Positions 1 through 64,000 of a stretch of DNA of 64,000 bases are shown here, piece after piece. A program made the position numbers and the translations under genes. Numbering within the stretch: the first letter of the stretch is position 1; the number at the start of each line of letters is the position of its first letter. The notes under the pieces are model-generated. The model was not told the DNA's origin, ran no database searches, and saw only the letters and a program-made list of their open reading frames with translations. The stretch comes from Thermophilibacter provencensis (GTDB lineage: Bacteria > Actinomycetota > Coriobacteriia > Coriobacteriales > Atopobiaceae): assembly GCF_900128445.1 (NCBI RefSeq), contig NZ_LT671417.1, positions 2,181,201-2,245,200 of the forward strand. Reading direction: 5' to 3'.

Positions 1-24
1 GGCCGAGACCAGACGGTCCTTCTC

Positions 25-57
25 CGGCCGCCGCCACCCCCGACATGGCGGCGGCCG
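25..57. terminator. 12-bp hairpin at the window edge
   Basis: CGGCCGCCGCCA (25-36) pairs perfectly with 46-57 around a 9-base loop. One copy of the dispersed word (16-24) lies directly beside it. It probably ends a gene left of the window; there is no clear T tract, so a terminator role is an inference. Confidence 0.5.
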
Positions 58-101
58 CACTCTTTGCCGGAACATATCTCCTTGCCGGGACATGGGGGCG
101 C

Positions 102-1037
102 ATGAACGTCAGACAGCTCAGATTCTTCTGCCTCGCCGCCCGCGACGGCACCTTCTCCGCCGCGGCGAGGGAGGAGGGCGTCACAGTCCAGGCGGTCTCC
201 AAGTCCATCCACGAGCTCGAGGAGGAGCTGGGCGGGGCGCTGTTCGCCAGGGCCGGCAAGGGGATGGCCCTCACGCCCCTTGGCGAGAAGATCCTCGAGC
301 CGGCGCGCGCCGCGGTCATGAGCTTCGAGTCCGTGGAACGCGCCGCGGGCGCCGGGCGCGCGGCCGAAAGAAGGGACGGCCTGGAGCTCGCCCTCGTCTC
401 TCCGCCCTTCTCCAAGCATGAGTTCATCTGCGGCGTCATCTCTCGGCTCGCGACGCATGCCCTCGGGGTCAAGACCCGCCTCTCGGTCTCGGTGGGGGCC
501 AAGGCGCTCGCGGGCCTTCGGGCGGGAACGGTGGACGCCCTGTTCACCATCGGCCGGCTCAGGGCGCCGCAGTGCGAATGCACGCAGATCGGGTCGGTCT
601 CGCCGGGCGTCTTTCTGGGGAGGGGCCACCCGCTGCGCGGGAAGGGGACGCTCTCCTTTGCGGACCTGGAGCCGTACCCCGTCCTCTGGTCAGACGAGGT
701 CGACGGGTTCAACGAGACGGTCCTCGTCACCTGCCAGAGGGCCGGACTGAGCTCACCCGTGGTCCCCATCGAGACGAGCGAGGAGGTCGTCGACTTCCTC
801 GAGAGCCGCAACGGGTTCATCATGGGCGTGAACCTCAAGGCGCTCAGCATCAGGCCCTTCGCCATGATGCACGGCCTCGACCCGGCGGACGCCCCCTCGG
901 TCCCCGTCTGTATTGTCACGCTCGAGGGATCGTGCCGCCCGGAGGTGGAGCGCCTGAGGCAGTTCGTCTGCAACGAATTCTCCCTCCTGGCGCGCACGCT
1001 GGGGACGGCCTCCGGCCCGCAGAAAGACCTATCATAA
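102..1037 (+). CDS. LysR-family transcriptional regulator
   Basis: 311-residue regulator. Residues 1-60 form the LysR winged helix-turn-helix (MNVRQLRFFCLAARDG, then AAREEGVTVQAVSKSIHELE), followed by a two-lobe effector domain to the C-terminus. The ATG at 102 was chosen because the LysR fold starts right at this methionine; the ATG at 45 would add 19 unrelated residues and lies in the hairpin. The SDR and Gfo genes follow on the same strand after 58 bases, so they are possible targets, although LysR targets are usually divergent. No ligand can be named. Confidence 0.85.
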   Translation: MNVRQLRFFCLAARDGTFSAAAREEGVTVQAVSKSIHELEEELGGALFARAGKGMALTPLGEKILEPARAAVMSFESVERAAGAGRAAERRDGLELALVSPPFSKHEFICGVISRLATHALGVKTRLSVSVGAKALAGLRAGTVDALFTIGRLRAPQCECTQIGSVSPGVFLGRGHPLRGKGTLSFADLEPYPVLWSDEVDGFNETVLVTCQRAGLSSPVVPIETSEEVVDFLESRNGFIMGVNLKALSIRPFAMMHGLDPADAPSVPVCIVTLEGSCRPEVERLRQFVCNEFSLLARTLGTASGPQKDLS

Positions 1038-1095
1038 AGCCGGACAGGCGGGGGACCGTTCCCAGCGCGCGCCGCCGCGCGGAAGGAGGCCGACC

Positions 1096-1878
1096 ATGAC
1101 CAGCATCGCGATCGTCACCGGAGCTTCGTCCGGCCTTGGCGCCGAGCTCGTGCGCCTGCTCGTCGAGGGCGCCTTCGGGCCGCTCGACGAGGTCTGGGCC
1201 GTCTCGCGCCATGCCGCGCGCACGTCCCCGCGCGTGCGCCCGTTCGCGCTCGACCTCACGGAGCCGGCGTCGTTCGACGCGCTCGAGGCGGCGCTCGCCG
1301 AGACGCCCGGCGCCCGCGTGGCGCTTCTCGTCAACAACGCCGGCTTCGGGACGTTCGGCGACTTCGCGGACATGCCCGCGGCCGACAACGCGGACATGGC
1401 GCGCCTGCTCATGCTCGCGCCCGTGGAGCTCACATACCGCGCGCTGCCGTACATGGCGGCGGGCTCGCGCGTCCTCAACGTGGCCAGCGTGGCCGCCTTC
1501 ATGCCGCAGCCGGGCCTCGCCACGTACTCGGCGGCCAAGCGGTTCGTCCTGGACTTCTCGCGCGCGCTCGACGCGGAGCTCGGGGACGTGGGCATCCACG
1601 TGACGGCGCTCTGCCCCAAGTTCATGCGCACGGGGTTTCTCGACCACGCGGGGGCGGGCGACGTCGCCGCGCGCATGGCGGGCCTCACCGGCTTCGAGGA
1701 CGTGGCGCGCGTGGCGGAGCGCGCCCTCGCGGCCGCCCGCGCCGGGCGGGCGCTCTGTATCCCCTCCCCCGACATGCGCGCGTTCTACGTCGCCGCCAAG
1801 CTGCTCCCCTACCCGCTGCTCCTGCGCGCCGAGCGCGCCCTCATGGGCCTCGGGGCCGCGCACGGGGAAAGGGGCTGA
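1096..1878 (+). CDS. Short-chain dehydrogenase/reductase (SDR)
   Basis: 260-residue classical SDR. The N-terminus holds the NAD(P)-binding glycine motif TGASSGLG (residues 8-15), then NNAGFG near 80, and the catalytic Ser-Tyr-Lys set around TYSAAK near 143. The C-terminal part resembles the membrane-associated DltE/KR-like SDRs of unknown substrate. A good ribosome site (AAGGAGG) precedes the ATG. The Gfo/Idh gene starts 4 bases downstream, so the two are probably cotranscribed. Cofactor preference and substrate cannot be told from sequence. Confidence 0.85.
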   Translation: MTSIAIVTGASSGLGAELVRLLVEGAFGPLDEVWAVSRHAARTSPRVRPFALDLTEPASFDALEAALAETPGARVALLVNNAGFGTFGDFADMPAADNADMARLLMLAPVELTYRALPYMAAGSRVLNVASVAAFMPQPGLATYSAAKRFVLDFSRALDAELGDVGIHVTALCPKFMRTGFLDHAGAGDVAARMAGLTGFEDVARVAERALAAARAGRALCIPSPDMRAFYVAAKLLPYPLLLRAERALMGLGAAHGERG

Positions 1879-1882
1879 CGCC

Positions 1883-3025
1883 ATGGGCGAGAAGGACCTG
1901 GGCGGGGGCGCCGCCACGAGGGACCGCGGCGCGGCGGGCGCCCGCGCGGTGCGCTGGGGGATCGTCGGCGCGGGCAGGATAGCCCACCGGTTCGCGCGCA
2001 GCCTCGTGCACGAGGGGCGCTCCGAGCTCGTGGCCATCAGCTGCCGCCGCGCCGGGCGGGCGGAGGCCTTCGCCCTCGAGCACGGCGTCCCCGAGGGCGG
2101 CGCCCTCTCCGACGAGGCGCTCGGCGGAGTCGCGGGGGCGGCCCACGCGGCCCTTCTCGCCCGGCCGGACGTCGACGCCGTCTACCTCGCCCTCCCCCAT
2201 GCGATGCACCTCGAGTGGGCGCTCGCGGCGCTGCGGGCGGGCAAGGCCGTGCTCTGCGAGAAGCCGGCCTGCGTGGACGCCGAGGAGGCGCGCGAGCTCG
2301 CGGGCGCGGCCCGCGAGACGGGGACCCTCTTTATGGAGGCGATGAAGACGCGCTTCTCCCCGCTCTACCGGCGCGTGCGCGAGCTCGTCGCGGAGGGCGC
2401 CATCGGCGAGGTCCGCCGCGTGGAGGCGCTGCTCGAGAACGACATGGGGGAGCGCATCGCGCGCGGGGGCGACTACCTCTCCGCCGCGCGCGGGGGCGGC
2501 ATCCTGCTGGACTCCGGCATCTACTGCTCCTCCTGGGTGGAGGACTACCTGGGCGGCCCCCTCGAGGTCGTGGGCGCGGCCGCGCGCTGGGACCACGGCC
2601 ACGACTGCTTTGTCGAGGCCGAGCTCGCGCGCGGAGAGATGACGGCGCGGCTCGTCACCGCCGCCGACGCGGCCGGCCCCCGGGAGGCCCGCATCATCGG
2701 GGCGGCGGGGACCATCGTGGTGGAGGACATGCACCGCCCGCAGCGCGCCCGCCTGGAGCGCCCGGGCGAGGACCCCGTCGGGCTCGAGCTCCCCTACCCC
2801 GTCGACGACTTCTACGACGAGATCGGGCACTTCGTCGACCTCGTGGTCTGTGGAAGGGCGGAGTCTGACGTCATGCCGCTCGCGGCCACGCTGCGCTGCG
2901 CCGAGCTGCTCGACGCCGTGCGGGCCGCCATCGGACCGGAGGGGGACGGGCCGCGCGCGGACCGCCCTCAACCGCCCGCGGACGCCGGCCGAACGCGGCT
3001 CGCCCCCGAGCGGGCCAGCAGGTAG
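1883..3025 (+). CDS. Gfo/Idh/MocA-family oxidoreductase
   Basis: 380-residue NAD(P)-dependent oxidoreductase. The Rossmann motif GIVGAGRIAHRFARSL is near residues 28-43, LCEKPACVDAEEA near 120 gives the family EKP signature, and an alpha/beta C-terminal domain follows. The first residues MGEKDLGGG contain a copy of the dispersed word, so the N-terminal 25 residues look like a nonconserved tail, and the true start could be later. It lies 4 bases after the SDR gene, which suggests joint work on a sugar- or polyol-like substrate. Confidence 0.85.
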   Translation: MGEKDLGGGAATRDRGAAGARAVRWGIVGAGRIAHRFARSLVHEGRSELVAISCRRAGRAEAFALEHGVPEGGALSDEALGGVAGAAHAALLARPDVDAVYLALPHAMHLEWALAALRAGKAVLCEKPACVDAEEARELAGAARETGTLFMEAMKTRFSPLYRRVRELVAEGAIGEVRRVEALLENDMGERIARGGDYLSAARGGGILLDSGIYCSSWVEDYLGGPLEVVGAAARWDHGHDCFVEAELARGEMTARLVTAADAAGPREARIIGAAGTIVVEDMHRPQRARLERPGEDPVGLELPYPVDDFYDEIGHFVDLVVCGRAESDVMPLAATLRCAELLDAVRAAIGPEGDGPRADRPQPPADAGRTRLAPERASR

Positions 3026-3077
3026 TCTAGAGCCCCAGAGTCGAACGCGCCCCCGGCGCCCAAAAGAAAGGACCCCC

Positions 3078-3362
3078 ATGGACATCCAGGCCATCATCTC
3101 CCAGGTCTCCGCCGCCCTCGCGGACGCCCCCGAGAGGCTCCAGGACCTCCTTGCCGACCCCAAGGGCACCATCGAGGAGCTCACCGGCCAGCCAATCGGA
3201 GACGCCGACCTCTCGCAGATCGTCGACGGCGTGAAGAGCGGCATCGCCGACGGCAGCCTCGACCTCGGCGCGCTGGACCTCGGCAACCTCGACCTCGGCG
3301 CGCTGGCCGGCGGCCTCGGCGGCATGCTCGGCGGCCTGGGCGGCCTTTTCGGCAGGAAGTAG
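3078..3362 (+). CDS. Small Gly/Leu/Asp-repeat protein
   Basis: 94-residue protein of unknown function, preceded by AAAGAAAGGA at a good distance. The first half is helical and charged (MDIQAIISQVSAALADAPER). The second half is a short repeat, LDLGALDLGNLDLGAL, followed by a Gly-Leu-Met-rich tail ending in FGRK. The tail may be flexible or membrane-active. It does not match a family I recognise. It follows the Gfo gene by 52 bases and ends before a bidirectional hairpin. Confidence 0.65.
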   Translation: MDIQAIISQVSAALADAPERLQDLLADPKGTIEELTGQPIGDADLSQIVDGVKSGIADGSLDLGALDLGNLDLGALAGGLGGMLGGLGGLFGRK

Positions 3363-3381
3363 CGCCCGCATAAGCGCGTGA

Positions 3382-3419
3382 CAGGGGGACGGAGCGGTGA
3401 CAGGCCCTCCGTCCCCCTG
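3382..3419. terminator. 13-bp hairpin between convergent genes
   Basis: CAGGGGGACGGAG (3382-3394) pairs perfectly with 3407-3419 around a 12-base loop. It lies between two convergent genes, so it could end both. The GGGGGACGG stem resembles the GGGAC cores of the other palindromic elements in the window. Confidence 0.65.
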
Positions 3420-3421
3420 CC

Positions 3422-3949
3422 CTATCTCAGGACGTAGGCGGAGACGATCTCCGCATAGTACGCGGTGTGCGGGGCGTCCGTGGAGTAGTACCTCCCGCGC
3501 AGGTCCTCGCGCAGCAGCGACTCGTCCTGCTCGCGCCTGTAGAGCACGCGGCACTCCAGCGTGAGCGGGAGCTCCCGGACGGCGGGGGCGCCGACCTCCT
3601 CCCCCTCGACGAGCGTGAGGCCGAGCTCGGCCACCTTGTCCAGGTCGCGCCCGCTCTTGGAGCCGCAGACCGCAAGGATCTGGCTGATACGCCGGTCGTG
3701 GTCCTTCTCGCCTGCGCGCATGGGCACGCTCACCGTGAACTCGCCGCTCTTCTCGATGAGGCCGTACGTGAAGCGGCTGCTGCGGACGTAGGCCACGAAG
3801 AGGAGCTTGCCCCATTCGACGCCCAGCGTGCCCCACCCGATGGTCATGGGGTTGGCGCGACCACCCGCGCGGGCGGTGAGCAGCACGCCCTTGGGCAGCT
3901 CCCGCAGGATGGTGGGTGCGTACTCGGCGACGTCGATCTTCTCGCGCAT
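3422..3949 (-). CDS. Flavin reductase-like FMN-binding protein
   Basis: 175-residue protein of the flavin reductase/flavoredoxin split-barrel family: PKGVLLTARAGGRANPMTIG and WGKLLFVAYVRSSRFTY are typical of the FMN-binding barrel. Flavoredoxins pass electrons from ferredoxin or flavodoxin in anaerobes; the exact partner is unknown. The start at 3949 (MREKIDVAEY) has GGGAGG six bases upstream, which beats the ATG at 3973. It is divergent from the metallo-hydrolase gene. A copy of the dispersed word gives AGEKDH in the protein. Confidence 0.8.
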   Translation of the reverse strand: MREKIDVAEYAPTILRELPKGVLLTARAGGRANPMTIGWGTLGVEWGKLLFVAYVRSSRFTYGLIEKSGEFTVSVPMRAGEKDHDRRISQILAVCGSKSGRDLDKVAELGLTLVEGEEVGAPAVRELPLTLECRVLYRREQDESLLREDLRGRYYSTDAPHTAYYAEIVSAYVLR

Positions 3950-4006
3950 GCGTGCCTCCCGCCCAACGTACAATCAGATAACCCGATTATAAGGAGGGGA
4001 GCCGCC
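3950..4006. promoter_or_regulatory. Divergent promoter region
   Basis: This 57-base gap separates divergent starts at 3949 and 4007. It is AT-rich for this genome and contains ATAACCCGATTAT, a near-palindrome (ATAA...TTAT) that could serve as a -10 element or operator for either gene. Confidence 0.4.
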
Positions 4007-4669
4007 ATGGGCAGCCTCGAGAACGTCCGCGTGTTCACCCAGAGCGCCATCCGGATCGAGGGGGCGGGAGGGACGGTCGCGTACTTCGACCCCTTTTCGC
4101 TCGCGGCCGCCGAGGCCGCGCACGACGCGGGCTACGTGCTGATCACGCATGCCCACTACGACCACCTCTCGCCCGAGGACTACGCGCGCGTGGCCGGCGA
4201 GAATACCGTGGTCGTGGCGCCGGCGAGCATGGCGGGCGAGATAGCGGGGCTGGGCGCCGCCGCGACGCACCTCATGGGCGCGGGCGAGAGGATCGAGCTG
4301 CCGGGGATCTGCGTGGAGGCCGTGCCCGCCTACAACGTGGAGCCCGAGCGCCTGGGGATGCACCCGCGGGCAAACGGCTGGCTCGGCTACGTGGTCACGC
4401 TCGACGGCGAGCCCACGCGCTACTACGTCTCCGGCGACACGGACCAGAACCCGGACAACGAGGCCGTGGGCTGCGACGTCGCCCTCGTGCCGATCGGCGG
4501 CACCTACACCTGCGACCCGCACCAGGCCGCGGCCTTCGTGAACGTCCTGCGCCCCGCCGCCGCGGTGCCCACCCACTACGGCAGCATCGTCGGCACCTAC
4601 GCCGACCTCGACGCCTTCGCCGCCGAGGTGGACCCCGCCATCGCCGTCATCCCCAAGCTCGAGCGATGA
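4007..4669 (+). CDS. Metallo-beta-lactamase-fold hydrolase (UlaG/UPF0173-like)
   Basis: 220-residue metallo-hydrolase. The metal motif HAHYDH lies at residues 48-53, and further ligands are expected in YVSGDTDQNPDNE and PTHYGS. This compact form matches the UlaG/UPF0173 branch rather than true beta-lactamases; substrates are usually unknown phosphoesters or lactones. The start follows AAGGAGG by six bases. The stop overlaps the next ATG (ATGA), so the YbaK-type gene is translationally coupled. Confidence 0.85.
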   Translation: MGSLENVRVFTQSAIRIEGAGGTVAYFDPFSLAAAEAAHDAGYVLITHAHYDHLSPEDYARVAGENTVVVAPASMAGEIAGLGAAATHLMGAGERIELPGICVEAVPAYNVEPERLGMHPRANGWLGYVVTLDGEPTRYYVSGDTDQNPDNEAVGCDVALVPIGGTYTCDPHQAAAFVNVLRPAAAVPTHYGSIVGTYADLDAFAAEVDPAIAVIPKLER

Positions 4670-5184
4670 CGTGCAAAGGGGACAGGCACTTTTGCACGCT
4701 TGGCAAGGGCGAGGTGCTGCGGCTGCTTGACCGGTCCGGAATAGCCTACGAGCTCTACGAGCACGATGCCGTCTTCACCGTGGAGCAGGCGCATGCCGCG
4801 GGCATCCCCCATCAGGAGCTCGGCGCCAAGAACCTCTTCCTGAGGGACGACAAGCACCGTGCGTACTACCTCGTCTGCCTTCCGGACGAGAAGAGCCTAT
4901 CGCTGCGGGAGGTCCAGGAGCGCCTGGGCTCGCGCCGCCTCTCGTTTGCGAGCGAGAAGGACCTGGGGGAGATGCTCGGCCTCGCGCCCGGCTCCGTCAC
5001 GCCGCTCGGGGTGCTGAACGACGCCGAGAGGCGCGTGGAGGTCGTGATCGACCGGGAGCTCGTCGACGCCGGCCGCGTGACCGTGCACCCGTGCGACAAC
5101 ACCGCCACTGTCCTTCTCGCCACCACGGACCTGATTGCGCTGCTGCGCGGGCGCGGCCGCACCGTACGCGTGGTCGACCTCTAG
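4666..5184 (+). CDS. YbaK/EbsC-type aminoacyl-tRNA deacylase
   Basis: 172 residues; YbaK/ProX fold. These proteins hydrolyse mischarged tRNA in trans, typically Cys-tRNAPro or Ala-tRNAPro. Supporting residues are LGAKNLFLRDDKHRAYYLVCLP and the C-terminal VHPCDNTATVLL. The ATG at 4666 overlaps the previous stop. Its first ten codons (MTCKGDRHFCT) are made by a palindromic element; an in-frame GTG at 4714 could be the ancestral start. Two copies of the dispersed word give SEKDLGE and TVLLAT. Confidence 0.8.
   Translation: MTCKGDRHFCTLGKGEVLRLLDRSGIAYELYEHDAVFTVEQAHAAGIPHQELGAKNLFLRDDKHRAYYLVCLPDEKSLSLREVQERLGSRRLSFASEKDLGEMLGLAPGSVTPLGVLNDAERRVEVVIDRELVDAGRVTVHPCDNTATVLLATTDLIALLRGRGRTVRVVDL
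4670..4698. repeat. Palindromic element inside a gene start
   Basis: CGTGCAAA (4670-4677) pairs with TTTGCACG (4691-4698) around a 13-base core whose complement is AGTGCCTGTCCCC. The element at 8619-8647 has nearly the same core with different but again complementary arms. Here it supplies codons 3-11 of the deacylase gene. Confidence 0.75.
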
Positions 5185-5212
5185 AAGTTGCGACCTGCAA
5201 TCTCCCGGTTTT

Positions 5213-5278
5213 TTAAGCGGCAAATGCAATCGTTCTACCTGCTATTATTCGAGTTTCCTCAGGTAGAAAGCTGCTTAA
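5213..5278. repeat. Nested imperfect inverted repeat
   Basis: Outer arms TTAAGCGGC (5213-5221) and GCTGCTTAA (5270-5278) match at 8 of 9 pairs. Inner arms TTCTACCTG (5233-5241) and 5260-5268 are perfect. The element is AT-rich and directly follows the deacylase gene, so it may act as its terminator (TTTTTT lies at its left edge). Confidence 0.6.
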
Positions 5279-5320
5279 GAATCTGGGGTAGTTGCAGCTC
5301 ATCTCACAGCGAGAAGAACA

Positions 5321-5530
5321 CTCCCGCGGTGGGAGACACCAATTCGAGACACGGCGCGTCTCGAATTGTGCACACGATGTGTGCACTTTCTTGACGCATT
5401 GCGTCAAGAATCTTCAGCCCAAGGATTCGGCACACGGTGTGTGCCGAATCCAAATTGTGAGCGCATTGAGCTCACAATTAGTCTGTCGCAAACTTCGCGT
5501 TCTGATCCAAAAGGGGCCTGTCCCCTTTTG
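5321..5530. repeat. Array of seven consecutive hairpins
   Basis: Seven hairpins stand in line between the convergent deacylase and tag genes. Stems: 5321-5325/5331-5335; 5340-5350/5358-5368 (11 bp); 5368-5375/5379-5386 (8 bp); 5388-5397/5401-5410 (10 bp); 5423-5435/5439-5451 (13 bp); 5453-5462/5470-5479 (10 bp); 5508-5516/5522-5530 (9 bp). All are perfect. The third and fifth share the centre CACACGRTGTGTG; the fourth and sixth share GCATTG. Thus two core types alternate while the outer arms differ. The last one has the CCTGTCCCC core seen elsewhere. Function unknown. Confidence 0.85.
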
Positions 5531-5532
5531 AC

Positions 5533-6153
5533 TTACTCGTAGTGCCGCACGTCCTTCTCGAGGTAGCGGCGCCTCTCGACCGTGGGGCCCATGGCGTTGA
5601 CCGCGGCGTAGCGCGGGCACTCGCGGGCGTGGTCGTTGATGATGCCGCAGGCCTGCAGGTGCGAGTAGACCGTCGTGGGACCCAGGTACTTGAAGCCGCG
5701 ACGCTTGAGGTCAGCCGCCACGCGCGCCGAGAGGCCGTTGCTCACCGGAATCCACCCGTCGGCGTGCTTGTTGTAGAGGATCGTCTTGCCGTCCGAGAAG
5801 CCCCAGAGATAGGCGTCAAAGCTGCCGAACTCCTCACGAACCTGCTGGAAGCAGCGCGCGTTGTTGATGATAGCCTTAACCTTGCGGCGGGAGCGGATCA
5901 TCCCCGGCGTCTCCAGGATGCGCTCGACGTCCTCCGGCCCGAACGCCGCCACGGCATCGTAGTCGAAGCCCGCGAAGCACGCGCGGAGCACCTCGCGCTT
6001 GTGCGGCATCATGGTCCAGTTGAGCCCGCACTGCATGACCTCGAGCGAGAGGAACTCAAACTGCCCGCGGTCGTCGTGCAGGGGCACGCCCCACTCCTCG
6101 TCGTGGTAGCGCAGGCAGAGCTCGTCGGTGGTGCCCCAGTCGCAGTAGGACAT
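5533..6153 (-). CDS. tag: DNA-3-methyladenine glycosylase I
   Basis: 206 residues, the usual length for Tag, which removes 3-methyladenine from alkylated DNA. The N-terminus MSYCDWG and YHDEEWGVP give Cys4 and His17, two zinc ligands of the Escherichia coli enzyme; the NDHAREC segment near the C-terminus gives the other His and Cys. EVMQCGLNW holds the base-pocket region. It reads into the hairpin array on its 3' side. The C-terminal LEKDVRHYE carries a copy of the dispersed word. Confidence 0.93.
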   Translation of the reverse strand: MSYCDWGTTDELCLRYHDEEWGVPLHDDRGQFEFLSLEVMQCGLNWTMMPHKREVLRACFAGFDYDAVAAFGPEDVERILETPGMIRSRRKVKAIINNARCFQQVREEFGSFDAYLWGFSDGKTILYNKHADGWIPVSNGLSARVAADLKRRGFKYLGPTTVYSHLQACGIINDHARECPRYAAVNAMGPTVERRRYLEKDVRHYE

Positions 6154-6216
6154 ACAGGTCTCCGCTCTTCTCGGCAGGCAACGGGTCTATTATCTGACAA
6201 ACGGGAGGGGTGGCGC

Positions 6217-6654
6217 ATGACCGCAGGTTTTGACATCGAGCGCTTCGTGCGCGCACAGGCGGGCGGCGTCTTTGAGGAGGCGCTCGCCGAGATTCGCGCC
6301 GGCCGCAAGCGGAGCCACTGGATCTGGTTCGTCTTCCCGCAGGCACGCGGGCTCGGGCGCAGCCCCATGGCGGAGCGCTATGGCATCGCCAGCCGCGACG
6401 AGCTTGACGCATACGTCAACCATCCCCTGCTCAGGGGGCGTCTTCTTGAGATCTCGCACGCACTTCTCGCCCTGCCGGGAGGCGACCCCGTCGCCGTGCT
6501 GGGGAGCATCGACGCCCTCAAGGTCCGCTCGTCGATGACGCTCTTCGAGCTCGCGGGCGTCGACCCCGTCTTTGGTGATGTGCTGGACAAGTACTATGCC
6601 GGCGGCCGCGACGAGCTCACGCTGAGGATTGTGAACGAGTCCTGGGCTCGGTAA
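6217..6654 (+). CDS. DUF1810-family protein
   Basis: 145-residue protein with the DUF1810 signature: FDIERFVRAQ at the start, SHWIWFVFPQARGLGRSPMA near residue 35, and HPLLRGRLLEIS near 75. Family members are small cytosolic proteins, alone or fused to calpastatin-like annotations, with no assigned biochemistry. The start follows GGGAGGGG. It is divergent from tag (63-base gap containing TATTAT), so it may share a promoter region with that repair gene. Confidence 0.8.
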   Translation: MTAGFDIERFVRAQAGGVFEEALAEIRAGRKRSHWIWFVFPQARGLGRSPMAERYGIASRDELDAYVNHPLLRGRLLEISHALLALPGGDPVAVLGSIDALKVRSSMTLFELAGVDPVFGDVLDKYYAGGRDELTLRIVNESWAR

Positions 6655-6658
6655 AACA

Positions 6659-6670
6659 CGTCCCCAATTA
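6659..6670. repeat. Half-palindrome 3' of MFS gene
   Basis: CGTCCCCAATTA is the exact complement of TAATTGGGGACG at 7932-7943. The pair brackets the MFS gene, the stop codon being at 6668-6670 within this copy. Confidence 0.65.
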
Positions 6671-7915
6671 CTCCTCGATGCGGCGGATGGCGGGGATTGA
6701 CCAGGTCACGCCGGCGAGAAGGACCATCGCAGCCCCGGCGCCCACGAACCACGCCGGGGCGCCCACCGCGTCCGCAAAGACGGACGAGAACGCCAGGCCC
6801 AGCGGCAGCGCCCAGGACATGATGGCCCCGTAGAGGCCGAAGACGCGCCCCAGGTACTCGGGCGGGACCTTCTCCTGCATGAGGGCGGTCTGCGGGCCGG
6901 AGTAAAACGGCGAGCTCAGACCCATGAGGAAGCTCATGGCGAGAAACGCGACAAAGCCGCCGGCGTCGAGCAGGCCCGCCGCGAGCGTGGCTACGCCGTA
7001 GAGCGCCGTCGCCGCCACGACGGTGAGCGCACGGTTCTTGAGGCCGCCCGTTGCCGTGAGCAGCGCCGAGCCCGCGATCATACCCACCGAGAACACGATC
7101 TCCGCCGTGGCCGCGTCGCCCGTGGTGCCGCCGAAGTGGTCGAGCGTCATGAGCGGGAAGAGCGCCGAGATGGGCGAGAAGACCAGCGTGAAGGCAAAGC
7201 CGCACCAGAGAAGCGCGAAGAGGCCACGGTAGCCGCGCAGGACGCGGTAGCCGTCGGCGGTCTCGGCGGCGAGGGCGCGGGCCTGCGCCGCGAGGCCGAG
7301 GTTCTTCTCGCCCGCCTGTGTGCCCTGCCCCGCGCCGCCCACATTGAGCCGCGCCGCCAGCACCGCCGCCGTGGCGATGAGCGCCCCGGCCACGTCGAGC
7401 GCAATCATGGCCGTAAGACCCCAGAGCGGGTAGATCACCGCCGCGATGGCCGTGCCGAGGATGTAGCCGCCGGACTGCACCGCCTGCGTCACGCCCGCGA
7501 GGCGCGTGAGGTGCTCGGCAGGCGCCACGAGCGGCGTGAGCGCCTGGAAGGCCGGCGTGTGCAGGGAGCTGCCGATGGCGCGCACGAAGAGCGCGGCCAT
7601 GACCACCCACACGGGCAGTGTCCCCGTGAGCGAGACCACCGCCACGACGGCGCTCACCGCGGCGATGAAGAGGTCGGCCCCCACGAGCGTGACCCTGAGC
7701 GGCAGACGGTCCACGACGGCCCCCGCGAAGGTGCCAAAAAGCGCGAGCGGCAGGAAGCCCGCGAGGGACGCCAGCGAGAGCATGCTCGCCGAGTTCGTGG
7801 TGAGCGTGATGTGCCAGACGAAGCCCATCTGCAGGACGGAGCTCGTGAGCACGGAGACCAGCTCGCCGCCCCACACGCACGCGAGCTTGGCCTTCCAGCC
7901 GCTCTCCTCGTTCAT
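6668..7915 (-). CDS. MFS transporter, drug-efflux type
   Basis: 415-residue major facilitator with about 12 membrane segments. The form resembles the MFS_3 macrolide/enterobactin exporters: an N-terminal helix FVWHITLTTNSASML, then FAGAVVDRLPLRVTLVGADL containing the loop 2-3 motif (GxxxDRxxxR-like), and LMGLSSPFYSGPQTALMQEKVPPEYLGRV-type C-terminal features. Start at 7915 has GAGGGAG upstream. It follows the response regulator on the same strand by 31 bases and could be a target of that two-component system. Substrate unknown. Confidence 0.85.
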   Translation of the reverse strand: MNEESGWKAKLACVWGGELVSVLTSSVLQMGFVWHITLTTNSASMLSLASLAGFLPLALFGTFAGAVVDRLPLRVTLVGADLFIAAVSAVVAVVSLTGTLPVWVVMAALFVRAIGSSLHTPAFQALTPLVAPAEHLTRLAGVTQAVQSGGYILGTAIAAVIYPLWGLTAMIALDVAGALIATAAVLAARLNVGGAGQGTQAGEKNLGLAAQARALAAETADGYRVLRGYRGLFALLWCGFAFTLVFSPISALFPLMTLDHFGGTTGDAATAEIVFSVGMIAGSALLTATGGLKNRALTVVAATALYGVATLAAGLLDAGGFVAFLAMSFLMGLSSPFYSGPQTALMQEKVPPEYLGRVFGLYGAIMSWALPLGLAFSSVFADAVGAPAWFVGAGAAMVLLAGVTWSIPAIRRIEE

Positions 7916-7931
7916 TGCACTCCCTCTCTGG

Positions 7932-7943
7932 TAATTGGGGACG
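7932..7943. repeat. Half-palindrome 5' of MFS gene
   Basis: TAATTGGGGACG, complement of 6659-6670, followed by GGTTC. The same GGGGACGGGTT word opens the 48-bp inverted repeat at 17212. It lies between the response regulator stop and the MFS start. Confidence 0.65.
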
Positions 7944-7946
7944 GGT

Positions 7947-8603
7947 TCATCTGAGCGCCCTCCAGTATGCCACGGCGATCTGCGTGCGGTTGCGCAGGTG
8001 CAGCTTGGCCAGGATCGAGCTGATGTGGTTGCGGACGGTGCCCTCGCCCATGTAGGCGGCCGCGGCCACCTCGCGGTTGTCGAGGCCCTCGGCGATGAGC
8101 GCCACGACCTCGCGCTCGCGGTCTGTGAGCTGCGGGAAGACCGTCGCGAGGTCGGGCTTCTCGGCTGTCGCGCCGGACGCTCCGGCGGCCCCGCCGGCGC
8201 CGAGCGCGACCGCCCGCTCGAGCACCTCGCCCTCGAGGACGCTCCGCCCCGCCATGACCGCGCGCAGCGCCGACGCCACGCCTGCCACGTCCTGCTTGAT
8301 GAGGTAGCCCGCCGCCCCCAGGGAGAGCGCCCGCACGATGTACTCGTCATCGGAGAAGGTGGTGAGAAAGACCACGCGCGGAGGCCGCGGCGTGGCGAGG
8401 ATCTGCTCGGCGGCGGCCAGGCCGTCCATGCCGGGCATCTGGATGTCGAGAAGGACCACGTCGGGCGCGGCGTCCGCCGCCAAGCGCACGGCGTCGGCCC
8501 CGTCCGTCCCGCAGCCCGCGACCTCGATGTCCGGCTGCGCGTCCAGTACGATTCTGAGCGACTCCACCACCACGGCGTCGTCGTCTGCGATGACCACCCT
8601 CAT
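7947..8603 (-). CDS. NarL/LuxR-type response regulator
   Basis: 218 residues. Receiver domain: acidic pocket DDD at 7-9, phosphoacceptor Asp53 in VLLDIQMPG, Thr in FLTTFSDDE, Lys in YLIKQD. A 30-residue Gly/Ala linker leads to a LuxR-type DNA-binding helix-turn-helix at about 150-210 (LTDREREVVALIAEG, VRNHISSILAKL). The start overlaps the kinase stop by 4 bases, so the pair is coupled. Likely target is the upstream ABC exporter and/or the MFS gene, by neighbourhood. Confidence 0.92.
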   Translation of the reverse strand: MRVVIADDDAVVVESLRIVLDAQPDIEVAGCGTDGADAVRLAADAAPDVVLLDIQMPGMDGLAAAEQILATPRPPRVVFLTTFSDDEYIVRALSLGAAGYLIKQDVAGVASALRAVMAGRSVLEGEVLERAVALGAGGAAGASGATAEKPDLATVFPQLTDREREVVALIAEGLDNREVAAAAYMGEGTVRNHISSILAKLHLRNRTQIAVAYWRALR

Positions 8604-9745
8604 GTCTCTCCCCTCGAGCGTGGAAAAGTGACTGTCCCCTTTCCACGCGGGACGCTGGCGAAGACGGTCCAGCCGCCGCGCTCCCCGGGGCCGGCGCGGA
8701 AGGTGCCGCCGAGCGCCCGCACGCGCTCCTCCATGGAGGCGAGCCCCATGCCGGAGCCGTCGCCGCGCCCGGCGCCCCCGCGACCGTCGTCTGTCACCGT
8801 GAGCCGCCAGAGGCCGGGATGCTCCACGAGCTCCACGCCCACGTGGCGCGCGTCCGCGTGGCGCAGCACGTTGGAGACGGCCTCGCGCACGACCGCCGTG
8901 AGGCAGCTCGCCACGGCGGCCGGCGCCTCCCCCGCCTCCACGCGCACCGTGGGCGCGAGCGGCGTCCCCGCGCAGGCGCGCTCCACGACGGCGCGCACCT
9001 GCACCGAGAGGTCGCACGCGTCGTCGCGCAGGTCGTGCACACTCGCGCGAACCTCGTCGAGCGCCGCGCGCACCGTGTCCGCCACGGCCGCGAGGTCCTG
9101 GGCCACCGGCTCCCCCGCGTGCGCCACGCGGTACGCCTCCGCCTGCACGACGGCGCGCGTGAGCAGGTGGCCCACGTTGTCGTGAATCTCACGGGCGATG
9201 CGCGCCCGCTCGGAGAGCGTGGCCAGGCGCACCTCGTAGTCCTGGGCGTCCAGGAGCTCGCGGTTCTTCTCGGCCAGGGCGAGGCGCGCGGCGGTGAGGT
9301 CGTCCCGGGTGCGGAGGGCGTCGCGGCGCCGCAGCTCGGACGCCCCAACGCGCAGGCCGAGCCAGCCGCCCACAACGACCCCGACCGCGGCGAGAAGAAC
9401 CGCACGTTCGTCAGGCACGCCGCGCGCTGCGCCACAGGCGAGCGGCACGAGCACGGCGGCGGGCACGGCACGCACGCATCCCCGCTCCCCGGCGCTCACG
9501 CGGCACAGATCGTAGGCGGCCACGCCGAGAAGCGCCACGGCCTCGGACAGAACGCACGCGAGAACGCAGAGGACAAGCGGCGGCACGAGGACCGACCGGC
9601 CGCGGGCGAGCTCGCAGAGGGACGCCAGGGCAACCGCCGCCAGCAGCGCGACCACGAGGCCGGCGCCGGCCGACCCACCCGCCGCCGCGACGAGCGCGGG
9701 CAGGCAGGCGACGAGCACCACGAGCTTGTCGGCCAGTCTCTCCAT
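8600..9745 (-). CDS. Sensor histidine kinase (HisKA_3 type)
   Basis: 381 residues. Residues 1-130 hold several hydrophobic segments with almost no extracytoplasmic loop, typical of intramembrane-sensing kinases. Then a coiled linker, the phospho-His region RIAREIHDNVGHLLTRA, and an ATPase domain with N box EAVSNVLRHA and G boxes DDGRGG and GMGLASMEERV. The last ~12 residues (RGKGTVTFPRSRGET) are encoded by a palindromic element, so the stop may have been moved. It follows the second permease by 48 bases. Confidence 0.92.
   Translation of the reverse strand: MERLADKLVVLVACLPALVAAAGGSAGAGLVVALLAAVALASLCELARGRSVLVPPLVLCVLACVLSEAVALLGVAAYDLCRVSAGERGCVRAVPAAVLVPLACGAARGVPDERAVLLAAVGVVVGGWLGLRVGASELRRRDALRTRDDLTAARLALAEKNRELLDAQDYEVRLATLSERARIAREIHDNVGHLLTRAVVQAEAYRVAHAGEPVAQDLAAVADTVRAALDEVRASVHDLRDDACDLSVQVRAVVERACAGTPLAPTVRVEAGEAPAAVASCLTAVVREAVSNVLRHADARHVGVELVEHPGLWRLTVTDDGRGGAGRGDGSGMGLASMEERVRALGGTFRAGPGERGGWTVFASVPRGKGTVTFPRSRGET
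8619..8647. repeat. Palindromic element inside a gene end
   Basis: CGTGGAAA (8619-8626) pairs with TTTCCACG (8640-8647) around the 13-base core AGTGACTGTCCCC. Same geometry (8+13+8) as the element at 4670-4698, with one core difference and one compensated arm difference. It encodes the C-terminus of the kinase. Confidence 0.75.
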
Positions 9746-9793
9746 GGGGCGATTCTAGCAGCGCGGCCGGACAACAACACACACGGGCGTTGC

Positions 9794-10999
9794 TCACGCC
9801 GCGCCGGCGACGCGGCGGCGCGCGCGGCCGAGCGCGAGTCCCACGGCAAAGAGCGTCACCGCAAAGAGCAGAACGATCCCCAGGTTGGTCCCCAGCTCGG
9901 CGGCCAGCTCGGGCGTGAGCGCCTCGGCGTGCAGCGCCGCCGCGACCGCCTGGCTCACCCAGTACGAGGGCGAGAGGCGCGCCGCCATCTGAACGACGTC
10001 GGGCAGCATGGAGAGCGGCACCCACGCCCCGCCGAGAAACGAGAGCATCGTGGCGCCGATGTTGCCGCAGGCGTTGACCGCGTCCTCTCCGAGGCCGAGC
10101 TGCGCGAGCAAAAACGCCAGCGCGAGCGGCACCAGGGCAAAGGGCAGCACGCTCGCGAGCGCGCAGGCCACGAGCGCCGGATCCGTCCCCGCGAGCGCTC
10201 CCCCGCACGACGCGAGGGCCACGGCGCAGGTCCACGCCCACACGGCCACCGCGAGCACGAGGCACGCCGCGACCTGCCCCGCAGAGAGGCATGCGGGCGA
10301 GACGGGACCCGCCGCCGTGCGACGCCGCAGCTCCGGGCGCTGGAACGCCGCGAGCGAGACCCCAGCCACCACCACGATGGAGCTCATGACGGAGTACGTC
10401 GAGAAGTTCAGGTACGTGGCGAGCCGGTCGGCACCGCCGAGCGCACCCTCTGACTCCCGCACGTCCACCTCGGCCCGCTCCGCCGCCGCAACCAGCGCGA
10501 GGTCCGCGACCTCGGACGCCGACGCCTGCGGCTCGAGCGCCGCCGCGGCGGCCGCGAGCGAGACCCAGCGTGACGCCGCCTGCGCCGCGAGCGCCCCCGC
10601 CTGCACGTCCTGGCCGTAGGCGACCTCGAGCGCCGGCACCTCGTCCCCCGCGCGCGCCGCCTCGAGCAGCTCTCGCTCGAAGCCCCCCGGCAGCACCACG
10701 AGGCAGTCCGCCTGACCCGTGGCCACGGCATCCTGCAGCGCGAGCGGCTCGTCCGCAACGTCCACGAGCTCGAAGGCGTCACTCACCCACGCCGCAAGCG
10801 CGTTCGAGAGCGCCGTGCCGTCGCGGTCCACCACCGCGACGCGCGCCTCGTAGGCGGCATAGCCGCCCTTCTCGCCCGCGGTGGCCGCACCCATGTCCCC
10901 CACCACGAACACGCCCATGAGGGAGAGAAACACCACGTAGACCGCGAGGTAGATGGGGTGTCCGGCAACCACGCGCAGGGCGGTCCTAAAGGTGCTCAT
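9794..10999 (-). CDS. ABC-2 type permease, second subunit
   Basis: 401 residues with the ABC-2 exporter pattern: one N-terminal membrane helix (residues 15-35), a large outside domain to about 205, then five helices. Ending GRARRR is cytosolic. The start overlaps the first permease by 14 bases. AGEKGGY after the first helix is near a variant of the dispersed word. With its sister permease and the ATPase it should form one exporter; substrate could be a peptide, lipid or antibiotic. Confidence 0.85.
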   Translation of the reverse strand: MSTFRTALRVVAGHPIYLAVYVVFLSLMGVFVVGDMGAATAGEKGGYAAYEARVAVVDRDGTALSNALAAWVSDAFELVDVADEPLALQDAVATGQADCLVVLPGGFERELLEAARAGDEVPALEVAYGQDVQAGALAAQAASRWVSLAAAAAALEPQASASEVADLALVAAAERAEVDVRESEGALGGADRLATYLNFSTYSVMSSIVVVAGVSLAAFQRPELRRRTAAGPVSPACLSAGQVAACLVLAVAVWAWTCAVALASCGGALAGTDPALVACALASVLPFALVPLALAFLLAQLGLGEDAVNACGNIGATMLSFLGGAWVPLSMLPDVVQMAARLSPSYWVSQAVAAALHAEALTPELAAELGTNLGIVLLFAVTLFAVGLALGRARRRVAGAA

Positions 11000-12188
11000 A
11001 GCTCTGCCTCCTAAAGATGGCGCCGGCCACGGCGAGAAGGGCGAGCGCGCCCGCCACGCAGGCGGCGAGGCGCGCGGCAAACGGCGCGAGCGAGGTGTAG
11101 TAGTAGAGCGCGTAGAACGTGTCGCACACGAGCTTGGCCGGGTTCACCCAGCTCGTCCACGGCAGCGTGTGGGCGAGGTTGTCCGCGAGCTCCATCGCCG
11201 CAGTTCCGTAGAGGCCGGCAAAGAGCGAGAGCACGCAGGTCAGCGCCGTGAGGATACCCGAACGTGCGGAGATGCCGGCCGAGAGGGGCAGCGCCCCCAC
11301 GCACGCACCGAGCGCCGTGGCGAGCAGCGCGCAGACGGCAACGGCCACAAGCGCGAGCCCCTCTCGGCCGCCAAAGTCCACGCCCACCACGAGGCGCAGA
11401 AACGCGAAGGCCAACGTCAGCGCCACGGTCGAGACCGCCCATGCACCGAGCACGCAGCCGGCGAGCTGTCGCAGGCGCGAGGTGCCCGAGACCGCCCGGC
11501 GCGCCCCGAGCGCCGAAACGCCGGGCTGGGCCTGCGCCACGGCGAGCATGCCCGCCTGGGTGGCCATGAGCGCGCCCATGCCGAGAAGCGCGTAGTAGTA
11601 GCGCACGATCTCCTCCGGCCGGGCGTGCGTTATCTGCGTCTGCTCCACGTCAACCTGGGTGCCCAGGGCATCCGCCACCGCGGCGGGGTCTGCGAGCGCC
11701 GCGGAGTCGCGCTGCGCCACCTCCTCCAGAAGGGCCCGCGACTGCACGTAGGAGCTGGCGACGGTCTCCAGGATCGTGCGGTTGACCGCCGTCGCGCCGT
11801 CCGCGCTCGCGAGCGTGTAGGCCGAGCCCACCGTGAGCGCGGGCGTACCGTCGGGTGCGAGCTCAAAGTAGCCGTCGACCTCGCCGGCAGCGAGAAGGTC
11901 CGCAGCATCGGCGGCGGTCTCCACGTGCCGCAGATCGAGCAGCTGGTCCTCCCCCGGCTCCGCGAGGACGTCCACGACCTGGGCGAACGAGCCCGCGGGC
12001 GCGCCGTCCTTCTCGCCCGCCGGCGCCACGAGCGCCACCGGCACCGGATCCACCACGCCGTCCGTACGCATGCCGGAGAACATGAAGAGGAAGATGGCGG
12101 ACATGATGAGGGGAAACGCCAGCACCCACACGATCACCGCGGGCGTGCGCGCGAGGCTCTTGACGCTCACCAGAAACGAGGTTCCCAT
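10986..12188 (-). CDS. ABC-2 type permease, first subunit
   Basis: 400 residues with the same topology as the downstream permease: helix at 15-40, outside domain to about 200, then membrane helices (GALMATQAGMLAVAQ onward). Ending AGAIFRRQSYEHL. It starts 9 bases after the ATPase stop and overlaps the next permease, so the three form a tight unit. AGEKDGAPAG carries a copy of the dispersed word in the outside domain. Confidence 0.85.
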   Translation of the reverse strand: MGTSFLVSVKSLARTPAVIVWVLAFPLIMSAIFLFMFSGMRTDGVVDPVPVALVAPAGEKDGAPAGSFAQVVDVLAEPGEDQLLDLRHVETAADAADLLAAGEVDGYFELAPDGTPALTVGSAYTLASADGATAVNRTILETVASSYVQSRALLEEVAQRDSAALADPAAVADALGTQVDVEQTQITHARPEEIVRYYYALLGMGALMATQAGMLAVAQAQPGVSALGARRAVSGTSRLRQLAGCVLGAWAVSTVALTLAFAFLRLVVGVDFGGREGLALVAVAVCALLATALGACVGALPLSAGISARSGILTALTCVLSLFAGLYGTAAMELADNLAHTLPWTSWVNPAKLVCDTFYALYYYTSLAPFAARLAACVAGALALLAVAGAIFRRQSYEHL

Positions 12189-12197
12189 GGCAGCCCC

Positions 12198-13157
12198 CTA
12201 GTCGCGCAGCTCGCGGCCGCAGAGCTCGAGGAAGACGTCGTTCAAGGTGGGCGGCTCGGACCACACGCGCCCCAGGCGCACGCCGGCCGCGGTCAGCACG
12301 CCGAGCGCGTCGGTAAGGTTGTGCGCGCTCGCCTCGCAGGTCAGGCTCAGCATGCCGTCCGCGCAGTCCGCTGAGAGCACGTGCGAGAGGCCGCGTAGGC
12401 GCTCGAGCGTGCCCTCGGGAAGCTCGCCCACCTCGGCCGTGATCTTCTCGCCGAGGCTGATCATGCGCTTGAGCTCGTCGGCGGTGCCCTGCGCCACGGC
12501 GCGCCCGCGGTCGCAGATCATGATGCGGCCGCATATCTGCTCGACCTCCTCCATGTAGTGGCTCGTGTAGACCACCGTGGCACCCTCGTCGCGCAGGCGG
12601 CAGATGCCGTCCAGGATGTTCGCGCGGCTCTGCGGGTCCACGGCGACGGTGGGCTCGTCGAAGAAGATGAGCTCGGGGCGGTGCGCGATGCCGCACGCGA
12701 TGTTGAGCCGCCGCGCCAGGCCGCCGGAGAGCTTGGCCGGGCGGAAGCGCGCGTAGTCGCCGAGGCCCACGAAGTCGATCGCCTCGTCCACGAGCTGGCG
12801 GCGCCGGCGGCGATCGCGCACGTAGAGCGCGCAGAAGGCGTCCACGTTCTCGCGCACGGTGAGCTCGTCGAAGACGGCCACCTGCTGCGGGACCACGCCC
12901 ACGCGCGCCTTGAGGTCGTAGCGGTTGGGTGCCATCGGCTCGCCGAAGAGCTCGATGGTGCCGCGGTCGTAGGAGAGCAGCTGGAGGATGCAGTTGATGG
13001 CCGTGGTCTTGCCCGAGCCGTTGGGGCCAAGAAGCCCGAAGATCTCCCCCTGGCGGACGGCGAGGTCCAGGTGGTCGAGCGCGACGAGCTCGCGGTAGCG
13101 CTTGACGAGCCCGGTGACGCGGACGACGTCGGGTGATGCGGCGTGCGTGTGTGGCAT
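12198..13157 (-). CDS. ABC transporter ATP-binding protein
   Basis: 319 residues. Walker A GPNGSGKTT near 44-52, Q-loop VVPQQ, signature LSGGLARR (a divergent form of LSGGQ), Walker B LIFFDEPTVAVDP, and a switch His in TSHYMEE. A C-terminal domain of about 90 residues follows, as in exporters of the CcmA/DrrA type. Ribosome site AAAGGGG precedes the ATG. It opens an operon with both permeases, the kinase and the regulator, a layout common for antimicrobial-peptide or antibiotic defence exporters. Confidence 0.92.
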   Translation of the reverse strand: MPHTHAASPDVVRVTGLVKRYRELVALDHLDLAVRQGEIFGLLGPNGSGKTTAINCILQLLSYDRGTIELFGEPMAPNRYDLKARVGVVPQQVAVFDELTVRENVDAFCALYVRDRRRRRQLVDEAIDFVGLGDYARFRPAKLSGGLARRLNIACGIAHRPELIFFDEPTVAVDPQSRANILDGICRLRDEGATVVYTSHYMEEVEQICGRIMICDRGRAVAQGTADELKRMISLGEKITAEVGELPEGTLERLRGLSHVLSADCADGMLSLTCEASAHNLTDALGVLTAAGVRLGRVWSEPPTLNDVFLELCGRELRD

Positions 13158-13276
13158 GGCGGCCCCTTTCTCTTGGCGCCATTGTCACAGGCGGCCCGCA
13201 CCCGCGGAAGTGAGTTTTGTCACGAGTGCGGCGGCGCGGCGCGGAACACGGACCGGCTCCCGCGTGCCTCCAGCCA

Positions 13277-13442
13277 GCAGAAACGAAGATTGCTGGAAAG
13301 ATGCGATTTTGCATGCCGAGAAGGACGCACGATCGAAATTCCTTGGCTCAAGCGTCGCTTTTAAGCCGCACGCGGACAGTTTTTCTCGTCCGTGCGTTCT
13401 TTTAGCATGCAGCATCGAAGGTTGCCAGTAATCTTCGTTTCT
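13277..13442. repeat. Imperfect inverted repeat, ~165 bp
   Basis: Outer arms GCAGAAACGAAGATTGCTGG (13277-13296) and 13424-13442 match at all but one position. An inner pair, TGCATGC...GACGCACG (13310-13330), matches 13391-13413 and contains one copy of the dispersed word. The 306-base gap between the ABC operon and degV holds no gene; this element fills it. It could fold as one long hairpin, act as a terminator for degV, or be a miniature mobile element. Confidence 0.7.
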
Positions 13443-13463
13443 GCGTTCGGGCACCGCACGATC

Positions 13464-14369
13464 TTACAGCGACAAGAACATCTCCTCGCTCCTGAGCGTC
13501 GGGCTATGAAGGGACGCCGGGTAGCTCATGACCCCGATCGCGCCCTCCCCCACATGCGTGGCGATGCAGGGACCGATGGTCGCGCAGCCTCCGCACCAGC
13601 TGACTGCGCCATGCTCACCGATGGCGTTAGCGAGGCGCTCGACGCTCTTCTCGGCCCGGGTGTGCAGCGTGAAGTAGATGAGCTCCCCCTGCTCCTGCCC
13701 CTGGTCGGCAAGGCTGCGCGCCATGTAATCAGCAGCCCGCCCCATCCCGTGCGCCTTATGGACAACCTGCATCTCACCCTTGCAGTTGAAGCTCATGACG
13801 GGCTTCACGCTGAGTGCCGAAGCAGCGAACGCCTGCAGCACGGTCGCCCTCCCTCCCTTGACCAGGTTGGTGAGCCGCTTGGGAACAAACTGGATTTTGA
13901 TGAGATCTCGAATGGTGAGCGCCTTCGCGGCCGCCTCCTCGATACTGCCCCCTGCTGCGGCAACCGCCGCTGCCTCGAGGACCATCGCCCCCTCCGCGAC
14001 CGATGCGGCCCGGCTGTCGATAACCTCGATGTGGACGTCGTTGAACATCGTGCCCGCAAGGAACCTCGGAATCTCAATGGTCGAGGACAGCGAGCGCGAA
14101 AGGTGGATGGACAGGATGTCGGTGTACCCCTGTATCGCAAGAGAGCGATACGTCTCCATGAAGTCGGTCGGGCTTGGCATCGACGTCCTCGGCAGCTGCT
14201 GCAAGCTTCCCAGCTGATCAAGGTACGGACCAATCTGCACGTCAACACCATCGCGCAGGTCATCACCACCCATGTTGATACGCATGGGGGCCACGCGCAC
14301 CCCAAGCTTTCGGGCCGTTGCGGGAAGGATATCCGCCGCGCTGTCCGTGACGATAGCCAGTTTTCTCAT
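13464..14369 (-). CDS. DegV-family fatty-acid-binding protein
   Basis: 301 residues, full length for DegV/FakB-like proteins, which bind a fatty acid for phosphorylation by a FakA-type kinase. The N-terminus KLAIVTDSAADILPATARKL is typical, RTSMPSPTDFMETY carries the SQPS/TSMPSP fatty-acid pocket motif, and the HLSRSLSSTIE segment follows. GAIGVMSYP lies near the end. GAGGGG precedes the ATG. It lies 14 bases after a broken PGPGW membrane gene. Confidence 0.88.
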   Translation of the reverse strand: MRKLAIVTDSAADILPATARKLGVRVAPMRINMGGDDLRDGVDVQIGPYLDQLGSLQQLPRTSMPSPTDFMETYRSLAIQGYTDILSIHLSRSLSSTIEIPRFLAGTMFNDVHIEVIDSRAASVAEGAMVLEAAAVAAAGGSIEEAAAKALTIRDLIKIQFVPKRLTNLVKGGRATVLQAFAASALSVKPVMSFNCKGEMQVVHKAHGMGRAADYMARSLADQGQEQGELIYFTLHTRAEKSVERLANAIGEHGAVSWCGGCATIGPCIATHVGEGAIGVMSYPASLHSPTLRSEEMFLSL

Positions 14370-14383
14370 GATGCATCCCCTCG

Positions 14384-14690
14384 TTATGCCGCCGTTCTGC
14401 CAGCGCCAGGCGCATGCCGACCTGTTCGCCCGGACCCGGCCTTCCCCCTTCGCGCGGACGCCTTGCCCGAGTCGCCCAGCTCCTTGTCGAGTCTCTGCAC
14501 GGCTCTCTTGAGGAAGCCCCTCACGTCGAGGCCGAGCCCCTCACCGACGAGGCCCGCTCCGACAAGAATGAGTGCCACCCCTGGGCCGGGAAGGATGAGC
14601 AGCGGAACCCCGACGAGCGCAACCAGCGAACCCCCCCGCGATCTTAACGAGACGTCTTGAGAACTCTCGCCTGCTCATGTCGTCCTTCAT
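14384..14690 (-). pseudogene. PGPGW-family membrane protein, frameshifted
   Basis: Two reading frames join into one protein if one G is removed from a run of seven (14631-14637). Frame one starts MKDDMSRREFSRRLVKIAGG (ATG at 14690; an ATG at 14678 has GAAGGA upstream). Frame two continues SLVALVGVPLLILPGPGVAL, then an amphipathic helix RGFLKRAVQRLDKELGD. The PGPG between two hydrophobic segments matches the PGPGW putative membrane family. The G run could be phase-variable, a real mutation, or a sequencing error. Confidence 0.65.
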
Positions 14691-14724
14691 GCCACGTCGC
14701 CTCGGCTCTCTACACATAAGTACG

Positions 14725-14768
14725 AATTCGGATTTCTAGCTACTCGGAATGATATCCAAATTCGGATT
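14725..14768. promoter_or_regulatory. Two direct repeats before MarR gene
   Basis: AATTCGGATT occurs at 14725-14734 and 14759-14768, 34 bases apart, in the 124-base divergent gap. The second lies in ATCCAAATTCGGAT, a 12-of-14 palindrome. MarR proteins bind such sites near their own promoter; autoregulation is an inference. Confidence 0.5.
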
Positions 14769-14814
14769 ACAATTATCGACAAACGCGCTCCCGACGAAAA
14801 AACACGAGGTGCCC

Positions 14815-15264
14815 ATGTCCCAGACAGAAGACCACGTCACCGCCCGGCTCAACCAGCTCTACCTGGAGATCGAGGGGCTCTACCATGACTACGCAAAGCG
14901 TCACGGCCTCTCCGACTCCATGCTGTGGCTGCTCTACTCCCTCCAGCTGCACCGCGAGCAACCAACGCAGCGAAGGCTCTGCGACGAGTGGCACACCTCG
15001 CCGCAGACCATGAACTATGCCCTGAAGACCCTTGAGGGGAAGGGCTACGTCAGCCTCGAGCCGCTGCTCGGAGGTCGACATGACAAGGCGATCGTCATCA
15101 CGGAACGGGGGCGGACCCTCATCGATGACGCCATCGAACCGCTCATGCAGGGAGAGCGGCGGGCATTCCACGCCCTCGAGAAGGACGAGCAGAGCCAGCT
15201 GCTCTCGCTGACCGGCAAGCTCGTGACCGCCCTGCGCGACGCGCTGGAGCCCGGAGAGAGCTAG
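14815..15264 (+). CDS. MarR-family regulator
   Basis: 149 residues with a winged helix at about 35-115: SDSMLWLLYSLQLHREQPTQRRLCDEWHTSPQTMNYALKTLEGKGYVSLEP, then the wing GGRHDKAIVITERG. Helices at both ends form the dimer interface. The ATG at 14815 follows GAGGT. It is divergent from the PGPGW-degV pair and has repeated candidate operators upstream. A copy of the dispersed word gives LEKDEQSQLL. Confidence 0.85.
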   Translation: MSQTEDHVTARLNQLYLEIEGLYHDYAKRHGLSDSMLWLLYSLQLHREQPTQRRLCDEWHTSPQTMNYALKTLEGKGYVSLEPLLGGRHDKAIVITERGRTLIDDAIEPLMQGERRAFHALEKDEQSQLLSLTGKLVTALRDALEPGES

Positions 15265-15635
15265 ACATCCTTGCTGAGCACGGCAACGCGTTGCTGCGAG
15301 AGCCCAACGAGAGACGCGATGTCTCGCAGGGTGAGGCCCTCGTCACGAAATCGCCTAATCACCTCTCTGGTGAGTCCCGAGGAGATACGCTGCTTCTCCT
15401 CTGCCTCCTTGCGTGCAGCCTCGAGTTCTTCAAGCATTCTTTGCGAGTCAGAATCAAGAATGGGCGCAACCTCAACGGCTCCCACGTCAACACCGAGTAG
15501 AGAACCCGCCTCGCGAACCATGTCGGCGACCTGATCGAGCCTACGAGCCTGCGTGAACAAACCCGGAATCTCATCGACCGAGACTGCCCACCAACCGTCA
15601 CTGCGCGTTACGCGTGCCGTCACGTCCTTTGCCAT
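15261..15635 (-). CDS. hicB: HicB-type antitoxin
   Basis: 124 residues. The N-terminal half has the HicB partial RNase H-like fold (TRSDGWWAVSVDEIPGLFTQARRLDQV), and the C-terminal part is a DNA-binding helix-turn-helix (LTLRDIASLVGLSQQRV). HicB neutralises the HicA toxin and represses the operon. It starts one base after the hicA stop. Its 3' end overlaps the MarR gene end by 4 bases in convergent orientation. Confidence 0.85.
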   Translation of the reverse strand: MAKDVTARVTRSDGWWAVSVDEIPGLFTQARRLDQVADMVREAGSLLGVDVGAVEVAPILDSDSQRMLEELEAARKEAEEKQRISSGLTREVIRRFRDEGLTLRDIASLVGLSQQRVAVLSKDV

Positions 15636-15636
15636 G

Positions 15637-15828
15637 TCACTCGCCCCCAAATAGGTAGCGAAGTATCGCGCGGGAGGTAATCTCGTTGACCTCAGAATGA
15701 CGAGGGATTGTCGTCTGCTTGCCCCCAACACTCACCTTTGTATGGCTCGAACCCTCTTCCCAAACTACCAAAAGCCCTTTTGACCTTGCCAACTCGGAGA
15801 TTCGTCTTCTGAGAACACGATACTTCAT
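15637..15828 (-). CDS. hicA: HicA-type mRNA interferase toxin
   Basis: 63 residues, the normal size for HicA, a double-stranded-RNA-binding-fold RNase. The pattern SSHTKVSVGGKQTTIPRHSEVNEIT carries the conserved GSSH active histidine and the PRHSE segment. The start MKYRVLRRR (15828) follows GGGGGTG by seven bases; two upstream in-frame ATGs are less likely. Toxin precedes antitoxin, the usual hicAB order. Confidence 0.85.
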   Translation of the reverse strand: MKYRVLRRRISELARSKGLLVVWEEGSSHTKVSVGGKQTTIPRHSEVNEITSRAILRYLFGGE

Positions 15829-15853
15829 TAAGTACACCCCCATTGATAACACA

Positions 15854-15895
15854 ACTCAATAGATATTGTCTAAATAAGGTTATGGGGATTGAGTT
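15854..15895. promoter_or_regulatory. Candidate hicAB operator/promoter
   Basis: AT-rich gap holding ACTCAAT...ATTGAGT (15854-15860 and 15889-15895) and, within it, TAGATATTGTCTA (15860-15872). Both are inverted repeats suited to an autorepressor. The TAGA...TCTA half-sites resemble the palindrome before the neighbouring antitoxin gene at 16626. Confidence 0.5.
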
Positions 15896-15909
15896 GGACA
15901 AGCGAATGC

Positions 15910-16338
15910 CTAGCCAAAGAGCTCCAGGTACTCCGCGCAGGTCATGGCGCGGACCTTGGAGCGCTTGAACGCAGCTGTGTCGCGCGTGAGGATCACGTCC
16001 ACGTCGTTGAGCTCCGCACAGGCGCGAATGAGCCCGTCCTCAAAGTCCGGCTCCCCGCAACCGAGCGAGAGCTCGCACTCCTCCGCGCCCAGCGGCGCAA
16101 TCACGAGCAGTTCGCGCAACCACTCGATCGACCTTCTCGCCCACACCTCGTCGTACTGACGTTGAAGCACGTAATACGCGTCCTTGAGGGACCCCACGGC
16201 AACGATCCCCAGGTCTCCCCCGCCATTGCAGCGGCGCAGCACCTCGCAGGCCTCCGCAGACTGCGGCCGCTCCCTGCAGACCGCGTCGAGAAGAACGTTG
16301 GTGTCAAAAAGCAGCCTCCTGCTGTTGAAGTCACGCAT
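15910..16338 (-). CDS. PIN-domain RNase toxin (VapC-like)
   Basis: 142 residues. PIN-fold acidic residues: Asp in LLFDTNVLLDAV, Glu in QSAEACEVLRR, and Asp pairs in PDFEDGLIRACAELNDVDVILTRD. It should cut RNA as the toxin of a type II module. The ATG at 16338 overlaps the upstream antitoxin stop by 8 bases. DTNVLLDAV is encoded over a copy of the dispersed word. Confidence 0.85.
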   Translation of the reverse strand: MRDFNSRRLLFDTNVLLDAVCRERPQSAEACEVLRRCNGGGDLGIVAVGSLKDAYYVLQRQYDEVWARRSIEWLRELLVIAPLGAEECELSLGCGEPDFEDGLIRACAELNDVDVILTRDTAAFKRSKVRAMTCAEYLELFG

Positions 16339-16612
16339 AGCGGCTCGCAATCATGTCACGCATCTGCTCCTTGGTAAGGTTCACCAACCACGGCTCGGCC
16401 TCGGGAAGGCTCTCCCGGAACTCCATGAAACGTTCCCAGGCGCCGCGAGGCTCCTCCGCCTGCTCCTCAGTCGGCACCTCGCCCGTGCGCGCGATGTTCT
16501 CCCACACCACCTTGATCACCTCGGCGGGCGTGGACCCCGCCGCGCGGATGTAGGCGTCCGCGCGCTGACGGACCTTCTCGTCCACTCGCCCCGACACCAC
16601 TGCCGTTGCCAT
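16331..16612 (-). CDS. RelB/DinJ-like antitoxin
   Basis: 93 residues. MATAVVSGRVDEKVRQRADAYIRAAGSTPAEVIKVVWENIARTGEVP matches the ribbon-helix-helix start of RelB/DinJ antitoxins, followed by an acidic neutralising tail. Pairing of a RelB-like antitoxin with a PIN toxin is a mixed combination. AAGGAGG precedes the ATG at 16612 and decides the start over earlier methionines. A perfect palindrome lies just upstream. Confidence 0.8.
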   Translation of the reverse strand: MATAVVSGRVDEKVRQRADAYIRAAGSTPAEVIKVVWENIARTGEVPTEEQAEEPRGAWERFMEFRESLPEAEPWLVNLTKEQMRDMIASRYA

Positions 16613-16625
16613 GCGCGCCTCCTTC

Positions 16626-16639
16626 GTAGACGTGTCTAC
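16626..16639. promoter_or_regulatory. Operator palindrome before antitoxin gene
   Basis: GTAGAC GT GTCTAC, perfect 6-bp arms, lies 14 bases upstream of the antitoxin ATG and next to AAGGAGG. It suits autorepression by the ribbon-helix-helix antitoxin. Confidence 0.65.
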
Positions 16640-16699
16640 ATACAACATAACACGACAGCGCATGGGGTACCCTAGAGACAACCCCAGAGGAGGTGCCCC

Positions 16700-17107
16700 A
16701 TGAAGAAGCGTCTCATCAAGGCTACGCTCATCTACGGCGTGACCTGGCTCGCCTGTCTTGTCCTGTACTGGGGGTCCCTCGCGACGGGTGTGCTCGGCGG
16801 CGGTGGCATCATGGGTTACACGATCTTGTCGCTCTACATTGCCCTGCCGATAGCCGGCATCGTCTCAGCGTTTCTGATTGGCCGCATGACCGAGCTCCGC
16901 TGGCGGCGCCTGGCCGCACCGGTCGCTATCGACGCGCTCCATGCGCTCTTCATCGCAGCGACGTTTGGCCTCTCCAACGCCCTCGGTCTCACCAACATCG
17001 CGGCCGCCGACCTCTCCGCATTTGCATACGGCCTCGCTCCCGCGATGGTAGGTCTGGCAATCGGCTGGGTCACCGCGCGCCACCCCGCGACGACATCCAA
17101 GCTCTGA
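16700..17107 (+). CDS. Four-helix membrane protein, unknown
   Basis: 135 residues with four hydrophobic stretches: about 8-30 (TLIYGVTWLACLVLYWG), 38-62, 70-92 and 103-125. Positive residues at the start and in the 62-72 loop place both ends inside. No charged or catalytic motif is visible. Ribosome site AGAGGAGG. It is divergent from the toxin-antitoxin pair and followed by a motif-pair hairpin and a 48-bp inverted repeat. Confidence 0.7.
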   Translation: MKKRLIKATLIYGVTWLACLVLYWGSLATGVLGGGGIMGYTILSLYIALPIAGIVSAFLIGRMTELRWRRLAAPVAIDALHALFIAATFGLSNALGLTNIAAADLSAFAYGLAPAMVGLAIGWVTARHPATTSKL

Positions 17108-17172
17108 CGAACGTGTGAGCGCTCAACATTATCGACTGATTCGGCTTCATTTTCATACAGGCAAACGAGCGC

Positions 17173-17203
17173 TCCGTCCTTCTCGCCAACCGAGAAGGAC
17201 GGA
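17173..17203 (+). terminator. Hairpin made of two inverted dispersed words
   Basis: TCCGTCCTTCTCG (17173-17185) and CGAGAAGGACGGA (17191-17203) pair perfectly around CCAAC; a further GCGC/GCGC pair extends the stem. Both halves are full copies of the dispersed word. It lies 65 bases after the membrane gene. Inverted uptake-sequence pairs serve as terminators in Neisseria and Haemophilus. Confidence 0.7.
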
Positions 17204-17211
17204 AAGCGCGC

Positions 17212-17315
17212 TTGGGGACGGGTTATTTCTCTCAGAGCTTTTGGGACAGGCCCCGCCGGCTGTGTAACCGGCGGGGCCTGTCCCAAAAGCTCTGAGAGAA
17301 ATAACCCGTCCCCAA
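17212..17315. repeat. Perfect 48-bp inverted repeat
   Basis: 17212-17259 and 17268-17315 are exact complements around the loop CTGTGTAA. Each arm holds two palindromic-element words: GGGGACGGGTT outside and TTTTGGGACAGGCCCC inside. The outer end CCCGTCCCCAAATGC is repeated once more at 17322-17336, next to the prfC stop. The stem would be exceptionally stable in RNA or single-stranded DNA. Confidence 0.85.
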
Positions 17316-17335
17316 ATGCCGCCCGTCCCCAAATG

Positions 17336-18949
17336 CTAGAACGTGACGTTGCCGAACTCGGAGAGGCGCAGGTCCGGGTTGTGCTCGATCGCCCAGTTGA
17401 GGTTCCACGGGCTCGTGAAGAGAAGCAGCCTGCCGCCGCGCATGTCCTCCACGCGCAGGGTCTCGCGCGTGAGGTTGAGCCTGGCCACGTCGACCTCGCC
17501 GTCCTTCTCGTCAATCCAGCGGATGAGGCCGTAGGGCAAGGGCGAGCGGCGCACCTCGACGTGGTACTCGCTCTTGAGGCGCTGCTCCAGGACCTCGAAC
17601 TGCAGCACGCCCACCACGCCCACGATGACGCGCTCCATGCCGGCGCCGAACTCGCGGAAGATCTGGATGGCGCCCTCCTGGGCGAGCTCCTCCATGCCCT
17701 TCACGAACTGCTTGCGCTTGAGGGTGTCCACCTGCTCGATGCGCGCAAAGTGCTCCGGCGCGAAGGTGGGGATGCCTGCAAACTGCACGCGGCGGCCCAC
17801 CTTGCAGAGCGTGTCGCCGATCGAGAAGATCCCGGGGTCGAAGAGGCCCACGATGTCGCCGGCGCTCGCCTCGTCCACCGTGGCGCGGTCGTCAGCCATC
17901 ATCGCCGTGCCCGTGGCCAGCTTGATCTTGCGGTCGCCCTGCACGTGGAAGGCGTCCATGCCGCGCACGAAGCGCCCCGAGCAGATACGCAGGAAGGCGA
18001 TGCGGTCGCGGTGGTTCTTGTCCATGTTGGCCTGGATCTTGAAGACGAAGCCCGAGAAGTCCGGGTCCGTGGCCTCCACGGGCTCGCCCGTGAGCGCATC
18101 CGTGTGCGCGCCGGGAGCCGGCGAGAGGCGTAGGAAATCGCGCAGGAACGGCTCCACGCCAAAGTTGGTGAGCGCCGAGCCAAAGAAGACCGGCGTGAGC
18201 TTGCCCGTGCGCACGGCCTCGAGGTCGAACTCGTGGTCCGCGCCGTCCAGAAGCTCGATGTCGTCCATGAGGGCGCGGTGGTTCTCCTCGCCGATGAGCT
18301 CGTCGAGGGCGGCGTCGCCAAGCTCCGCCTCCACCTCGGCCACGCGCTTGGTGGCGTTGGCGCGGCCGTCGCCCTCGAAGGCGAGCACGCGGCGGCTCGC
18401 GCGGTCGAAGACGCCGCGGAACGTCCGCCCGTTGCCGATGGGCCAGTTCATGGGGTAGGTCCCGATACCCAGGACGCTCTCGATCTCCTCCATGAGGTCG
18501 AAGGGGTCGCGCGTCTCGTGGTCGAGCTTGTTCACGAAGGTGAAGATGGGGATGCCGCGCAGCGCGCACACCTTGAAGAGCTTGACGGTCTGGGCCTCCA
18601 CGCCCTTGGCGCCGTCGATCACCATGACCGCGGAGTCCGCTGCCATGAGCGTGCGATAGGTGTCCTCGGAGAAGTCCTGGTGACCCGGGGTGTCGAGGAT
18701 GTTCACGCAGTGGCCCTCGTAGGTGAACTGCAGGACGGACGAGGTCACGGAGATGCCGCGCTGCTTCTCGATGTCCATCCAGTCGGAGACCGCGTGCTTG
18801 GCGCTGGCCTTGCCCTTGACCGAGCCCGCGCTCTGGATGGTGCCGGTGTAGAGCAGCAGCTTCTCCGTGAGCGTGGTCTTGCCCGCGTCCGGGTGCGAGA
18901 TGATGGCAAAGGTGCGGCGAGAAGAGATCTCCTCCTCAAGGCTTGGCAT
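17336..18949 (-). CDS. prfC: Peptide chain release factor 3
   Basis: 537 residues, full length. RF3 is a GTPase that recycles RF1/RF2 from the ribosome. G domain: G1 ISHPDAGKTTLTEKLLLY, G2/G3 near RGISVTSSVLQF and DTPGHQDFSEDTYRTL, G4 FVNKLDHE. Domains II and III follow (RDRIAFLRICSGRFVRGM, LQFEVLEQRLKSEY). The F-S-E-D-T-Y after G3 separates RF3 from EF-G. DEKDGEVDV near the end carries the dispersed word. Confidence 0.95.
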   Translation of the reverse strand: MPSLEEEISSRRTFAIISHPDAGKTTLTEKLLLYTGTIQSAGSVKGKASAKHAVSDWMDIEKQRGISVTSSVLQFTYEGHCVNILDTPGHQDFSEDTYRTLMAADSAVMVIDGAKGVEAQTVKLFKVCALRGIPIFTFVNKLDHETRDPFDLMEEIESVLGIGTYPMNWPIGNGRTFRGVFDRASRRVLAFEGDGRANATKRVAEVEAELGDAALDELIGEENHRALMDDIELLDGADHEFDLEAVRTGKLTPVFFGSALTNFGVEPFLRDFLRLSPAPGAHTDALTGEPVEATDPDFSGFVFKIQANMDKNHRDRIAFLRICSGRFVRGMDAFHVQGDRKIKLATGTAMMADDRATVDEASAGDIVGLFDPGIFSIGDTLCKVGRRVQFAGIPTFAPEHFARIEQVDTLKRKQFVKGMEELAQEGAIQIFREFGAGMERVIVGVVGVLQFEVLEQRLKSEYHVEVRRSPLPYGLIRWIDEKDGEVDVARLNLTRETLRVEDMRGGRLLLFTSPWNLNWAIEHNPDLRLSEFGNVTF

Positions 18950-18967
18950 GCGCGTCCTCCTATGCAG

Positions 18968-18998
18968 ATGATACGAAGGGACAGTCCCTTCGTATCAT
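18968..18998. repeat. Palindromic element before prfC
   Basis: ATGATACGAAGGG (18968-18980) pairs perfectly with 18986-18998 around ACAGT. The centre GGGACAGTCCC is the common core of this element family. It lies 18 bases upstream of the prfC start, so it is in or near its leader. Confidence 0.75.
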
Positions 18999-19077
18999 TT
19001 TGTGGCTCGAGCCCAGCTATTGTAGCGGATGCGTCTCCCCCGGGACATGGATGCTGCTCTCCGGAGGCACACCCCAT

Positions 19078-19190
19078 CTCCGGGTGCGTACGAAGTTGCA
19101 AAAATAATGATGTACCGAACAATCAAAGAAACGCAGGTGGAGCATTTGGCGAGAAGAACATCAATTGTGCAATCTCGTACACACCCGGAG
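19078..19190. repeat. Imperfect inverted repeat with internal motif
   Basis: CTCCGGGTGCGTACGAAG plus TTGCA (19078-19100) matches the complement of 19168-19190 at 20 of 23 positions. The inside holds a dispersed-word copy at 19150. It lies between prfC and the araC stop and may end the AraC-family gene. Layout resembles 13277-13442 and 58894-59004. Confidence 0.65.
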
Positions 19191-19202
19191 GAGGCCATAC
19201 GC

Positions 19203-20225
19203 TCATCGGGTACATCGGGTAGGTGCGCCATCCTCCATCGCAGCGCGCTCCCTCCATGCACGAGGGGGCATGCCCGTAAAGTCAGAGAAGGCGTGGCAGA
19301 AGGCCGAGGGGCTCGGGTAGCCGAGAAGGACGGCGACCTCGGAGACGCTACGATCCCCGTCCCCGAGGAGTCGGCACGCGCGCTCCATCCGCAGCTGGCG
19401 CGCATATGCGCCCACGCTCTGTCCCATCTCGCGCCTGAACGCGTCGCAGAGCCGCGACCGGCTCACGTAGAGCCTGCGCGCGAGCGCGTCGACGGAAGGT
19501 GGTGCGTCACCCTCCTCGACCGCAGCCGACAGGAGCCTCCTCGCGTGGCTCACCAGCGCACCCTCGTCTTGACCGAAGCCCTTCTCGTCCGCCGCCAGAG
19601 ACGCCACGAGGGAGGTGACGGTCGAGAGAAGCCCGAGCGACCCACCGGGGCCGAGCGGAGGACTCGCGGGTAAGCTGTCGAGCGCATGACGAATCGCCCC
19701 CTTGGACTCGGGACCCCAGGCGCCGTCAAACGCCGAGAAGAGCCCGCCGAACTCCCCCGGATAGCTACGATCCAGCTCGTCGAAGAAGTCGGGCAGACAG
19801 ATGATGGAGCGGGAGCGGTAGACGTGGTCGGCGAGCAGGCGACTCGAGAGCGAGCGGGGGCCGTGCTCAACGAACGTGGCAACCTCGTCATGCGGACGGC
19901 GCGCGCCGCCCCCGGCGCCGACGAGCCTGATCGGCAGGCCACAGTCCCGTGAGCACGCCACCGCGTCGTCCCCCATCGTGCAGGCGCAGGCATACGACCC
20001 GAGCGACCCCTCGAAGAGCGGCATGTCCTCAAGCGGGGTGACGTCGTGGCAGAGCACGAGGCAGTGCGGCATAGGCGCGCAAAGCCACATCGAGCCTGTC
20101 GCCACGGAGCCCCGCGCCTCCCCCACCCAGATGCCGCCCCGGCGCTCGAGGAGCACGCCGAGCTGCTCGACCTGCGGCTCGAAGAGCGCGACGAGCTCGC
20201 GGGGAATGTCGCCCATGCCCGTCAT
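19203..20225 (-). CDS. AraC-family transcriptional regulator
   Basis: 340 residues. The C-terminal ~100 residues hold two helix-turn-helix units (VDALARRLYVSRSRLCDAFRREMGQSVGAYARQLRMERACRLL, then VSEVAVLLGYPSPSAFCHAFSDFTGMPPRAWR). The N-terminal ~230 residues have a Cys pair (CACTMGD, CSRDCGLP) and no recognised ligand fold. It is divergent from two ABC half-transporters, as YbtA is from YbtPQ in yersiniabactin loci. GTTAG boxes lie in the gap. The start could also be the ATG at 20216. Confidence 0.85.
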   Translation of the reverse strand: MTGMGDIPRELVALFEPQVEQLGVLLERRGGIWVGEARGSVATGSMWLCAPMPHCLVLCHDVTPLEDMPLFEGSLGSYACACTMGDDAVACSRDCGLPIRLVGAGGGARRPHDEVATFVEHGPRSLSSRLLADHVYRSRSIICLPDFFDELDRSYPGEFGGLFSAFDGAWGPESKGAIRHALDSLPASPPLGPGGSLGLLSTVTSLVASLAADEKGFGQDEGALVSHARRLLSAAVEEGDAPPSVDALARRLYVSRSRLCDAFRREMGQSVGAYARQLRMERACRLLGDGDRSVSEVAVLLGYPSPSAFCHAFSDFTGMPPRAWRERAAMEDGAPTRCTR

Positions 20226-20264
20226 CTTGAGGGTTCGTCCGCCTCCCTTGAGGAATCGTCCACA

Positions 20265-20284
20265 GTTAGTTAACCGTAGCTAAC
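20265..20284. promoter_or_regulatory. GTTAG...CTAAC box, AraC/ABC gap
   Basis: GTTAGTTAACCGTAGCTAAC. Its last 16 bases (20269-20284) read GTTAGCTACGGTTAAC on the other strand and match GTTAGCTATGGTTTAC at 23961 at 14 of 16 positions. It is placed to control both divergent units. Confidence 0.6.
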
Positions 20285-20350
20285 AAGTAACGGATCCCAT
20301 GATACGGTGCGGCGGAATGCCAATCAAGACACGAGGGCAAGGAGGCTTCG

Positions 20351-22186
20351 ATGTCTGACACTCAAGCAACCAAGGCGAGTGACGTGCGCGGCAAGGGCGC
20401 CGTGAGCCGTCTGCTCGCCTTCGCCGGTCCGCGCAAGGCGCTCACGTACCTGGGCTGCGCGCTCTCGGCAGTCTCGATGCTCGTGAGCTTTGGCCCGTAC
20501 GTCTGCGTCTGGCTCGTGGCGCGCGACCTCATCGCCGTGGCCCCCGACTGGGGCGCGGCCACTGGCATCGCAGCGTACGGCTGGTGGGCGTTCGGCCTTG
20601 CGGCCGCGAGCATCCTCATCTACTTCGCCGGGCTCATGTGCACGCACCTCGCGGCCTTCCGCTGCGCGTCCAACATGCGCAAGCGCACCACGGACCACCT
20701 CATGCACGCGAGCCTCGGCTACTTCGACACGCACGCGAGCGGCGCGCTTCGCCGCGTCGTGGACGGCTGCGCCGCCGAGACCGAGGGTCTTCTCGCCCAT
20801 AAGCTCCCGGACACCGCAGGCAGCATTGCCATGATCGTCGGCATGCTCGTGCTGTTCTTCGTCTTTGACTGGCGACTCGGTCTCGCGTGCCTTGTCGCGG
20901 TGATCATCTCGCTCGGCTGCATGTTCTACATGATGGGCGGGCGTGGCATGGACTTCATGACGCGCTACATGGAGTCGCTCGTCAAGATGAACAAGACCGG
21001 CACCGAGTACGTGCGCGGCATCCCCGTGGTCAAGGTCTTCCAGCAGACGGTCTACAGCTTCCGCGCGTTCCATGACGCCATCGAGGAGTTCACGCGGCTC
21101 GCGCAGGACTACGCCGTAAAGTGGTGCCAGACGCCGCAGTCGCTCTCGCTCACCATCATCAACGGAGTCGCGATCTTCCTCGTGCCGGCGGCGATTCTCG
21201 TTGCGCCCGGAGAGGGGGACTTTGCGCGCTTTTTGGCCAACGTCGCGTTCTACGCGATCTTCTCGGCCGTGATTCCCACCGCCATGACGCGCGTGATGTT
21301 CATGTCCGAGGCGTTCCAGTCCGCCGCGGACGCGGTCACGCGCGTCGAGGAGGTGCTGGCCGCACCCGTGATCTCCGCCCCTGTCGCACCTCGCACGCCC
21401 GCGGGCAACGCCATCCGCTTCGAGGACGTGAGCTTTACCTACGAGGGCGTGGACGCTCCGGCGCTCGACCACGTGAGCTTTGAGGTGCCGGCCGGCGCGA
21501 CGGTGGCGCTCGTGGGCCCCTCCGGCGGCGGCAAGACCACGGCGGCGAGCCTCGTGCCTCGCTTCTGGGACGTGGGCGCCGGACGCGTGACGCTCGGCGG
21601 CGTGGACGTGCGCGAGATGGACCCGCACGACCTCATGGACCGTGTGGCCTTTGTCTTCCAGGCCAACCGGCCCTTCCGCCAGACGATCCTGGAGAACGTG
21701 CGCGCCGCGCGCCCCGAGGCCACTCGCGAGGAGGCGCTCGCCGCCCTCGAGGCCGCCCAGTGCGCGGACATCCTGGAGAAGCTCCCCCAGGGCGCCGACA
21801 CGCTCGTGGGGACAGGCGGCACCCACCTCTCCGGCGGCGAGGTGCAGCGCCTCATGATCGCCCGCGCGATTCTGAAGGACGCTCCGGTGGTGGTGCTCGA
21901 CGAGGCGACGGCCTTCGCCGACCCTGAGAACGAGGTCAAGATCCAGGCCGCCTTCAAGCGACTCGCCCGCGGGCGCGACGGCTCGCCGCGCACCGTCCTC
22001 ATGATCGCGCACCGCCTCTCCACGGTGCGGAACGCCGACAAGATCGTGGTGCTCGACGCCGGGCGCGTGGTCGAGCAGGGCACGCACGACGAGCTGCTGG
22101 CGGCGGGCGGCCTCTACGCCCGCATGTGGGCCGACTACGAGAAGTCCGTGAGCTGGCGCATCACGAGCGCCGCGGAGGTGGAGTAG
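20351..22186 (+). CDS. ABC half-transporter, exporter fold (YbtP/IrtA-like)
   Basis: 611 residues: six membrane helices in 20-320, then an ATPase domain with Walker A VGPSGGGKTTAAS near 387, signature LSGGEVQRLMIARAIL, Walker B VVVLDEATAFADPE and switch His in MIAHRLS. Exporter-type folds with an AraC partner are known siderophore importers (YbtPQ, IrtAB), so iron-chelate uptake is a reasonable guess. AAGGAGG precedes the ATG. The second half-transporter follows with no gap. Confidence 0.85.
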   Translation: MSDTQATKASDVRGKGAVSRLLAFAGPRKALTYLGCALSAVSMLVSFGPYVCVWLVARDLIAVAPDWGAATGIAAYGWWAFGLAAASILIYFAGLMCTHLAAFRCASNMRKRTTDHLMHASLGYFDTHASGALRRVVDGCAAETEGLLAHKLPDTAGSIAMIVGMLVLFFVFDWRLGLACLVAVIISLGCMFYMMGGRGMDFMTRYMESLVKMNKTGTEYVRGIPVVKVFQQTVYSFRAFHDAIEEFTRLAQDYAVKWCQTPQSLSLTIINGVAIFLVPAAILVAPGEGDFARFLANVAFYAIFSAVIPTAMTRVMFMSEAFQSAADAVTRVEEVLAAPVISAPVAPRTPAGNAIRFEDVSFTYEGVDAPALDHVSFEVPAGATVALVGPSGGGKTTAASLVPRFWDVGAGRVTLGGVDVREMDPHDLMDRVAFVFQANRPFRQTILENVRAARPEATREEALAALEAAQCADILEKLPQGADTLVGTGGTHLSGGEVQRLMIARAILKDAPVVVLDEATAFADPENEVKIQAAFKRLARGRDGSPRTVLMIAHRLSTVRNADKIVVLDAGRVVEQGTHDELLAAGGLYARMWADYEKSVSWRITSAAEVE

Positions 22187-23920
22187 ATGAGTATCCAGGA
22201 GAAGTACGCCCTCACCGACGAGGGCATGCGCAATGTCAAGCTCGGCGCCGTGTGGACCGCCGCCTCGAACCTCGTGGTGTTTGGCGGCGTGGGTGCCCTC
22301 TACCTGCTCATGAGCGAGCTCGTGGCGCACCTCACCGAGGGCGCGCCGCTGCCGGACCTCCTCCCGTACGCAGCTGGCCTCGTCGCCTTTGCCGTCGCGC
22401 TCTTCGTGGCGGAGTACTGGGCCTACTACTACCAGTACGGCGTCATCTACAAGGAGAGCGGCCGGCAGCGCATCGGCCTCGCCGAGCGCCTGCGCAAGCT
22501 GCCCCTGGGCTTCTTCGGCCGCCGCGACCTCGCCGACCTCACCGAGACCCTCATGACCGACGTCAAGACCACCGAGCACGCCTACAGCCACGTGCTGCCC
22601 GAGCTCTACGGCGCCTACATCACGCTCGCCGTGGCGGCCGTCTGCCTGTTCTCCTTTGACTGGCGGCTCGCGCTCGCGTCGCTCTGGAGCTGCCCGGTGG
22701 GGCTCGCCATCCTCTTCGGCGCGCGCCGCGCTCTCCAGCCCATGATGGAGGCCACGCGCATGCGCGGCCTTGCAACCTCGGAGGACATCCAGGAGGCGCT
22801 CGAGTGCGTGCGCGAGGTGCGCGCTACCAACCAGGAGGGGCGCTACCTCGAGCACATCCACGCCGACGTGGACGCCGCGGAGCGCCAGGCCGCCCGTTCG
22901 GAGATCGCCTGCGGCATCGCCGTCAACGGCGCCCAGATCGTGCTGCGCTTGGGCCTCGCCACCACGGTCCTCGTGGGCGCGGCGCTCATCCTGGAGGGCT
23001 CCTGCACGTTCATGACGCTTTTCGCGTTCCTTCTGGTGGTGAGCCGCATCTACGCGCCCTTCGACCAGTGCCTCATGCTCATAGCCGAGCTTTTCTCTGC
23101 CAAGACCGCTGCGGCACGTATGAAGAGCTTCTACGAGGAGCCGCTCGCCGAGGGCGGCGAGACGTATGAGCCTGCCGGGCACGACGTCGCCTTCGAGGAC
23201 GTGTCCTTCTCCTACGATCGTGGCGAGAAGGTCCTGGACGGCGTGACGTTCACGGCGCGCGAGGGCGAGGTCACGGCGCTCGTGGGTCCGTCCGGCTCCG
23301 GCAAGTCCACCTGCGCCCGTCTGGCAGCGCGCCTGTGGGATGCCGACGCGGGGCACGTTGCCGTGGGAGGCGTTGACGTGGCGGCCGTGGACCCCGAGGT
23401 CCTTCTCGGCGACTTCTCCGTGGTCTTCCAGGACGTGCTGCTCTTCGACGACACGGTGATGGGCAACATTCGCCTGGGTCGGCGCGGCGCCACCGACGAG
23501 GAGGTGCTCGCCGCGGCGCGCGCGGCCAACTGCGACGAGTTCGTGAGCCGCCTGCCGCAGGGCTACGACACGATGATCGGCGAGAACGGCGCGCGCCTCT
23601 CCGGCGGCGAGCGCCAGCGCATCTCAATCGCCCGCGCGCTGCTCAAGGACGCGCCGGTCGTGCTTTTGGACGAAGCAACGGCGAGCCTGGACGTGGAGAA
23701 CGAGACGCAGGTCCAGGAGGCGCTCTCGCGCCTGCTCGCCGGCAAGACCGTCATCGTGATCGCCCACCGCATGCGCACCGTCATGAGCGCGGACAAGATC
23801 GTGGTGCTCGAGGACGGCCGCGTGGCCGAGCAGGGCTCTCCGGAGGAGCTGCTCGCCGCGGGCGGCCTCTTCGCCCGCATGGTCCGCCTGCAGACCCAGA
23901 GCGCAGACTGGACGCTGTGA
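22187..23920 (+). CDS. ABC half-transporter, exporter fold (YbtQ/IrtB-like)
   Basis: 577 residues: six membrane helices to about 320, Walker A VGPSGSGKSTCARLAARLW, signature LSGGERQRISIARALL, Walker B VVLLDEATASLDVE, switch His in VIAHRMRT. Its ATG directly follows the TAG of the first half-transporter, so the two should form a heterodimer. EVLLGDFSVVFQDVLLF carries the dispersed word over the Q-loop. A palindromic element begins on its stop codon. Confidence 0.85.
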   Translation: MSIQEKYALTDEGMRNVKLGAVWTAASNLVVFGGVGALYLLMSELVAHLTEGAPLPDLLPYAAGLVAFAVALFVAEYWAYYYQYGVIYKESGRQRIGLAERLRKLPLGFFGRRDLADLTETLMTDVKTTEHAYSHVLPELYGAYITLAVAAVCLFSFDWRLALASLWSCPVGLAILFGARRALQPMMEATRMRGLATSEDIQEALECVREVRATNQEGRYLEHIHADVDAAERQAARSEIACGIAVNGAQIVLRLGLATTVLVGAALILEGSCTFMTLFAFLLVVSRIYAPFDQCLMLIAELFSAKTAAARMKSFYEEPLAEGGETYEPAGHDVAFEDVSFSYDRGEKVLDGVTFTAREGEVTALVGPSGSGKSTCARLAARLWDADAGHVAVGGVDVAAVDPEVLLGDFSVVFQDVLLFDDTVMGNIRLGRRGATDEEVLAAARAANCDEFVSRLPQGYDTMIGENGARLSGGERQRISIARALLKDAPVVLLDEATASLDVENETQVQEALSRLLAGKTVIVIAHRMRTVMSADKIVVLEDGRVAEQGSPEELLAAGGLFARMVRLQTQSADWTL

Positions 23921-23950
23921 TCCAAAAGGGGACAGTCCCCTTTCGGATCA
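23918..23950. repeat. Palindromic element on ABC stop codon
   Basis: TGATCCAAAAGGGG (23918-23931) pairs with CCCCTTTCGGATCA (23937-23950) with one mismatch around ACAGT. The TGA stop is the first three bases of the left arm. It could end the ABC transcript; a short T run lies inside the arm. Confidence 0.75.
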
Positions 23951-23960
23951 TGGACAATAT

Positions 23961-24007
23961 GTTAGCTATGGTTTACTCTATGCTCAACAGAGTTAGACAC
24001 AGCTAAC
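23961..24007. promoter_or_regulatory. Two GTTAG boxes before DUF3793 gene
   Basis: GTTAGCTATGGTTTAC (23961-23976) and GTTAGACACAGCTAAC (23992-24007), 31 bases apart, lie just before the DUF3793 start at 24020. Both fit the pattern GTTAG-N6-7-TWAAC/CTAAC found before other metal-type genes here. The second would block the ribosome site if bound. Confidence 0.6.
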
Positions 24008-24019
24008 TATTGGAGGCGT

Positions 24020-24688
24020 ATGGGTCAGGGGATGGACATCTGTCTTGCCGTTGACGCCAGCGACGCCTCGCCTCACGAGCGTCTTGAGGCGAGGTTCGTG
24101 CGCTGCCTCGTCTGTCAGGCGGGCATCGTGCTTGCGGGATGCAAGCCGGCCGCAGTCTTTGGCTTCCGGATGCCGCCCGACGATGCCGCGCGTCCGACGT
24201 CCATGTGCCGCCTCCGCGTAAAGACCCTCATCGGGACCTACGCGTGGCACCTCCTACGCTTTGGCGTGCGCGCTTCCCTGCTGGGATGGCGAGAAGGGCG
24301 GGCGATGCTGCTCGTCTGGCGTCCGCGCCGCATCCGGCGTCTTCTCTCCGACGCGGGGGCGCACGAGTTTCTCGCCAAGAACCACCTCCCCTCTCGAAGC
24401 GGGGCGCTCATGGGAGAGCTCAGGCGTCGCCTGCGCGCCTACTACAACGACAGGACCCCCTTTCCCCATGAGATCGGCTTTGTCCTCGGCTACCCCATCG
24501 AGGACGTCGACGGCTTCATGTCGGACGGGGGCCAGGGAGCACGGGCGTGCGGACGCTGGAAGGTCTACGGAGACGTGGACGAGGCGCTGCGGCGCTTCAA
24601 GGAGCTCGAGCGCGAGGAGCTCAGGATCAGGAGGCTCTACTCCGAGGGAACGCCCCTGCGGGGGCTTCTTCGGATGGCAACGGCATAG
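24020..24688 (+). CDS. DUF3793-family protein
   Basis: 222 residues. The middle and C-terminal part carry the family pattern FPHEIGFVLGYPIEDVDGFM, then WKVYGDVDEALRRFKELER. Family members are found in anaerobes, usually beside flavodoxin or iron-uptake genes; no activity is assigned. GGAGG lies only three bases before the ATG at 24020, so the ATG at 24032 may be used. Flavodoxin follows by 38 bases. The GTTAG boxes upstream suggest iron or metal control. Confidence 0.85.
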   Translation: MGQGMDICLAVDASDASPHERLEARFVRCLVCQAGIVLAGCKPAAVFGFRMPPDDAARPTSMCRLRVKTLIGTYAWHLLRFGVRASLLGWREGRAMLLVWRPRRIRRLLSDAGAHEFLAKNHLPSRSGALMGELRRRLRAYYNDRTPFPHEIGFVLGYPIEDVDGFMSDGGQGARACGRWKVYGDVDEALRRFKELEREELRIRRLYSEGTPLRGLLRMATA

Positions 24689-24726
24689 CAAGGGCGGCCG
24701 AGCCCGCACGACGGAGGGAGACTTCC

Positions 24727-25155
24727 ATGAGCAAGAACATCGCAATCGTGTACTGGACGGGAACGGGCAACACCGAGGAGATGGCCCGTGCGCTCGAATC
24801 GGGCGTCGCCGCAGCAGGGGCCGAGGCTCGTGTCGTGCCCGTCGCGGACTTCTCGGCAGAGGATGTGTCCGGCTATGACGCGCTTGCCTTTGGCTGCCCC
24901 GCCATGGGCGCCGAGGAGCTTGAGTCCGACGAGTTCGAGCCCGTCTGGGAGGCGTGCCGCGACGCGCTGGGCGACAAGCCCGTGGCGCTGTTCGGCAGCT
25001 ACGGCTGGGGCACCGGCGAGTGGATGGAGGCCTGGCGGGCAGACGCGGAGGGGGCTGGCGTGAACGTGGTCTGCACCGTGATCGCCAACGAGGCCCCCGA
25101 TGACGATGCCATCGCCGAACTCGAGACGGCCGCAAGGAGCCTCGTCGAGGCGTAA
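24727..25155 (+). CDS. Flavodoxin
   Basis: 142 residues, a short-chain flavodoxin. The FMN phosphate loop TGTGNTEEMA is at about 11-20, GCPAMGAEELE near 60 and FGSYGWGTGEWMEAW near 95 bind the isoalloxazine ring. Flavodoxin replaces ferredoxin as an electron carrier when iron is scarce, which fits its place after the ABC pair and DUF3793. A 12-bp GC-rich hairpin follows the stop. Confidence 0.93.
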   Translation: MSKNIAIVYWTGTGNTEEMARALESGVAAAGAEARVVPVADFSAEDVSGYDALAFGCPAMGAEELESDEFEPVWEACRDALGDKPVALFGSYGWGTGEWMEAWRADAEGAGVNVVCTVIANEAPDDDAIAELETAARSLVEA

Positions 25156-25168
25156 TGGCTCAAGCTGA

Positions 25169-25197
25169 GGCCCCGGAGCCGAGAGGGCTCCGGGGCC
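25169..25197 (+). terminator. GC-rich hairpin after flavodoxin
   Basis: GGCCCCGGAGCC (25169-25180) pairs perfectly with 25186-25197 around GAGAG, 13 bases after the flavodoxin stop. No T run follows, so pausing or RNA protection may be its role. Confidence 0.65.
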
Positions 25198-25227
25198 ATC
25201 TGACGCCCACGATGGATGGGAGGCGCC

Positions 25228-25860
25228 ATGCCGTTGACACTCGTACTTCTCGCCCTGGGACTCCTGGGCTCGATTCTCATGTTTGCCGGGGACATGCTGC
25301 TCTACTTCACGCCCGGCGCCTACGACATGGACGGCACGCTCAGGCCGTATATGCGCATCATGCGCGACGTGCCCGCCGGCCGCGCGCGGCTTGGAGGGGT
25401 ACTTGGGCCGATCGCCGCGTTCCTGTACGTGCTCGGCTTTGCCGGGCTCGCGCTCACGGCGCGCGGCGAGATGGACTGGCTCGTCTGGCTGGCCGCGGTG
25501 CTGCTCGCCTTCGCCCTCATCTGCGGCGGCGCCTATCACGCTCAGTACGTCTATCTCTCCGTCATCGCCAAGGCGGGGCGAGAAGAACTGTACGACGAGA
25601 TCGCGGGCAACATCATGTTTGTCATGCGGTTTGCCACCGTGCCCATGTACCTGGGCTTTGTTGTGCTCGGCATTGCCATAGCGCTGGGACAGACGGTCTT
25701 TCCCGCGTGGTTTGTCGTCCTCACGCCGCTGGTCACGAGCTTTCTCGGCCTTGAGTGGATGCGCGTGCCGCAGCCGGCGCGGTGCATTCTCTTCGGAGGG
25801 TGGAGCAACCTCGTCTTCACGGTCATGTTCGCCGCGATGCTCGCGTTCGTGGTCGTCTGA
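25228..25860 (+). CDS. Membrane protein of unknown family (DUF6796-like)
   Basis: 210 residues with about six hydrophobic segments: 3-25, 60-80, 85-110, 130-150, 155-175 and 190-208. Visible landmarks are DMLLYFTPGAY near 23, GGAYHAQYVYLSVIAKAG in the middle and EWMRVPQPARCILFGGWSNLVF near the end. GGGAGG precedes the chosen ATG. The name DUF6796 is from memory and tentative. A second, truncated copy of its last 35 codons lies at 31107-31218. Confidence 0.65.
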   Translation: MPLTLVLLALGLLGSILMFAGDMLLYFTPGAYDMDGTLRPYMRIMRDVPAGRARLGGVLGPIAAFLYVLGFAGLALTARGEMDWLVWLAAVLLAFALICGGAYHAQYVYLSVIAKAGREELYDEIAGNIMFVMRFATVPMYLGFVVLGIAIALGQTVFPAWFVVLTPLVTSFLGLEWMRVPQPARCILFGGWSNLVFTVMFAAMLAFVVV

Positions 25861-25885
25861 TGACAAGTGGACGACGTCATCCATG

Positions 25886-27055
25886 CTACGAAAGCAGCCG
25901 CTCCATCTCCGTCCACGAAACGAGCTCCCCCATCCGCGTGGAGAGACACTCCGCACCACCATATACCACGGCCTGCCGCTTGGCATCGAGCTCCAGGCGC
26001 TCGCCGGCAATGCGGTTGAGCGTCTCGAAGTAGCGGCTGCGATATGTCGCGGAGGACTTGCACTCCACCGCTCGAGCGACATCTCTCCCCCGCTCAATGA
26101 GAAGGTCTATCTCCTGCTTGTGGTCGTCTCGCCAGAACGAGAGGCGCGGCGTCCTTTTGCGCGCATACAGGCGCTTCGATACTTCGGCAACGACCGCGCA
26201 CTCGAAGAGCCGACCCGTTGCCTCATCCTCATACAGGTCGTCGGCGGATTCGAGCCCTATGAGATGCGCCGCCAACCCAGTATCATGGAAATAGAGCTTA
26301 GGTGACTTCACGAGTCGCTTCGTGCGGTTTGAATAATACGGGCGCAGCAGAAACACGATGTGGCTCGCCTGGAGAATGGAGAGCCATTCGCGGGCCGTGG
26401 TGGGTGAGATGCCGCAGTCGGCAGCCAGCGAACTCACGTTAAGCAGCTCCCCGCACCGCAGCGCGCAGAGCTGCAGGAAGCTTTGGAAGCCGGCAAGGTT
26501 TCTCACGCCCAGCTCGGCACGGACATCGCGCTCGAGATACGTCTGCACGTAATCGGGAAAGAAGTCTCGCGGGTCGCGGACGGCATCGTACAGGCGCGGG
26601 TACCCACCCCTGAACAACCACTCTTGTAGTGTCGACGGCAATTTGCCCGATGCGGCAAGCTCGAACTGAGAAAGCGGGAGGAGGGTGAACAGCGCGACCC
26701 TGCCCGCAAGCGACTGGCTGACAGATTTCATGAGCAGGAAGTTCTGAGAGCCCGTGATGACAAACTGCCCGAGCTGTCCCGACTCGTCGACGACTCCCTG
26801 CAGATACGAGAAGAGCTCCGGAACACGCTGCGCCTCGTCAAAGATGACGTGCGACCCATGACGTCTGAGAAAGGTCACCGGATCATCCTCGAACGAACTC
26901 CGGACATCAGGATTCTCGAAGGATAGGTACTCATAGTCGGGGAAGGAGCTCTTGGCAAGGGTGCTCTTACCGCTCTGCCTGGGACCGGTAATCGACACGA
27001 TGGGATACTGCTCGGAGAGCTCGAGCAGCTTTGCCGTCATCTCACGCTCGATCAT
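25886..27055 (-). CDS. AAA_14/DUF4143 ATPase
   Basis: 389 residues. Walker A GPRQSGKSTLA at about 24-34, Walker B HVIFDEAQRVPEL near 75, sensor ITGSQNFLL near 100; the DUF4143 winged-helix and nuclease-like C-terminal half follows (GISPTTAREWLSILQASHIVFLLRPYY, then WRDDHKQEIDLLIERG and ECKSS, a PD-(D/E)XK-like core). These are common, often horizontally moved ATPases with no firm function. Lower GC than its neighbours, which suits transfer. Confidence 0.88.
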   Translation of the reverse strand: MIEREMTAKLLELSEQYPIVSITGPRQSGKSTLAKSSFPDYEYLSFENPDVRSSFEDDPVTFLRRHGSHVIFDEAQRVPELFSYLQGVVDESGQLGQFVITGSQNFLLMKSVSQSLAGRVALFTLLPLSQFELAASGKLPSTLQEWLFRGGYPRLYDAVRDPRDFFPDYVQTYLERDVRAELGVRNLAGFQSFLQLCALRCGELLNVSSLAADCGISPTTAREWLSILQASHIVFLLRPYYSNRTKRLVKSPKLYFHDTGLAAHLIGLESADDLYEDEATGRLFECAVVAEVSKRLYARKRTPRLSFWRDDHKQEIDLLIERGRDVARAVECKSSATYRSRYFETLNRIAGERLELDAKRQAVVYGGAECLSTRMGELVSWTEMERLLS

Positions 27056-27141
27056 GTTGACCGCTTTCCTGGGGCGTTTACTTTATACTGGTCGATTATC
27101 GCATATTCTACTAGTCAATCACCGCAAGTTCCAGTAGCCCA

Positions 27142-27312
27142 TTGGCGCAATTCGATGAATCTGCCCTGGCTGCCGCAACACGAATGGTGGAGATTCAGGG
27201 CGAGAGGTCGGTGGGCGTCTATGCGCGAGCGGTCCATGGCGGCTTCCTTCTTCACGAGCAGCTACAGGACGACGCGGGTGAAGTCAGAAGCCATATGGCG
27301 CACGCGGTATAA
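27142..27312 (+). CDS. Possible small or remnant gene
   Basis: A 56-codon frame starting at TTG reads MAQFDESALAAATRMVEIQG, then ERSVGVYARAVHGGFLLHEQ and ends in HMAHAV. The composition looks protein-like, but there is no ribosome site and no family I know. It may be the tail of a decayed gene between the AAA ATPase and yjdF. Confidence 0.25.
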   Translation: MAQFDESALAAATRMVEIQGERSVGVYARAVHGGFLLHEQLQDDAGEVRSHMAHAV

Positions 27313-27351
27313 CAGCACTGTCTTGCGCTTCCCGTCCGCCCGATTGGCCCG

Positions 27352-27774
27352 CTAGCGTCCCCGACGCTTCCGCTTCGCCTTCTCATGCCTCTGCTCGAAG
27401 CGTCGGCGCCTCTCCTCTTCTCTGCGCTCCTTGTCGCGGGCGGCGGACTCCTGCGCCAGGGCCTCGCGCTGCTCGGCGAGCGCGACCTGGGCCTTCGTCG
27501 AGGGACCGCGCTGCTTCAGCTCGCGGGAGGCCTGGCGTGCACGGCGCTTCGGGTTTCTCGCCATCGCCCGCTCCTCGCAGGCGACGGCGGGGCCGAGGGG
27601 TAGCCTCGCCCACTCCCTGAGCACGAAGTCGAGGACCTCCTCGTTCGAGGGCTCGGCGCCGAACACGACGCGGCACGAGCTCAGGGCGCCGTCCTCGACG
27701 CGCTCCACGATCCCCACCCAGAACTGGCCGTCGAAGCACACGGTAAGGGTGGAGGACACGGTTGTCTTCCGCAT
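27352..27774 (-). CDS. yjdF: YjdF-family protein (DUF2992)
   Basis: 140 residues. The N-terminal barrel part STLTVCFDGQFWVGIVERVE and SCRVVFGAEPSNEEVLDFVL is typical; the C-terminal half is a long charged Arg/Lys/Glu helix (KERREEERRRRFEQRHEKAKRKRRGR). The start at 27774 follows AAGGAGG. In Firmicutes yjdF sits under the yjdF-motif RNA, which senses azaaromatic compounds; a long leader is present here too. Molecular function is unknown. Confidence 0.88.
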   Translation of the reverse strand: MRKTTVSSTLTVCFDGQFWVGIVERVEDGALSSCRVVFGAEPSNEEVLDFVLREWARLPLGPAVACEERAMARNPKRRARQASRELKQRGPSTKAQVALAEQREALAQESAARDKERREEERRRRFEQRHEKAKRKRRGR

Positions 27775-27903
27775 GGCAAATTCCTCCTTTATGTGAGAGC
27801 CACGCGGAGAAGGGACAACCAAGGAGGCAGGTTACTGACGGGCGGCGCCCGCACCCCGACTACCCAACGGGGTCGTGTTTTCATCTCCGATGCGCCGATT
27901 ATA
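27775..27903 (-). ncRNA. Candidate structured leader (yjdF-motif riboswitch?)
   Basis: TATAAT (27898-27903 complement) sits about 125 bases before the yjdF start, giving an unusually long leader. The leader contains GC-rich pairing segments (GACCCCGTTGGGTAGTCGGGG, too; GGGCGCCGCCC) and CAGTAACCTGCC before AAGGAGG. The yjdF family is the known partner of this riboswitch class, so the assignment rests mainly on context; I could not check the covariance model. Confidence 0.5.
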
Positions 27904-27910
27904 TCGCTCC

Positions 27911-28552
27911 TCAGGCACCCTTGCGCGCGACGGCGACGCAGGCGGCCGAGCCCACGCGGCGCCAGGACACGTCGCTGAACCAGGTGCCGAGGATGCGGCG
28001 CATCTCGACCTCGGAGTAGATGCGGACGTCGCCCTCCTTCGAGTGGGGCATCCACGCGTTCATGATCGCGCGGGCCGGTGCCGGCTGCCACGCGTCACCG
28101 ATGATAAAGGTGCCGCCGGGCGCGAGCACGCGCCACGCCTGGAATGCCGCGCGCTCGGGGTCCGGGTAGTGGTGGAAGGAGTCATTGCACCACGCGGCGT
28201 CGAACGAGCCGTCGCGGAAGGGCAGGCGCTCGGCGTCGCAGAGCAGGACGTCGGCCCGCTCTCCCAGGCGCGCGCGGGCCGCCTCGGCCATCCTCGGCGA
28301 CAGGTCCACGCAGCTGAGGCGCGCGCCCGGGACCCCCTCGAGCACCAGCGCGGCGAGGGAGCCCGTGCCGCAGCCCAGGTCGAGCAGGCGCGGGGCTGGG
28401 CCACCCGCCACGGCGCGCCTCACCTCCGCGAGCACGTGCGGGTAGAGGCGCCTCGCGTGCTCTCCCTCCGTCCCGGTGTCGTAGGTCGGCGCCTGCGCGT
28501 CGAAGGCCGCGCGGGAGCGCGAGCGCAGCAGCTCGGCGTTCTTCTCGTCCAT
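27911..28552 (-). CDS. Class I SAM-dependent methyltransferase
   Basis: 213 residues; Methyltransf_11 fold. SAM motif I LLDLGCGTGSLAALVLEG, post-I acidic LSCVDLSPRMAE, motif II SFDAAWCNDSFHHYPDPER, and VLAPGGTFIIGD. The start MDEKNAELL (28552) follows AAAGGA; MDEKN carries the dispersed word. Just upstream is a copy of the same operator that precedes the TetR gene, so TetR control is likely. Substrate is unknown; a small molecule is more likely than a quinone. Confidence 0.88.
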   Translation of the reverse strand: MDEKNAELLRSRSRAAFDAQAPTYDTGTEGEHARRLYPHVLAEVRRAVAGGPAPRLLDLGCGTGSLAALVLEGVPGARLSCVDLSPRMAEAARARLGERADVLLCDAERLPFRDGSFDAAWCNDSFHHYPDPERAAFQAWRVLAPGGTFIIGDAWQPAPARAIMNAWMPHSKEGDVRIYSEVEMRRILGTWFSDVSWRRVGSAACVAVARKGA

Positions 28553-28567
28553 CTTGTGTCCTTTCTG

Positions 28568-28582
28568 TTGAGCATTGTTCAA
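28568..28582. promoter_or_regulatory. TetR-type operator, methyltransferase side
   Basis: TTGAGCATTGTTCAA, 15 bases, matches TTGAACATTGGTCAA at 29255-29269 at 13 positions. Arms TTGA...TCAA are inverted. It lies 16 bases upstream of the methyltransferase start. Confidence 0.7.
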
Positions 28583-28600
28583 TACAATCGGCCGAAAAGA

Positions 28601-28620
28601 GCCCCGGCCGAAGCCGGGGC
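28601..28620 (-). terminator. Rho-independent terminator after TetR gene
   Basis: GCCCCGGC (28601-28608) pairs with 28613-28620; on the minus strand the loop is TTCG and the stem is followed by TCTTTTC. It lies 7 bases after the TetR stop. Confidence 0.75.
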
Positions 28621-28627
28621 GGGATCC

Positions 28628-29218
28628 CTAGTCGGCGGCGCCCGCCGAGCGAAACTCGGCAAGAAGTGCGCAAAGGTAGCGGCGGGCAGCGGCGGCCGCG
28701 GCCCCGTCCGGCATGCCCGGACCCGAGGCGAGGCCGACCGCGCCGTAGGTCATGATCGCGGCGAGCTCGTCGGCGTCGGGCGCCGATGAGCCGCGCGAGG
28801 CGGCGTCGGCCTCGAGCGCGGCGCGCAGGTGCGGCCGCACCGCCTCGCACATGGCGAGCGAGAGCCGGTCGTGGAGGGCGCCGTGCCCCTCGGCGTGGAA
28901 GTACGCCTCGTGCGGGAAGGAAGCGTGGCCCGACGCGAGGGAGACGGCGCGGTCGAGCCTCTCGTCCAGCGAGGGGCCCTCCTCGTCCAGGATGGCGTTT
29001 ATCCCCTCGGCGCAGCGGCGAGCGTAGTCCCCGATCGCCTCGGCGAACATCCTCTCCTTGGAGTCGAAGTAGTGGTAGGCGAGCCCCGGCGCCACGCCCG
29101 CGGCGCGCGCCACGGCGCGCACGGACACGTTGTCGTAGCCCTCCTCGGCGAAGAGCCTCATGGCGCACGCCAGCAGCTCGCGCCGGCGCTCCCCGGGGTC
29201 CATCACGGTTCTGGTCAC
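28628..29218 (-). CDS. TetR-family repressor
   Basis: 196 residues. N-terminal helix-turn-helix RRELLACAMRLFAEEGYDNVSVRAVARAAGVAPGLAYHYFDSKERMF; the rest is a variable ligand domain. The GTG at 29218 follows GAGGAGG by eight bases, preferred to 29227. Matching 15-base operators lie upstream of this gene and of the methyltransferase, so it probably represses both. A terminator separates the two genes. Confidence 0.88.
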   Translation of the reverse strand: MTRTVMDPGERRRELLACAMRLFAEEGYDNVSVRAVARAAGVAPGLAYHYFDSKERMFAEAIGDYARRCAEGINAILDEEGPSLDERLDRAVSLASGHASFPHEAYFHAEGHGALHDRLSLAMCEAVRPHLRAALEADAASRGSSAPDADELAAIMTYGAVGLASGPGMPDGAAAAAARRYLCALLAEFRSAGAAD

Positions 29219-29254
29219 GGCGGCCACCTCCTCGGGAGGGATCGTACACCTCTA

Positions 29255-29269
29255 TTGAACATTGGTCAA
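29255..29269. promoter_or_regulatory. TetR-type operator, TetR side
   Basis: TTGAACATTGGTCAA lies 37 bases upstream of the chosen TetR start, inverted arms TTGA/TCAA with inner C/G symmetry. Second copy of the site at 28568. Confidence 0.7.
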
Positions 29270-29409
29270 TACTGAGGCATGTACGGAGGTCCGCCCGTGG
29301 GGACTGTCTTTTGGGCTGCCTGCCCGGGGAGGCGCCGCGCGGGCGTTCTTCTCGTCCAATTTTGATACGCAACGCCTTGCATCTGCCGTAGCGGTGCTCG
29401 GGCGCTTGC

Positions 29410-30147
29410 TTATGGACGACCCTCGAGCGCCTCGAGATAGACCCCGGGATGCCACAAGCTCGCCTCGCCGTGCCGCCAGCCAGGGTGCTCGACAAGCGTG
29501 CTGCCCGGCATGGCCTCAGCCAGGGCGCGCGCCGAGCGCACCATGATGCGGGGCTCCTTCCCGCCGACAAGGATGGTGGCCCGCGCCCCGCAGCCTGCGA
29601 GCTCGGGCTTCAGCCGGTAGGAGCTGTTCGCCCGCATGAAGGCGATCATGTCCCGCTTTGATATGGCGCAGCTGTCACGGTAATAGGACTCGTAGAGCTC
29701 CTTGGGGAGGTGGAGGCTCGCGAACTGCGCCCGCGAGAACCAGGGACGCCGCACGAGCGGGTAGCTCAGGGCGACGGCGGGCGCGACGAGGGCGCGGGCG
29801 GCGCGCATGGGGAGCACGAGCGCGCTCTCGATGACGGCGCGCTCCGCGATCCGCGGCCGCTGCGCAAGGGCCTCGAGAGCGACCTGCGCCCCGAGGGAGA
29901 CGCCGCCGAGCGCGTCGACGCGCCCGCCGAGCTCGCGGTCGATGAAGGCAACGAGCTCGGAGGCATTGTCCTCGATCGAGGTGAACGGTCGGTCCGAGCC
30001 GGCGTGTCCGTCGAGCACGGGGAGCACGACACGGTACCCGTTGGCGGCGAGCAGGTCGGCGACTGCCCGGTAGTTCCACCACGAGAGGCCGCCCCCGTGC
30101 AAGAGCACCGCCGTCCGCGTGCCCGTGCCGAGCGTATGAGTGATCAT
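29410..30147 (-). CDS. Alpha/beta hydrolase
   Basis: 245 residues. Oxyanion motif LLHGGGLSWWNYR near 17-29, nucleophile elbow GGVSLGAQVA (Ser in GVSLG), acid near GGKEPRIM and catalytic His in EHPGWRHGEASLW close to the C-terminus. This matches small esterase-like hydrolases. The ATG at 30147 follows AAAGGATCC; earlier methionines lack a site. TATAAT occurs on the minus strand near 30250. Substrate unknown. Confidence 0.82.
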   Translation of the reverse strand: MITHTLGTGTRTAVLLHGGGLSWWNYRAVADLLAANGYRVVLPVLDGHAGSDRPFTSIEDNASELVAFIDRELGGRVDALGGVSLGAQVALEALAQRPRIAERAVIESALVLPMRAARALVAPAVALSYPLVRRPWFSRAQFASLHLPKELYESYYRDSCAISKRDMIAFMRANSSYRLKPELAGCGARATILVGGKEPRIMVRSARALAEAMPGSTLVEHPGWRHGEASLWHPGVYLEALEGRP

Positions 30148-30483
30148 CTGGATCCTTTCGACGGGGACATTGCCCGGGCGGCGCCGTTGGAGGCGGGCGC
30201 GCTTAGGCCAGCGCATGGTCGCGCGGCTCTTCTCGTCCCGTGCGCCCCATTATAAGGGCGGCGTGCGGGAGTTTCCCACATCGGGGGCCCCGGGCGCTCT
30301 TCTCGGCATGAGACGCTTTGGAACACGGGGCGACGCTTCGCGCGGAGCGCCGAGAGGTTGTCGACAGGTTCTCGCGGGAATGTGCAAAATCGCTGGTGGC
30401 GGTGCATGCGCGGTCGTTCTTCTCGCCTATAGCATTAATTAAGTTGATTACTGAATTGAGGGCGTTCTTCTCGCCCGGCGAAA
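30148..30483. other. Gene-free gap with clustered word copies
   Basis: 336 bases without a convincing gene. It holds two full copies of the dispersed word (near 30413, 30460) and two variants with CTCTTCTCG (near 30231, 30298), plus GCCCGGGGCCCC-type short palindromes near 30286. The right part (30425-30455) is AT-rich. The left 100 bases are the hydrolase leader. Confidence 0.6.
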
Positions 30484-30864
30484 CTACCTCGCGCCCGCCG
30501 CCTTGGCCTGCTTCCAGACCTGGTAGAGGATGTCCTTGAGCGCGAGCATGGCGTCGAGTTCGGAGTAGCCGCGCTCGGCCTTGAGCTCGTCGAGCATCTG
30601 GCGGATGCGGCGGGCGTAGAGGGGCACGTTGACCTCGCCCTGGTAGCGGGCGAGGATGGGGTACCTCTTGGCCCAGGCGCTCCAGTCGACCTTCTCCGTG
30701 ACCTCGTCGCTCGTGCGCTCGATGGCCTCCTCTACCTGGGCGACGTCGAGGTCGAACGAGATGAGCTCGTCGAGCGTCACCCCGTAGGCCGTGGCGAGCC
30801 GCTTGGACTGACGGATGTCGGAGAGCGTCTCGCTGGCGGAGCACCCGGATTTTCCCCGGCTCAT
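30484..30864 (-). pseudogene. XRE-type regulator, 5' end lost
   Basis: 126 codons read SASETLSDIRQSKRLATAYGVTLDELIS and then a charged C-terminal domain to QVWKQAKAAGAR. The SDIRQSKRLATAYGVTLDELI part is the fourth and fifth helix of an XRE helix-turn-helix; the first three helices, normally about 40 residues, are missing. The apparent ATG at 30864 arises at the junction with foreign sequence. It was probably a DNA-binding regulator with a C-terminal bacterial domain. Confidence 0.65.
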
Positions 30865-31105
30865 GGCTGACCTTGAAATCTATGTGAACGGCGTGGCAGT
30901 GAAGCAGGTGCAGACCGCAAACGCTATCGTGGACACCATGGGCGCAACGATTATGAAGCAATATAATCCCGGCTTGACCGACCCGCAGTTAAGACAGCTT
31001 GTTGCCGCCCACATTAACGATGACAGCTTTTGCCGCTATGTTATACAGCAGGACATAAACGGAATAGCCCTTGACCTGCGAGAAGCCCACAGGGACGATT
31101 TTTAG
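30863..31105 (+). CDS. Small conjugative-element-like protein
   Basis: 80 residues, MADLEIYVNGVAVKQVQTAN, ending in LDLREAHRDDF. Codons are clearly less GC-rich (ATT ATG AAG CAA TAT AAT) than the neighbours, which suggests a Firmicutes-type mobile element source. I do not recognise the family for certain. No ribosome site is visible and its start overlaps the junction, so it may itself be the tail of a longer gene. Confidence 0.45.
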   Translation: MADLEIYVNGVAVKQVQTANAIVDTMGATIMKQYNPGLTDPQLRQLVAAHINDDSFCRYVIQQDINGIALDLREAHRDDF

Positions 31106-31106
31106 G

Positions 31107-31218
31107 TCTCGTGTGGATGCGCGTGCCGCAGCCAGCGCGGTGCATTCTCTTCGGCGGGTGGAGCAACCTCGTGTTCACGATCATGTTCACTGCGATGCTC
31201 ATCTGCCTGCTCGCCTAA
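31107..31218 (+). pseudogene. 3' remnant of a second DUF6796-like gene
   Basis: Reads GLVWMRVPQPARCILFGG, then WSNLVFTIMFTAMLICLLA and stop. It closely follows the last 35 codons of the membrane gene ending at 25860, with differences at the end, so it is a diverged paralogue rather than a copy error. The 5' part is gone; homology begins just after the previous stop. Confidence 0.7.
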
Positions 31219-31259
31219 TCACCACCGGACCTATACTATATGTAGACCGTCACGATCGT

Positions 31260-31702
31260 CTGTGGATCGCTTATCGGGGAGTCTCTTTGAAATCCACGCG
31301 AACGACCCGCAAATGCAGCGACAGTCGACGAACCGGGCAAGAAGGCGGTGGACGGGCGGCACGCCCGGCACCTTGAGCTTCTGTTAGCCCTGCATGTACC
31401 CGCAACTGGAAACGGAGAGCAGCGGCAACCAGGGCTCCAACTACGCTTGCGCATCCTTCACGGAGAAGTACGCGCCGATGTCCGCGATGCCCGTCTGCTT
31501 CACCCAGGTCTTGAGCATCAGCTTGACGGCGGTTCTCCCTCGCCACATCGAACGCTAGCCGCCCGCCGGGAAAGCGCTCCGCCATGAATGCGACCAGCCG
31601 CCGCATTCTTTCGAATTCTTGGCGGCAAGTTCTTCCCAATTCACAAATCACACCACTCCTCTCCTCAAAGTGAACTACAGTTAACTTGAAATTGTTTACC
31701 AA
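31260..31702 (-). pseudogene. Decayed LCM-type methyltransferase
   Basis: Pieces in different frames line up with the C-terminal half of leucine-carboxyl-methyltransferase-like enzymes: MRRLVAFMAERFPGGRLAFD in one frame, MLKTWVKQTGIADIGAYFSV in the next, then KLKVPGVPPVHRLLARF and VRVDFKE. The SAM-binding N-terminal half is absent and at least two frameshifts are needed. It has a GTTAG-type box at its 5' side, which belongs to the next gene. Confidence 0.55.
31670..31685. promoter_or_regulatory. GTTAG-type box before DUF6110/P-ATPase pair
   Basis: GTGAACTACAGTTAAC; on the other strand GTTAACTGTAGTTCAC, close to GTTAGCTACGGTTAAC at 20269. It lies 50 bases upstream of the DUF6110 start. Confidence 0.5.
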
Positions 31703-31734
31703 GGCGTACTGTTGTGCGCAGAGAGGAGTTTTGC

Positions 31735-32034
31735 ATGAGTACTCTGGGCTTTCTCAAGGGGACGCACGGCCTGCTTTTGGGAGCGGGCGTACTGATCGGG
31801 TCTGTTGGCGCCAAGGTGCTTACGAGCGACGGGGCGAAACGCGTCTACGTCGAAGCCGTCGCGGCAGGGCTGCGCGCGAAGCAGGCCTGTGAAGACACCG
31901 TCGAACGCGCACGCGCCGAGATGGACGACATCGTCGCCGAAGCCGCGTATCTCAATGAAACCGTCTACGGCGTCGAGGACGAGGAAGACAGCGCGTCGGA
32001 TACCGCCGCAGAGACCGTCCCCGCTAAGGCGTAG
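31735..32034 (+). CDS. DUF6110-like small membrane protein
   Basis: 99 residues. One membrane helix with glycine spacing (GFLKGTHGLLLGAGVLIGSVGAKVL), then a helical, charged tail (AKQACEDTVERARAEMDDIVAEA) ending acidic. Such proteins are found directly before heavy-metal P-type ATPases in Firmicutes and Coriobacteriia, and here the ATPase starts 8 bases later. They may assist the pump; no function is proven. The DUF number is from memory. Confidence 0.7.
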   Translation: MSTLGFLKGTHGLLLGAGVLIGSVGAKVLTSDGAKRVYVEAVAAGLRAKQACEDTVERARAEMDDIVAEAAYLNETVYGVEDEEDSASDTAAETVPAKA

Positions 32035-32042
32035 GCGCGCCC

Positions 32043-34118
32043 GTGCGATACGTCATCGAACACGAGGTGCCGGGGCGGCTGCGCCTTACGTTTGCCGATC
32101 ACCTTGACGCGTCCGACGCCCTCGCCCTCGAGACCTCGCTCTCTTCGTGGACAGGCGTCGAGCGCGTGCGCTCCTACCCGCGCATTCGCTCGGTCGCCAT
32201 CTGGTACCGCGACGCCCTTGCAAGAACCGCCCTGCTCGATCGGCTGAACGAGCTCAGCCGCGTCCAGCTCGATGCGGCGCGCGCCCAGGCGCCCACGGCG
32301 CTCGCGCCCGCGGTCCCGTCCGCCGCGCGCAGCATCATCCGCCTAGTGGGCAACCATCTCATCCGCCGCTGGCTCCTCCCGCCCGCACTGAGGGCGGTAT
32401 GGGCCGGCCTTCACTACCTCGGGTTTCTTCGCGCCGGCCTCACCTCGCTCATGCGGCACCGCCTCGATGTGCCGGTACTCGACGCCACGGCCATCGGTCT
32501 GTCGTTTGTCAAGCGCGACCCCAAAACCGCGGCGAGCACCATGTTCCTCCTCGACCTGGGAGAGGTCCTCGAGGACGCCACTCGTGAACGCTCAGAGCAC
32601 GAACTCATTCGCTCCCTCATGGCCATTCCCCAAAACGCCCGGCGCCTCGAGGACGGCGAGGAGGTCACCGTGCCCGCCCAGAGTCTCCGCGCGGGCGACC
32701 TCGTCGTGGCGCGCGACGGCATGCCCGTGTGCGTCGACGGCGTGGTGGTACGCGGTGCGGCCATGGTCAACCAGGCGGCACTCACCGGCGAGCCGCTTGC
32801 CGTCGAGCGCATGGCCGGCGACGACGTCTTCGCCGGCACCGCGGTTGAAGAGGGCGAGATCGTCATCCGCGTGGGCGCCGAGCCCGCATCGACCAAGCTC
32901 CGCTCCATCGTGAATCTCGTTGAAGCCTCCGAGCAGCTCAAAAGCGAGATCCAGACGCGCCGCGAGCACCTCGCGGACCGCTTCGTGCCGTGGAACTTCC
33001 TGCTTGCGGGGCTTGTGGCGGCGACCACGAAAAGCCTTGCCAAGACATCGGCCGCCCTCATGGTCGACTACTCCTGCGCCCTCAGGCTCACGTCGTCCAT
33101 CAGCGTGCTCGCCGCCATGAGCCAGAGCGCGCACGAGGGCATGGCCGTCAAGGGTGCCAAGCATTTCGAGGCCATCGCCGCCGCCGACACCATCGTGTTC
33201 GATAAGACGGGAACGCTCACCGAGGCGACGCCCCGGGTCGCGCGCGTGCTCGCCCTCGTGCCCGATTGGACCGAGGACGAGGTGCTGCGCACCTCGGCCT
33301 GCCTGGAGGAGCATTTCCCGCATCCCGTGGCGCGCGCCGTGGTGGCGGCCGCCGCCGCGCGCGGCCTCGAGCATCGCGAACGCCATGCCGAGGTCGCCTA
33401 TATCGTGGCGCACGGCATCGCATCGGCGCTCGATGGCAAGCGCATCGTCATCGGTGGTCGCCACTTCGTGATGGAGGACGAGCACGTCGAAGTCGCCCCC
33501 GAGGCAGAGGCGCGCATCGACGGCGACCTCGAAGGCCTCTCACCGCTCTACCTCGCCCAAGACGGAAAGCTGGTGGGCGTGCTCGGCATCGAAGATCCCT
33601 TAAAGGCAGGAGTGCCCGAGGCAATTGCGGCACTTCGCTCACAGGGCATCGGCCACATCATCATGCTCACCGGCGATAACGAGCGCACCGCCGCACGCAT
33701 CGCCGCCGAGGCGGGCATCACCGAGTACCGGGCTGACCTGCTCCCCGAGGACAAGCATGCCTACGTGGAGGCGCTCGTGGCTCGCGGACAACGCGTCGTC
33801 ATGGTGGGTGACGGCGTTAACGACGCGCCGGCGCTCTCCGCCGCCGATGTGGGCATCGCCATGGGCACGGGCACCGCCATCGCGCAGGAGGTCGCCGACG
33901 TCACGCTCGCCGCGGGCGGGCTCGACGCCATCGTGCGCCTGCACGCGCTCAGCCGCTCCCTCATGGGGCGCCTCGACCGCTCGTTCACCGCGGTTATGGG
34001 CATCAACTCGGCGCTTCTCGCTGCGGGAATCGTCGGCATCATCCGACCCCAGACCTCGGCGCTCCTGCACAACGGCACCACCATCGCGCTGGCCGCAGAA
34101 AGCGCTCGACGTCTCTAG
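32043..34118 (+). CDS. Heavy-metal P1B-type ATPase lacking CPx
   Basis: 691 residues. An HMA-like N-terminal domain without Cys pair (YVIEHEVPGRLRLTF), actuator ALTGEPLAVE, phosphorylation site VFDKTGTLTEATP near 385, TGDN and hinge VGDGVNDAPALSAAD near 590. The membrane metal motif, usually CPC or SPC, reads DYSCALRL near 340, with no proline. This form goes with the DUF6110 partner. Ion is unknown; Mn or Fe export is possible. GTG start at 32043. The gene ends with ESARRL. Confidence 0.85.
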   Translation: MRYVIEHEVPGRLRLTFADHLDASDALALETSLSSWTGVERVRSYPRIRSVAIWYRDALARTALLDRLNELSRVQLDAARAQAPTALAPAVPSAARSIIRLVGNHLIRRWLLPPALRAVWAGLHYLGFLRAGLTSLMRHRLDVPVLDATAIGLSFVKRDPKTAASTMFLLDLGEVLEDATRERSEHELIRSLMAIPQNARRLEDGEEVTVPAQSLRAGDLVVARDGMPVCVDGVVVRGAAMVNQAALTGEPLAVERMAGDDVFAGTAVEEGEIVIRVGAEPASTKLRSIVNLVEASEQLKSEIQTRREHLADRFVPWNFLLAGLVAATTKSLAKTSAALMVDYSCALRLTSSISVLAAMSQSAHEGMAVKGAKHFEAIAAADTIVFDKTGTLTEATPRVARVLALVPDWTEDEVLRTSACLEEHFPHPVARAVVAAAAARGLEHRERHAEVAYIVAHGIASALDGKRIVIGGRHFVMEDEHVEVAPEAEARIDGDLEGLSPLYLAQDGKLVGVLGIEDPLKAGVPEAIAALRSQGIGHIIMLTGDNERTAARIAAEAGITEYRADLLPEDKHAYVEALVARGQRVVMVGDGVNDAPALSAADVGIAMGTGTAIAQEVADVTLAAGGLDAIVRLHALSRSLMGRLDRSFTAVMGINSALLAAGIVGIIRPQTSALLHNGTTIALAAESARRL

Positions 34119-34166
34119 GAAGCATCAATCGGTCCGCTGTGGGGCCTGTCGTTGGGAAGTGGAGAC

Positions 34167-35048
34167 ATGGAGCGGTTCACCGTCGAGCAAGACGGCTTCT
34201 TCGGATTCCTCCACTTGCCGGAGCGGCACGTCGAAGCGTACTCCGGCAAGGCGCTCATCGTGCTCGGCGGCAGCGAGGGCAACGAGAACATCCCGCGCAA
34301 CCTCGGTGCGCGTTTCGCACGGGAGGGCATCGCCGCGCTCGGCCTGTGCTACTGGAACGTGCCGGGACTCCCCGATGAGCTCATCGAGGTGTCGATCGAG
34401 CCAATCGAGCGTGCCGTCGCCTATCTCCGGCAGCGTGGCTTTGACCGCGTGGGGATCTACGGCATCTCCAAGGGCGGCGAGCTGGCGCTTCTCGCCGCCT
34501 CGCTCATGCCTCAGATCACCTGCGTCGTCGCCATCTCCCCGCTCGCCTGCGCCATGCCGGGCATCACCGGCAACAAAAGCCTTGCCGGCAAGGGTCTGAG
34601 CGACCGCTCGAGCTGGACCTGGCGCGGCGAGCCCGTGCCCTGCGCGCGGGGCGGCGGGAGGCTCCCCTACCTCGGCATCATCCGCCGCATCGTCACCGAG
34701 CGCCAGCTCGACATGCGCTTCGTCTACGAGCGGATCGTCGAGCGCGCGCCCAAGGAGGCCTGGATTGCCGTGGAGCGCATCAACGGGCCCGTCCTTCTCG
34801 CCAGCCCCTCGCATGACGCCATGTGGCCGAGCGACGAGGCCTGTCGGATCGTCGAGCAGCGCCTCGCCAAGCACGCCCATCCCTTCGAGATCACGCGACG
34901 CTCCTACGAGTACGCGAGCCACATCCTCGTGCCCATGGAGACACCCTCGCTCAAGCTCTTCCGCGTCGAGCGCGCCCACCCCGAAGCATGCCGGCAAAGC
35001 CGCGAGGACGCCTTCACCCAGACGCTCGCGTTTCTCGCCCGGTGGTAA
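34167..35048 (+). CDS. Acyl-CoA thioesterase/BAAT-like hydrolase
   Basis: 293 residues; alpha/beta hydrolase of the BAAT C-terminal type. Nucleophile elbow YGISKGGELALL (Ser in GISKG), acid Asp in SPSHDAMWPSDEA, and His in YEYASHILVP. These hydrolyse or transfer acyl groups; here the N-terminal thioesterase domain is missing, leaving the hydrolase alone. The ATG at 34167 follows GTGGAG. PVLLASPS carries the dispersed word. It follows the P-ATPase by 48 bases. Confidence 0.8.
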   Translation: MERFTVEQDGFFGFLHLPERHVEAYSGKALIVLGGSEGNENIPRNLGARFAREGIAALGLCYWNVPGLPDELIEVSIEPIERAVAYLRQRGFDRVGIYGISKGGELALLAASLMPQITCVVAISPLACAMPGITGNKSLAGKGLSDRSSWTWRGEPVPCARGGGRLPYLGIIRRIVTERQLDMRFVYERIVERAPKEAWIAVERINGPVLLASPSHDAMWPSDEACRIVEQRLAKHAHPFEITRRSYEYASHILVPMETPSLKLFRVERAHPEACRQSREDAFTQTLAFLARW

Positions 35049-35125
35049 CGGATGCTTCTACAGCGACGCCTCGTAAGCGTCAATCATCAAGCTCGCCGCT
35101 AGGCCGAATACCGCCCCTAGCAGCC

Positions 35126-37033
35126 TTACCGAACGCGCGGCTTCCATCCCAGTAGAAGCGCGGAGTTGACGATGACGAGCACCGACCCCGCATTGTGCAC
35201 GAGCGCCCCCACCACGGGGTTCAGGACGCCCGAGATGGCAAGTGCGATCGCGATGAAGTTGAGGGTCATCGAGAACGTCAGGTTGATCCTGATGGTCGTC
35301 ATCATGCGGCGCGCGAGGCGCAGGAGGTGCGGTAGCTCGGCGATGTCATCGTTCACGAGTGCGATGTCCGCCGCGTCGACGGCGATATCGCTGCCGATGC
35401 CGCCCATGGCGATGCCCACGAGCGCGCGCTTGAGCGCAGGCGCGTCGTTGACGCCGTCGCCGACCATACAAACTCCCTTGCCCGCGCGCTCCGAGTCATC
35501 GATGAAGGAGAGCTTGTCCTCGGGCAGGCAGGCGGCCTTGTAGGTGGTGATGCCGAGTTCGGCAGCCACGTGGGCGGCAGCCGCCTCGTGGTCCCCCGTG
35601 AGGAGCACCGGCTCCACGCCCGTCTCCCGCACTGCCGAAAGCGTAGCGGTGGCGTTCTCGCGCACGCGGTCGGCGAGCGCAATGAACCCCGCTGCCGCGT
35701 CGCCCCAGCCGAGATAGGTAATCGTTGCCCCCTCGGCGCGCGCAGCGTCCACGCGCCTCCCCAGCGCGTCCGGTATAGCCAGACCGTGCTCCGCCAGCAG
35801 CGCGGCGCTGCCGGCGTACACCGTGCGCCCGCCCACCTCGGCCACCACGCCGCGACCGGGCACCATGGCAAATGACGTCGGGTCCTTCGGCGCCGCTCCG
35901 GCGTGCTCCGTGGCCGCGGCCACGATGGCGCGCCCGAGGGGGTGCTCGGATCGCTTCTCGGCCGCGCCAGCAACCGCGAGCAACGCGTCCTCGCTCACGT
36001 CCTTCTCGCCCGCGCACACGGAAACCACCTGCGGCTCCCCCGTGGTGAGCGTGCCCGTCTTGTCAAAACACACGCGCCTGACCTGCGCCAGGCGCTCGAG
36101 CGCGTCCCCCTCGCGCACCAGAAAGCCGTGCCTGGTGGCGTTGCCGATCGCCGCCATGATGGCTGTGGGCGTGGCGAGCACGAGCGCGCACGGGCAGAAG
36201 ACGACGAGGATGGTGACCGAGCGGATTATCTCGCCCGTCACGAGATAGGTGAGAACTGCTGCCACAAGGGCGATGACGACGATCCACACCGCCCAGCGGT
36301 CGGCGAGGTTCACGATCTTGGCCTTGCCGGCGTCGGCCGACTGCACGAGGCGAATCATCCGCCGGATGGACGAGTCCTCGCCCACGCGTGTCGCGGCCAT
36401 GTCGAACGAGCCGAACTGGTTGACCGTGCCGGACGACACCTCATCCCCCGGGCCCTTGTCCACCGGCAGGCTCTCGCCGGTCATGACCGCCTGGTTGACC
36501 GAGGTCTGACCGGAGACGATGACGCCGTCTACGGGCACGGCCTCCCCGGGCAGCACGCGCAGGATGTCGCCCACCTGAACGGCTTCCGCCGCGATGGTCT
36601 CCTCCGCCACGGGGCGCGGCTCGGCCCCCTCGGCGGACGCGCGGGCGATGCGCCGTGCCGTGCGCGGCGTCAGATGGACGAGCCGTTCGATGCCGGCACG
36701 GGCGCGCGCCACGGTGAGCTCCTCGAGCAGGCCGCCGAGCTGCATGATGAAGGCGACCTCGCCCGCAGCGAAGTCCTCGCCGATGAAGACGCTCGCGATG
36801 AGGGCGAGCGAGACGAGCACGTCGGCCGTGACGTCGAACTCGGTCACGAGGCCGATGACGGCCTCTAGGATGATGGGCACGCCGCACAGGATGATGGCCA
36901 CCCACGCGATCGAGAACGGGAACGGCTCGACGCCCGCGAGCGAGAGCACGAGTGCCACGCCCGAGACGGCGAGAAAGGCAATGTCGCGCCTGGTTCCGCC
37001 CCACGCCAGCAGTTTCTCCAGGCCTTCGATCAT
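35126..37033 (-). CDS. Heavy-metal P1B-type ATPase (Cd/Zn/Cu type)
   Basis: 635 residues with no N-terminal HMA domain. Actuator VMTGESLPVD near 187, metal motif VVFCPCALVLATP near 280, phosphorylation site CFDKTGTLTTGEP near 325, HP motif EHPLGRAIV, hinge VGDGVNDAPALKRA near 530. The CPC motif allows Zn/Cd/Pb or Cu(I). A CsoR-type palindrome lies 40 bases upstream, next to a CsoR-like gene, so metal-dependent induction is likely. CAGEKDVSED carries the dispersed word. Confidence 0.92.
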   Translation of the reverse strand: MIEGLEKLLAWGGTRRDIAFLAVSGVALVLSLAGVEPFPFSIAWVAIILCGVPIILEAVIGLVTEFDVTADVLVSLALIASVFIGEDFAAGEVAFIMQLGGLLEELTVARARAGIERLVHLTPRTARRIARASAEGAEPRPVAEETIAAEAVQVGDILRVLPGEAVPVDGVIVSGQTSVNQAVMTGESLPVDKGPGDEVSSGTVNQFGSFDMAATRVGEDSSIRRMIRLVQSADAGKAKIVNLADRWAVWIVVIALVAAVLTYLVTGEIIRSVTILVVFCPCALVLATPTAIMAAIGNATRHGFLVREGDALERLAQVRRVCFDKTGTLTTGEPQVVSVCAGEKDVSEDALLAVAGAAEKRSEHPLGRAIVAAATEHAGAAPKDPTSFAMVPGRGVVAEVGGRTVYAGSAALLAEHGLAIPDALGRRVDAARAEGATITYLGWGDAAAGFIALADRVRENATATLSAVRETGVEPVLLTGDHEAAAAHVAAELGITTYKAACLPEDKLSFIDDSERAGKGVCMVGDGVNDAPALKRALVGIAMGGIGSDIAVDAADIALVNDDIAELPHLLRLARRMMTTIRINLTFSMTLNFIAIALAISGVLNPVVGALVHNAGSVLVIVNSALLLGWKPRVR

Positions 37034-37072
37034 GAGCGTCCCCGTCCTTCTCGCCGGCGCGTTTTGATACCT

Positions 37073-37088
37073 ATACCCCTATGGGTAT
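37073..37088. promoter_or_regulatory. CsoR-type operator before P-ATPase
   Basis: ATACCC CTAT GGGTAT: perfect 6-bp arms. CsoR/RcnR-family proteins bind G/C tracts flanked by AT, as here. It lies between the csoR-like gene and the ATPase start. Confidence 0.7.
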
Positions 37089-37140
37089 ATCGCTTTGAGG
37101 AAGAGGGGTCAAGCCGAAGTTCTTTTTTTCAGCTGGGGCA

Positions 37141-37416
37141 CTAGATCATGTTGGCGAAGCGCTCGACGGCCTTGGTGAAGTCGGCGACGGTCTTGTCCGC
37201 GTCCCCGTGCTCGATGCCGTCGCGCACGCAGTGCTGGATGTGCCCTTCGAGCACAACCTGGCCGCACCGATGCAGGGCGCTTTTCGCAGCGTTAATCTGC
37301 GAGAGGATGTCCTCGCACGGCACGTCCTCGTCTACCATGCGATCGATGGCCTGCACCTGGCCGATGATCTTGTGCAGGCGCCTGTGGAGGTTCGCCGCAT
37401 CCATGCACTGCCTCAT
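37141..37416 (-). CDS. CsoR/FrmR-family metal-sensing repressor
   Basis: 91 residues, all helical, DUF156 family. LHRRLHKIIGQVQAIDRMV is the DNA-facing first helix; ligands appear in DVPCEDILSQI and EGHIQHCVRDGI (Cys, His, Cys), the Cu(I)-type pattern, although related sulfur sensors share the cysteines. The ATG at 37416 follows GGAGGA. It sits between the HMA protein and P-ATPase genes on one strand, with its operator before the ATPase. Confidence 0.88.
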   Translation of the reverse strand: MRQCMDAANLHRRLHKIIGQVQAIDRMVDEDVPCEDILSQINAAKSALHRCGQVVLEGHIQHCVRDGIEHGDADKTVADFTKAVERFANMI

Positions 37417-37473
37417 CGAGTCTCCTCCCCGCACGCGCACTGCCGCAATAGCATCCTGCCATCATAGCGCGTC

Positions 37474-37511
37474 GGGTGATTCAAAGGGGGGCGTCTCCTT
37501 TTGAATCACCC
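37474..37511. repeat. Palindromic element on HMA stop codon
   Basis: GGGTGATTCAAA (37474-37485) pairs perfectly with TTTGAATCACCC (37500-37511); the inside reads GGGGGGCGTCTCCT, a degenerate core. The HMA gene's TGA (37506-37508 complement) lies in the right arm. Confidence 0.7.
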
Positions 37512-37874
37512 TTGGGTCACCCGGTAGCCGGCGGACTCCACGGCTGCGGCCAGCGCCGCAGGGTCGATCGGGTCCTTGGAGAGCACGCGCACGCGGTCGG
37601 GCAGGCTCGCACGCGCCCACACGCCGCCGATGCCGTCGAGCGCGGTCTCCACGGCCGCGAGGCAGTGCTCGCAGCGCATTCCCTCGACGGTGAGGTCGGC
37701 CGAGTAGGGGTAGTGCGCCTCGTTGGTGTCGGCAACCGTCGGGCGCGCGACGTGGGACTCTCCCCCGCCGGAGCACCCGCAGCCGCAGCCGCCCTGACGG
37801 AGCGTCCGCAGGTAGCGACGGGCGGCGAGAAGGACGACCGCCACCACGGCCAGGACGATAACGACGTTGATCAT
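37506..37874 (-). CDS. Membrane-anchored heavy-metal-associated protein
   Basis: 122 residues. One N-terminal helix (INVVIVLAVVAVVLLAARRYL), a Cys/Gly loop GGCGCGCSGGGES, then an HMA domain with TVEGMRCEHCLAAVETALDG (metal site CxxC in MRCEHC) to the C-terminus. It likely binds Cu(I) or Zn at the membrane and hands it to a pump; the loop cysteines may also bind metal. It precedes the CsoR-like gene and P-ATPase on the same strand, so one metal-response group is likely. Confidence 0.85.
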   Translation of the reverse strand: MINVVIVLAVVAVVLLAARRYLRTLRQGGCGCGCSGGGESHVARPTVADTNEAHYPYSADLTVEGMRCEHCLAAVETALDGIGGVWARASLPDRVRVLSKDPIDPAALAAAVESAGYRVTQG

Positions 37875-37913
37875 GGCAACCCCCTTACGAGCTCACGTTC
37901 TTCTCGCCCGCCA

Positions 37914-37949
37914 AATGGGTCAAAAGGGACTGTCCCCTTTTGACCCATT
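37914..37949. repeat. Palindromic element on DUF454 stop codon
   Basis: AATGGGTCAAAAGGG (37914-37928) pairs perfectly with 37935-37949 around ACTGTC. The core GGGACTGTCCCC is standard. The DUF454 stop overlaps the right arm. A dispersed-word copy lies 20 bases to the left. Confidence 0.75.
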
Positions 37950-38334
37950 ACGCCTCGGCGGGGACGCGGCGGGTCTTCACGCCGAAGCAGAAGTACAGGA
38001 TGTGGAACACCCACACGCACGCGAGGACGATCTGCCCCACGCGCACCTGATGCATCATGACAAAGCCGATGGACATGAGCATGGTCACCGTGACCATCAC
38101 GCGGATCTTGGCGGCCCAGTCCATGCCCTGGCCCCTCACGTAGCTCTCGAGGTTCTTCTTGTAGAGCTTGGTGCTCGTGAACCACGTGTGCAGCCGCTCG
38201 GAGCTCTTGGCAAAGCAGAACGCCGCAAGCATGAGAAACGGAAACGCCGGCAGCAGCGGCACCACCGCTCCCACAGCCCCCAGAACAAGCCCCACGCAGC
38301 CCAGCGCAACGAGCAGCACCTTCTTGACGTTCAT
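37948..38334 (-). CDS. YbaN/DUF454 inner-membrane protein
   Basis: 128 residues with three to four membrane helices. The family core PLLPAFPFLMLAAFCFAKSSERLHTWF is plain, followed by YKKNLESYVRGQGM and a double hairpin (VMVTVTMLMSIGFVMM). Function unknown; homologues often lie beside haem or anaerobic-respiration genes. GGGAGG precedes the ATG, which overlaps the YgbA-like stop by 4 bases. It ends the CydDC-like operon. Confidence 0.85.
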   Translation of the reverse strand: MNVKKVLLVALGCVGLVLGAVGAVVPLLPAFPFLMLAAFCFAKSSERLHTWFTSTKLYKKNLESYVRGQGMDWAAKIRVMVTVTMLMSIGFVMMHQVRVGQIVLACVWVFHILYFCFGVKTRRVPAEA

Positions 38335-38693
38335 GCATCCTCCCTGGAAAGTCGTCTCTTCTCGGCCTTGGTCTCCATGACGTGGCGGATGGCCGCCACG
38401 GGGTGATGGAAGATCATGCGCGGCCCCGAGAAGCGCATGACCTCGCGGATCTTCTCGCGCATCTCGGGCTTGTAGCAGTGCACGCGGCAGTTGGAGCAGA
38501 AGGTCTTGGTCTCCATGAAGGGGCAGCGGTCGCTGCGGCTGCGCGCGTACTTGGCGAGCTCGGCGCACTCCGGGCAGAGCGCGCCGCCGCGCGTGCCGTG
38601 GCGCCTGCGACAGTAGAGCGCGATCATCTCGGACACCATGCGCTTCTCGCGCTCGCGCTTTTTCATGACAGATGACCCTGTCACCTTTGTCAT
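38331..38693 (-). CDS. YgbA_NO-family protein
   Basis: 120 residues. MVSEMIALYCRRRHG is the family opening, followed by cysteines in LCPECAELAKYA, RCPFMETKTFCSNCRVHCYK and then MRFSGPRMIFHHP. The family was named for nitrous/nitric-oxide-responsive promoters and the cysteines suggest a metal or Fe-S site. The ATG at 38693 has GGGAGG and overlaps the previous stop; codons 2-9 (TKVTGSSV) come from a palindromic element, so MKKRERE (38666) was probably the old start. Confidence 0.82.
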   Translation of the reverse strand: MTKVTGSSVMKKREREKRMVSEMIALYCRRRHGTRGGALCPECAELAKYARSRSDRCPFMETKTFCSNCRVHCYKPEMREKIREVMRFSGPRMIFHHPVAAIRHVMETKAEKRRLSREDA

Positions 38694-38695
38694 GA
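38663..38695. repeat. Palindromic element, GACCCTGTCACC class
   Basis: TCATGACA (38663-38670) pairs with TGTCATGA (38688-38695) around the 17-base core GATGACCCTGTCACCTT. The copy at 40346-40380 has the same core with one change and different paired arms. It spans the overlap of the CydC-like stop and YgbA-like start. Confidence 0.75.
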
Positions 38696-40330
38696 GACCC
38701 TCCCGTCCTCGACGCTGACAACGGTGTCGGCGATGCGCATCGTGGACGGCCTGTGGGAGACGAGAAGGACCGTCCGACCGGCGCGCTCCTCGGCTATCGC
38801 GCGCAGGATGACGGCCTCGTTCAGGCTGTCGAGGTTGCTCGTGGGCTCGTCGAGCAGCATGAACGGCGCGTCGTGGAGGAAGGCGCGCGCGAGCCCCAGA
38901 CGCTGGCGCTCGCCGCCGGAGAGCGTGTCGCCGAGCTCTCCGACCGGGGTGTCGTAGCCCTTGGGCAGGCTCATAACGAAGTCGTGGACCGATGCCTTGC
39001 GGCAGGCCTCCTCGATCTGGTCGTCCGTGGCGTCGAGCCGCGCGATGCGCAGGTTGTTGCGGATGCTGTCGTGGAAGAGGTGGGTCTCCTGCGTGACGAG
39101 GGACTCCAGCTCGCGCAGGTTGGCGGTGTCCACGCCCCGCACGTCGCGCCCGGAGACGGAGACGCTCCCCTCGTCCGCATCCCAGAACCGCATGAACAGG
39201 CGCAGGAGCGTGGACTTGCCCGAGCCGGAGCGGCCGGTGATGCCCACGATCTTGCCTGCGGGAGCCTCGAGCGAGACGTCCGCGAGCACGCGCTCGCCCC
39301 CGTAGGAGAATCCCACGTGGCTCGCCGCGGCGCCGTCGAAGCCCACGCGCGCCCGGCCCGTGACCTCCGGCGTGACCGGCTCCTCGTCCAGGATGGCGAG
39401 CACGCGCTCCCCCGCCGCGAGGGTGGGCTGCAGCGTGGACCCCAGGTTCGCGAGCGCCACGACCGGGCCGAACGAGCCCATGAGCGCGAGCACGGGGATG
39501 AGCACCCCGTCAAAGCCCACGGTGCCGGCGCGGTGAAGCGCCGCCGCCGCGAGCAGCATGACCAGGTCGCAGGCGAGAATGACCGTGTTGGTGAGCGCCG
39601 TCGCGCGACCGGCGGCCCGCTTCATGCGCTCCTCGTCCGAGGCGAGGGCGCGAGACCGCTCGTCCATCTGGGCCAGGCGATCCGCGCCCGCGCCGTACTG
39701 CAGGACCTCGTCCAGGCCGCGCAGGCCCTCCAGCACGAAGCTCGAGAGCTCGCCCGCTCCGGCGCGGAACCGCGCACCGGCGTCCCCGGCGAGGCGCGCC
39801 GCGACGAGCGGGCACGCCACGCCCACGGCAAGATACGACGCCACGGCTACGACGGCGAGCAGCGGGTGGAAGCTTCCGATGAAGGCGCAGGCGCCCGCGC
39901 AGAAGAGCAGCGCGATCGCCGCCGGTGATATGGTGTGCGCGTAGAAGACCTCGAGGAGCTCGATGTCCGAGGTGATGAGCGAGATGAGGTCGCCGCGGTC
40001 GCGCCCCTCGAGCTTGGCCGGGGCAAGCCGGCGCAGCGCGCGGAACACGCGGTCGCGGACGAGCGCGAGCAGCTTGAACGCGATGAAGTGGTTGCACGCC
40101 TGCTCGCCGTAGCGGAGAAGCCCGCGTGCCACGGCGCAGGCCGCCATCGCCCCGACGAGGCCCGCAAGCGGGCCGGCGGCGGCGCCTGCGAGCACCGCGA
40201 GCGCGCCGTAGCCGCCGAGCACCGTGATCGCCGCCGCGCAGACGTGGCCGAGAAGGCCCATGAAGATCGCCAGCGCCATGAATCCCGCGAGCGGGCGCAC
40301 CAGGCCCACGAGCCGAAGCATCACCCTCAT
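38690..40330 (-). CDS. ABC half-transporter, CydC-like
   Basis: 546 residues: six membrane helices to about 305, then an ATPase domain with Walker A ITGRSGSGKSTLLRLF near 355, signature LSGGERQRLGLARAFL, Walker B FMLLDEPTSNLDS and switch His LVSHRPST. The membrane part (GDLISLITSDIELLEVFYAHTISP) is CydC-like. CydDC exports cysteine/glutathione or handles haem for bd oxidase; which applies here is unknown. ATG at 40330 overlaps the CydD-like stop. Confidence 0.8.
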   Translation of the reverse strand: MRVMLRLVGLVRPLAGFMALAIFMGLLGHVCAAAITVLGGYGALAVLAGAAAGPLAGLVGAMAACAVARGLLRYGEQACNHFIAFKLLALVRDRVFRALRRLAPAKLEGRDRGDLISLITSDIELLEVFYAHTISPAAIALLFCAGACAFIGSFHPLLAVVAVASYLAVGVACPLVAARLAGDAGARFRAGAGELSSFVLEGLRGLDEVLQYGAGADRLAQMDERSRALASDEERMKRAAGRATALTNTVILACDLVMLLAAAALHRAGTVGFDGVLIPVLALMGSFGPVVALANLGSTLQPTLAAGERVLAILDEEPVTPEVTGRARVGFDGAAASHVGFSYGGERVLADVSLEAPAGKIVGITGRSGSGKSTLLRLFMRFWDADEGSVSVSGRDVRGVDTANLRELESLVTQETHLFHDSIRNNLRIARLDATDDQIEEACRKASVHDFVMSLPKGYDTPVGELGDTLSGGERQRLGLARAFLHDAPFMLLDEPTSNLDSLNEAVILRAIAEERAGRTVLLVSHRPSTMRIADTVVSVEDGRVS

Positions 40331-42099
40331 GCGCTCCCCCTCTCCGTCGTGACAGACGACCCTGTCACCTTTGTCACGACGCCGTAGTCCTCGAGCTCGC
40401 GCTGGGCACGCCAGAGCGTGGCGTAGCGCCCGCCGGCGGCGACGAGCTCGTCGTGGCGCCCGCACTCTGCCACGCGCCCGTCGTCGAGCACGAGGATCTT
40501 GTCGGCCCCCATCACGCTCGCCAGGCGGTGAGAGATGAGGATCACCGTCGCGCGCCCCGCCAGGCCGCGCACCGCGCCCATGATGGCGTCCTCGCTCTCC
40601 GCGTCCACGTTGGAGGCGGCCTCGTCAAAGACGTAGACCGGCGTCTCGTGCAGGAGCGCCCGGGCAATGGCGAGGCGCTGGCGCTGCCCGCCCGAGAGGT
40701 TGGAGCCGCGCTCCGCGAGCATCGTGTCCAGCCCGTCCTCACCGCGGAGGAAGGGCGCCAGGCGCGTGGCCTCGAGTGCGGACCACAGCGCATCGTCGCT
40801 CGCACCAGGAGCTGCGACCAGCAGGTTCTCGCGCACCGTCCCCTTGAAGAGGTAGCTCTCGTGCCCCACGTAGGTCACGTGGGCGAGCAGGTCGGCCGCG
40901 TCGAGCGCGCCGACCTCCACGCCGCCCACCGTGAGCGAGCCGCGATACCCGCGCAGCCGCCCCAGAAGGAGCGCCGCGAGCGTGGACTTGCCGCAGCCGG
41001 ACTCGCCCACCACGGCAACGAAGCCGCCGGCCGGCACGTCCAGGCTCACGCCGCCCAGCACCTCACGCTCGCCGTCGTAGGAGAAGCGCAGGTCGCGTGC
41101 GCGCACGTCGCAGCGCGCGGGGAATGCCTCCCCGCCCGCCGGGGGCTCCGGCAGGCCCAGCAGCCGGAAGATCTTCTCGCTCGCGGCCATGCCGTTCATC
41201 GCCACGTGGAAGAACGACCCCAGCTGGCGCATGGGAATGAAGTAGTCCGCCGCCAGAAGGATGACGGCAAGGCACCCTCCCAGGTCAATCGCGCCGGCGG
41301 CCATCTGCGAGAGCGCCACCGCCACGCCGGCGGCCGCCCCGCCATACGCCACGAGGTCCATGATCGTGATGGAGTTGAGCTGCATCGTGAGCACGCGCAT
41401 CGTGATGCGCCGGAACTTCTCGGCCTGCTCGTTCATCTCCGCCTGCTTGAACTCGTCGGCCTGGTAGACCTTGAGCGTGGTGAGGCCCTGGAGGTTCTCA
41501 AGGAACGTGTCTCCGAGCTCGGTGTACTGGCCCCAGTAGCGGCCGAGCAGCCTCTTTGCCCAGGTCTGCACCGCTGCGATGGCGACCGGGATGAGCGGTA
41601 CGCACACGAGCAGCACCACGGCAGACGGAACGTTCACGAAGGAGAGGGCCACGAAGAGCGTGAGCGGCGCGAGCATGGCGTAGAAGAACTGCGGCAGGTA
41701 CGCGCCGAAGTAGGTCTCGAGCTGGTCGCATCCCTCAACGGCCACCTGCACGACCTCGGAGGTGCGCACGTCCTCGCGGTAGCTCGGCCCCAAGCGCAGG
41801 AGCTTCTCATAGATGCGATGGCGCAGCGTGCGCTTGACCTCGCGGCTGGCGAGAAACCCCATGCGCGCGGAGCCCATGGCGGCAAGCCCGCGCACGACGG
41901 CCGCCGAGACCACGCAGACGGCGAGAAGCACGAGGTCCTTCTCGCCCGCCGTGCCCGCCCGGAGCGCGGAGAGCGTCCGGCAGATGGCGAGCACCATCCC
42001 CATGTTGGCCACGAGCGACGCCCACTGGAGGGCCACGCTCACGCCCACGTACCTCATGCTCCCCGGCACGATGCCGATGAGCCGCTTGTCGATCATCAC
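40327..42099 (-). CDS. ABC half-transporter, CydD-like
   Basis: 590 residues: membrane domain with CydD-type motifs (VVQVAVEGCDQLETYFGAYL, ENLQGLTTLKVYQADEFK), ATPase domain with Walker A VGESGCGKSTLAALLLG, signature LSGGQRQRLAIARALL, Walker B VYVFDEAASNVDAE, and His in LISHRLAS. It begins a coupled operon with the CydC-like, YgbA-like and DUF454 genes. AGEKDLVLLAV carries the dispersed word. The last ~15 residues come from a palindromic element. A GTTAG box precedes it. Confidence 0.82.
   Translation of the reverse strand: MMIDKRLIGIVPGSMRYVGVSVALQWASLVANMGMVLAICRTLSALRAGTAGEKDLVLLAVCVVSAAVVRGLAAMGSARMGFLASREVKRTLRHRIYEKLLRLGPSYREDVRTSEVVQVAVEGCDQLETYFGAYLPQFFYAMLAPLTLFVALSFVNVPSAVVLLVCVPLIPVAIAAVQTWAKRLLGRYWGQYTELGDTFLENLQGLTTLKVYQADEFKQAEMNEQAEKFRRITMRVLTMQLNSITIMDLVAYGGAAAGVAVALSQMAAGAIDLGGCLAVILLAADYFIPMRQLGSFFHVAMNGMAASEKIFRLLGLPEPPAGGEAFPARCDVRARDLRFSYDGEREVLGGVSLDVPAGGFVAVVGESGCGKSTLAALLLGRLRGYRGSLTVGGVEVGALDAADLLAHVTYVGHESYLFKGTVRENLLVAAPGASDDALWSALEATRLAPFLRGEDGLDTMLAERGSNLSGGQRQRLAIARALLHETPVYVFDEAASNVDAESEDAIMGAVRGLAGRATVILISHRLASVMGADKILVLDDGRVAECGRHDELVAAGGRYATLWRAQRELEDYGVVTKVTGSSVTTERGSA
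40346..40380. repeat. Palindromic element in CydD-like gene end
   Basis: GTCGTGACA (40346-40354) pairs with TGTCACGAC (40372-40380) around GACGACCCTGTCACCTT. It encodes VVTKVTGSSVTT near the CydD-like C-terminus, in the same frame that gives TKVTGSSV at the YgbA-like N-terminus. Confidence 0.75.
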
Positions 42100-42129
42100 G
42101 CGCGTCGCCCCTCACGTCCGCCTTCATCT

Positions 42130-42145
42130 GTTAGAAACAGTAAAC
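42130..42145. promoter_or_regulatory. GTTAG box before CydDC-like operon
   Basis: GTTAGAAACAGTAAAC lies 31 bases upstream of the CydD-like start. It keeps the GTTAG left half and the spacing of the box GTTAGACACAGCTAAC at 23992 (13 of 16 positions equal). Confidence 0.55.
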
Positions 42146-42216
42146 TATCTGGACGTAGAGGTTAGACGAATGCAACTCAATTTGTGGGATATAGGACAAA
42201 ATGTGTGTCCGTTTCA

Positions 42217-42247
42217 GGGGCATCGACGCAGGTCGATGCCCCTTTTT
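42217..42247 (+). terminator. Terminator inside the left IS end
   Basis: GGGGCATCGAC (42217-42227) pairs perfectly with 42232-42242 around GCAG and is followed by TTTTT. It would stop outside transcription from entering the transposase gene. Confidence 0.8.
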
Positions 42248-42372
42248 CTCGGCCTTAAATCCATGTGGCGAATTTAACCACTCGGACAGAAAGTGTGTCC
42301 GTTCGCAACTCGTTTCCGCAGGTCGATGACGGAAAATCCGACCGTTAAACCCGGCGGAATCGAGGTTCGCGG

Positions 42373-43491
42373 ATGAAGGCGGTCAGGTGCCCCTCCTGCG
42401 GGGCGGCGATGAAGAGGAACGGGAAGACGAGCGCAGGCGCGCAGAGGTGGAGGTGTGGCTCCTGCGGCGCCTCCACGACGCTCTCCTACGACGACACGGC
42501 CGCGAGGCTCGGTGAGTTCCTGGCGTGGCTGACCTCGAAGGACACCCAGCTCTCGATGCCCGGCCAGGGGCGCACGTTCAGGAGGAGGACCGCCGGGTTC
42601 TGGCGGGTGTGGCCCATGCCCGAGCCGACCGGGGAGGTCCGCAGGGTGCTCTTCGTCGACGGGATATGGCTCGCCCGCGACCTCGTGGTCCTGATCGCGC
42701 ACGACGGGAGCTTCGTCGTGTCGTGGTACATGGCGCAGTCGGAGACCTCGAGGGCGTGGGAGGCCCTGATGGCGCCGATCCCGGCCCCGGACGTGGTGGT
42801 GTGCGACGGCGGGACGGGCTTCGAGAGGGCCAGGCGCCGCGCGTGGCCGAGGACGCGCGTGCAGAGGTGCCTCTTCCACGCGTTCTGCCAGGTGAGGCGC
42901 TACACCACCTCGCGCCCGAGGCTCCAGGCGGGCAGGGAGCTCTACGCGCTCGCGCTCGAGCTGATGCACCTCGAGACGCTCCGCCAGGCCGACTGGTGGG
43001 TTGAGCGCTACCTGCAGTGGTGCGAGTTCTGGGCCGACTTCCTCGAGGACGTCTCGTACGTCGACGGGAGGCGCCAGTTCACCCACGAGAGGCTCAGGAA
43101 GGCCCGCTCCTCGCTCTCGCGGCTCGTCTCGCGGGGGACCCTCTTCACCTACCTGGACCCCGCACTGACGGCGGAGGGGCCGCTGCCGCGCACCAACAAC
43201 GCGATCGAGGGAGGGGTCAACGCGCAGCTCCGGGACATGCTCAGGAACCATCGCGGCATGTCGACCATGCGGCGCGTGAAGGCGGTCTTCTGGTGGTGCT
43301 ACCTGCACACAGAGAGCCCGAGGGACGCGCGCGGAATCCTCGCCTCCATGCCAACGGACGACGACATCGACCTGCTCTACAGGACCTACTCGGCATCACC
43401 CAAGCGCGACGACGGGGGCCCGGAGTGGGGCGACCGGGTAGTCTGGGAGGAGCTCCACCACAAGGACCCGTATACCTTCTGGCTGGACTAG
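42373..43491 (+). CDS. IS1249/IS256-family transposase
   Basis: 372 residues. N-terminal zinc ribbon CPSCGAAMKRNGKTSAGAQRWRCGSCGAS, then the Mutator-type DDE domain: Asp in RVLFVDGIWLARD, Asp in VVVCDGGTGFERA, Glu in TNNAIEGGVNAQLRDMLRNHRGMS. LFHAFCQVRRY gives the C/H segment of the fold. Full length and uninterrupted, so the element could still move. Confidence 0.9.
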   Translation: MKAVRCPSCGAAMKRNGKTSAGAQRWRCGSCGASTTLSYDDTAARLGEFLAWLTSKDTQLSMPGQGRTFRRRTAGFWRVWPMPEPTGEVRRVLFVDGIWLARDLVVLIAHDGSFVVSWYMAQSETSRAWEALMAPIPAPDVVVCDGGTGFERARRRAWPRTRVQRCLFHAFCQVRRYTTSRPRLQAGRELYALALELMHLETLRQADWWVERYLQWCEFWADFLEDVSYVDGRRQFTHERLRKARSSLSRLVSRGTLFTYLDPALTAEGPLPRTNNAIEGGVNAQLRDMLRNHRGMSTMRRVKAVFWWCYLHTESPRDARGILASMPTDDDIDLLYRTYSASPKRDDGGPEWGDRVVWEELHHKDPYTFWLD

Positions 43492-43565
43492 GACAGGCGT
43501 TCCGCCGAGACACACATTTTGTCCTATAACCCCAATTTGTTAGATGCACATAACTTTATGCCTCC

Positions 43566-43636
43566 GGCATGACAAAGGTGACAGGGTCAACTGTCAGGAA
43601 AAACCTGACAGTTGACCCTGTCACCTTTGTCATGCC
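43566..43636. repeat. Perfect 33-bp inverted repeat
   Basis: 43566-43598 and 43604-43636 are exact complements around AAAAA. Each arm contains GACAAAGGTGACAGGGTCAA, the complement of the core seen at 38663 and 40346, and then CTGTCAGG. It ends 8 bases before the HIT gene stop and right of the IS. Confidence 0.85.
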
Positions 43637-43643
43637 GAGAGCG

Positions 43644-44075
43644 CTACAGGGCGGCAGAGATCTTGTCGATGAGCTCGGCATACTCGGCGTCGGAGAGCGT
43701 CACGCGGCCCGGGTTCATCGCGAACACGTCGCCGAACTCGAAGGGGTCGTCCGCGTACTTGGGCACGAGGTGGAAGTGCAGGTGATGCATCGTGTCTCCA
43801 TACGCCCCGAAGTTGATCTTGTCGGGAGAGAAGGCCCGATGCAGCGCGGAGGCCACGTGGCGGACGTCGGCCATGAAGGCGGCCGACTCCTCCTCGGTGA
43901 GGTCGCTGATGTCGTCGACGTGGCGCCTGGAGGCCACGATGCACCGGCCGCGGTGGCTCTGCTCCCTGAAGAGTATCAGCTGGCTTGCCGGCAGCTCGCG
44001 TATGGGGATGCCGAAGGCGCCCACCAGCTCGTCCTTCTCGCCAATCATGCAGTATGCGCAGCTTTCGTCCCTCAT
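43644..44075 (-). CDS. HIT-family nucleotide hydrolase
   Basis: 143 residues, HIT fold. The histidine triad is HHLHFHLVPKY near 105; the N-terminal CAYCMIGEKDEL holds a Cys pair that may bind zinc with downstream His (QSHRGRCIVASRRHVDDI), as in Hint proteins. They hydrolyse aminoacyl- or phosphoramidate nucleotides. GGGGAG precedes the ATG at 44075. IGEKDEL carries the dispersed word. Confidence 0.9.
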   Translation of the reverse strand: MRDESCAYCMIGEKDELVGAFGIPIRELPASQLILFREQSHRGRCIVASRRHVDDISDLTEEESAAFMADVRHVASALHRAFSPDKINFGAYGDTMHHLHFHLVPKYADDPFEFGDVFAMNPGRVTLSDAEYAELIDKISAAL

Positions 44076-44166
44076 GGTCTCCCCTTTCTCGCATGCTCCC
44101 GATGGCTCAACTGTAGCGCCGGGGTCGCCGCGCGCGGGGGACACGTCGGCAAGCGTGCGACGCCAC

Positions 44167-44303
44167 GTTTGCGCGAGCAGCCATCCGCGGCCGCCGCGTT
44201 TGCACGAGCAAACGTCACGCCAGGGCGGGGCGAGAAGAACCGACCTGCGGAAACGTCGCCGAAGAGGAGGCGCCCGCCGCGTTTGCACATGCAAACGCGG
44301 CGG
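44167..44303. repeat. Three GTTTGC palindromes in one gap
   Basis: GTTTGC-N4-GCAAAC or a variant occurs at 44167-44179, 44198-44213 and 44274-44303. The last has 13-bp perfect arms (CCGCCGCGTTTGC) around ACAT and may end the anti-sigma gene. A dispersed-word copy lies at 44232. The 237-base gap has no gene. Confidence 0.65.
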
Positions 44304-44312
44304 GTCGGCGGG

Positions 44313-45107
44313 TCAGTCGTGCCCGGCCCGCCCCCGGTGCCGCCCTCCGTGATGGCTGGAAGAGGACCCCGCGCCCTCCAGCAGCTCCGCGAGCTCGCGC
44401 ACGCTCATGTCCGCCGCATCCTCGGCGGTGAGGTCGGAGCCCGCGTCCACGAGCTCGCGCCAGACGCGCCACTTCCCCACGCCGAGCCCCTCCTCGTGCG
44501 CGGCATGGTGCTCCTCCTCGCTCGCGTGCGAGCAGCTCACCTCGGCGGCGGAGGCGCCCAGGCACCGATGGCTCGCATCCTCGATGGCGCCGTACTGGGC
44601 ATCGTCCCCGCAGCTCACGGTCACGCTCACCGCCGAGTCCGCCGTGAGGTAGCCGGCGGCCTCCATGCCCTCGACGAGCGCGCGCACGGCATCCTCGTAC
44701 CCCATCCACGTCACGTCCGTGGCGGAGAGCACGTCCTCCCCGTCCTCGTTGAGGCCCCGCGCGCTGACCACGTGGTCGAAGCGGTTGAGGCCGAGCTCGA
44801 TCGAGGGGTTCACGTCGATGTCCACGTACGCGGTCGGGGTGGCGACGGCAAGCCCGAGAAGGCCCGCGCCCACCGCGGCGACCACGAGGCAGGCGGCGAG
44901 CAGCAGTCGCGCGCGGCGCCGGGCGCGCGGGCGAGAAGGACGCGACCCCGTCGCGGCGACGCTCGCGGCGGGCGCGGGCGCGTCGGCGCGCTCCCCCTCG
45001 CCGTGGCGGGCCTCGATCGCGGCAAGCGCGCGGGCCTTGACGCCCTCGGGGGCATGGACGGACGCGAACGCCTCGCGCACGCGCCTCTCGGCGGCACCCT
45101 CCCTCAT
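44313..45107 (-). CDS. RsgI-like anti-sigma factor
   Basis: 264 residues. N-terminal ~70 cytosolic residues, one helix (LLLAACLVVAAVGAGLLGLAV), then the extracytoplasmic RsgI-type domain TPTAYVDIDVNPSIELGLNRFDHVVSARGLNEDGEDVL, and a charged tail rich in His and Gly. RsgI proteins hold sigma-I-like factors until an outside signal arrives. The ATG overlaps the sigma gene stop by 4 bases, so the two are coupled. Confidence 0.85.
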   Translation of the reverse strand: MREGAAERRVREAFASVHAPEGVKARALAAIEARHGEGERADAPAPAASVAATGSRPSRPRARRRARLLLAACLVVAAVGAGLLGLAVATPTAYVDIDVNPSIELGLNRFDHVVSARGLNEDGEDVLSATDVTWMGYEDAVRALVEGMEAAGYLTADSAVSVTVSCGDDAQYGAIEDASHRCLGASAAEVSCSHASEEEHHAAHEEGLGVGKWRVWRELVDAGSDLTAEDAADMSVRELAELLEGAGSSSSHHGGRHRGRAGHD

Positions 45108-45589
45108 GACAGCACCTCCCTGAGCCTGCGCTTCCCCCGCGAGATCCAGGAGTAGACCGTGCCCACGGGCATGTCGCAGATCCCGGCTATCTCGCGCGCG
45201 GTGTATCCCTCGCACAGGGCGAGGTAGAGCTGGGTCCGGGGCGGGTCCCCGAGCGCGGACATGGCGTCGAGCACCTCGCGCAGGCCGAGCTCGGAGGGCA
45301 CCTCGGCGTCGACGGCCCCCTCGCCGAGCCGCTCCATGCGCTCGTCGAGCGAGACGTCGCGCCTCCGGGCCGCGCGCAGGGCGTCCTTGCAGCCGTTGAT
45401 GGCCACGCGCAGGAGCCAGGCGCGGGCGTGGGCGTCGTCGCGGAACGGCCCGTCGTGCAGCGCGTACTTGAGGAAGGTCTCCTGGAAGACGTCCTCGGCA
45501 TCCGCAGCGGGCAGGTAGACGAGGCAGGCGCGCCACACTGCGTCGGCGTGGGCGCCCATGGCGCGCTCTATGTCCGCCGCGTCGCGCAC
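45104..45589 (-). CDS. ECF-type RNA polymerase sigma factor
   Basis: 161 residues. Region 2 (DAVWRACLVYLPAADAEDVFQETFLKYAL and the WLLRVAINGCKD part) and region 4 (LREVLDAMSALGDPPRTQLYLALCEGYTAREIAGICDMPVGTVYSWISRGKRRLRE) are complete; region 3 is absent as in ECF factors. It precedes its probable anti-sigma factor, and a small secreted protein gene lies 30 bases upstream on the same strand. Confidence 0.9.
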   Translation of the reverse strand: MRDAADIERAMGAHADAVWRACLVYLPAADAEDVFQETFLKYALHDGPFRDDAHARAWLLRVAINGCKDALRAARRRDVSLDERMERLGEGAVDAEVPSELGLREVLDAMSALGDPPRTQLYLALCEGYTAREIAGICDMPVGTVYSWISRGKRRLREVLS

Positions 45590-45619
45590 GTGACCTCCCC
45601 CTCGCTTCCCTCCATCATG

Positions 45620-45919
45620 CTACCAGCAACGATGCGCCCCGCCGCGGCCGCTCCGCACGCCGGAGCCGCAGCCCCGGCCGGAATGGTGGCCACGTCCGCA
45701 GCCCCTCCCGGCGCACGTCCCGTCCTCGCGGTTGTCGCACACCCCGTCGGCGTCCACGTCCACGTAGACGCATCGGTCCGTGGCGGCGTCGACCCTGCGC
45801 TCGATCGCCTGGCCCGTGAGCGACGACCGCGCCGCGGCGGCCGGCGTCGCCAGGCATCCCAACGAGAGCGCCCCCGCCGCGGCGAGGCCGGCAAGCCCCA
45901 GGCAGATTCCCCTCAGCAT
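45620..45919 (-). CDS. Small secreted Asp-box, Cys/Gly/His-rich protein
   Basis: 99 residues. Signal peptide (LRGICLGLAGLAAAGALSLGCLATPAAAARSS; the Cys at about 22 could even be a lipobox). Then CVYVDVDADGVCDNREDG, a DxDxDGxC loop that may bind Ca2+ or another metal, and a Cys/Gly/His/Arg-rich tail ending HRCW. GGGGGAG precedes the ATG. It opens the sigma/anti-sigma unit and might feed its signal or be its target. Confidence 0.7.
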   Translation of the reverse strand: MLRGICLGLAGLAAAGALSLGCLATPAAAARSSLTGQAIERRVDAATDRCVYVDVDADGVCDNREDGTCAGRGCGRGHHSGRGCGSGVRSGRGGAHRCW

Positions 45920-46072
45920 CGCAATCACTCCCCCGCTCCGTGGGGCGACCCTCTCGCCCCTCATCACAGACACGAGCCAGGGACGGGAATCCTTGCAGGC
46001 CTTCTCGCGTTTTTTTCGCCACGCCCTTCTCGCCCAGTGCGGGCCATCGACCGGCGACGGCGAAACGGGAGG

Positions 46073-47989
46073 CTACCTGCGCCGGCGACGGCGGCTCTCG
46101 CGGATGACGTCGTGCGCGACCCACACGCCGAGGATGAAGGCGGCGAGGTAGCCGATGAAGCCGATGATGGGGATGCCAAAGATGACCGGCTGGATGCGGG
46201 CGTAGTAGACGACGGACGATCCGATGAACAGGCCCGCCACGATGACGCTCATCGTGAGGCGGTTGGCGATGCGCGAGAGGTCCTCGAGCGGGTCGGCCGT
46301 GCCGGCGAGGTCGAGGTTCACGCGGAGCTGGCCGCGCGTGAGCATGCGCGTGATGAGGCTGAGGTCGCCCGCCGCCCCGAGCAGGCCGTGCGTGGCGGCA
46401 ACCGTCTCGCGCGAGAGGCGCGAGAGCTCCTGGCGCACGAGCTCGTCAGGCGCGGCGTGCGCGCGCAGGTGGCTCTGGATGATCTCCACGATCGAGGCAT
46501 CCGGAAGGAGCGTGTGCACCACGCCCTCGAGCGTCACGAGGGAGCGGGCGAGCATGGTGACCGACCCCGGGAGCTCGATGCCGTTCTTCTGCGCCATGGA
46601 GATGAGCGCGTTCATGAACGAGCCGATATCGAGGTCGGAGAGGTCGGCGAGGCCGTAGTCGGCGACGATCGCGTCGAGGTCGGCGAGCAGGTGCGCGTGG
46701 TCGACCTCCGAGGTGTCGGACGTCGAGAAGCGCAGCAGGCCGTCGGCGAGCGCCGGCGAGTCGCAGCGCGCGACGGCGAAGACCATGTCGCGCACCGCGC
46801 CGCGGTCGTGGCTGGAGAGGCGGCCCATGATGCCGAGGTCGAGGTAGACGATCTTGCCGCCGTTGATCACGAGGTTGCCGAGATGAGGATCCGCGTGGAA
46901 GAAGCCGTCGTCGAGCATCTGGCTCGTGTAGTTGTCCGCGAGCTTGGTGCCGATCTCCGCGAGGTCGTAGCCCTCGGAGACGAGGCGCGCGGTGTCGTTG
47001 ATGGGGATGCCCTCGACGTAGTCCATGACCACCACGCGCCGCGTGCAGAGCGCGGGGTAGGGCTTGGGGCAGTCGACGAACCGGCAGCCCGCGTTGTTGC
47101 GGCGGAACTCCTCGAGGCTGCGCGCCTCCACGAGGAAGTCCGTCTCCTCGCGGAACGACTGCCAGAGCTCGTCCACCACCGACTGCAGGTCGATGAACTG
47201 CTCGTCCCCCATGAAGCGGCTCGCGTAGCGCGCGAGCGAGCGGATGATGGAGATGTCGCGCGCCATGATCTCCTGCACGTGCGGCCGCTGGAGCTTCACC
47301 GCCACGACCTCGCCCGTCACGAGGCGCGCCTTGTGCACCTGGGCGACGGAGGCCGAGCCGAGCGGGCGGTCGTCGATCGCGTCGAAGATGTCCTCGAGCG
47401 GGCGGTCGTACTCGGCGCGCAGGGCGGAGATCACCGTGTCGCGGTCCATGGGCTCCACGCTCGTGCGGAGCTTCCCGAGCTCGCGCGTGAAGCTCTCCGG
47501 CAGGATCTCCGAGCGCATGGAGAGGATCTGCCCCGCCTTGACGAAGGTGGGGCCGAGCTCCTCGAGCATGCGCCGCAGGCTCTTCGGCGTGAGGCCGTGG
47601 AAGATGTCGTAGCGTCGGACGATGTTGACCATCTCGCCGATGCGCGCGAGGCGCGACCCCGTGGTGAGGCCGTAGTCGTCCGCCCCGTCCGCGCGCCCGC
47701 CGAACAGCCCGATCGTCTGCGACGAGTCGCGCTGCTCCTCCCGCTTCCTCACGGCGGAGTACCAGGCGTCCAGGATGTCGTCCGGGGTCTTTGCCGTGGT
47801 GGGGACCTGCCGCCTGGGCAGCTCGGTGCCCATGACGCAGCCCCACGCGCGCCGCCCCTCCCCCTCGGGGGGGACGTCGCCCGCGGGGGGCGCCTGCTCC
47901 GCGGGCGACGTCGTGGCCCGCGGGTCCTGCCGAGCCGGGGTCGCGTCGTCGGCGCGACCCCGGCCTGTGTCGCTTCGAGCTTCCGTCAC
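46073..47989 (-). CDS. ABC1/UbiB-family atypical kinase
   Basis: 638 residues. A low-complexity N-terminus of ~55 residues, the KxGQ-type motif FVKAGQILSMR near 140, AxAS-like LGSASVAQVHKARL near 195, catalytic HADPHLGNLVIN near 350 and DLGIMGRLS near 370, then two C-terminal membrane helices (VIVAGLFIGSSVVYYARIQ, GIPIIGFIGYLAAFILG). UbiB helps lipid or quinone handling; in an organism likely without ubiquinone, the role is open. The GTG start follows GGGGAG; the ATG at 47833 is an alternative. Confidence 0.9.
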   Translation of the reverse strand: MTEARSDTGRGRADDATPARQDPRATTSPAEQAPPAGDVPPEGEGRRAWGCVMGTELPRRQVPTTAKTPDDILDAWYSAVRKREEQRDSSQTIGLFGGRADGADDYGLTTGSRLARIGEMVNIVRRYDIFHGLTPKSLRRMLEELGPTFVKAGQILSMRSEILPESFTRELGKLRTSVEPMDRDTVISALRAEYDRPLEDIFDAIDDRPLGSASVAQVHKARLVTGEVVAVKLQRPHVQEIMARDISIIRSLARYASRFMGDEQFIDLQSVVDELWQSFREETDFLVEARSLEEFRRNNAGCRFVDCPKPYPALCTRRVVVMDYVEGIPINDTARLVSEGYDLAEIGTKLADNYTSQMLDDGFFHADPHLGNLVINGGKIVYLDLGIMGRLSSHDRGAVRDMVFAVARCDSPALADGLLRFSTSDTSEVDHAHLLADLDAIVADYGLADLSDLDIGSFMNALISMAQKNGIELPGSVTMLARSLVTLEGVVHTLLPDASIVEIIQSHLRAHAAPDELVRQELSRLSRETVAATHGLLGAAGDLSLITRMLTRGQLRVNLDLAGTADPLEDLSRIANRLTMSVIVAGLFIGSSVVYYARIQPVIFGIPIIGFIGYLAAFILGVWVAHDVIRESRRRRRR

Positions 47990-48004
47990 GTGCTCCCCAA
48001 GCCG

Positions 48005-48352
48005 CTACTCGGCGTCTTCCTCTTCTCCCTCGGCGTCCTCGACGTCGACCGTGACGGTCTGCGCGTCGATGTCCGCGGACATCTGGGCCACCTTGGCGGC
48101 GTACGCCGCGCGCTCCTCGGGCGTCATGGACTCAAGGCGGGCGCGCAGGGCGGAGTCTCCGGCGCCGTCGATGACCTCCTTGGCCTTGCGGGTGAGCTCC
48201 TGGTTGAGCGTCTTGCCCTGCTCGACCGTCAGCTCGCCCTTCTTGACCAGCTCCTCGACGACCTCCTGGGACTTCTCGGCCCCCATGGCAACCGCGCCCA
48301 CGCTGGCCAGGAAGAGCTTGCGGATGCCCTCGGTCACGTCAAAGTCTGCCAT
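48005..48352 (-). CDS. Phasin-like coiled-coil protein, UbiB partner
   Basis: 115 residues. A hydrophobic N-terminal stretch (IRKLFLASVGAVAMG), then long helices EKSQEVVEELVKKGELTVEQGKTLNQELTRKAKEVI typical of phasin/PhaI-like proteins, ending with an acidic tail (DVEDAEGEEEDAE). These small proteins often stand just before UbiB kinases, as here (15-base gap), and may regulate or anchor them. GGGAG precedes the ATG at 48352. Confidence 0.8.
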   Translation of the reverse strand: MADFDVTEGIRKLFLASVGAVAMGAEKSQEVVEELVKKGELTVEQGKTLNQELTRKAKEVIDGAGDSALRARLESMTPEERAAYAAKVAQMSADIDAQTVTVDVEDAEGEEEDAE

Positions 48353-48508
48353 GTCTGCTCCCATCTCTCGAGACCGGCGGGACGCCCCTCGCATCCCTCT
48401 ATGCTCGTCCTTCTACCCATATCCCGGCGGCGGGGCCCGGCATTTCTCGGCAAGCGGCATGGCCCGGTCCGCCTGGAGACGGCCGCAGGAGGGGGCCGCG
48501 CGCGGCGG

Positions 48509-49183
48509 TCACGAGCCGAGAAGGGCGCGGCGGAGCTCGTCGACGCTCGCCGCCACGGCGCACGCCCCGGCGGCCTCGAGCTCGCCCGGGGCGGCGGTGC
48601 CCGCGTACGTCACGCCCACGCAGGGCACGCCGCACGCCGCAGCCGCCTCCACGTCATGGTGGCGGTCCCCCACCATGACGGCTTCGCCCGGGCCCACTCC
48701 AGCGCGCTCGAGGACACGCCCGATCGTCGCGGCCTTGTCCCCCTGCGCGTCGGACGCCTTGCCGAGCACCGCGAGGAAGAGCCCCTCGACGCCGTTGTCG
48801 GCGACGGCGCACTCCACGATCCTCTGGCGCTTGGAGGAGGCGACGGCGAGCGTCCTGCCCGCGGCGCGCAGGTCGACGAGGAGCTCGCGGACGCCCGGGT
48901 AGAGCGGCCATCCCTCAGGGCCGAGGCCCAGGTAGATGGCACGATACTCCTCGGTCACCTGCGCGGCTTCCTCCTCGGAGAGCCCGTAGACGCTCGAGAA
49001 CGCCTGCGGGAAGGGCGGCCCGATGATCCTGCGCACGTCGCCTATCTCCTCCTCGGTGAGCCCGTGGCGGAGCAGGACCGTGCGAGCCGTTGAGATGATG
49101 CCGGCTATCGTGTCCGCAAGCGTCCCGTCAAAGTCGAAGATCACGAGCCCTCTTCCGGTGACGTCCTCGCCTGTGAGCGCCAT
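48509..49183 (-). CDS. HAD hydrolase, phosphoglycolate-phosphatase-like
   Basis: 224 residues. Motif I VIFDFDGTLADT near 14-25, an alpha-helical cap (GPPFPQAFSSVYGLSEEEA), motif II VASSK near 116, Lys in LGKASDAQGDKAATI and motif IV MVGDRHHDVEAA near 170. The cap type and GDRxHD fit Gph/pyrophosphatase-like members; the substrate is not certain. It does not pair with neighbours. Confidence 0.88.
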   Translation of the reverse strand: MALTGEDVTGRGLVIFDFDGTLADTIAGIISTARTVLLRHGLTEEEIGDVRRIIGPPFPQAFSSVYGLSEEEAAQVTEEYRAIYLGLGPEGWPLYPGVRELLVDLRAAGRTLAVASSKRQRIVECAVADNGVEGLFLAVLGKASDAQGDKAATIGRVLERAGVGPGEAVMVGDRHHDVEAAAACGVPCVGVTYAGTAAPGELEAAGACAVAASVDELRRALLGS

Positions 49184-49301
49184 GCGCGCCTCCCTTCGTC
49201 CGTATCAGGGTAGCACCCCTGCCGGCGCCCTGCGCGGCGCGCGGGCAAGGCGCGGCGGGCCCAAGCGGGCCCGGGTCCGCGCTGCGGTCGAGCATGCCCC
49301 C

Positions 49302-49375
49302 GCGCCCAGACAGAGCGAATCGACAAAAACGCGCCCTCGGGCGGCCAAAAACGTCCGCTCGCTCTGTCTGGGCGC
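49302..49375. repeat. Inverted repeat, 17-bp arms, in a gene-free gap
   Basis: GCGCCCAGACAGAGCGA (49302-49318) is exactly complementary to 49359-49375, with a 40-base loop. The gap 49184-49517 (334 bases, divergent promoters) has no gene; the rest is GC-rich with GCGGGCCC-type short repeats. The arms share the CAGAC word of no other element. Confidence 0.7.
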
Positions 49376-49517
49376 ACAGCGCGGGCCGGGGGCGGCGCGC
49401 AAAGCGCGGGCCCGGGCGGCGCCGGGCGGCAAGGCGCGGCGTCGAGCGGAGGGAGCGGGCGGGCGACGGAGCGCGCCCGCGGGGTATCATGTCCTCATAC
49501 GCAAGCGAGGAGGCCCC

Positions 49518-50774
49518 ATGCACGCTGAGCCCATAACCTGCCACCGCCCGCGACCGGACGCCGCCCCGGAGTTCGCCGCGCCGCCCTATGACGTGTTCGA
49601 CCGCAACGGGGCCGCCGCGTACGCGTCCGAGCACCCGCGCTCCTTCCTGGCGATCGACCGCCCGGAGACCGCCTTCCCGCCCGGGCACGACCCGTACGCG
49701 GAGGACGTCTACGAGCACGCCCGCGACCTGCTCGCCGAGCGCGTCGCCGACGGGACGCTCCTGCGCGACGCCACGCCCTGCTACTACCTCTACCGCCTGC
49801 GCAGGGACGGCCGCGAGCAGACCGGCATCGTCGCCGGGGTGGCGATGGACGACCTCGCGGACGGGACCGTGCGGGCGCACGAGCTCACCCGCCCGGAGAA
49901 GGAGGCCGACCGCGCCCGCCACATCGAGGCGACGGGCTGCCAGACCGGCCCCGTCTTTCTCGCCTACCGCGACAACGCGGTCATGGACATCCTCGTGGAG
50001 GCCGCGAAGGCGGCCGACCCCCTCTACGACTTCACCGACGGGGAGGGCGTCCGCCAGACGGTCTGGCGCGTGGCGCGCCCGGCGGCCGTCGAGAGCTTCC
50101 GCGCGATGCTCGGCCAGGTGGACCGCGCCTACATCGTCGACGGGCACCACCGCGCCGCCGCGGCGGCGGGCGTCTGCCGGCGCATGCGCGAGGAGGCGGG
50201 CTCGGGCCTGTCCGGCACCGAGCCCTACAACTTCCTGCTCTGCGCCCTCTTCCCCGCGAGCCAGCTCGCCGTGCTCCCGTACGACCGCGTGGTCGCGGAC
50301 ACAAACGGGCTCGACGAGGGCGGGCTCGTGGCGGCGCTCGAGGCGGCGGGCGTCACCGTCGGGGGGCGCCAGGAGGCGCCGGTGTGCCCGGCGCGGCGCG
50401 GGCAGGTGGGCATGCGCGCGTTCGGGGCGTGGCGTGAGCTCTCCCTCGGGGACGCGCGGTCGGACGATCCGGTCGACGGCCTCGACGTCGCCATACTGCA
50501 GGACCGGGTGCTCGGCCCCGTCCTCGGCATCGGGGACCCGCGCTCCGACGGGCGCATCTCGTTCGTGGGCGGCGCCGAGGGCCCCGAGGCGCTCGCGCGG
50601 CGCGCGGGCGAGCGGGGCGTCGCGTTCTCGCTCTTCCCGGTCTCCATGGGGGAGCTCATGTCCGTGGCCGACGCCGGGAGGCTCATGCCGCCCAAGTCGA
50701 CCTGGCTCGAGCCAAAGCTCAGAAGCGGGCTCTTCATCAGGAGGGTCGGCCCCGGCGGGAGGGGCGCGCGCTAG
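49518..50774 (+). CDS. DUF1015-family protein
   Basis: 418 residues. Family landmarks: AAPPYDVFDRNGAAAYASEHPRSFLAIDRPE at the start, YYLYRLRRDGREQTGIVAG near 95, HELTRPEKEADRARHIEATGCQTGPVFLAY near 130 and YIVDGHHRAAAA near 205. The HHR and HEL-TxxxKE motifs suggest a kinase-like serine/sugar role seen in SerK-related proteins, but activity is unproven here. GAGGAGG precedes the ATG. The TPR gene follows by 41 bases. Confidence 0.85.
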   Translation: MHAEPITCHRPRPDAAPEFAAPPYDVFDRNGAAAYASEHPRSFLAIDRPETAFPPGHDPYAEDVYEHARDLLAERVADGTLLRDATPCYYLYRLRRDGREQTGIVAGVAMDDLADGTVRAHELTRPEKEADRARHIEATGCQTGPVFLAYRDNAVMDILVEAAKAADPLYDFTDGEGVRQTVWRVARPAAVESFRAMLGQVDRAYIVDGHHRAAAAAGVCRRMREEAGSGLSGTEPYNFLLCALFPASQLAVLPYDRVVADTNGLDEGGLVAALEAAGVTVGGRQEAPVCPARRGQVGMRAFGAWRELSLGDARSDDPVDGLDVAILQDRVLGPVLGIGDPRSDGRISFVGGAEGPEALARRAGERGVAFSLFPVSMGELMSVADAGRLMPPKSTWLEPKLRSGLFIRRVGPGGRGAR

Positions 50775-50815
50775 GCCGCGCGAGGGACGGCAAGGGGACG
50801 AGAGGGGGCAAGGCC

Positions 50816-53074
50816 ATGGCAGAGGAGGAGCGGACGGGACGGCTCGGGAGGCTCTTCGCCGCGCTCGTGAACGTGGGGGACGAAGACGGGGGCGAGGCGT
50901 CGCCCGAAGGGGCGGGCCCCGCCGGCCAGGATGCCGAGAAGGACCCGGCGGGTGGCAACACCACCGTCCTCGACCTCGAGGGGCTCTCGCGCTCCCTCGC
51001 CTCGTCCCCCGACCCCATGGCCCTTCTCGCGGGGCTCGTCGTCGACGTCCGCGCGCGGGTCGGGGCGACCGGGGCGCCCGAGCTCCCGGGCGAGGCGCCC
51101 AAGCTGCTGCCGAGCCCGCTCGAGGTGCATCTCGCCACGAGGCTCGTGGAGGCGGGCCTCCTGGAGGCAGACGTCGAGCTTCCGGGCGTCCGCGTGGTAC
51201 GCCCGCGCACCTCGGGCCTCTTCTACCTGCGCATCGAGGAGGAGCGGGTCAGCTACCTCGCCAAGCTCCGCGTCCTGCAGGTCGAGTCCGCGCTCAACTC
51301 CGTCCTTCTCGCGGCCCATGCCCTCGCGAACCCCAACGACGCCCCGCTCGATGCGATCGTGCGGGCCGAGCAGCGCGTCACGAGGTCCGTCGCCGGCCAG
51401 GCGCGCGAGGTCGCGGAGCGACTCGAGGGGCCCGTGCGAGGGGAGTGGGACGTGCGCTACGCGCTCGCCTACGGCATCGAGGCCTTCCGCCTCCCCCACC
51501 GCCTCACGGCGCGCTTCCGCGTGAACGCGCGGGCGGGGGTCGCCGCCTTCGAGCTCGACCTCGTCCCGCCGGAGGCGTGGCCGCGCTCGGCCTTCGTCGA
51601 CGGCCTCGGCGTGGTCCCCGCGACCGAGCAGATGCGCCGGCGCGCCGCCGGCACCTACAACGCCCGGCTCGCGGCGCTCGTGGCGGGCTACGCCCTGGCC
51701 GCCGCCCCCGAGCTCGGCGAGGTCTGGGTGGCGGGCGTCATCGACACCGCGCGCGACCACGCCTGCCTCTACTCCGCCCGCATCTCGCGGGAGGCCCTGG
51801 AGGCCTTCGACCGAGGGGGCTCGTTCGACCCCGTCGCGCTGCTGCGCTCCTGCGGGGCGGCCATCTCCCCCGACGAGACGGGCGGCCTCGCCCCGGTCCG
51901 CCAGGGCTTCTCCCTCGACGACGAGACGCTCTGCCCGCGCGAGCGCTACGACGCCCCCGAGCTCTCCGAGGCGACGCTCGCCGGCGAGCTCGGCGACGCG
52001 CTCGGCTGCTGGCGCGTGAGCGACCTCGGGATCGACGAGGGCGCCCGGCGCAGGCACGTCGCCGACGAGCTCGCGCGCCACCTGACGGGCTCCACCGAGA
52101 AGAACGTCCAGGCGATCCTCGCCGCGGCGCGCGAGGACGGGCACCCCGACGTCATCGAGGCGGCGCGGCGCTGCGTCTCCGGCCTCATCGACGGAGAGCT
52201 GGAGGACGACGCCCTCGCCATCGGCGAGTCCTTCGTGGAGGGCGGCGACCTCCAGCGCGGCTGCGCCCGGGCGCGCGACGCGCTGCTCTCGCACGACCTC
52301 GAGGCCGCGGGGAAGTACGCGACGGACGCGCTCCTGCCCATCGACGGGCTCGGGTCCTTCGACGGGTCGGACGGGCTCGTCTGGCGCGGCTTTGGGTCCT
52401 ATGCCGACCGCGCGCTCTACAACCGGCTGATCGCGGCCCCCGGAGAGCGCTGCGCCCTCGTCCCCGCCGCCTACCTCGAGGCCCACACCATCGCCGCCGC
52501 CTCCGCCCTCGCCCGGGGCCGCGCCGAGGAGGCGCTCGAACACGCCCGGCGCGCCGCGGAGGTGGCCCCGCTCTCCTCGCAGGCGAGCCTCAACCTGGCG
52601 CAGTGCCTCGAGGCGACGGGCGACCCCGAGGCCGCCGGGCGCGAGCTCTGCCGCCTGCTCTCGCTCGCGCATGACCCGGAGTCGATCGGCCTCGGCTACC
52701 TGGGCATGGCGCAGCTCCAGTGGCAGGGCGGCCACGTGCTCACCGCTCAGGCCTGCTACCAGCGCGCGACCCGCCACCTCGGCGCGCCCGCGCTCGTGGC
52801 GCGGCTCGCCATGGCGGCCCTCATCGGCCAGGCTGGGGCCTCGGCGGGAGGCGAGCTCTCGCCCGACCAGGCGGACTCACTCCTGGAGGCGGCCGGGATC
52901 CCGCTCGCCCCGACCGAGACCGTGAGCGCAGCCTTCCTCGAGGCCACGCGCGCCGCCACGGACGCCGGCATCTTCCGCGTGGCGCGCGACCTCCTGCGAA
53001 AGCTCTGCATGATCTCGCGCGACGACGTCTACTTCGGCATGCTCCGCTCCGTCGAGGACGAGCCGGACCGCTGA
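50816..53074 (+). CDS. TPR-containing protein of unknown function
   Basis: 752 residues. No signal peptide. The first ~350 residues carry no known fold; residues about 430-480 include EKNVQAILAAAREDG, and TPR-like helices lie at 540-640 (AAASALARGRAEEALEHARRAAEVAPLSSQASLNLAQCLEATGD). The C-terminus ends DDVYFGMLRSVEDEPDR. Two in-frame copies of the dispersed word (VLLAAHAL, TEKNVQA) and a third near the start (AEKDPAGG). The HAD gene starts on its stop codon. Confidence 0.65.
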   Translation: MAEEERTGRLGRLFAALVNVGDEDGGEASPEGAGPAGQDAEKDPAGGNTTVLDLEGLSRSLASSPDPMALLAGLVVDVRARVGATGAPELPGEAPKLLPSPLEVHLATRLVEAGLLEADVELPGVRVVRPRTSGLFYLRIEEERVSYLAKLRVLQVESALNSVLLAAHALANPNDAPLDAIVRAEQRVTRSVAGQAREVAERLEGPVRGEWDVRYALAYGIEAFRLPHRLTARFRVNARAGVAAFELDLVPPEAWPRSAFVDGLGVVPATEQMRRRAAGTYNARLAALVAGYALAAAPELGEVWVAGVIDTARDHACLYSARISREALEAFDRGGSFDPVALLRSCGAAISPDETGGLAPVRQGFSLDDETLCPRERYDAPELSEATLAGELGDALGCWRVSDLGIDEGARRRHVADELARHLTGSTEKNVQAILAAAREDGHPDVIEAARRCVSGLIDGELEDDALAIGESFVEGGDLQRGCARARDALLSHDLEAAGKYATDALLPIDGLGSFDGSDGLVWRGFGSYADRALYNRLIAAPGERCALVPAAYLEAHTIAAASALARGRAEEALEHARRAAEVAPLSSQASLNLAQCLEATGDPEAAGRELCRLLSLAHDPESIGLGYLGMAQLQWQGGHVLTAQACYQRATRHLGAPALVARLAMAALIGQAGASAGGELSPDQADSLLEAAGIPLAPTETVSAAFLEATRAATDAGIFRVARDLLRKLCMISRDDVYFGMLRSVEDEPDR

Positions 53075-53736
53075 TGGCCGCGCCCTCGCTCCTCCCGCCG
53101 TCCTTCTCGGCGGGCATCTTCGACTTCGACGGGACGCTCGCGGAGACCTGGCACCTCTGGCGGCGCGTCGACGAGATCTTCTTCTCCACGCGCGGGCTGC
53201 CCTTCGACGAGGATGCCTCCGCCACGCTCGCCACGCTCGGGTTTTCCGCCGGGGCCCGCTGGTGCGTCGAGCGCTACCGCCTGCGCGACGAGGTGTCCGA
53301 CATCGTGGACGAGTGGAACCGCCTAGGTGCGGCGCTCTACGAGGAGGAGGTCCGCCTGCGCCCGGGCGCCGAGGCCTACCTGCGCGCGCTCCGGGAGGCG
53401 GGCGTACCGCTGGCCCTTGCCACCACAAACGACCCGCACGTGCTGGGCGCCATGCGGCACGTGGACGTCTACGGCCTCTTCGACGAGGTGGTCTGCGGGC
53501 GCGAGGTCGCGCGCGGGAAGGACCACCCCGACATCTACCTCGAGGCGTCCCGCCGCCTGGGCGCGGCGCCGGGCGCGTGCTGCGTCTTCGAGGACATACT
53601 GCCCGGCACGCTCTCGGCCGCCCGCGCCGGCATGACGACGGTGGCCGTGCGCTGCGAGGACCCGCGCCAGCCCGCCCGCGAGCTGCGTCGCGCGGCCGAC
53701 CTCTGGATCGAGGGCTGGGAGGGGCTCGCCGACTGA
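53074..53736 (+). CDS. HAD hydrolase
   Basis: 220 residues. Motif I GIFDFDGTLAETWHLW near 14-29, a helical cap, motif II ATTN in LALATTNDPHVLG, Lys in VARGKDHPDIYLEASRRLG and motif IV VFEDILPGTLSAARAGM. This arrangement is beta-phosphoglucomutase/phosphatase-like. The ATG shares a base with the TPR stop (TGATG), so translation is coupled. Substrate unknown. Confidence 0.88.
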   Translation: MAAPSLLPPSFSAGIFDFDGTLAETWHLWRRVDEIFFSTRGLPFDEDASATLATLGFSAGARWCVERYRLRDEVSDIVDEWNRLGAALYEEEVRLRPGAEAYLRALREAGVPLALATTNDPHVLGAMRHVDVYGLFDEVVCGREVARGKDHPDIYLEASRRLGAAPGACCVFEDILPGTLSAARAGMTTVAVRCEDPRQPARELRRAADLWIEGWEGLAD

Positions 53737-53959
53737 GGGCCCGCCGTCCCCGCCGAGCACCCGAACTTCTGTACATTGCTGCCATAGTGCGCCGGGAATC
53801 GCGCCTCCTACAATGCAGGATATGCCTCGGCGACGTCGAGAAGATTGACCCATCGCACATCAAAACCCGTGGCAATCGGGATTCATGCCCTCTTAGCACA
53901 GACCTCCTCACTACGGGGATATACGATGCTCGAAAGAGGCCTAGGTGATAGGAGCTACC

Positions 53960-54937
53960 ATGAGCGACCAGCGACGTTCCACCCATGAGACGCCCGGGAT
54001 TCCGCACGCCTCCGACGAGGCCGAGCGCTCGTTCTCTGAGCATGGCCTCACTGAGCGAGAGGTCGACGCCGCGCGCTCCGTACTCGCCGGCATGACCGCT
54101 GAGATGGCGGCGAGGGAGATGGGCATTGAGGCATCAACGGTGGGTGGCTTCAGGCAACGGGCGTATCACAAGCTCGGCGTGGAGGACGGACGCGAGCTCG
54201 TGCGACGCTACGGGCCACATGGCGACAAGGACGTGAACGAGCTCGCGAACAATATCGAGGGCTTTCGCAGCGCCCTTGAGAACAGGGGCCTTTCGGACAC
54301 CCAGCTCGACGTCCTCGCACGTGCTGCGGCGGGAGTTCCCACGACAGAGATTGCCCGGGAGCTCTGCGTGGCGCCTGGTACCGTCGGATGCGCGAGGTCC
54401 AACGGGTACCGGCTCCTCGGCGTTCGCTCACGAGAGGAGCTCCTCTCCATGCTCGAAGGCGAATGCGCGGAACGTGAGAGGAGGCAGAGGAGGGGAAAGC
54501 GTCTCGCTCTCGGATGCATGGTCACGGTAATTGCCGTCGCCGCGCTTCTCGCAATCGCTGAAACTTTTCTCCCAGTCGACGCCATTAGGGAATTCCTGAG
54601 CGGCGAGGCCGTGGGCATGCGCAGCGTCAACGGCGTCCTTTATGCAATCAACGAGAATGACCAGACCTTTGGCTCAATCGAACGCGCTAACCTGCCCGAA
54701 CCATGGGACGAGTTTCTTGAGCATCCCTCTGTAACGGAATCCGATATGCGTGAATGCCTGCCCGACCTCATTGCGACAACGTCAACGTCCTGGAACACAT
54801 ATGGAGAGGCCGGCTACATCAGGAAAGAAGACTTCTTAAGCGGCGCGAGAAGCCCCGATGGTTACGTGATTGTCTGGGAGGCCAACGGGAGGAGGGAGAT
54901 GGGCTCGATACAAATCGGCAAGTTCACAGCACGATAA
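53960..54937 (+). CDS. Membrane regulator with two LuxR-type HTH domains
   Basis: 325 residues. Two GerE-type helix-turn-helix domains in tandem: GLTEREVDAARSVLAGMTAEMAAREMGIEASTVGGFRQRAYHKLG (27-75) and GLSDTQLDVLARAAAGVPTTEIARELCVAPGTVGCARSNGYRLLG (113-160). A membrane helix (LALGCMVTVIAVAALLAIAE) at about 180-200 leads to an outside domain. No receiver domain. The ATG at 53960 follows AGGAG. The following gene encodes a secreted protein, possibly its partner or target. Confidence 0.75.
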   Translation: MSDQRRSTHETPGIPHASDEAERSFSEHGLTEREVDAARSVLAGMTAEMAAREMGIEASTVGGFRQRAYHKLGVEDGRELVRRYGPHGDKDVNELANNIEGFRSALENRGLSDTQLDVLARAAAGVPTTEIARELCVAPGTVGCARSNGYRLLGVRSREELLSMLEGECAERERRQRRGKRLALGCMVTVIAVAALLAIAETFLPVDAIREFLSGEAVGMRSVNGVLYAINENDQTFGSIERANLPEPWDEFLEHPSVTESDMRECLPDLIATTSTSWNTYGEAGYIRKEDFLSGARSPDGYVIVWEANGRREMGSIQIGKFTAR

Positions 54938-55122
54938 GCGAAAGGAGCACGTCTTGAAACCGAAAAACAAATAGCTGGATTTTATTATTTGCCTTCTCTT
55001 CGTCATGGGTATCGTTATTTCCCCAATGACCGCGCAGGCGGGGGAAATCGCGGACTCAGTCAACGGCGTTATTTCCTTTGAGGAATACTATGCAACCCTC
55101 CGTTCGGAATACTCAAAAAGGG

Positions 55123-56514
55123 GGCTCTTCCGCGTTTCTAGTGGGTAGCACATGCCGACGCGGGCCGGGCCGAGAAATCCAGCCTCCCCAGCCTGAGGAA
55201 GATCATCGTTGTGAAGTAGCCGACGTTCCTGAAGCCCCTGGACGCCCTCTTGAGCGACTGTATGATCGAGTTCATGCCCTCCAGGAAGCCGTTCGAGGAC
55301 CTCGCGGAGAACCAGTTGAGAACGCCCTCCCGCTCGTCGCGGATCGTCCGCGCCGCCGCCTTCATCAGGGGCACGTTCGAGTGCATGATCCAGGAGATCG
55401 CCCGGTCGAGCTCGGCTGCGGCCTCCTCCCTGGTCGCGCACGAGTAGACCGCGCGGACCGCCTCCACCATCGCGCAGGCGCGCGCCGTGAGCAGGTGCTC
55501 GGAGGCGAGCGACGCCCTCGTCTCGGCCTGCCGCCCGGTGAGGTTCTCCGGGCGCTTGAGCCAGACGTACTTGGTGCCCCTGAGCAGGCGCCTCTTCTCC
55601 TCGCAGCTCCTCGCCTCGGCGTTCCTGGTCCTGTCGAGGGCCCTCGTCAGCAGCTGCATGACGTGGAAGCGGTCCACGGTCTGGGCGGCGCCCGGCATGG
55701 CGTCGGCGCAGCCCAGCGAGTAGGAGCTCGCCATGTCGCGCGTCACCTCGGAGATCGCGGACCTGTCGCCGCCGCGCTCCTCGAGCTGGTCGCAGAGCCT
55801 GCCGGCCGCGCCGCGGTCCCTGCCCTCGGTGACGGCGACCACGCGCCGGCCGTCGACGTCGGCCATCACGGATATGTAGCGCTGGCCGCGGGCGCGGGCC
55901 GTGTCGTCGATGCCGACCCTCGTCACGTCCGAGTAGTCGGCGCCGGCCCTCGCCTCGGCGACCGCGCGGCCGAGCATCGCCCATATCCTCGAGTCGGACT
56001 CGCGGACCCGGCGCGCGATCTCCGTCACGGTCGCGCCGGACATCGCCATCACGAGCACCTGCGCCTCGAACAGGGCGGTGAAGTGGGAGTTCGGGCGCAC
56101 CTCCCAGGGCATGCGGACGGTCCTGGGGCCGTGCTCGGGGCAGTCGGCCCGGGGCACGCGGCAGTGCACGACGGTGCGGAACTGCCAGATGTCGAGGTGG
56201 CGCCAGGTGCGCTCGCGGGCGTCGTAGACCCCGCAGCGGGCGCCGCACTCGGGGCACCTCACCGCCCTGCCGGGGACCCTGCCCACGCGTATGTGCAGCT
56301 CCTCGTCGCCGGACTCGGGCGACTCGAACCAGACGTCCTCGACCCGCCATTCCTCCCCGAGCCCCATCGAGTGCTCGAAGAGCCTCGCCAGCATCACCGC
56401 CTGAGCGTCCATGTGGGAGCCCCTCTCCTCCGCCCGTCGGCAGAATGGTACCGCTCGGGGTACCCGCGGTCACGGGGGACGGGGCGTGCTACCCACCAAA
56501 AGCTTCGATGAGCC
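55123..56514 (-). mobile_element. ISL3-family insertion sequence, intact
   Basis: 1392 bp. Ends start GGCTC and share GTGGGTAGCAC at the same distance (55123 and the complement of 56514). The 8-bp target duplication AAAAAGGG flanks it (55115-55122 and 56515-56522). ISL3 elements make 8-bp duplications, so both size and ends fit. It sits inside a secreted-protein gene. Confidence 0.9.
55138..56412 (-). CDS. ISL3-family transposase
   Basis: 424 residues. N-terminal zinc finger CPECGARCGVYDARERTWRHLDIWQFRTVVHCRVPRADCPEHG, helix-turn-helix SGATVTEIARRVRESDSRIW, DDE domain with Asp in RVGIDDTARARGQRY, Asp in TVDRFHVMQLLTRALDRTRN and Glu in NGFLEGMNSIIQSLKRASRGFRN. Complete, so probably active. 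Confidence 0.92.
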   Translation of the reverse strand: MDAQAVMLARLFEHSMGLGEEWRVEDVWFESPESGDEELHIRVGRVPGRAVRCPECGARCGVYDARERTWRHLDIWQFRTVVHCRVPRADCPEHGPRTVRMPWEVRPNSHFTALFEAQVLVMAMSGATVTEIARRVRESDSRIWAMLGRAVAEARAGADYSDVTRVGIDDTARARGQRYISVMADVDGRRVVAVTEGRDRGAAGRLCDQLEERGGDRSAISEVTRDMASSYSLGCADAMPGAAQTVDRFHVMQLLTRALDRTRNAEARSCEEKRRLLRGTKYVWLKRPENLTGRQAETRASLASEHLLTARACAMVEAVRAVYSCATREEAAAELDRAISWIMHSNVPLMKAAARTIRDEREGVLNWFSARSSNGFLEGMNSIIQSLKRASRGFRNVGYFTTMIFLRLGRLDFSARPASACATH

Positions 56515-57137
56515 AAAAAGGGGCGTCAACTTCACCATCATTAACCCAGACACTACGAAGACTTATACGAAAGAACAGCTCGAAAAAGAGATCTCACAGA
56601 TTTGCGAGGAACCCGTCAGGGAAGTAGCCGTCCAAGATAGTACGACAGAGCTTCTCAGAAATCTCTCACCGCAGTCAGTAAATCGGACGCCCATGCCCAT
56701 AAATAAAACCTATCATACCGAGAGAGTAGTATCACCCAACAACAGGCCAAGCTGCTATGCCACCATCCGTATGGAGGCAAGTGCGGTGATAGATCTGCAG
56801 TACAACCAAATCATGTCTGTAAGTGGCTGTACTACCTATCGAACTGGAGAAGCATCAAATTTCTATTCTTGGAGACAAAACGGCGCACGAGCATGGTCCG
56901 AAGGCACCAAAACAATAGCGGCAACCGCAAACGGACAGGTAGTGTTCCACGAACAGGCTGACGGAGGTCAAGTCAATGTATACGAGGTGAATGTTAACTT
57001 TGGCACTATGCATTGGACAGCATAGGACAAGGGTCGTTCAGCACGTACAACTCGACACCCGAACCAAAGCAATAGCGTGCCCTCCCGGGCCCTCCATGAA
57101 CTGCGCCCCAAAACTTGGATGCGTTAAATCATAACCG

Positions 57138-58020
57138 CTAGGCTGCCGCTCGAAGGGCCTGCTCCCGGAACTCGACCGGGGTCAGGCCCTTCAGCCTGAC
57201 CTGGCGCCTCACGTGGTTCCAGTGGTGTATGTACTCCTCCAGGTCGCGCTTAAACTCCTCGAACGTGCCCCAGTCCCTGCCCCTGAAGAACTCGTCCTTC
57301 AGGTAGCCGAAGACCTGCTCGGTGGCCCCGTTGTCGATGCAGTTGCCCTTGCGCGACATGCTCTGGGTGAAGCCGTTCTCCTCGAGCCTCTTCACGTAGG
57401 TCGCGTGCTGGTACTGCCAGCCCATGTCGGAGTGCAGGATGGGCCTCGCGCCCTCGGGTTTGGCCCCGATGAGCATCCCGAGCATCTCCTCCTGCTGGGC
57501 GAGGTCCGGGTGCTCCGAGACCGACCACGCCACGATCTCCTTGCTGCCGAAGTCGTAGACGGGAGCGAGGTAGGCCTTGCCGAAGGAGAGCCTGAACTCG
57601 GTGACGTCGGTGCCCATCTTCTGCCACGGGCCGTCGGCGGCGAAGTCGCGGCCTAGCACGTTCTCGAAGGTCTCGCCGACCTCGCCCCTATACGAGTTGT
57701 ACCTGTGGTAGTCGGTCTCGCGGCGTATGCCGCACCTGAGCCCCATCTCGTTCATCATCTTGAGCACCGTCTTGTCCGCTATCCGGGCGCCGTCGACCGC
57801 CCTCAGCTCCATCGCCACCTGCCGGTGGCCGATGCCGTTCGGCAGCCTCCCGAAGATCTCGGCGACTCTGGGCCGGAGCTCGGGCCTCGTTGGGGCCTTG
57901 GGGTGCGCGAGCGCGTAGTGGTAGCTCGACCTCGCCAGGCCGGCGGCCTCCAGTAGGTCGGACGTCCTGTGGCCCAGCCCTGAAAGCTCGGCGACCGCTA
58001 GGGCCTTCTCCCGGTTCGGG
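57138..58020 (-). pseudogene. IS3 orfB (integrase-type transposase), likely frame-broken
   Basis: The DDE integrase domain is clear: Asp in KMGTDVTEFRLSFGKAYLAPVYDFGSKEIVAW, Asp in PILHSDMGWQYQHATY and Glu in NGATEQVFGYLKDEFF, to the C-terminus. Its frame runs back through NREKALAVAELSGLGHRTSD to about 58020. The -1 frame from the A6 slip site gives KKSIALKAELRSRTGRRP and stops, so the expected orfA-B fusion would not reach this frame. A small indel near 58010-58020 is the simplest reason. Confidence 0.6.
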
Positions 58021-58041
58021 AGCGCAGCTCCGCCTTCAGGG

Positions 58042-58554
58042 CTATCGATTTTTTAGGTACGCCACCTGGGCCTCGGGCCTGCGGACGCGCTCCTCGAGCT
58101 CCTGCTCGCGGGTCTTGGGCGCGCCCTTCGCGCCGGGTCCCCTGGGCCTGCCCTTGGGCCTGGGCCGGAGCGCCTCCGCGCCGCCCTCGCGGTACAGGCG
58201 GCACCACTGCTTCAGCGGCGTCGCGCTCGCGATCCCGAAGCGCTCCATCGCCTCGGGCTTCGCCATGCCGCCGTCGACCACGGCGCTCGCCGCGGCGACC
58301 TTGGTCTCGTAGTCGTATCTTGCCTGTCCTCCACCCATGGCGAGAAGTCCGTCCCTCCCGGTCGCGCGGTACGTCTTCTGCCAGTTTCTCACGGCCTCGT
58401 CCGGCACGCCAAGCTCTCTGGCGGCGGATTTGTAGCCGAGGCCCCTCTCGAACATCTCGGCTGCGCGCTCGCGCAGCGAGCGGTCGTGCCTCAATCTCAG
58501 GTCGACGGACATGAAGAAGCCTCCCATCTCTCGGACTTCAATTTCCTTGTCCAA
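58042..58554 (-). CDS. IS3 orfA (helix-turn-helix transposase subunit)
   Basis: 170 residues with a first methionine choice that is open (MSVDLRLRHDRS or earlier). Two helix-turn-helix parts: ERAAEMFERGLGYKSAARELGVPDEAVRNWQKTY and AVVDGGMAKPEAMERFGIASATPLKQWCRLY, then a leucine-zipper-like end EQELEERVRRPEAQVAYLKNR. It ends on the A6 run (58050-58055) where IS3 elements frameshift. Confidence 0.8.
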   Translation of the reverse strand: MDKEIEVREMGGFFMSVDLRLRHDRSLRERAAEMFERGLGYKSAARELGVPDEAVRNWQKTYRATGRDGLLAMGGGQARYDYETKVAAASAVVDGGMAKPEAMERFGIASATPLKQWCRLYREGGAEALRPRPKGRPRGPGAKGAPKTREQELEERVRRPEAQVAYLKNR

Positions 58555-58622
58555 GAAATGGGAGGCAGTTCACCATGGAACTCGGGAGGGGCTTAGCTAT
58601 TTCTAAGGCGGGCGCCGCGCGC

Positions 58623-58861
58623 TTAGGAATCGCCGGTCGTTGCGGGAATACCGGGCACTCGGGTTAGAGACTCGGGGTCGTTGCGCGACGGTGCCGTCGG
58701 CCGATTAGGAATCGCCGCCCGTTGAGGAGCACGTGCCACAACGGCCGGCAATCCCTAGCAAACGGCGGCCCGATGGCCCTTCTCGCCCCGACGCCTCCTG
58801 CAACGGCCGCCATTCCCTAACGCGCGCCCGCCGAAATCCCGCAACGACCCCAAAAGACTAA
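58623..58861. repeat. Cluster of six TTAGG...CGTTGC repeats
   Basis: Three direct copies begin at 58623, 58664 and 58705 (41-42 bases apart), e.g. TTAGGAATCGCCGGTCGTTG. Three inverted copies end at 58758, 58820 and 58861, e.g. the complement TTAGGGAATGGCCGCCGTTG. Copies differ in the middle, yet 58664 and 58861 share GGGGTCGTTGC. The block could fold into nested hairpins like REP/BIME clusters. No gene in 58573-59040. Confidence 0.7.
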
Positions 58862-58893
58862 GCAGCCCCGACGGGGCTCGGGGCGGAGTATCC

Positions 58894-59004
58894 AAACTTC
58901 TGCATATTGCTGGCGAGAAGAACGGTCTCTCGTTGCGTTATCGCAGGTGAAGACGTCGGGCGTACCGACGTGGTCCTCGGGCACGGCACAATGTGCAGAA
59001 GTTT
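58894..59004. repeat. Inverted repeat, 16-bp arms, with inner hairpin
   Basis: AAACTTCTGCATATTG (58894-58909) matches the complement of 58989-59004 at 15 of 16 positions. A dispersed-word copy stands just inside the left arm, and ACGTCGG/CCGACGT forms an inner stem near 58953-58971. A related arm word, AACTTCTGTACATTGCTG, occurs alone at 53764. It follows the rsmB stop. Confidence 0.65.
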
Positions 59005-59040
59005 GCCCGGAGCGGCGACGGGTCGGCGCGCGGGCGCGCC

Positions 59041-60372
59041 CTACCGGCGACGCAGGCGCGCCACGAAGTGGGTGTCCGAGCCCGGCTGGTCGGTGCGGCG
59101 GGCGTCGAGCAGCTCGAACCGCCCGCCCGTGGGGCAGGAGAGAAGCGCCTCCACGACGCGCTCGTCCTCCTCGGCGAGGACCGAGCAGGTCGAGTAGACG
59201 ACGAGCCCGCCCGGCGCCACGCGCGCCGACGCGGCGCGCAGGATGTCCGCCTGGAGCGCGGCGAGGCCGGGGAGCGCCTCCTCGCGAAGCGACCACGCGA
59301 TCTCCGGATGGCGCGCGAGCGTGCCCGACCCCGAGCACGGGGCATCAACGAACACAAGGTCGAAGCTGCCGAGAAGGTCGTCGGGCAGGCCCTCGCCCGC
59401 GAGGGCGCGCCCGTCGGCCACGACGCAGCGGACGTGCTCGGAGATCCCGGCCGCCGCCATGCGGCGCCCGGCGAGCTCGGACTTGGAGGCGTCAACCTCC
59501 ACGGAGACGATCTCGCAGGGGCCGCCCGCGGAGACGGAGGCCCCCTCGATCAGCACGGTCTTGGTGCCCCTGCCCTGGCCGACCTCGAGCACGCGCGAGC
59601 CGGGCTCGGGCGAGCAGGCGAGCGCGACCTCCTGGGCCGCGAGGTCGCACGGCAGCACGTCGACGCGCTCCACGAGTCCGGAGGCGGCGAGCCGGGCGGG
59701 GGCGCCGAGCGTGAACGACCCGGCCAGCGGCCCCTCCTCGGGCGCGCAGCCGGCGGCCTCGAGCAGGCGGCGGGCCTCGTCGTCCTTCCAGCGCGCCCGG
59801 TTTGCGGCGACGGCGGGGGCGGCGGGGGCGAGTGCCGTCACGGCCCAGTCGGCGGCGCGCCCGTTTCCGAGCGAGGCGAGCGCCCGCGCGCAGAGCCACT
59901 CGGGAAGGGCGCCGACGCGGGCGAGGTCGCGGGCGTCAAAGGCCCCGGCCGCGACGCGCTCCCGCGCTCGGGCGAGCGCGGGGACGTCCTTCTCGGCGAC
60001 GCGACGCAGCACGGCGTTGGCGAGCCCGGCGGCACGCGGGGACACGCCGCGCACGAGCTCGACGCCCTGGCTCACGCAGACGTCGTCGCGCGTGCCGAGG
60101 TAGAGGAGCTCGAAGGCGGCGAGGCGCAGAGCGTCGCGAACCCGCGGCTCGAGGCGCGCGCCCCGGCGGAGGTGGGCGTCGATGACGCGGTCCAGCTCCC
60201 CTTCCGCGGCAACGGTCCCGAGCACGAGGCGCGTGGCCTGGGCGCGCTCGCGCTCCGAAAGGGCCGAGAGCTCATCGGATGCGCGCAGCAGCTCGCGGGC
60301 GCGGGCGTCGCGGCGGCGACGCTCCGAGACGAGCGAGAGCGCGCTGCGCCGGGCTGCCGTCGCGCGCGCCAC
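59041..60372 (-). CDS. rsmB: 16S rRNA m5C967 methyltransferase
   Basis: 443 residues. N-terminal NusB-like domain (LLRASDELSALSERERAQATRLVLGT), then the Rossmann SAM domain: VLEVGQGRGTKTVLI, VSVEVDASKSELAGRR, catalytic Cys in VFVDAPCSGSGTLARHPEI and second Cys in VVYSTCSVLAEEDERV. It methylates C967 of 16S rRNA. The GTG start directly follows the fmt stop (TAGGTG), the usual def-fmt-rsmB order. Confidence 0.93.
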   Translation of the reverse strand: MARATAARRSALSLVSERRRRDARARELLRASDELSALSERERAQATRLVLGTVAAEGELDRVIDAHLRRGARLEPRVRDALRLAAFELLYLGTRDDVCVSQGVELVRGVSPRAAGLANAVLRRVAEKDVPALARARERVAAGAFDARDLARVGALPEWLCARALASLGNGRAADWAVTALAPAAPAVAANRARWKDDEARRLLEAAGCAPEEGPLAGSFTLGAPARLAASGLVERVDVLPCDLAAQEVALACSPEPGSRVLEVGQGRGTKTVLIEGASVSAGGPCEIVSVEVDASKSELAGRRMAAAGISEHVRCVVADGRALAGEGLPDDLLGSFDLVFVDAPCSGSGTLARHPEIAWSLREEALPGLAALQADILRAASARVAPGGLVVYSTCSVLAEEDERVVEALLSCPTGGRFELLDARRTDQPGSDTHFVARLRRR

Positions 60373-61326
60373 CTAGACGCGCCCCCAGGAGAGGCCGCCG
60401 CGCAGGCCGGCGGCCCAGGCGGATGCCTCCATCTCCCGCTTGCCGTCGGGCTTCACGCGCATGACCTCGAGCGAGCCCTCGGCGCAGCCGAGAAGGACGC
60501 GCCCGTGCGCGGCCGCGACCTCTCCCGGCCCGACGTTGCCCTCGCCCCGGCGGGCGAGGGTGACGCGGGCGCCGCGGCCCGCCACCGAGCAGCGGGCCGG
60601 CGCGGCGTCCGAGGACGCCAGCACGCGCAGGACGTTGTCGGCAGCGGGGTCGGCCGGGTCCAGCATGAGCTCGGCCTTGGAGATCTTGGCGGCATGGGTG
60701 ACGCGCGCCTCGTCCTGCTCCACCCATGAGGCGGTGCCGCCCACCACGGCGGGGAGCGTCTCCACGAGAAGGTCCGCCCCCAGGCGGGCGAGCTCGCGCG
60801 TGAGCTCGGTCGCGGTCTTTCCGGCCACCGCCGTCGAGGCCTGCGCGCAGTAGGCGCCGGTGTCCACGCCATGGCCGATGCGCATGATCGAGACGCCCGT
60901 CTCGGCGTCCCCGGCGAGAATCGAGCGCTGGATGGGCGCCGCGCCGCGCCAGCGCGGGAGGAGCGAGGCGTGCACGTTCACGCATCCGGCAGGTGCCATC
61001 GTGAGCACCTCGTCCGGCAGGATGCAGCCGTAGGCGGCCACGCAGAACACGTCTGCCGTCGCTTGGGAGAGGGCCGCGAGCGTCTCCGGCGTCATGCGGG
61101 AGGCCTCGAGCACGGGAAGCCCCAACTCGAGCGCGCGGGCCTTCACCGGAGAGGGCTCGAGTCGCCGTCCGCGCCCGCGCACGGCGTCCGGGCGCGTGAC
61201 CACGAGGGCCACGTCGCACGCCTCGGCGAGCGCGGAGAGGGACGGCACGGCGAACTCCGGCGTCCCCATGAAGACGACGCGCGGGCGGCGGGCCCCCGGG
61301 GCGGCCGCGTTCTTCTCGTCAGCCAT
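60373..61326 (-). CDS. fmt: Methionyl-tRNA formyltransferase
   Basis: 317 residues, normal length. It formylates Met-tRNAfMet with 10-formyl-THF. VVFMGTPEFAVPSLSAL opens the Rossmann domain; CVNVHASLLPRWRGAAPIQRSIL holds the catalytic Asn/His and SLLP motif; Asp near GHGVDTGAY completes it; a C-terminal OB-like domain binds tRNA. The first residues MADEKNAAA carry the dispersed word. It lies 8 bases after def. Confidence 0.95.
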   Translation of the reverse strand: MADEKNAAAPGARRPRVVFMGTPEFAVPSLSALAEACDVALVVTRPDAVRGRGRRLEPSPVKARALELGLPVLEASRMTPETLAALSQATADVFCVAAYGCILPDEVLTMAPAGCVNVHASLLPRWRGAAPIQRSILAGDAETGVSIMRIGHGVDTGAYCAQASTAVAGKTATELTRELARLGADLLVETLPAVVGGTASWVEQDEARVTHAAKISKAELMLDPADPAADNVLRVLASSDAAPARCSVAGRGARVTLARRGEGNVGPGEVAAAHGRVLLGCAEGSLEVMRVKPDGKREMEASAWAAGLRGGLSWGRV

Positions 61327-61334
61327 GGCGCCCC

Positions 61335-61883
61335 CTACTCCACCTCGGTGTCGCCGGGGCGCGCGCCCGCGGCGAGGGCGGCCTCGTACTCGCGCTGCGC
61401 CTCGGCGCGGCGGATGGGCGGCAGGTGGTCGAACATCGTCACGCCGTGGACGTGGTCGATCTCGTGCTGGAGGCAGACGGCGAGCAGGTTGTCCGCCGCC
61501 TCGTACTGCATGAGGTCGCCGTCCAGGTTGAGCGCCTGCACCACCACGTGGGAGGGGCGGCTCACGCGCACGCTCACGCCCGGGAAGGAGAGGCAGCCCT
61601 CCGAGCCCTCCCTCTCGGGCCCGTCGGCCGCGACGATGCGCGGGTTGATGAGCACGTACGGGTTCTTCTTGCCCCCGCGCCCGGCGTAGTCGACGTCGAT
61701 GACCACGATCTGGCGCATCTCGCCAATCTGCGGGCCCGCGAGGCCGCAGCCGTCGGCGGCGTACATGACCCTGAGCATGCGCTTGGCGAGGGCGCGGACC
61801 TCGTCGTCGATCTTCTCGACGGGGGCGCACTCCTGGGAGAGGCGGGGGTCGGGCGAGAGCACGATCTCTTTGAGCTCGTTCAT
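61335..61883 (-). CDS. def: Peptide deformylase
   Basis: 182 residues. Motif 1 GCGLAGPQIG (usual GxGLAAPQ), motif 2 EGCLSFPG (metal Cys), motif 3 QHEIDHVHG (HExxH with two metal His and catalytic Glu). It removes the formyl group from nascent chains. AAGGAGG precedes the ATG at 61883. Together with fmt it controls N-formyl-Met turnover; priA lies 44 bases upstream. Confidence 0.95.
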   Translation of the reverse strand: MNELKEIVLSPDPRLSQECAPVEKIDDEVRALAKRMLRVMYAADGCGLAGPQIGEMRQIVVIDVDYAGRGGKKNPYVLINPRIVAADGPEREGSEGCLSFPGVSVRVSRPSHVVVQALNLDGDLMQYEAADNLLAVCLQHEIDHVHGVTMFDHLPPIRRAEAQREYEAALAAGARPGDTEVE

Positions 61884-61927
61884 GGTCCTCCTTCCGGGCG
61901 CCGGGCTCTGGGCCCCGGCGCCGAGGG

Positions 61928-64000
61928 TCACATCATGTCGTATGCGTCGATGTCCACTGCCATGTTAATACCCGGCAGGCGGCCAAGCGAGGCGGCACAC
62001 GCGGAAAGCATCCCGCCGAGGTCCGCCCCCACGGGGGCCTTCACCATCACGTGGCGGCGCACCTGGTCCTTCGCCCGCGCCCTGACGCAGTCGGCGGGGC
62101 CGAGCACCTCCCAGCCGGGGGCGTCTGCCACGCGCTCGCGGACCGCGTCGGCGAGGCGGGCCGAGGCCTCCCGCACGCCCCGCTCCGAGCGGCCCCACAC
62201 GACGGCGTTGGCGAGGCGGCCGAACGGCGGGTATCCCGCCTCGGCGCGCTCGGCGAGCTCCGCCTCGAGGAAGACGGAGCGGTCGTGGGACGCCACGGCG
62301 CGCATGGCGGGGTGCGTGGCCCACCAGGTCTGCACGATGACCTCGCCGGGACGCTCCCCGCGGCCCGCGCGGCCCGCGACCTGCTCCAGGAGGTCGTAGG
62401 TGCGCTCGGCGGCGCGGAAGTCCGGGAGCTTGAGCATCGTGTCCGCGTTGATGACGCCCACGAGCGTGACCTCCGGGAAGTCGAGCCCCTTGGCGATCAT
62501 CTGCGTGCCCACGAGCACCGCGCACCCCGCGGCGTCGAACTGCTCGAGCAGGCGCTGGTGGGCGCCCTTGGCGCGCGTGGTGTCCGCGTCCATGCGGATG
62601 ACCTCGACGTCTGCGGGCAGCAGCATGGAGAGCTCGTCCTCGACGCGCTGCGTGCCCACGCCGAAGGCGGCGAGGTAGCGGCTCCCGCAGTTGGGACAGC
62701 TCGTCGAGGGGTCGGGGTAGGCGCGCACGGGCCAGCTCCTCCCGCAGGTGTGGCAGGCGAGCAGGTGCCCGCGCTCGTGGTAGGTGAGCGCCGTGGAGCA
62801 GTGCGGGCACTCGGGCACGCAGCCGCAGTCCCGGCACATGAGGAAGTTCGCGAAGCCCCGGCGGTTGAGCAGCAGCACGGCCTTCTCGCGCCGCTCCGCG
62901 ACGCCCTCGAGCGCCCTCACGAGCGGCGCCGAGAAGATCGAGCGCCCGCCGCCCCTGAACTGCTCCCCCATGTCGACCACGGTGACGCGCGGCAGCACCG
63001 ACGCGCCGGGGCGCTCCGGCATCTCCACGCGCGTCCAGCGGGCGCCGCCGAAGCCGCCCTCGCGGCAGCGCTCGAGCGCCTCGAGGGAGGGCGTTGCCGA
63101 CCCCAGCACGAGCGCCGCCCCGCGCTCGCGGGCAAGCCGGGCCGCGACCTCTCGCGCGTGGTAGCGCGGGGACTTGTCCTGCTTGTAGGAGCCCTCGTGC
63201 TCCTCGTCGATGATGACGAGCCCGACCTCGGCGAGCGGGGCGAAGAGCGCCGAGCGTGCGCCCACCACCACGTGGGCGCGACCGGCGCGGACGAGGTCCC
63301 ACTGGTCGAAGCGCTCGCCGGCGGAGAGGCGCGAGTGGAGCACGGCCACCTCGTCGCCGAAGCGGCTGCGAAAGCGGCCCACGGTCTGCGCCGTGAGCGA
63401 GATCTCGGGCACGAGGACGAGCGCGCCGCGGCCGTCCGCGAGGGCGCGCTCGATGGCCGCGAGGTAGACCTCGGTCTTGCCGGAGCCGGTGACGCCGTCG
63501 ACGAGCACCACGTCTCCCCGGCCGGCGGCGCGCGCCTCGTCGATGGCGGCAAGGGCGCGGCGCTGCCCCTCCGTGAGGCGCTCGGGCCGCGGCGCCGCGG
63601 CGGACGAGAGCGTGGTGTCGTCCGAGCCGCGGATCTGCCGACGGCTCTCAACCGCCACGACGCCCCTCTTGGCGAGCGCCGCCACGGCGGACGTGGCGCC
63701 CGGGATGGTGGCGGAGAGCTCGGCCACGCGCTGCGGGCCCTGGCGCAGGGCCTCGATCACCGCGCGCTGGCGCGAGGCGGTCCTGGCGGGGACGAAGTCG
63801 TTCGCCGCGGGGGTGAGGCTCGCCCAGCGGACGTCCACGGCGCCGGCGCGCTCGGTCTGGAGCTCCCAAGGGGCGTCCTCGGCAGCGCGCGTCACGCGGA
63901 GCTTCTGCCCCGGGGCCAGAAACGGGCGCACGGCATCACAGAGCGGGCACGCGTACTCGCGCGCCATCCACATGGCCACGCGGGCGGCCGCCTCGTCGAA
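61928..64000 (-). CDS. priA: Primosomal helicase PriA, 5' end outside window
   Basis: At least 690 residues; the reading frame runs off the right edge (FDEAAARVAMWMAREYACPL), so about 60-80 N-terminal residues are missing. Helicase motifs: Walker A VDGVTGSGKTEVYLAAIERAL, DEAH-box form IIDEEHEGSYKQDKSPRYHAR, zinc cysteines CRDCGCVPECPHCSTALTYH and CHTCG...CPNCG, motif V/VI QMIAKGLDFPEV and QVAGRAGRGERPGEV. PriA restarts stalled forks. GC-rich codons as in its neighbours. Confidence 0.95.
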   Translation of the reverse strand, partial: FDEAAARVAMWMAREYACPLCDAVRPFLAPGQKLRVTRAAEDAPWELQTERAGAVDVRWASLTPAANDFVPARTASRQRAVIEALRQGPQRVAELSATIPGATSAVAALAKRGVVAVESRRQIRGSDDTTLSSAAAPRPERLTEGQRRALAAIDEARAAGRGDVVLVDGVTGSGKTEVYLAAIERALADGRGALVLVPEISLTAQTVGRFRSRFGDEVAVLHSRLSAGERFDQWDLVRAGRAHVVVGARSALFAPLAEVGLVIIDEEHEGSYKQDKSPRYHAREVAARLARERGAALVLGSATPSLEALERCREGGFGGARWTRVEMPERPGASVLPRVTVVDMGEQFRGGGRSIFSAPLVRALEGVAERREKAVLLLNRRGFANFLMCRDCGCVPECPHCSTALTYHERGHLLACHTCGRSWPVRAYPDPSTSCPNCGSRYLAAFGVGTQRVEDELSMLLPADVEVIRMDADTTRAKGAHQRLLEQFDAAGCAVLVGTQMIAKGLDFPEVTLVGVINADTMLKLPDFRAAERTYDLLEQVAGRAGRGERPGEVIVQTWWATHPAMRAVASHDRSVFLEAELAERAEAGYPPFGRLANAVVWGRSERGVREASARLADAVRERVADAPGWEVLGPADCVRARAKDQVRRHVMVKAPVGADLGGMLSACAASLGRLPGINMAVDIDAYDMM

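Follow-up and report, generated by a model that had tools for sequence, protein, structure and literature searches.

What brings two copies of one short word face to face at positions 17173-17203 of the 64-kb stretch analysed here (the window), and what is the word itself? The structure is a perfect 13-bp stem in which TCCGTCCTTCTCG (17173-17185) pairs with CGAGAAGGACGGA (17191-17203) around a 5-nt loop, CCAAC (17186-17190), just as the initial annotation had described it. The 11-mer CGTCCTTCTCG occurs in both arms: the first copy lies at 17175-17185 on the plus strand, where it overlaps GTCCTTCTCGCC (17176-17187), and the second opposes it at 17191-17201 on the minus strand. The position claimed for the hairpin, just downstream of a gene, also holds: it starts 65 nt past the stop codon of an ORF at 16700-17107 (+), which encodes 135 aa, resembles a small membrane protein and has no Pfam match. 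On the other side the 3' end of prfC (17336-18949, minus strand; peptide chain release factor 3, RF3_C, E = 2.8e-44) lies 132 nt beyond the end of the hairpin. With a plus-strand ORF on one side and minus-strand prfC on the other, the hairpin sits between convergent genes. Upstream of the ORF, a RelB-like antitoxin and a PIN-domain protein are adjacent at 15910-16612 (minus strand).

The hairpin had been called terminator-like, a description that fits its stem only. Folded as RNA, the segment 17165-17212 reaches -30.7 kcal/mol (z = -6.3), and none of 200 shuffles was equally stable. However, of the features of an intrinsic terminator only the GC-rich stem is present: no T-tract follows the stem on either strand, and the hairpin is therefore not a canonical terminator; nor is it among the calls of a terminator scan of 16600-17700. 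A known RNA family was rejected as well, an Rfam search of 16000-18500 having given ten matches, all below gathering scores. Eight of the ten fall on a long perfect inverted repeat, a second and unrelated structure of 47 bp at 17213-17314 (fold -106 kcal/mol), which recurs after prfC in locus L099 and, as a variant, in L090.

The 47-bp repeat adjoins a decayed copy of a 130-bp palindromic element, which occupies 17099-17212 (+) and is recognised by homology, by profile and by alignment; its left terminal inverted repeat has diverged and the right one is lost. The window copy matches an intact copy from a genus mate at 77% identity over about 104 nt (query 1-105; E = 6.5e-16), and a profile search recovers it in its own genome (L083) at E = 1e-16. 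When intact, the element is 130 bp long and has 24-bp terminal inverted repeats (consensus AAACTCTGACTTTTGCACGAGC...), with the word pair as its inner hairpin; it thus has what is expected of a palindromic repeat element, namely several copies, terminal inverted repeats and a near-constant length. In the window the stop codon of the 16700-17107 ORF falls within the left arm, and the right arm ends where the 47-bp inverted repeat begins. Among 25 genus-mate prfC loci with downstream sequence, three (L086, L088 and L091) carry the 130-bp palindrome just after prfC, and L104 holds a partial one. Across the genus the element is matched at E <= 0.001 in 22 of 31 genomes and over at least 100 of its 130 bases in 9 of 31, the remaining genomes matching the hairpin or one arm and the raw match counts including self-palindromic hits. 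Inspection by eye gave no clear target duplications at the element copies.

We aligned 18 near-full copies (121-130 nt, several per genome, shorter matches being excluded) together with the window relic. In this alignment 90% of cells pair and 18 of 38 pairs are changed on both sides, as high a value being found in none of 500 shuffles; the structure tested was drawn from one of the aligned sequences. Within the word stem, all compensatory changes (20 cells) fall in the seven outer pairs, and the six TTCTCG pairs have none. Given this covariation and the homology across copies, the facing pair is best understood as a trait inherited with the element. The hairpin forms the inner stem of a decayed 130-bp element – an ordinary repeat relic – and the initial view, that two dispersed words had met at a gene end, is not supported. 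The element is like MITE and REP-like repeats in its 130-bp length, 24-bp terminal inverted repeats and inner hairpin, and in being multicopy in some species; it is unlike them in that its inner stem bears the word of the host, the core of which is free of compensatory changes.

The word extends far beyond the element. The window contains 18 copies of CGTCCTTCTCG against 0.16 expected: besides the facing pair, exact copies lie on the plus strand at 5550-5560, 12005-12015, 17500-17510 (within prfC), 34790-34800, 35998-36008, 37043-37053, 44030-44040, 51301-51311, 53099-53109 and 59985-59995, and on the minus strand at 13317-13327, 15177-15187, 19322-19332, 37826-37836, 44932-44942 and 60489-60499. 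In the whole genome the 11-mer is present in 416 copies (strands 209/207; reversed control 11). A refined word, GTYCTTCTCGCC, is present in 489 copies in the 2.63-Mb genome (G000; strands 238/251), with two copies of the reversed control. The refined word takes the form GT[C/T]CTTCTCGCC, also written GT[C/T]CTTCTCG[C]C, with TTCTCG as its core, and is about 15-fold above an order-5 Markov model in an 844-kb sample (32% of the genome) made up of the window and 39 spaced 20-kb stretches. Intergenic information around TTCTCG begins four bases ahead of the core and ends two bases past it. For work on pairs and density we used a 10-mer form, GTYCTTCTCG, of which the sample holds 378. Other abundant dispersed repeats in the same 844 kb are TGACAAAGGTGACAGG (24 copies) and AAAAGTGACTGTCCC (20 copies), and L020 contains, at about 5942-6000, a local tandem cluster with a spacing of about 16 nt, made up of three exact 12-mers plus a broken copy.

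Intergenic DNA and gene edges hold 75 of the 166 refined-word copies in the 844-kb sample, where length alone would predict 27.7, and the 91 genic copies compare with a mean of 26.4 over 30 synonymous shuffles, the underlying gene calls being home-made. The supposition that the word is a by-product of codon usage, arising from frames that read GEKD or GEKN or else VLLA, draws what strength it has from the GEKD/N frame, where 42 words stand against 25 expected and ordinary coding therefore accounts for part of the count. Yet the VLLA frame, which requires the codon CTT, has 35 words against 0.97 expected, and codon usage leaves the intergenic excess unaccounted for; the synonymous-shuffle test rules out codon bias as sole cause, and we regard this explanation as barely credible. 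The earlier placing of the word at the level of DNA is supported by its spread over both strands, by the intergenic excess and by a genic excess beyond synonymous-codon expectation. Within gaps, the density of 10-mers is 1.60 per kb between convergent genes, 1.05 between tandem and 0.57 between divergent genes; in tandem gaps, 36 of 62 10-mers lie within the 40% that adjoins the upstream stop. Word density also increases with the GC content of a stretch (rho = 0.60), so that composition accounts for part of the word's spread.

Another reading takes the word as nothing more than the trace left by a family of mobile repeats, for instance that of the 130-bp element. The element does bear two words, and nine of the 31 genus genomes hold matches of at least 100 of 130 bases, but the genome studied has one recognisable long copy of the element against 489 words. 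Moreover, 57 of the 166 copies have a 12-mer in their flanks in common with a distant copy, a count that ten random draws placed at 32-53: word flanks resemble one another hardly more than those of random sites do. We therefore consider such an origin very unlikely. Comparison of G000 with G084, over few sites, shows word sites to be only weakly better conserved than controls (10-mer, 15/23 versus 57/129; 12-mer, 3/6 versus 11/31).

The initial annotation had also set as a test whether further inverted pairs are present in the genome and lie after stop codons, and had held that paired copies are tolerated or favoured at gene ends. The hairpin proves to be the single facing pair of exact 11-mers (gap 2-30 nt) in the genome, but the 10-mer GTYCTTCTCG forms 6 facing and 12 back-to-back pairs (gap 0-30 nt), so further inverted pairs exist in this looser form. 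Their placement is mixed: 9 of 10 back-to-back pairs are intergenic, five of the ten between convergent genes (two of the 12, being without a locus, were left out), whereas the six facing pairs divide equally, three intergenic and three within genes. Facing pairs recur in all 26 genus genomes tested (26 of 31 known, G396-G400 being left out), with a total of 242 against about 100 expected under uniform placement; because that expectation, built from the 10-mer/12-mer ratio of our own sample, ignores intergenic clustering, the true excess is smaller. Within 40 nt, the 844-kb sample contains 3 facing, 4 back-to-back and 8 same-direction pairs: inverted pairs are thus no commoner than same-direction ones, and words cluster in this genome without inversion itself being preferred. 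In G259 and G015 there is, in addition, a 44-46-nt class of facing pairs with mutually similar spacers (TCCGCAGGTCAGAG-like), which may represent a further small repeat bounded by words.

These counts also bear on the proposal that hairpin and word pairs serve as terminators or as stabilisers of RNA 3' ends, the word having spread as a terminator part. The very stable stem, the position of the hairpin between convergent genes and the intergenic location of nearly all back-to-back pairs agree with it. It is nevertheless distinctly unlikely: the hairpin has no T-tract, 91 of 166 words and half of the facing pairs are inside genes, and the pairs within 40 nt are few beside the 378 10-mers of the sample.

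The word has a restricted range within the class. In a class-wide survey of 396 genomes, sampled evenly from a larger set, 25 of the 26 genomes of the genus, its own included, carry 227-855 copies; the exception, G170, has 40 (control 2) and carries ComEC. The three genomes of a sister genus (g8) have 291, 305 and 484 copies. Counts from tens to about 140 occur in several more genera of the family and in g44, which belongs to a second family, and in most of the class surveyed the word is near background. The genus is probably Thermophilibacter in the sense of GTDB; according to NCBI taxonomy, Thermophilibacter belongs to the Atopobiaceae (Coriobacteriia, Actinomycetota). A strict hairpin pattern, scanned over the contig collection, returned 24 stretches, 18 of them titled Olsenella, Thermophilibacter, Atopobium or Atopobiaceae and partly non-independent, some coming from one genome and several having, as judged by eye, a common flanking gene; the other six come from Planctomycetota (2), Sanguibacter, Arthrobacter and two proteobacterial assemblies. 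The genomes with the strict pattern include Olsenella sp. An188 and An285, which identical coordinates equate with the genus mates G015 and G259.

Samples of 80-100 kb from twelve other genomes showed prominent TTCTCG words in G199, G060 and G194 and weaker ones in G056 and G255, and no comparable word was prominent in the samples of G086, G126, G170, G024, G030, G241 and G214. Across the 100 kb of samples L166-L170 of G241, a different string, AGTAGCGCTGGA, recurs 14 times (0.01 expected). The word of G060, which belongs to genus g2, is GGGTTTCTCGGC, a sister word that keeps the TTCTCG core: the two g2 genomes contain 183 and 172 copies of it but only 3 and 1 of GTYCTTCTCGCC, whereas the genome studied here has 2 copies of GGGTTTCTCGGC. 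Elsewhere in the class GGGTTTCTCGGC reaches 153 copies in G225 and 54 in G248, with 20 or fewer in others; G225, which has the g2 word although most surveyed genera are without it, belongs to another family of the order. In the g2 sample, 16 of 22 GGGTTTCTCGGC copies are intergenic or at gene edges against 3.1 expected, and six are genic against 0.5. GTYCTTCTCGCC and GGGTTTCTCGGC are thus lineage dialects around a conserved core.

A further alternative holds that the word is an intracellular site – of the Chi-like or FtsK/KOPS-like kind, or one bound by a nucleoid or segregation protein – unrelated to uptake. Such sites are likewise short, dispersed and lineage-specific, and the poverty in words of some low-GC stretches (none in L036, treated below; rho as given above) would be compatible with them, as would the strand lean of the 12-mer, which runs 24/10 over the contig's first quarter and reverses to 10/20 over its second. 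Polar sites, however, need a strand polarity, and overall there is none of the Chi/KOPS type: the 11-mer is evenly split between strands, and by a sign test of 2000 random-sign runs on the 844-kb sample, taken without a located origin and terminus, random signs attain the observed strand excursion in 1993 runs for the 10-mer and 1168 for the 12-mer. The intergenic excess, displaced toward the stop-codon end of tandem gaps, and the occurrence in another genus of a sister word that shares the core also stand against an intracellular site, which we consider unlikely while giving it some weight.

In its genomic features the word bears the signature of uptake sequences that come in dialects, showing most of the hallmarks examined. 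The 2016 review that describes such tags names the Pasteurellaceae and Neisseriaceae as families that evolved them, in hundreds to several thousands of copies (PMC5031613), and the copy number found here is at the low end of that range. As the account of DUS dialects in PMC3630211 has it, the genomes of Neisseriaceae carry a word of 10-12 nt in coding and intergenic DNA, with dialects around a short fixed core and with inverted pairs; the present word is alike in length, placement and dialects, and inverted pairs exist here too, though same-direction pairs are as common in the sample. It is unlike DUS in that its core is TTCTCG and not CTG, in that its actinobacterial host is without detectable type IV pilin signatures, and in being a candidate tag. 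With the USS of the Pasteurellaceae it has in common dispersal, a non-palindromic form, no orientation bias, a non-coding excess and a minority of copies as inverted repeats, uptake sequences being described in the portion of PMC1939737 used here as without palindromy or orientation bias, in non-coding excess and with only about 10% present as inverted repeats. Sequence and lineage differ, however, and uptake preference is established for USS whereas for our word it is predicted.

The hairpin, as the inner stem of the element, bears two facing copies of a word that we consider a probable uptake-sequence-like tag for the recognition of self DNA. The word is the unusual find, a candidate tag in Actinomycetota that has dialects, belongs to the DNA level and is restricted by lineage; it is most simply read as a putative self signal of the uptake type. 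For this word we infer a receptor, uptake and natural transformation. A receptor on the cell surface, which may sit on a Tad/Flp pilus or act with ComEA, would preferentially bind extracellular DNA that bears the word; tagged DNA so bound would then pass through ComEC, and its recombination into the genome would enrich the word genome-wide. Within the element, the outer stem changes by compensation and the TTCTCG core has no such changes.

Parts of a suitable machinery are present in the genome. A comEA gene (SLBB, helix-hairpin-helix) overlaps comEC in L201:12916-15895, and a Tad-like locus in L243 combines a T2SSE ATPase and a T2SSF protein with a weak Flp1-like match that stays below cut-off. 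Natural transformation in Micrococcus luteus, also an actinobacterium, relies on comEA, comEC and Tad/Flp pili, and this species has, according to the portion of PMC6370729 consulted, no comG cluster; our genome is like it in holding comEA-comEC and a Tad-like locus, and differs in having a candidate tag, no uptake sequence being named for M. luteus in that portion. The machinery does not track the word: ComEC is present in 65 of 65 genomes tested and the T2SSE ATPase in 53 of 53, with or without it, so that ComEC was rejected as a correlate. The type IV pilin signature PF07963 was likewise rejected: it occurs in 10 of 65 genomes, and the nine g1, three g8 and two g2 genomes tested are all without it, so that no ComP-like receptor is visible in these. 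A search of openly licensed literature found no report of uptake sequences in Coriobacteriia, and no data on uptake or transformation in these bacteria.

More tentative, and in our judgement a little short of an even chance, is the broader proposition that Coriobacteriia have a third, independently evolved tag system for the uptake of self DNA, which, as far as our searches reach, would be the first known in a single-membrane phylum. Such a system would combine genus dialects around TTCTCG with a receptor other than ComP, linked to a Tad/Flp pilus and to ComEA/ComEC, and its facing pairs would be carried inside palindromic repeats. If true, a system of dialect tags in Actinomycetota would be a case of convergence among bacteria with a single membrane, and commensals of the Olsenella group would be expected to undergo natural transformation; it would also offer a clean phylogenetic setting for finding a new receptor.

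A minor observation concerns one 20-kb stretch of the sample, L036 (G000:C3:1625001-1645000), which contains no 10-mer at all. Uptake tags are reportedly scarce in surface-antigen genes, as far as the portion of PMC5031613 drawn on here goes; by eye, L036 holds very large surface-like proteins together with transposase-looking genes.
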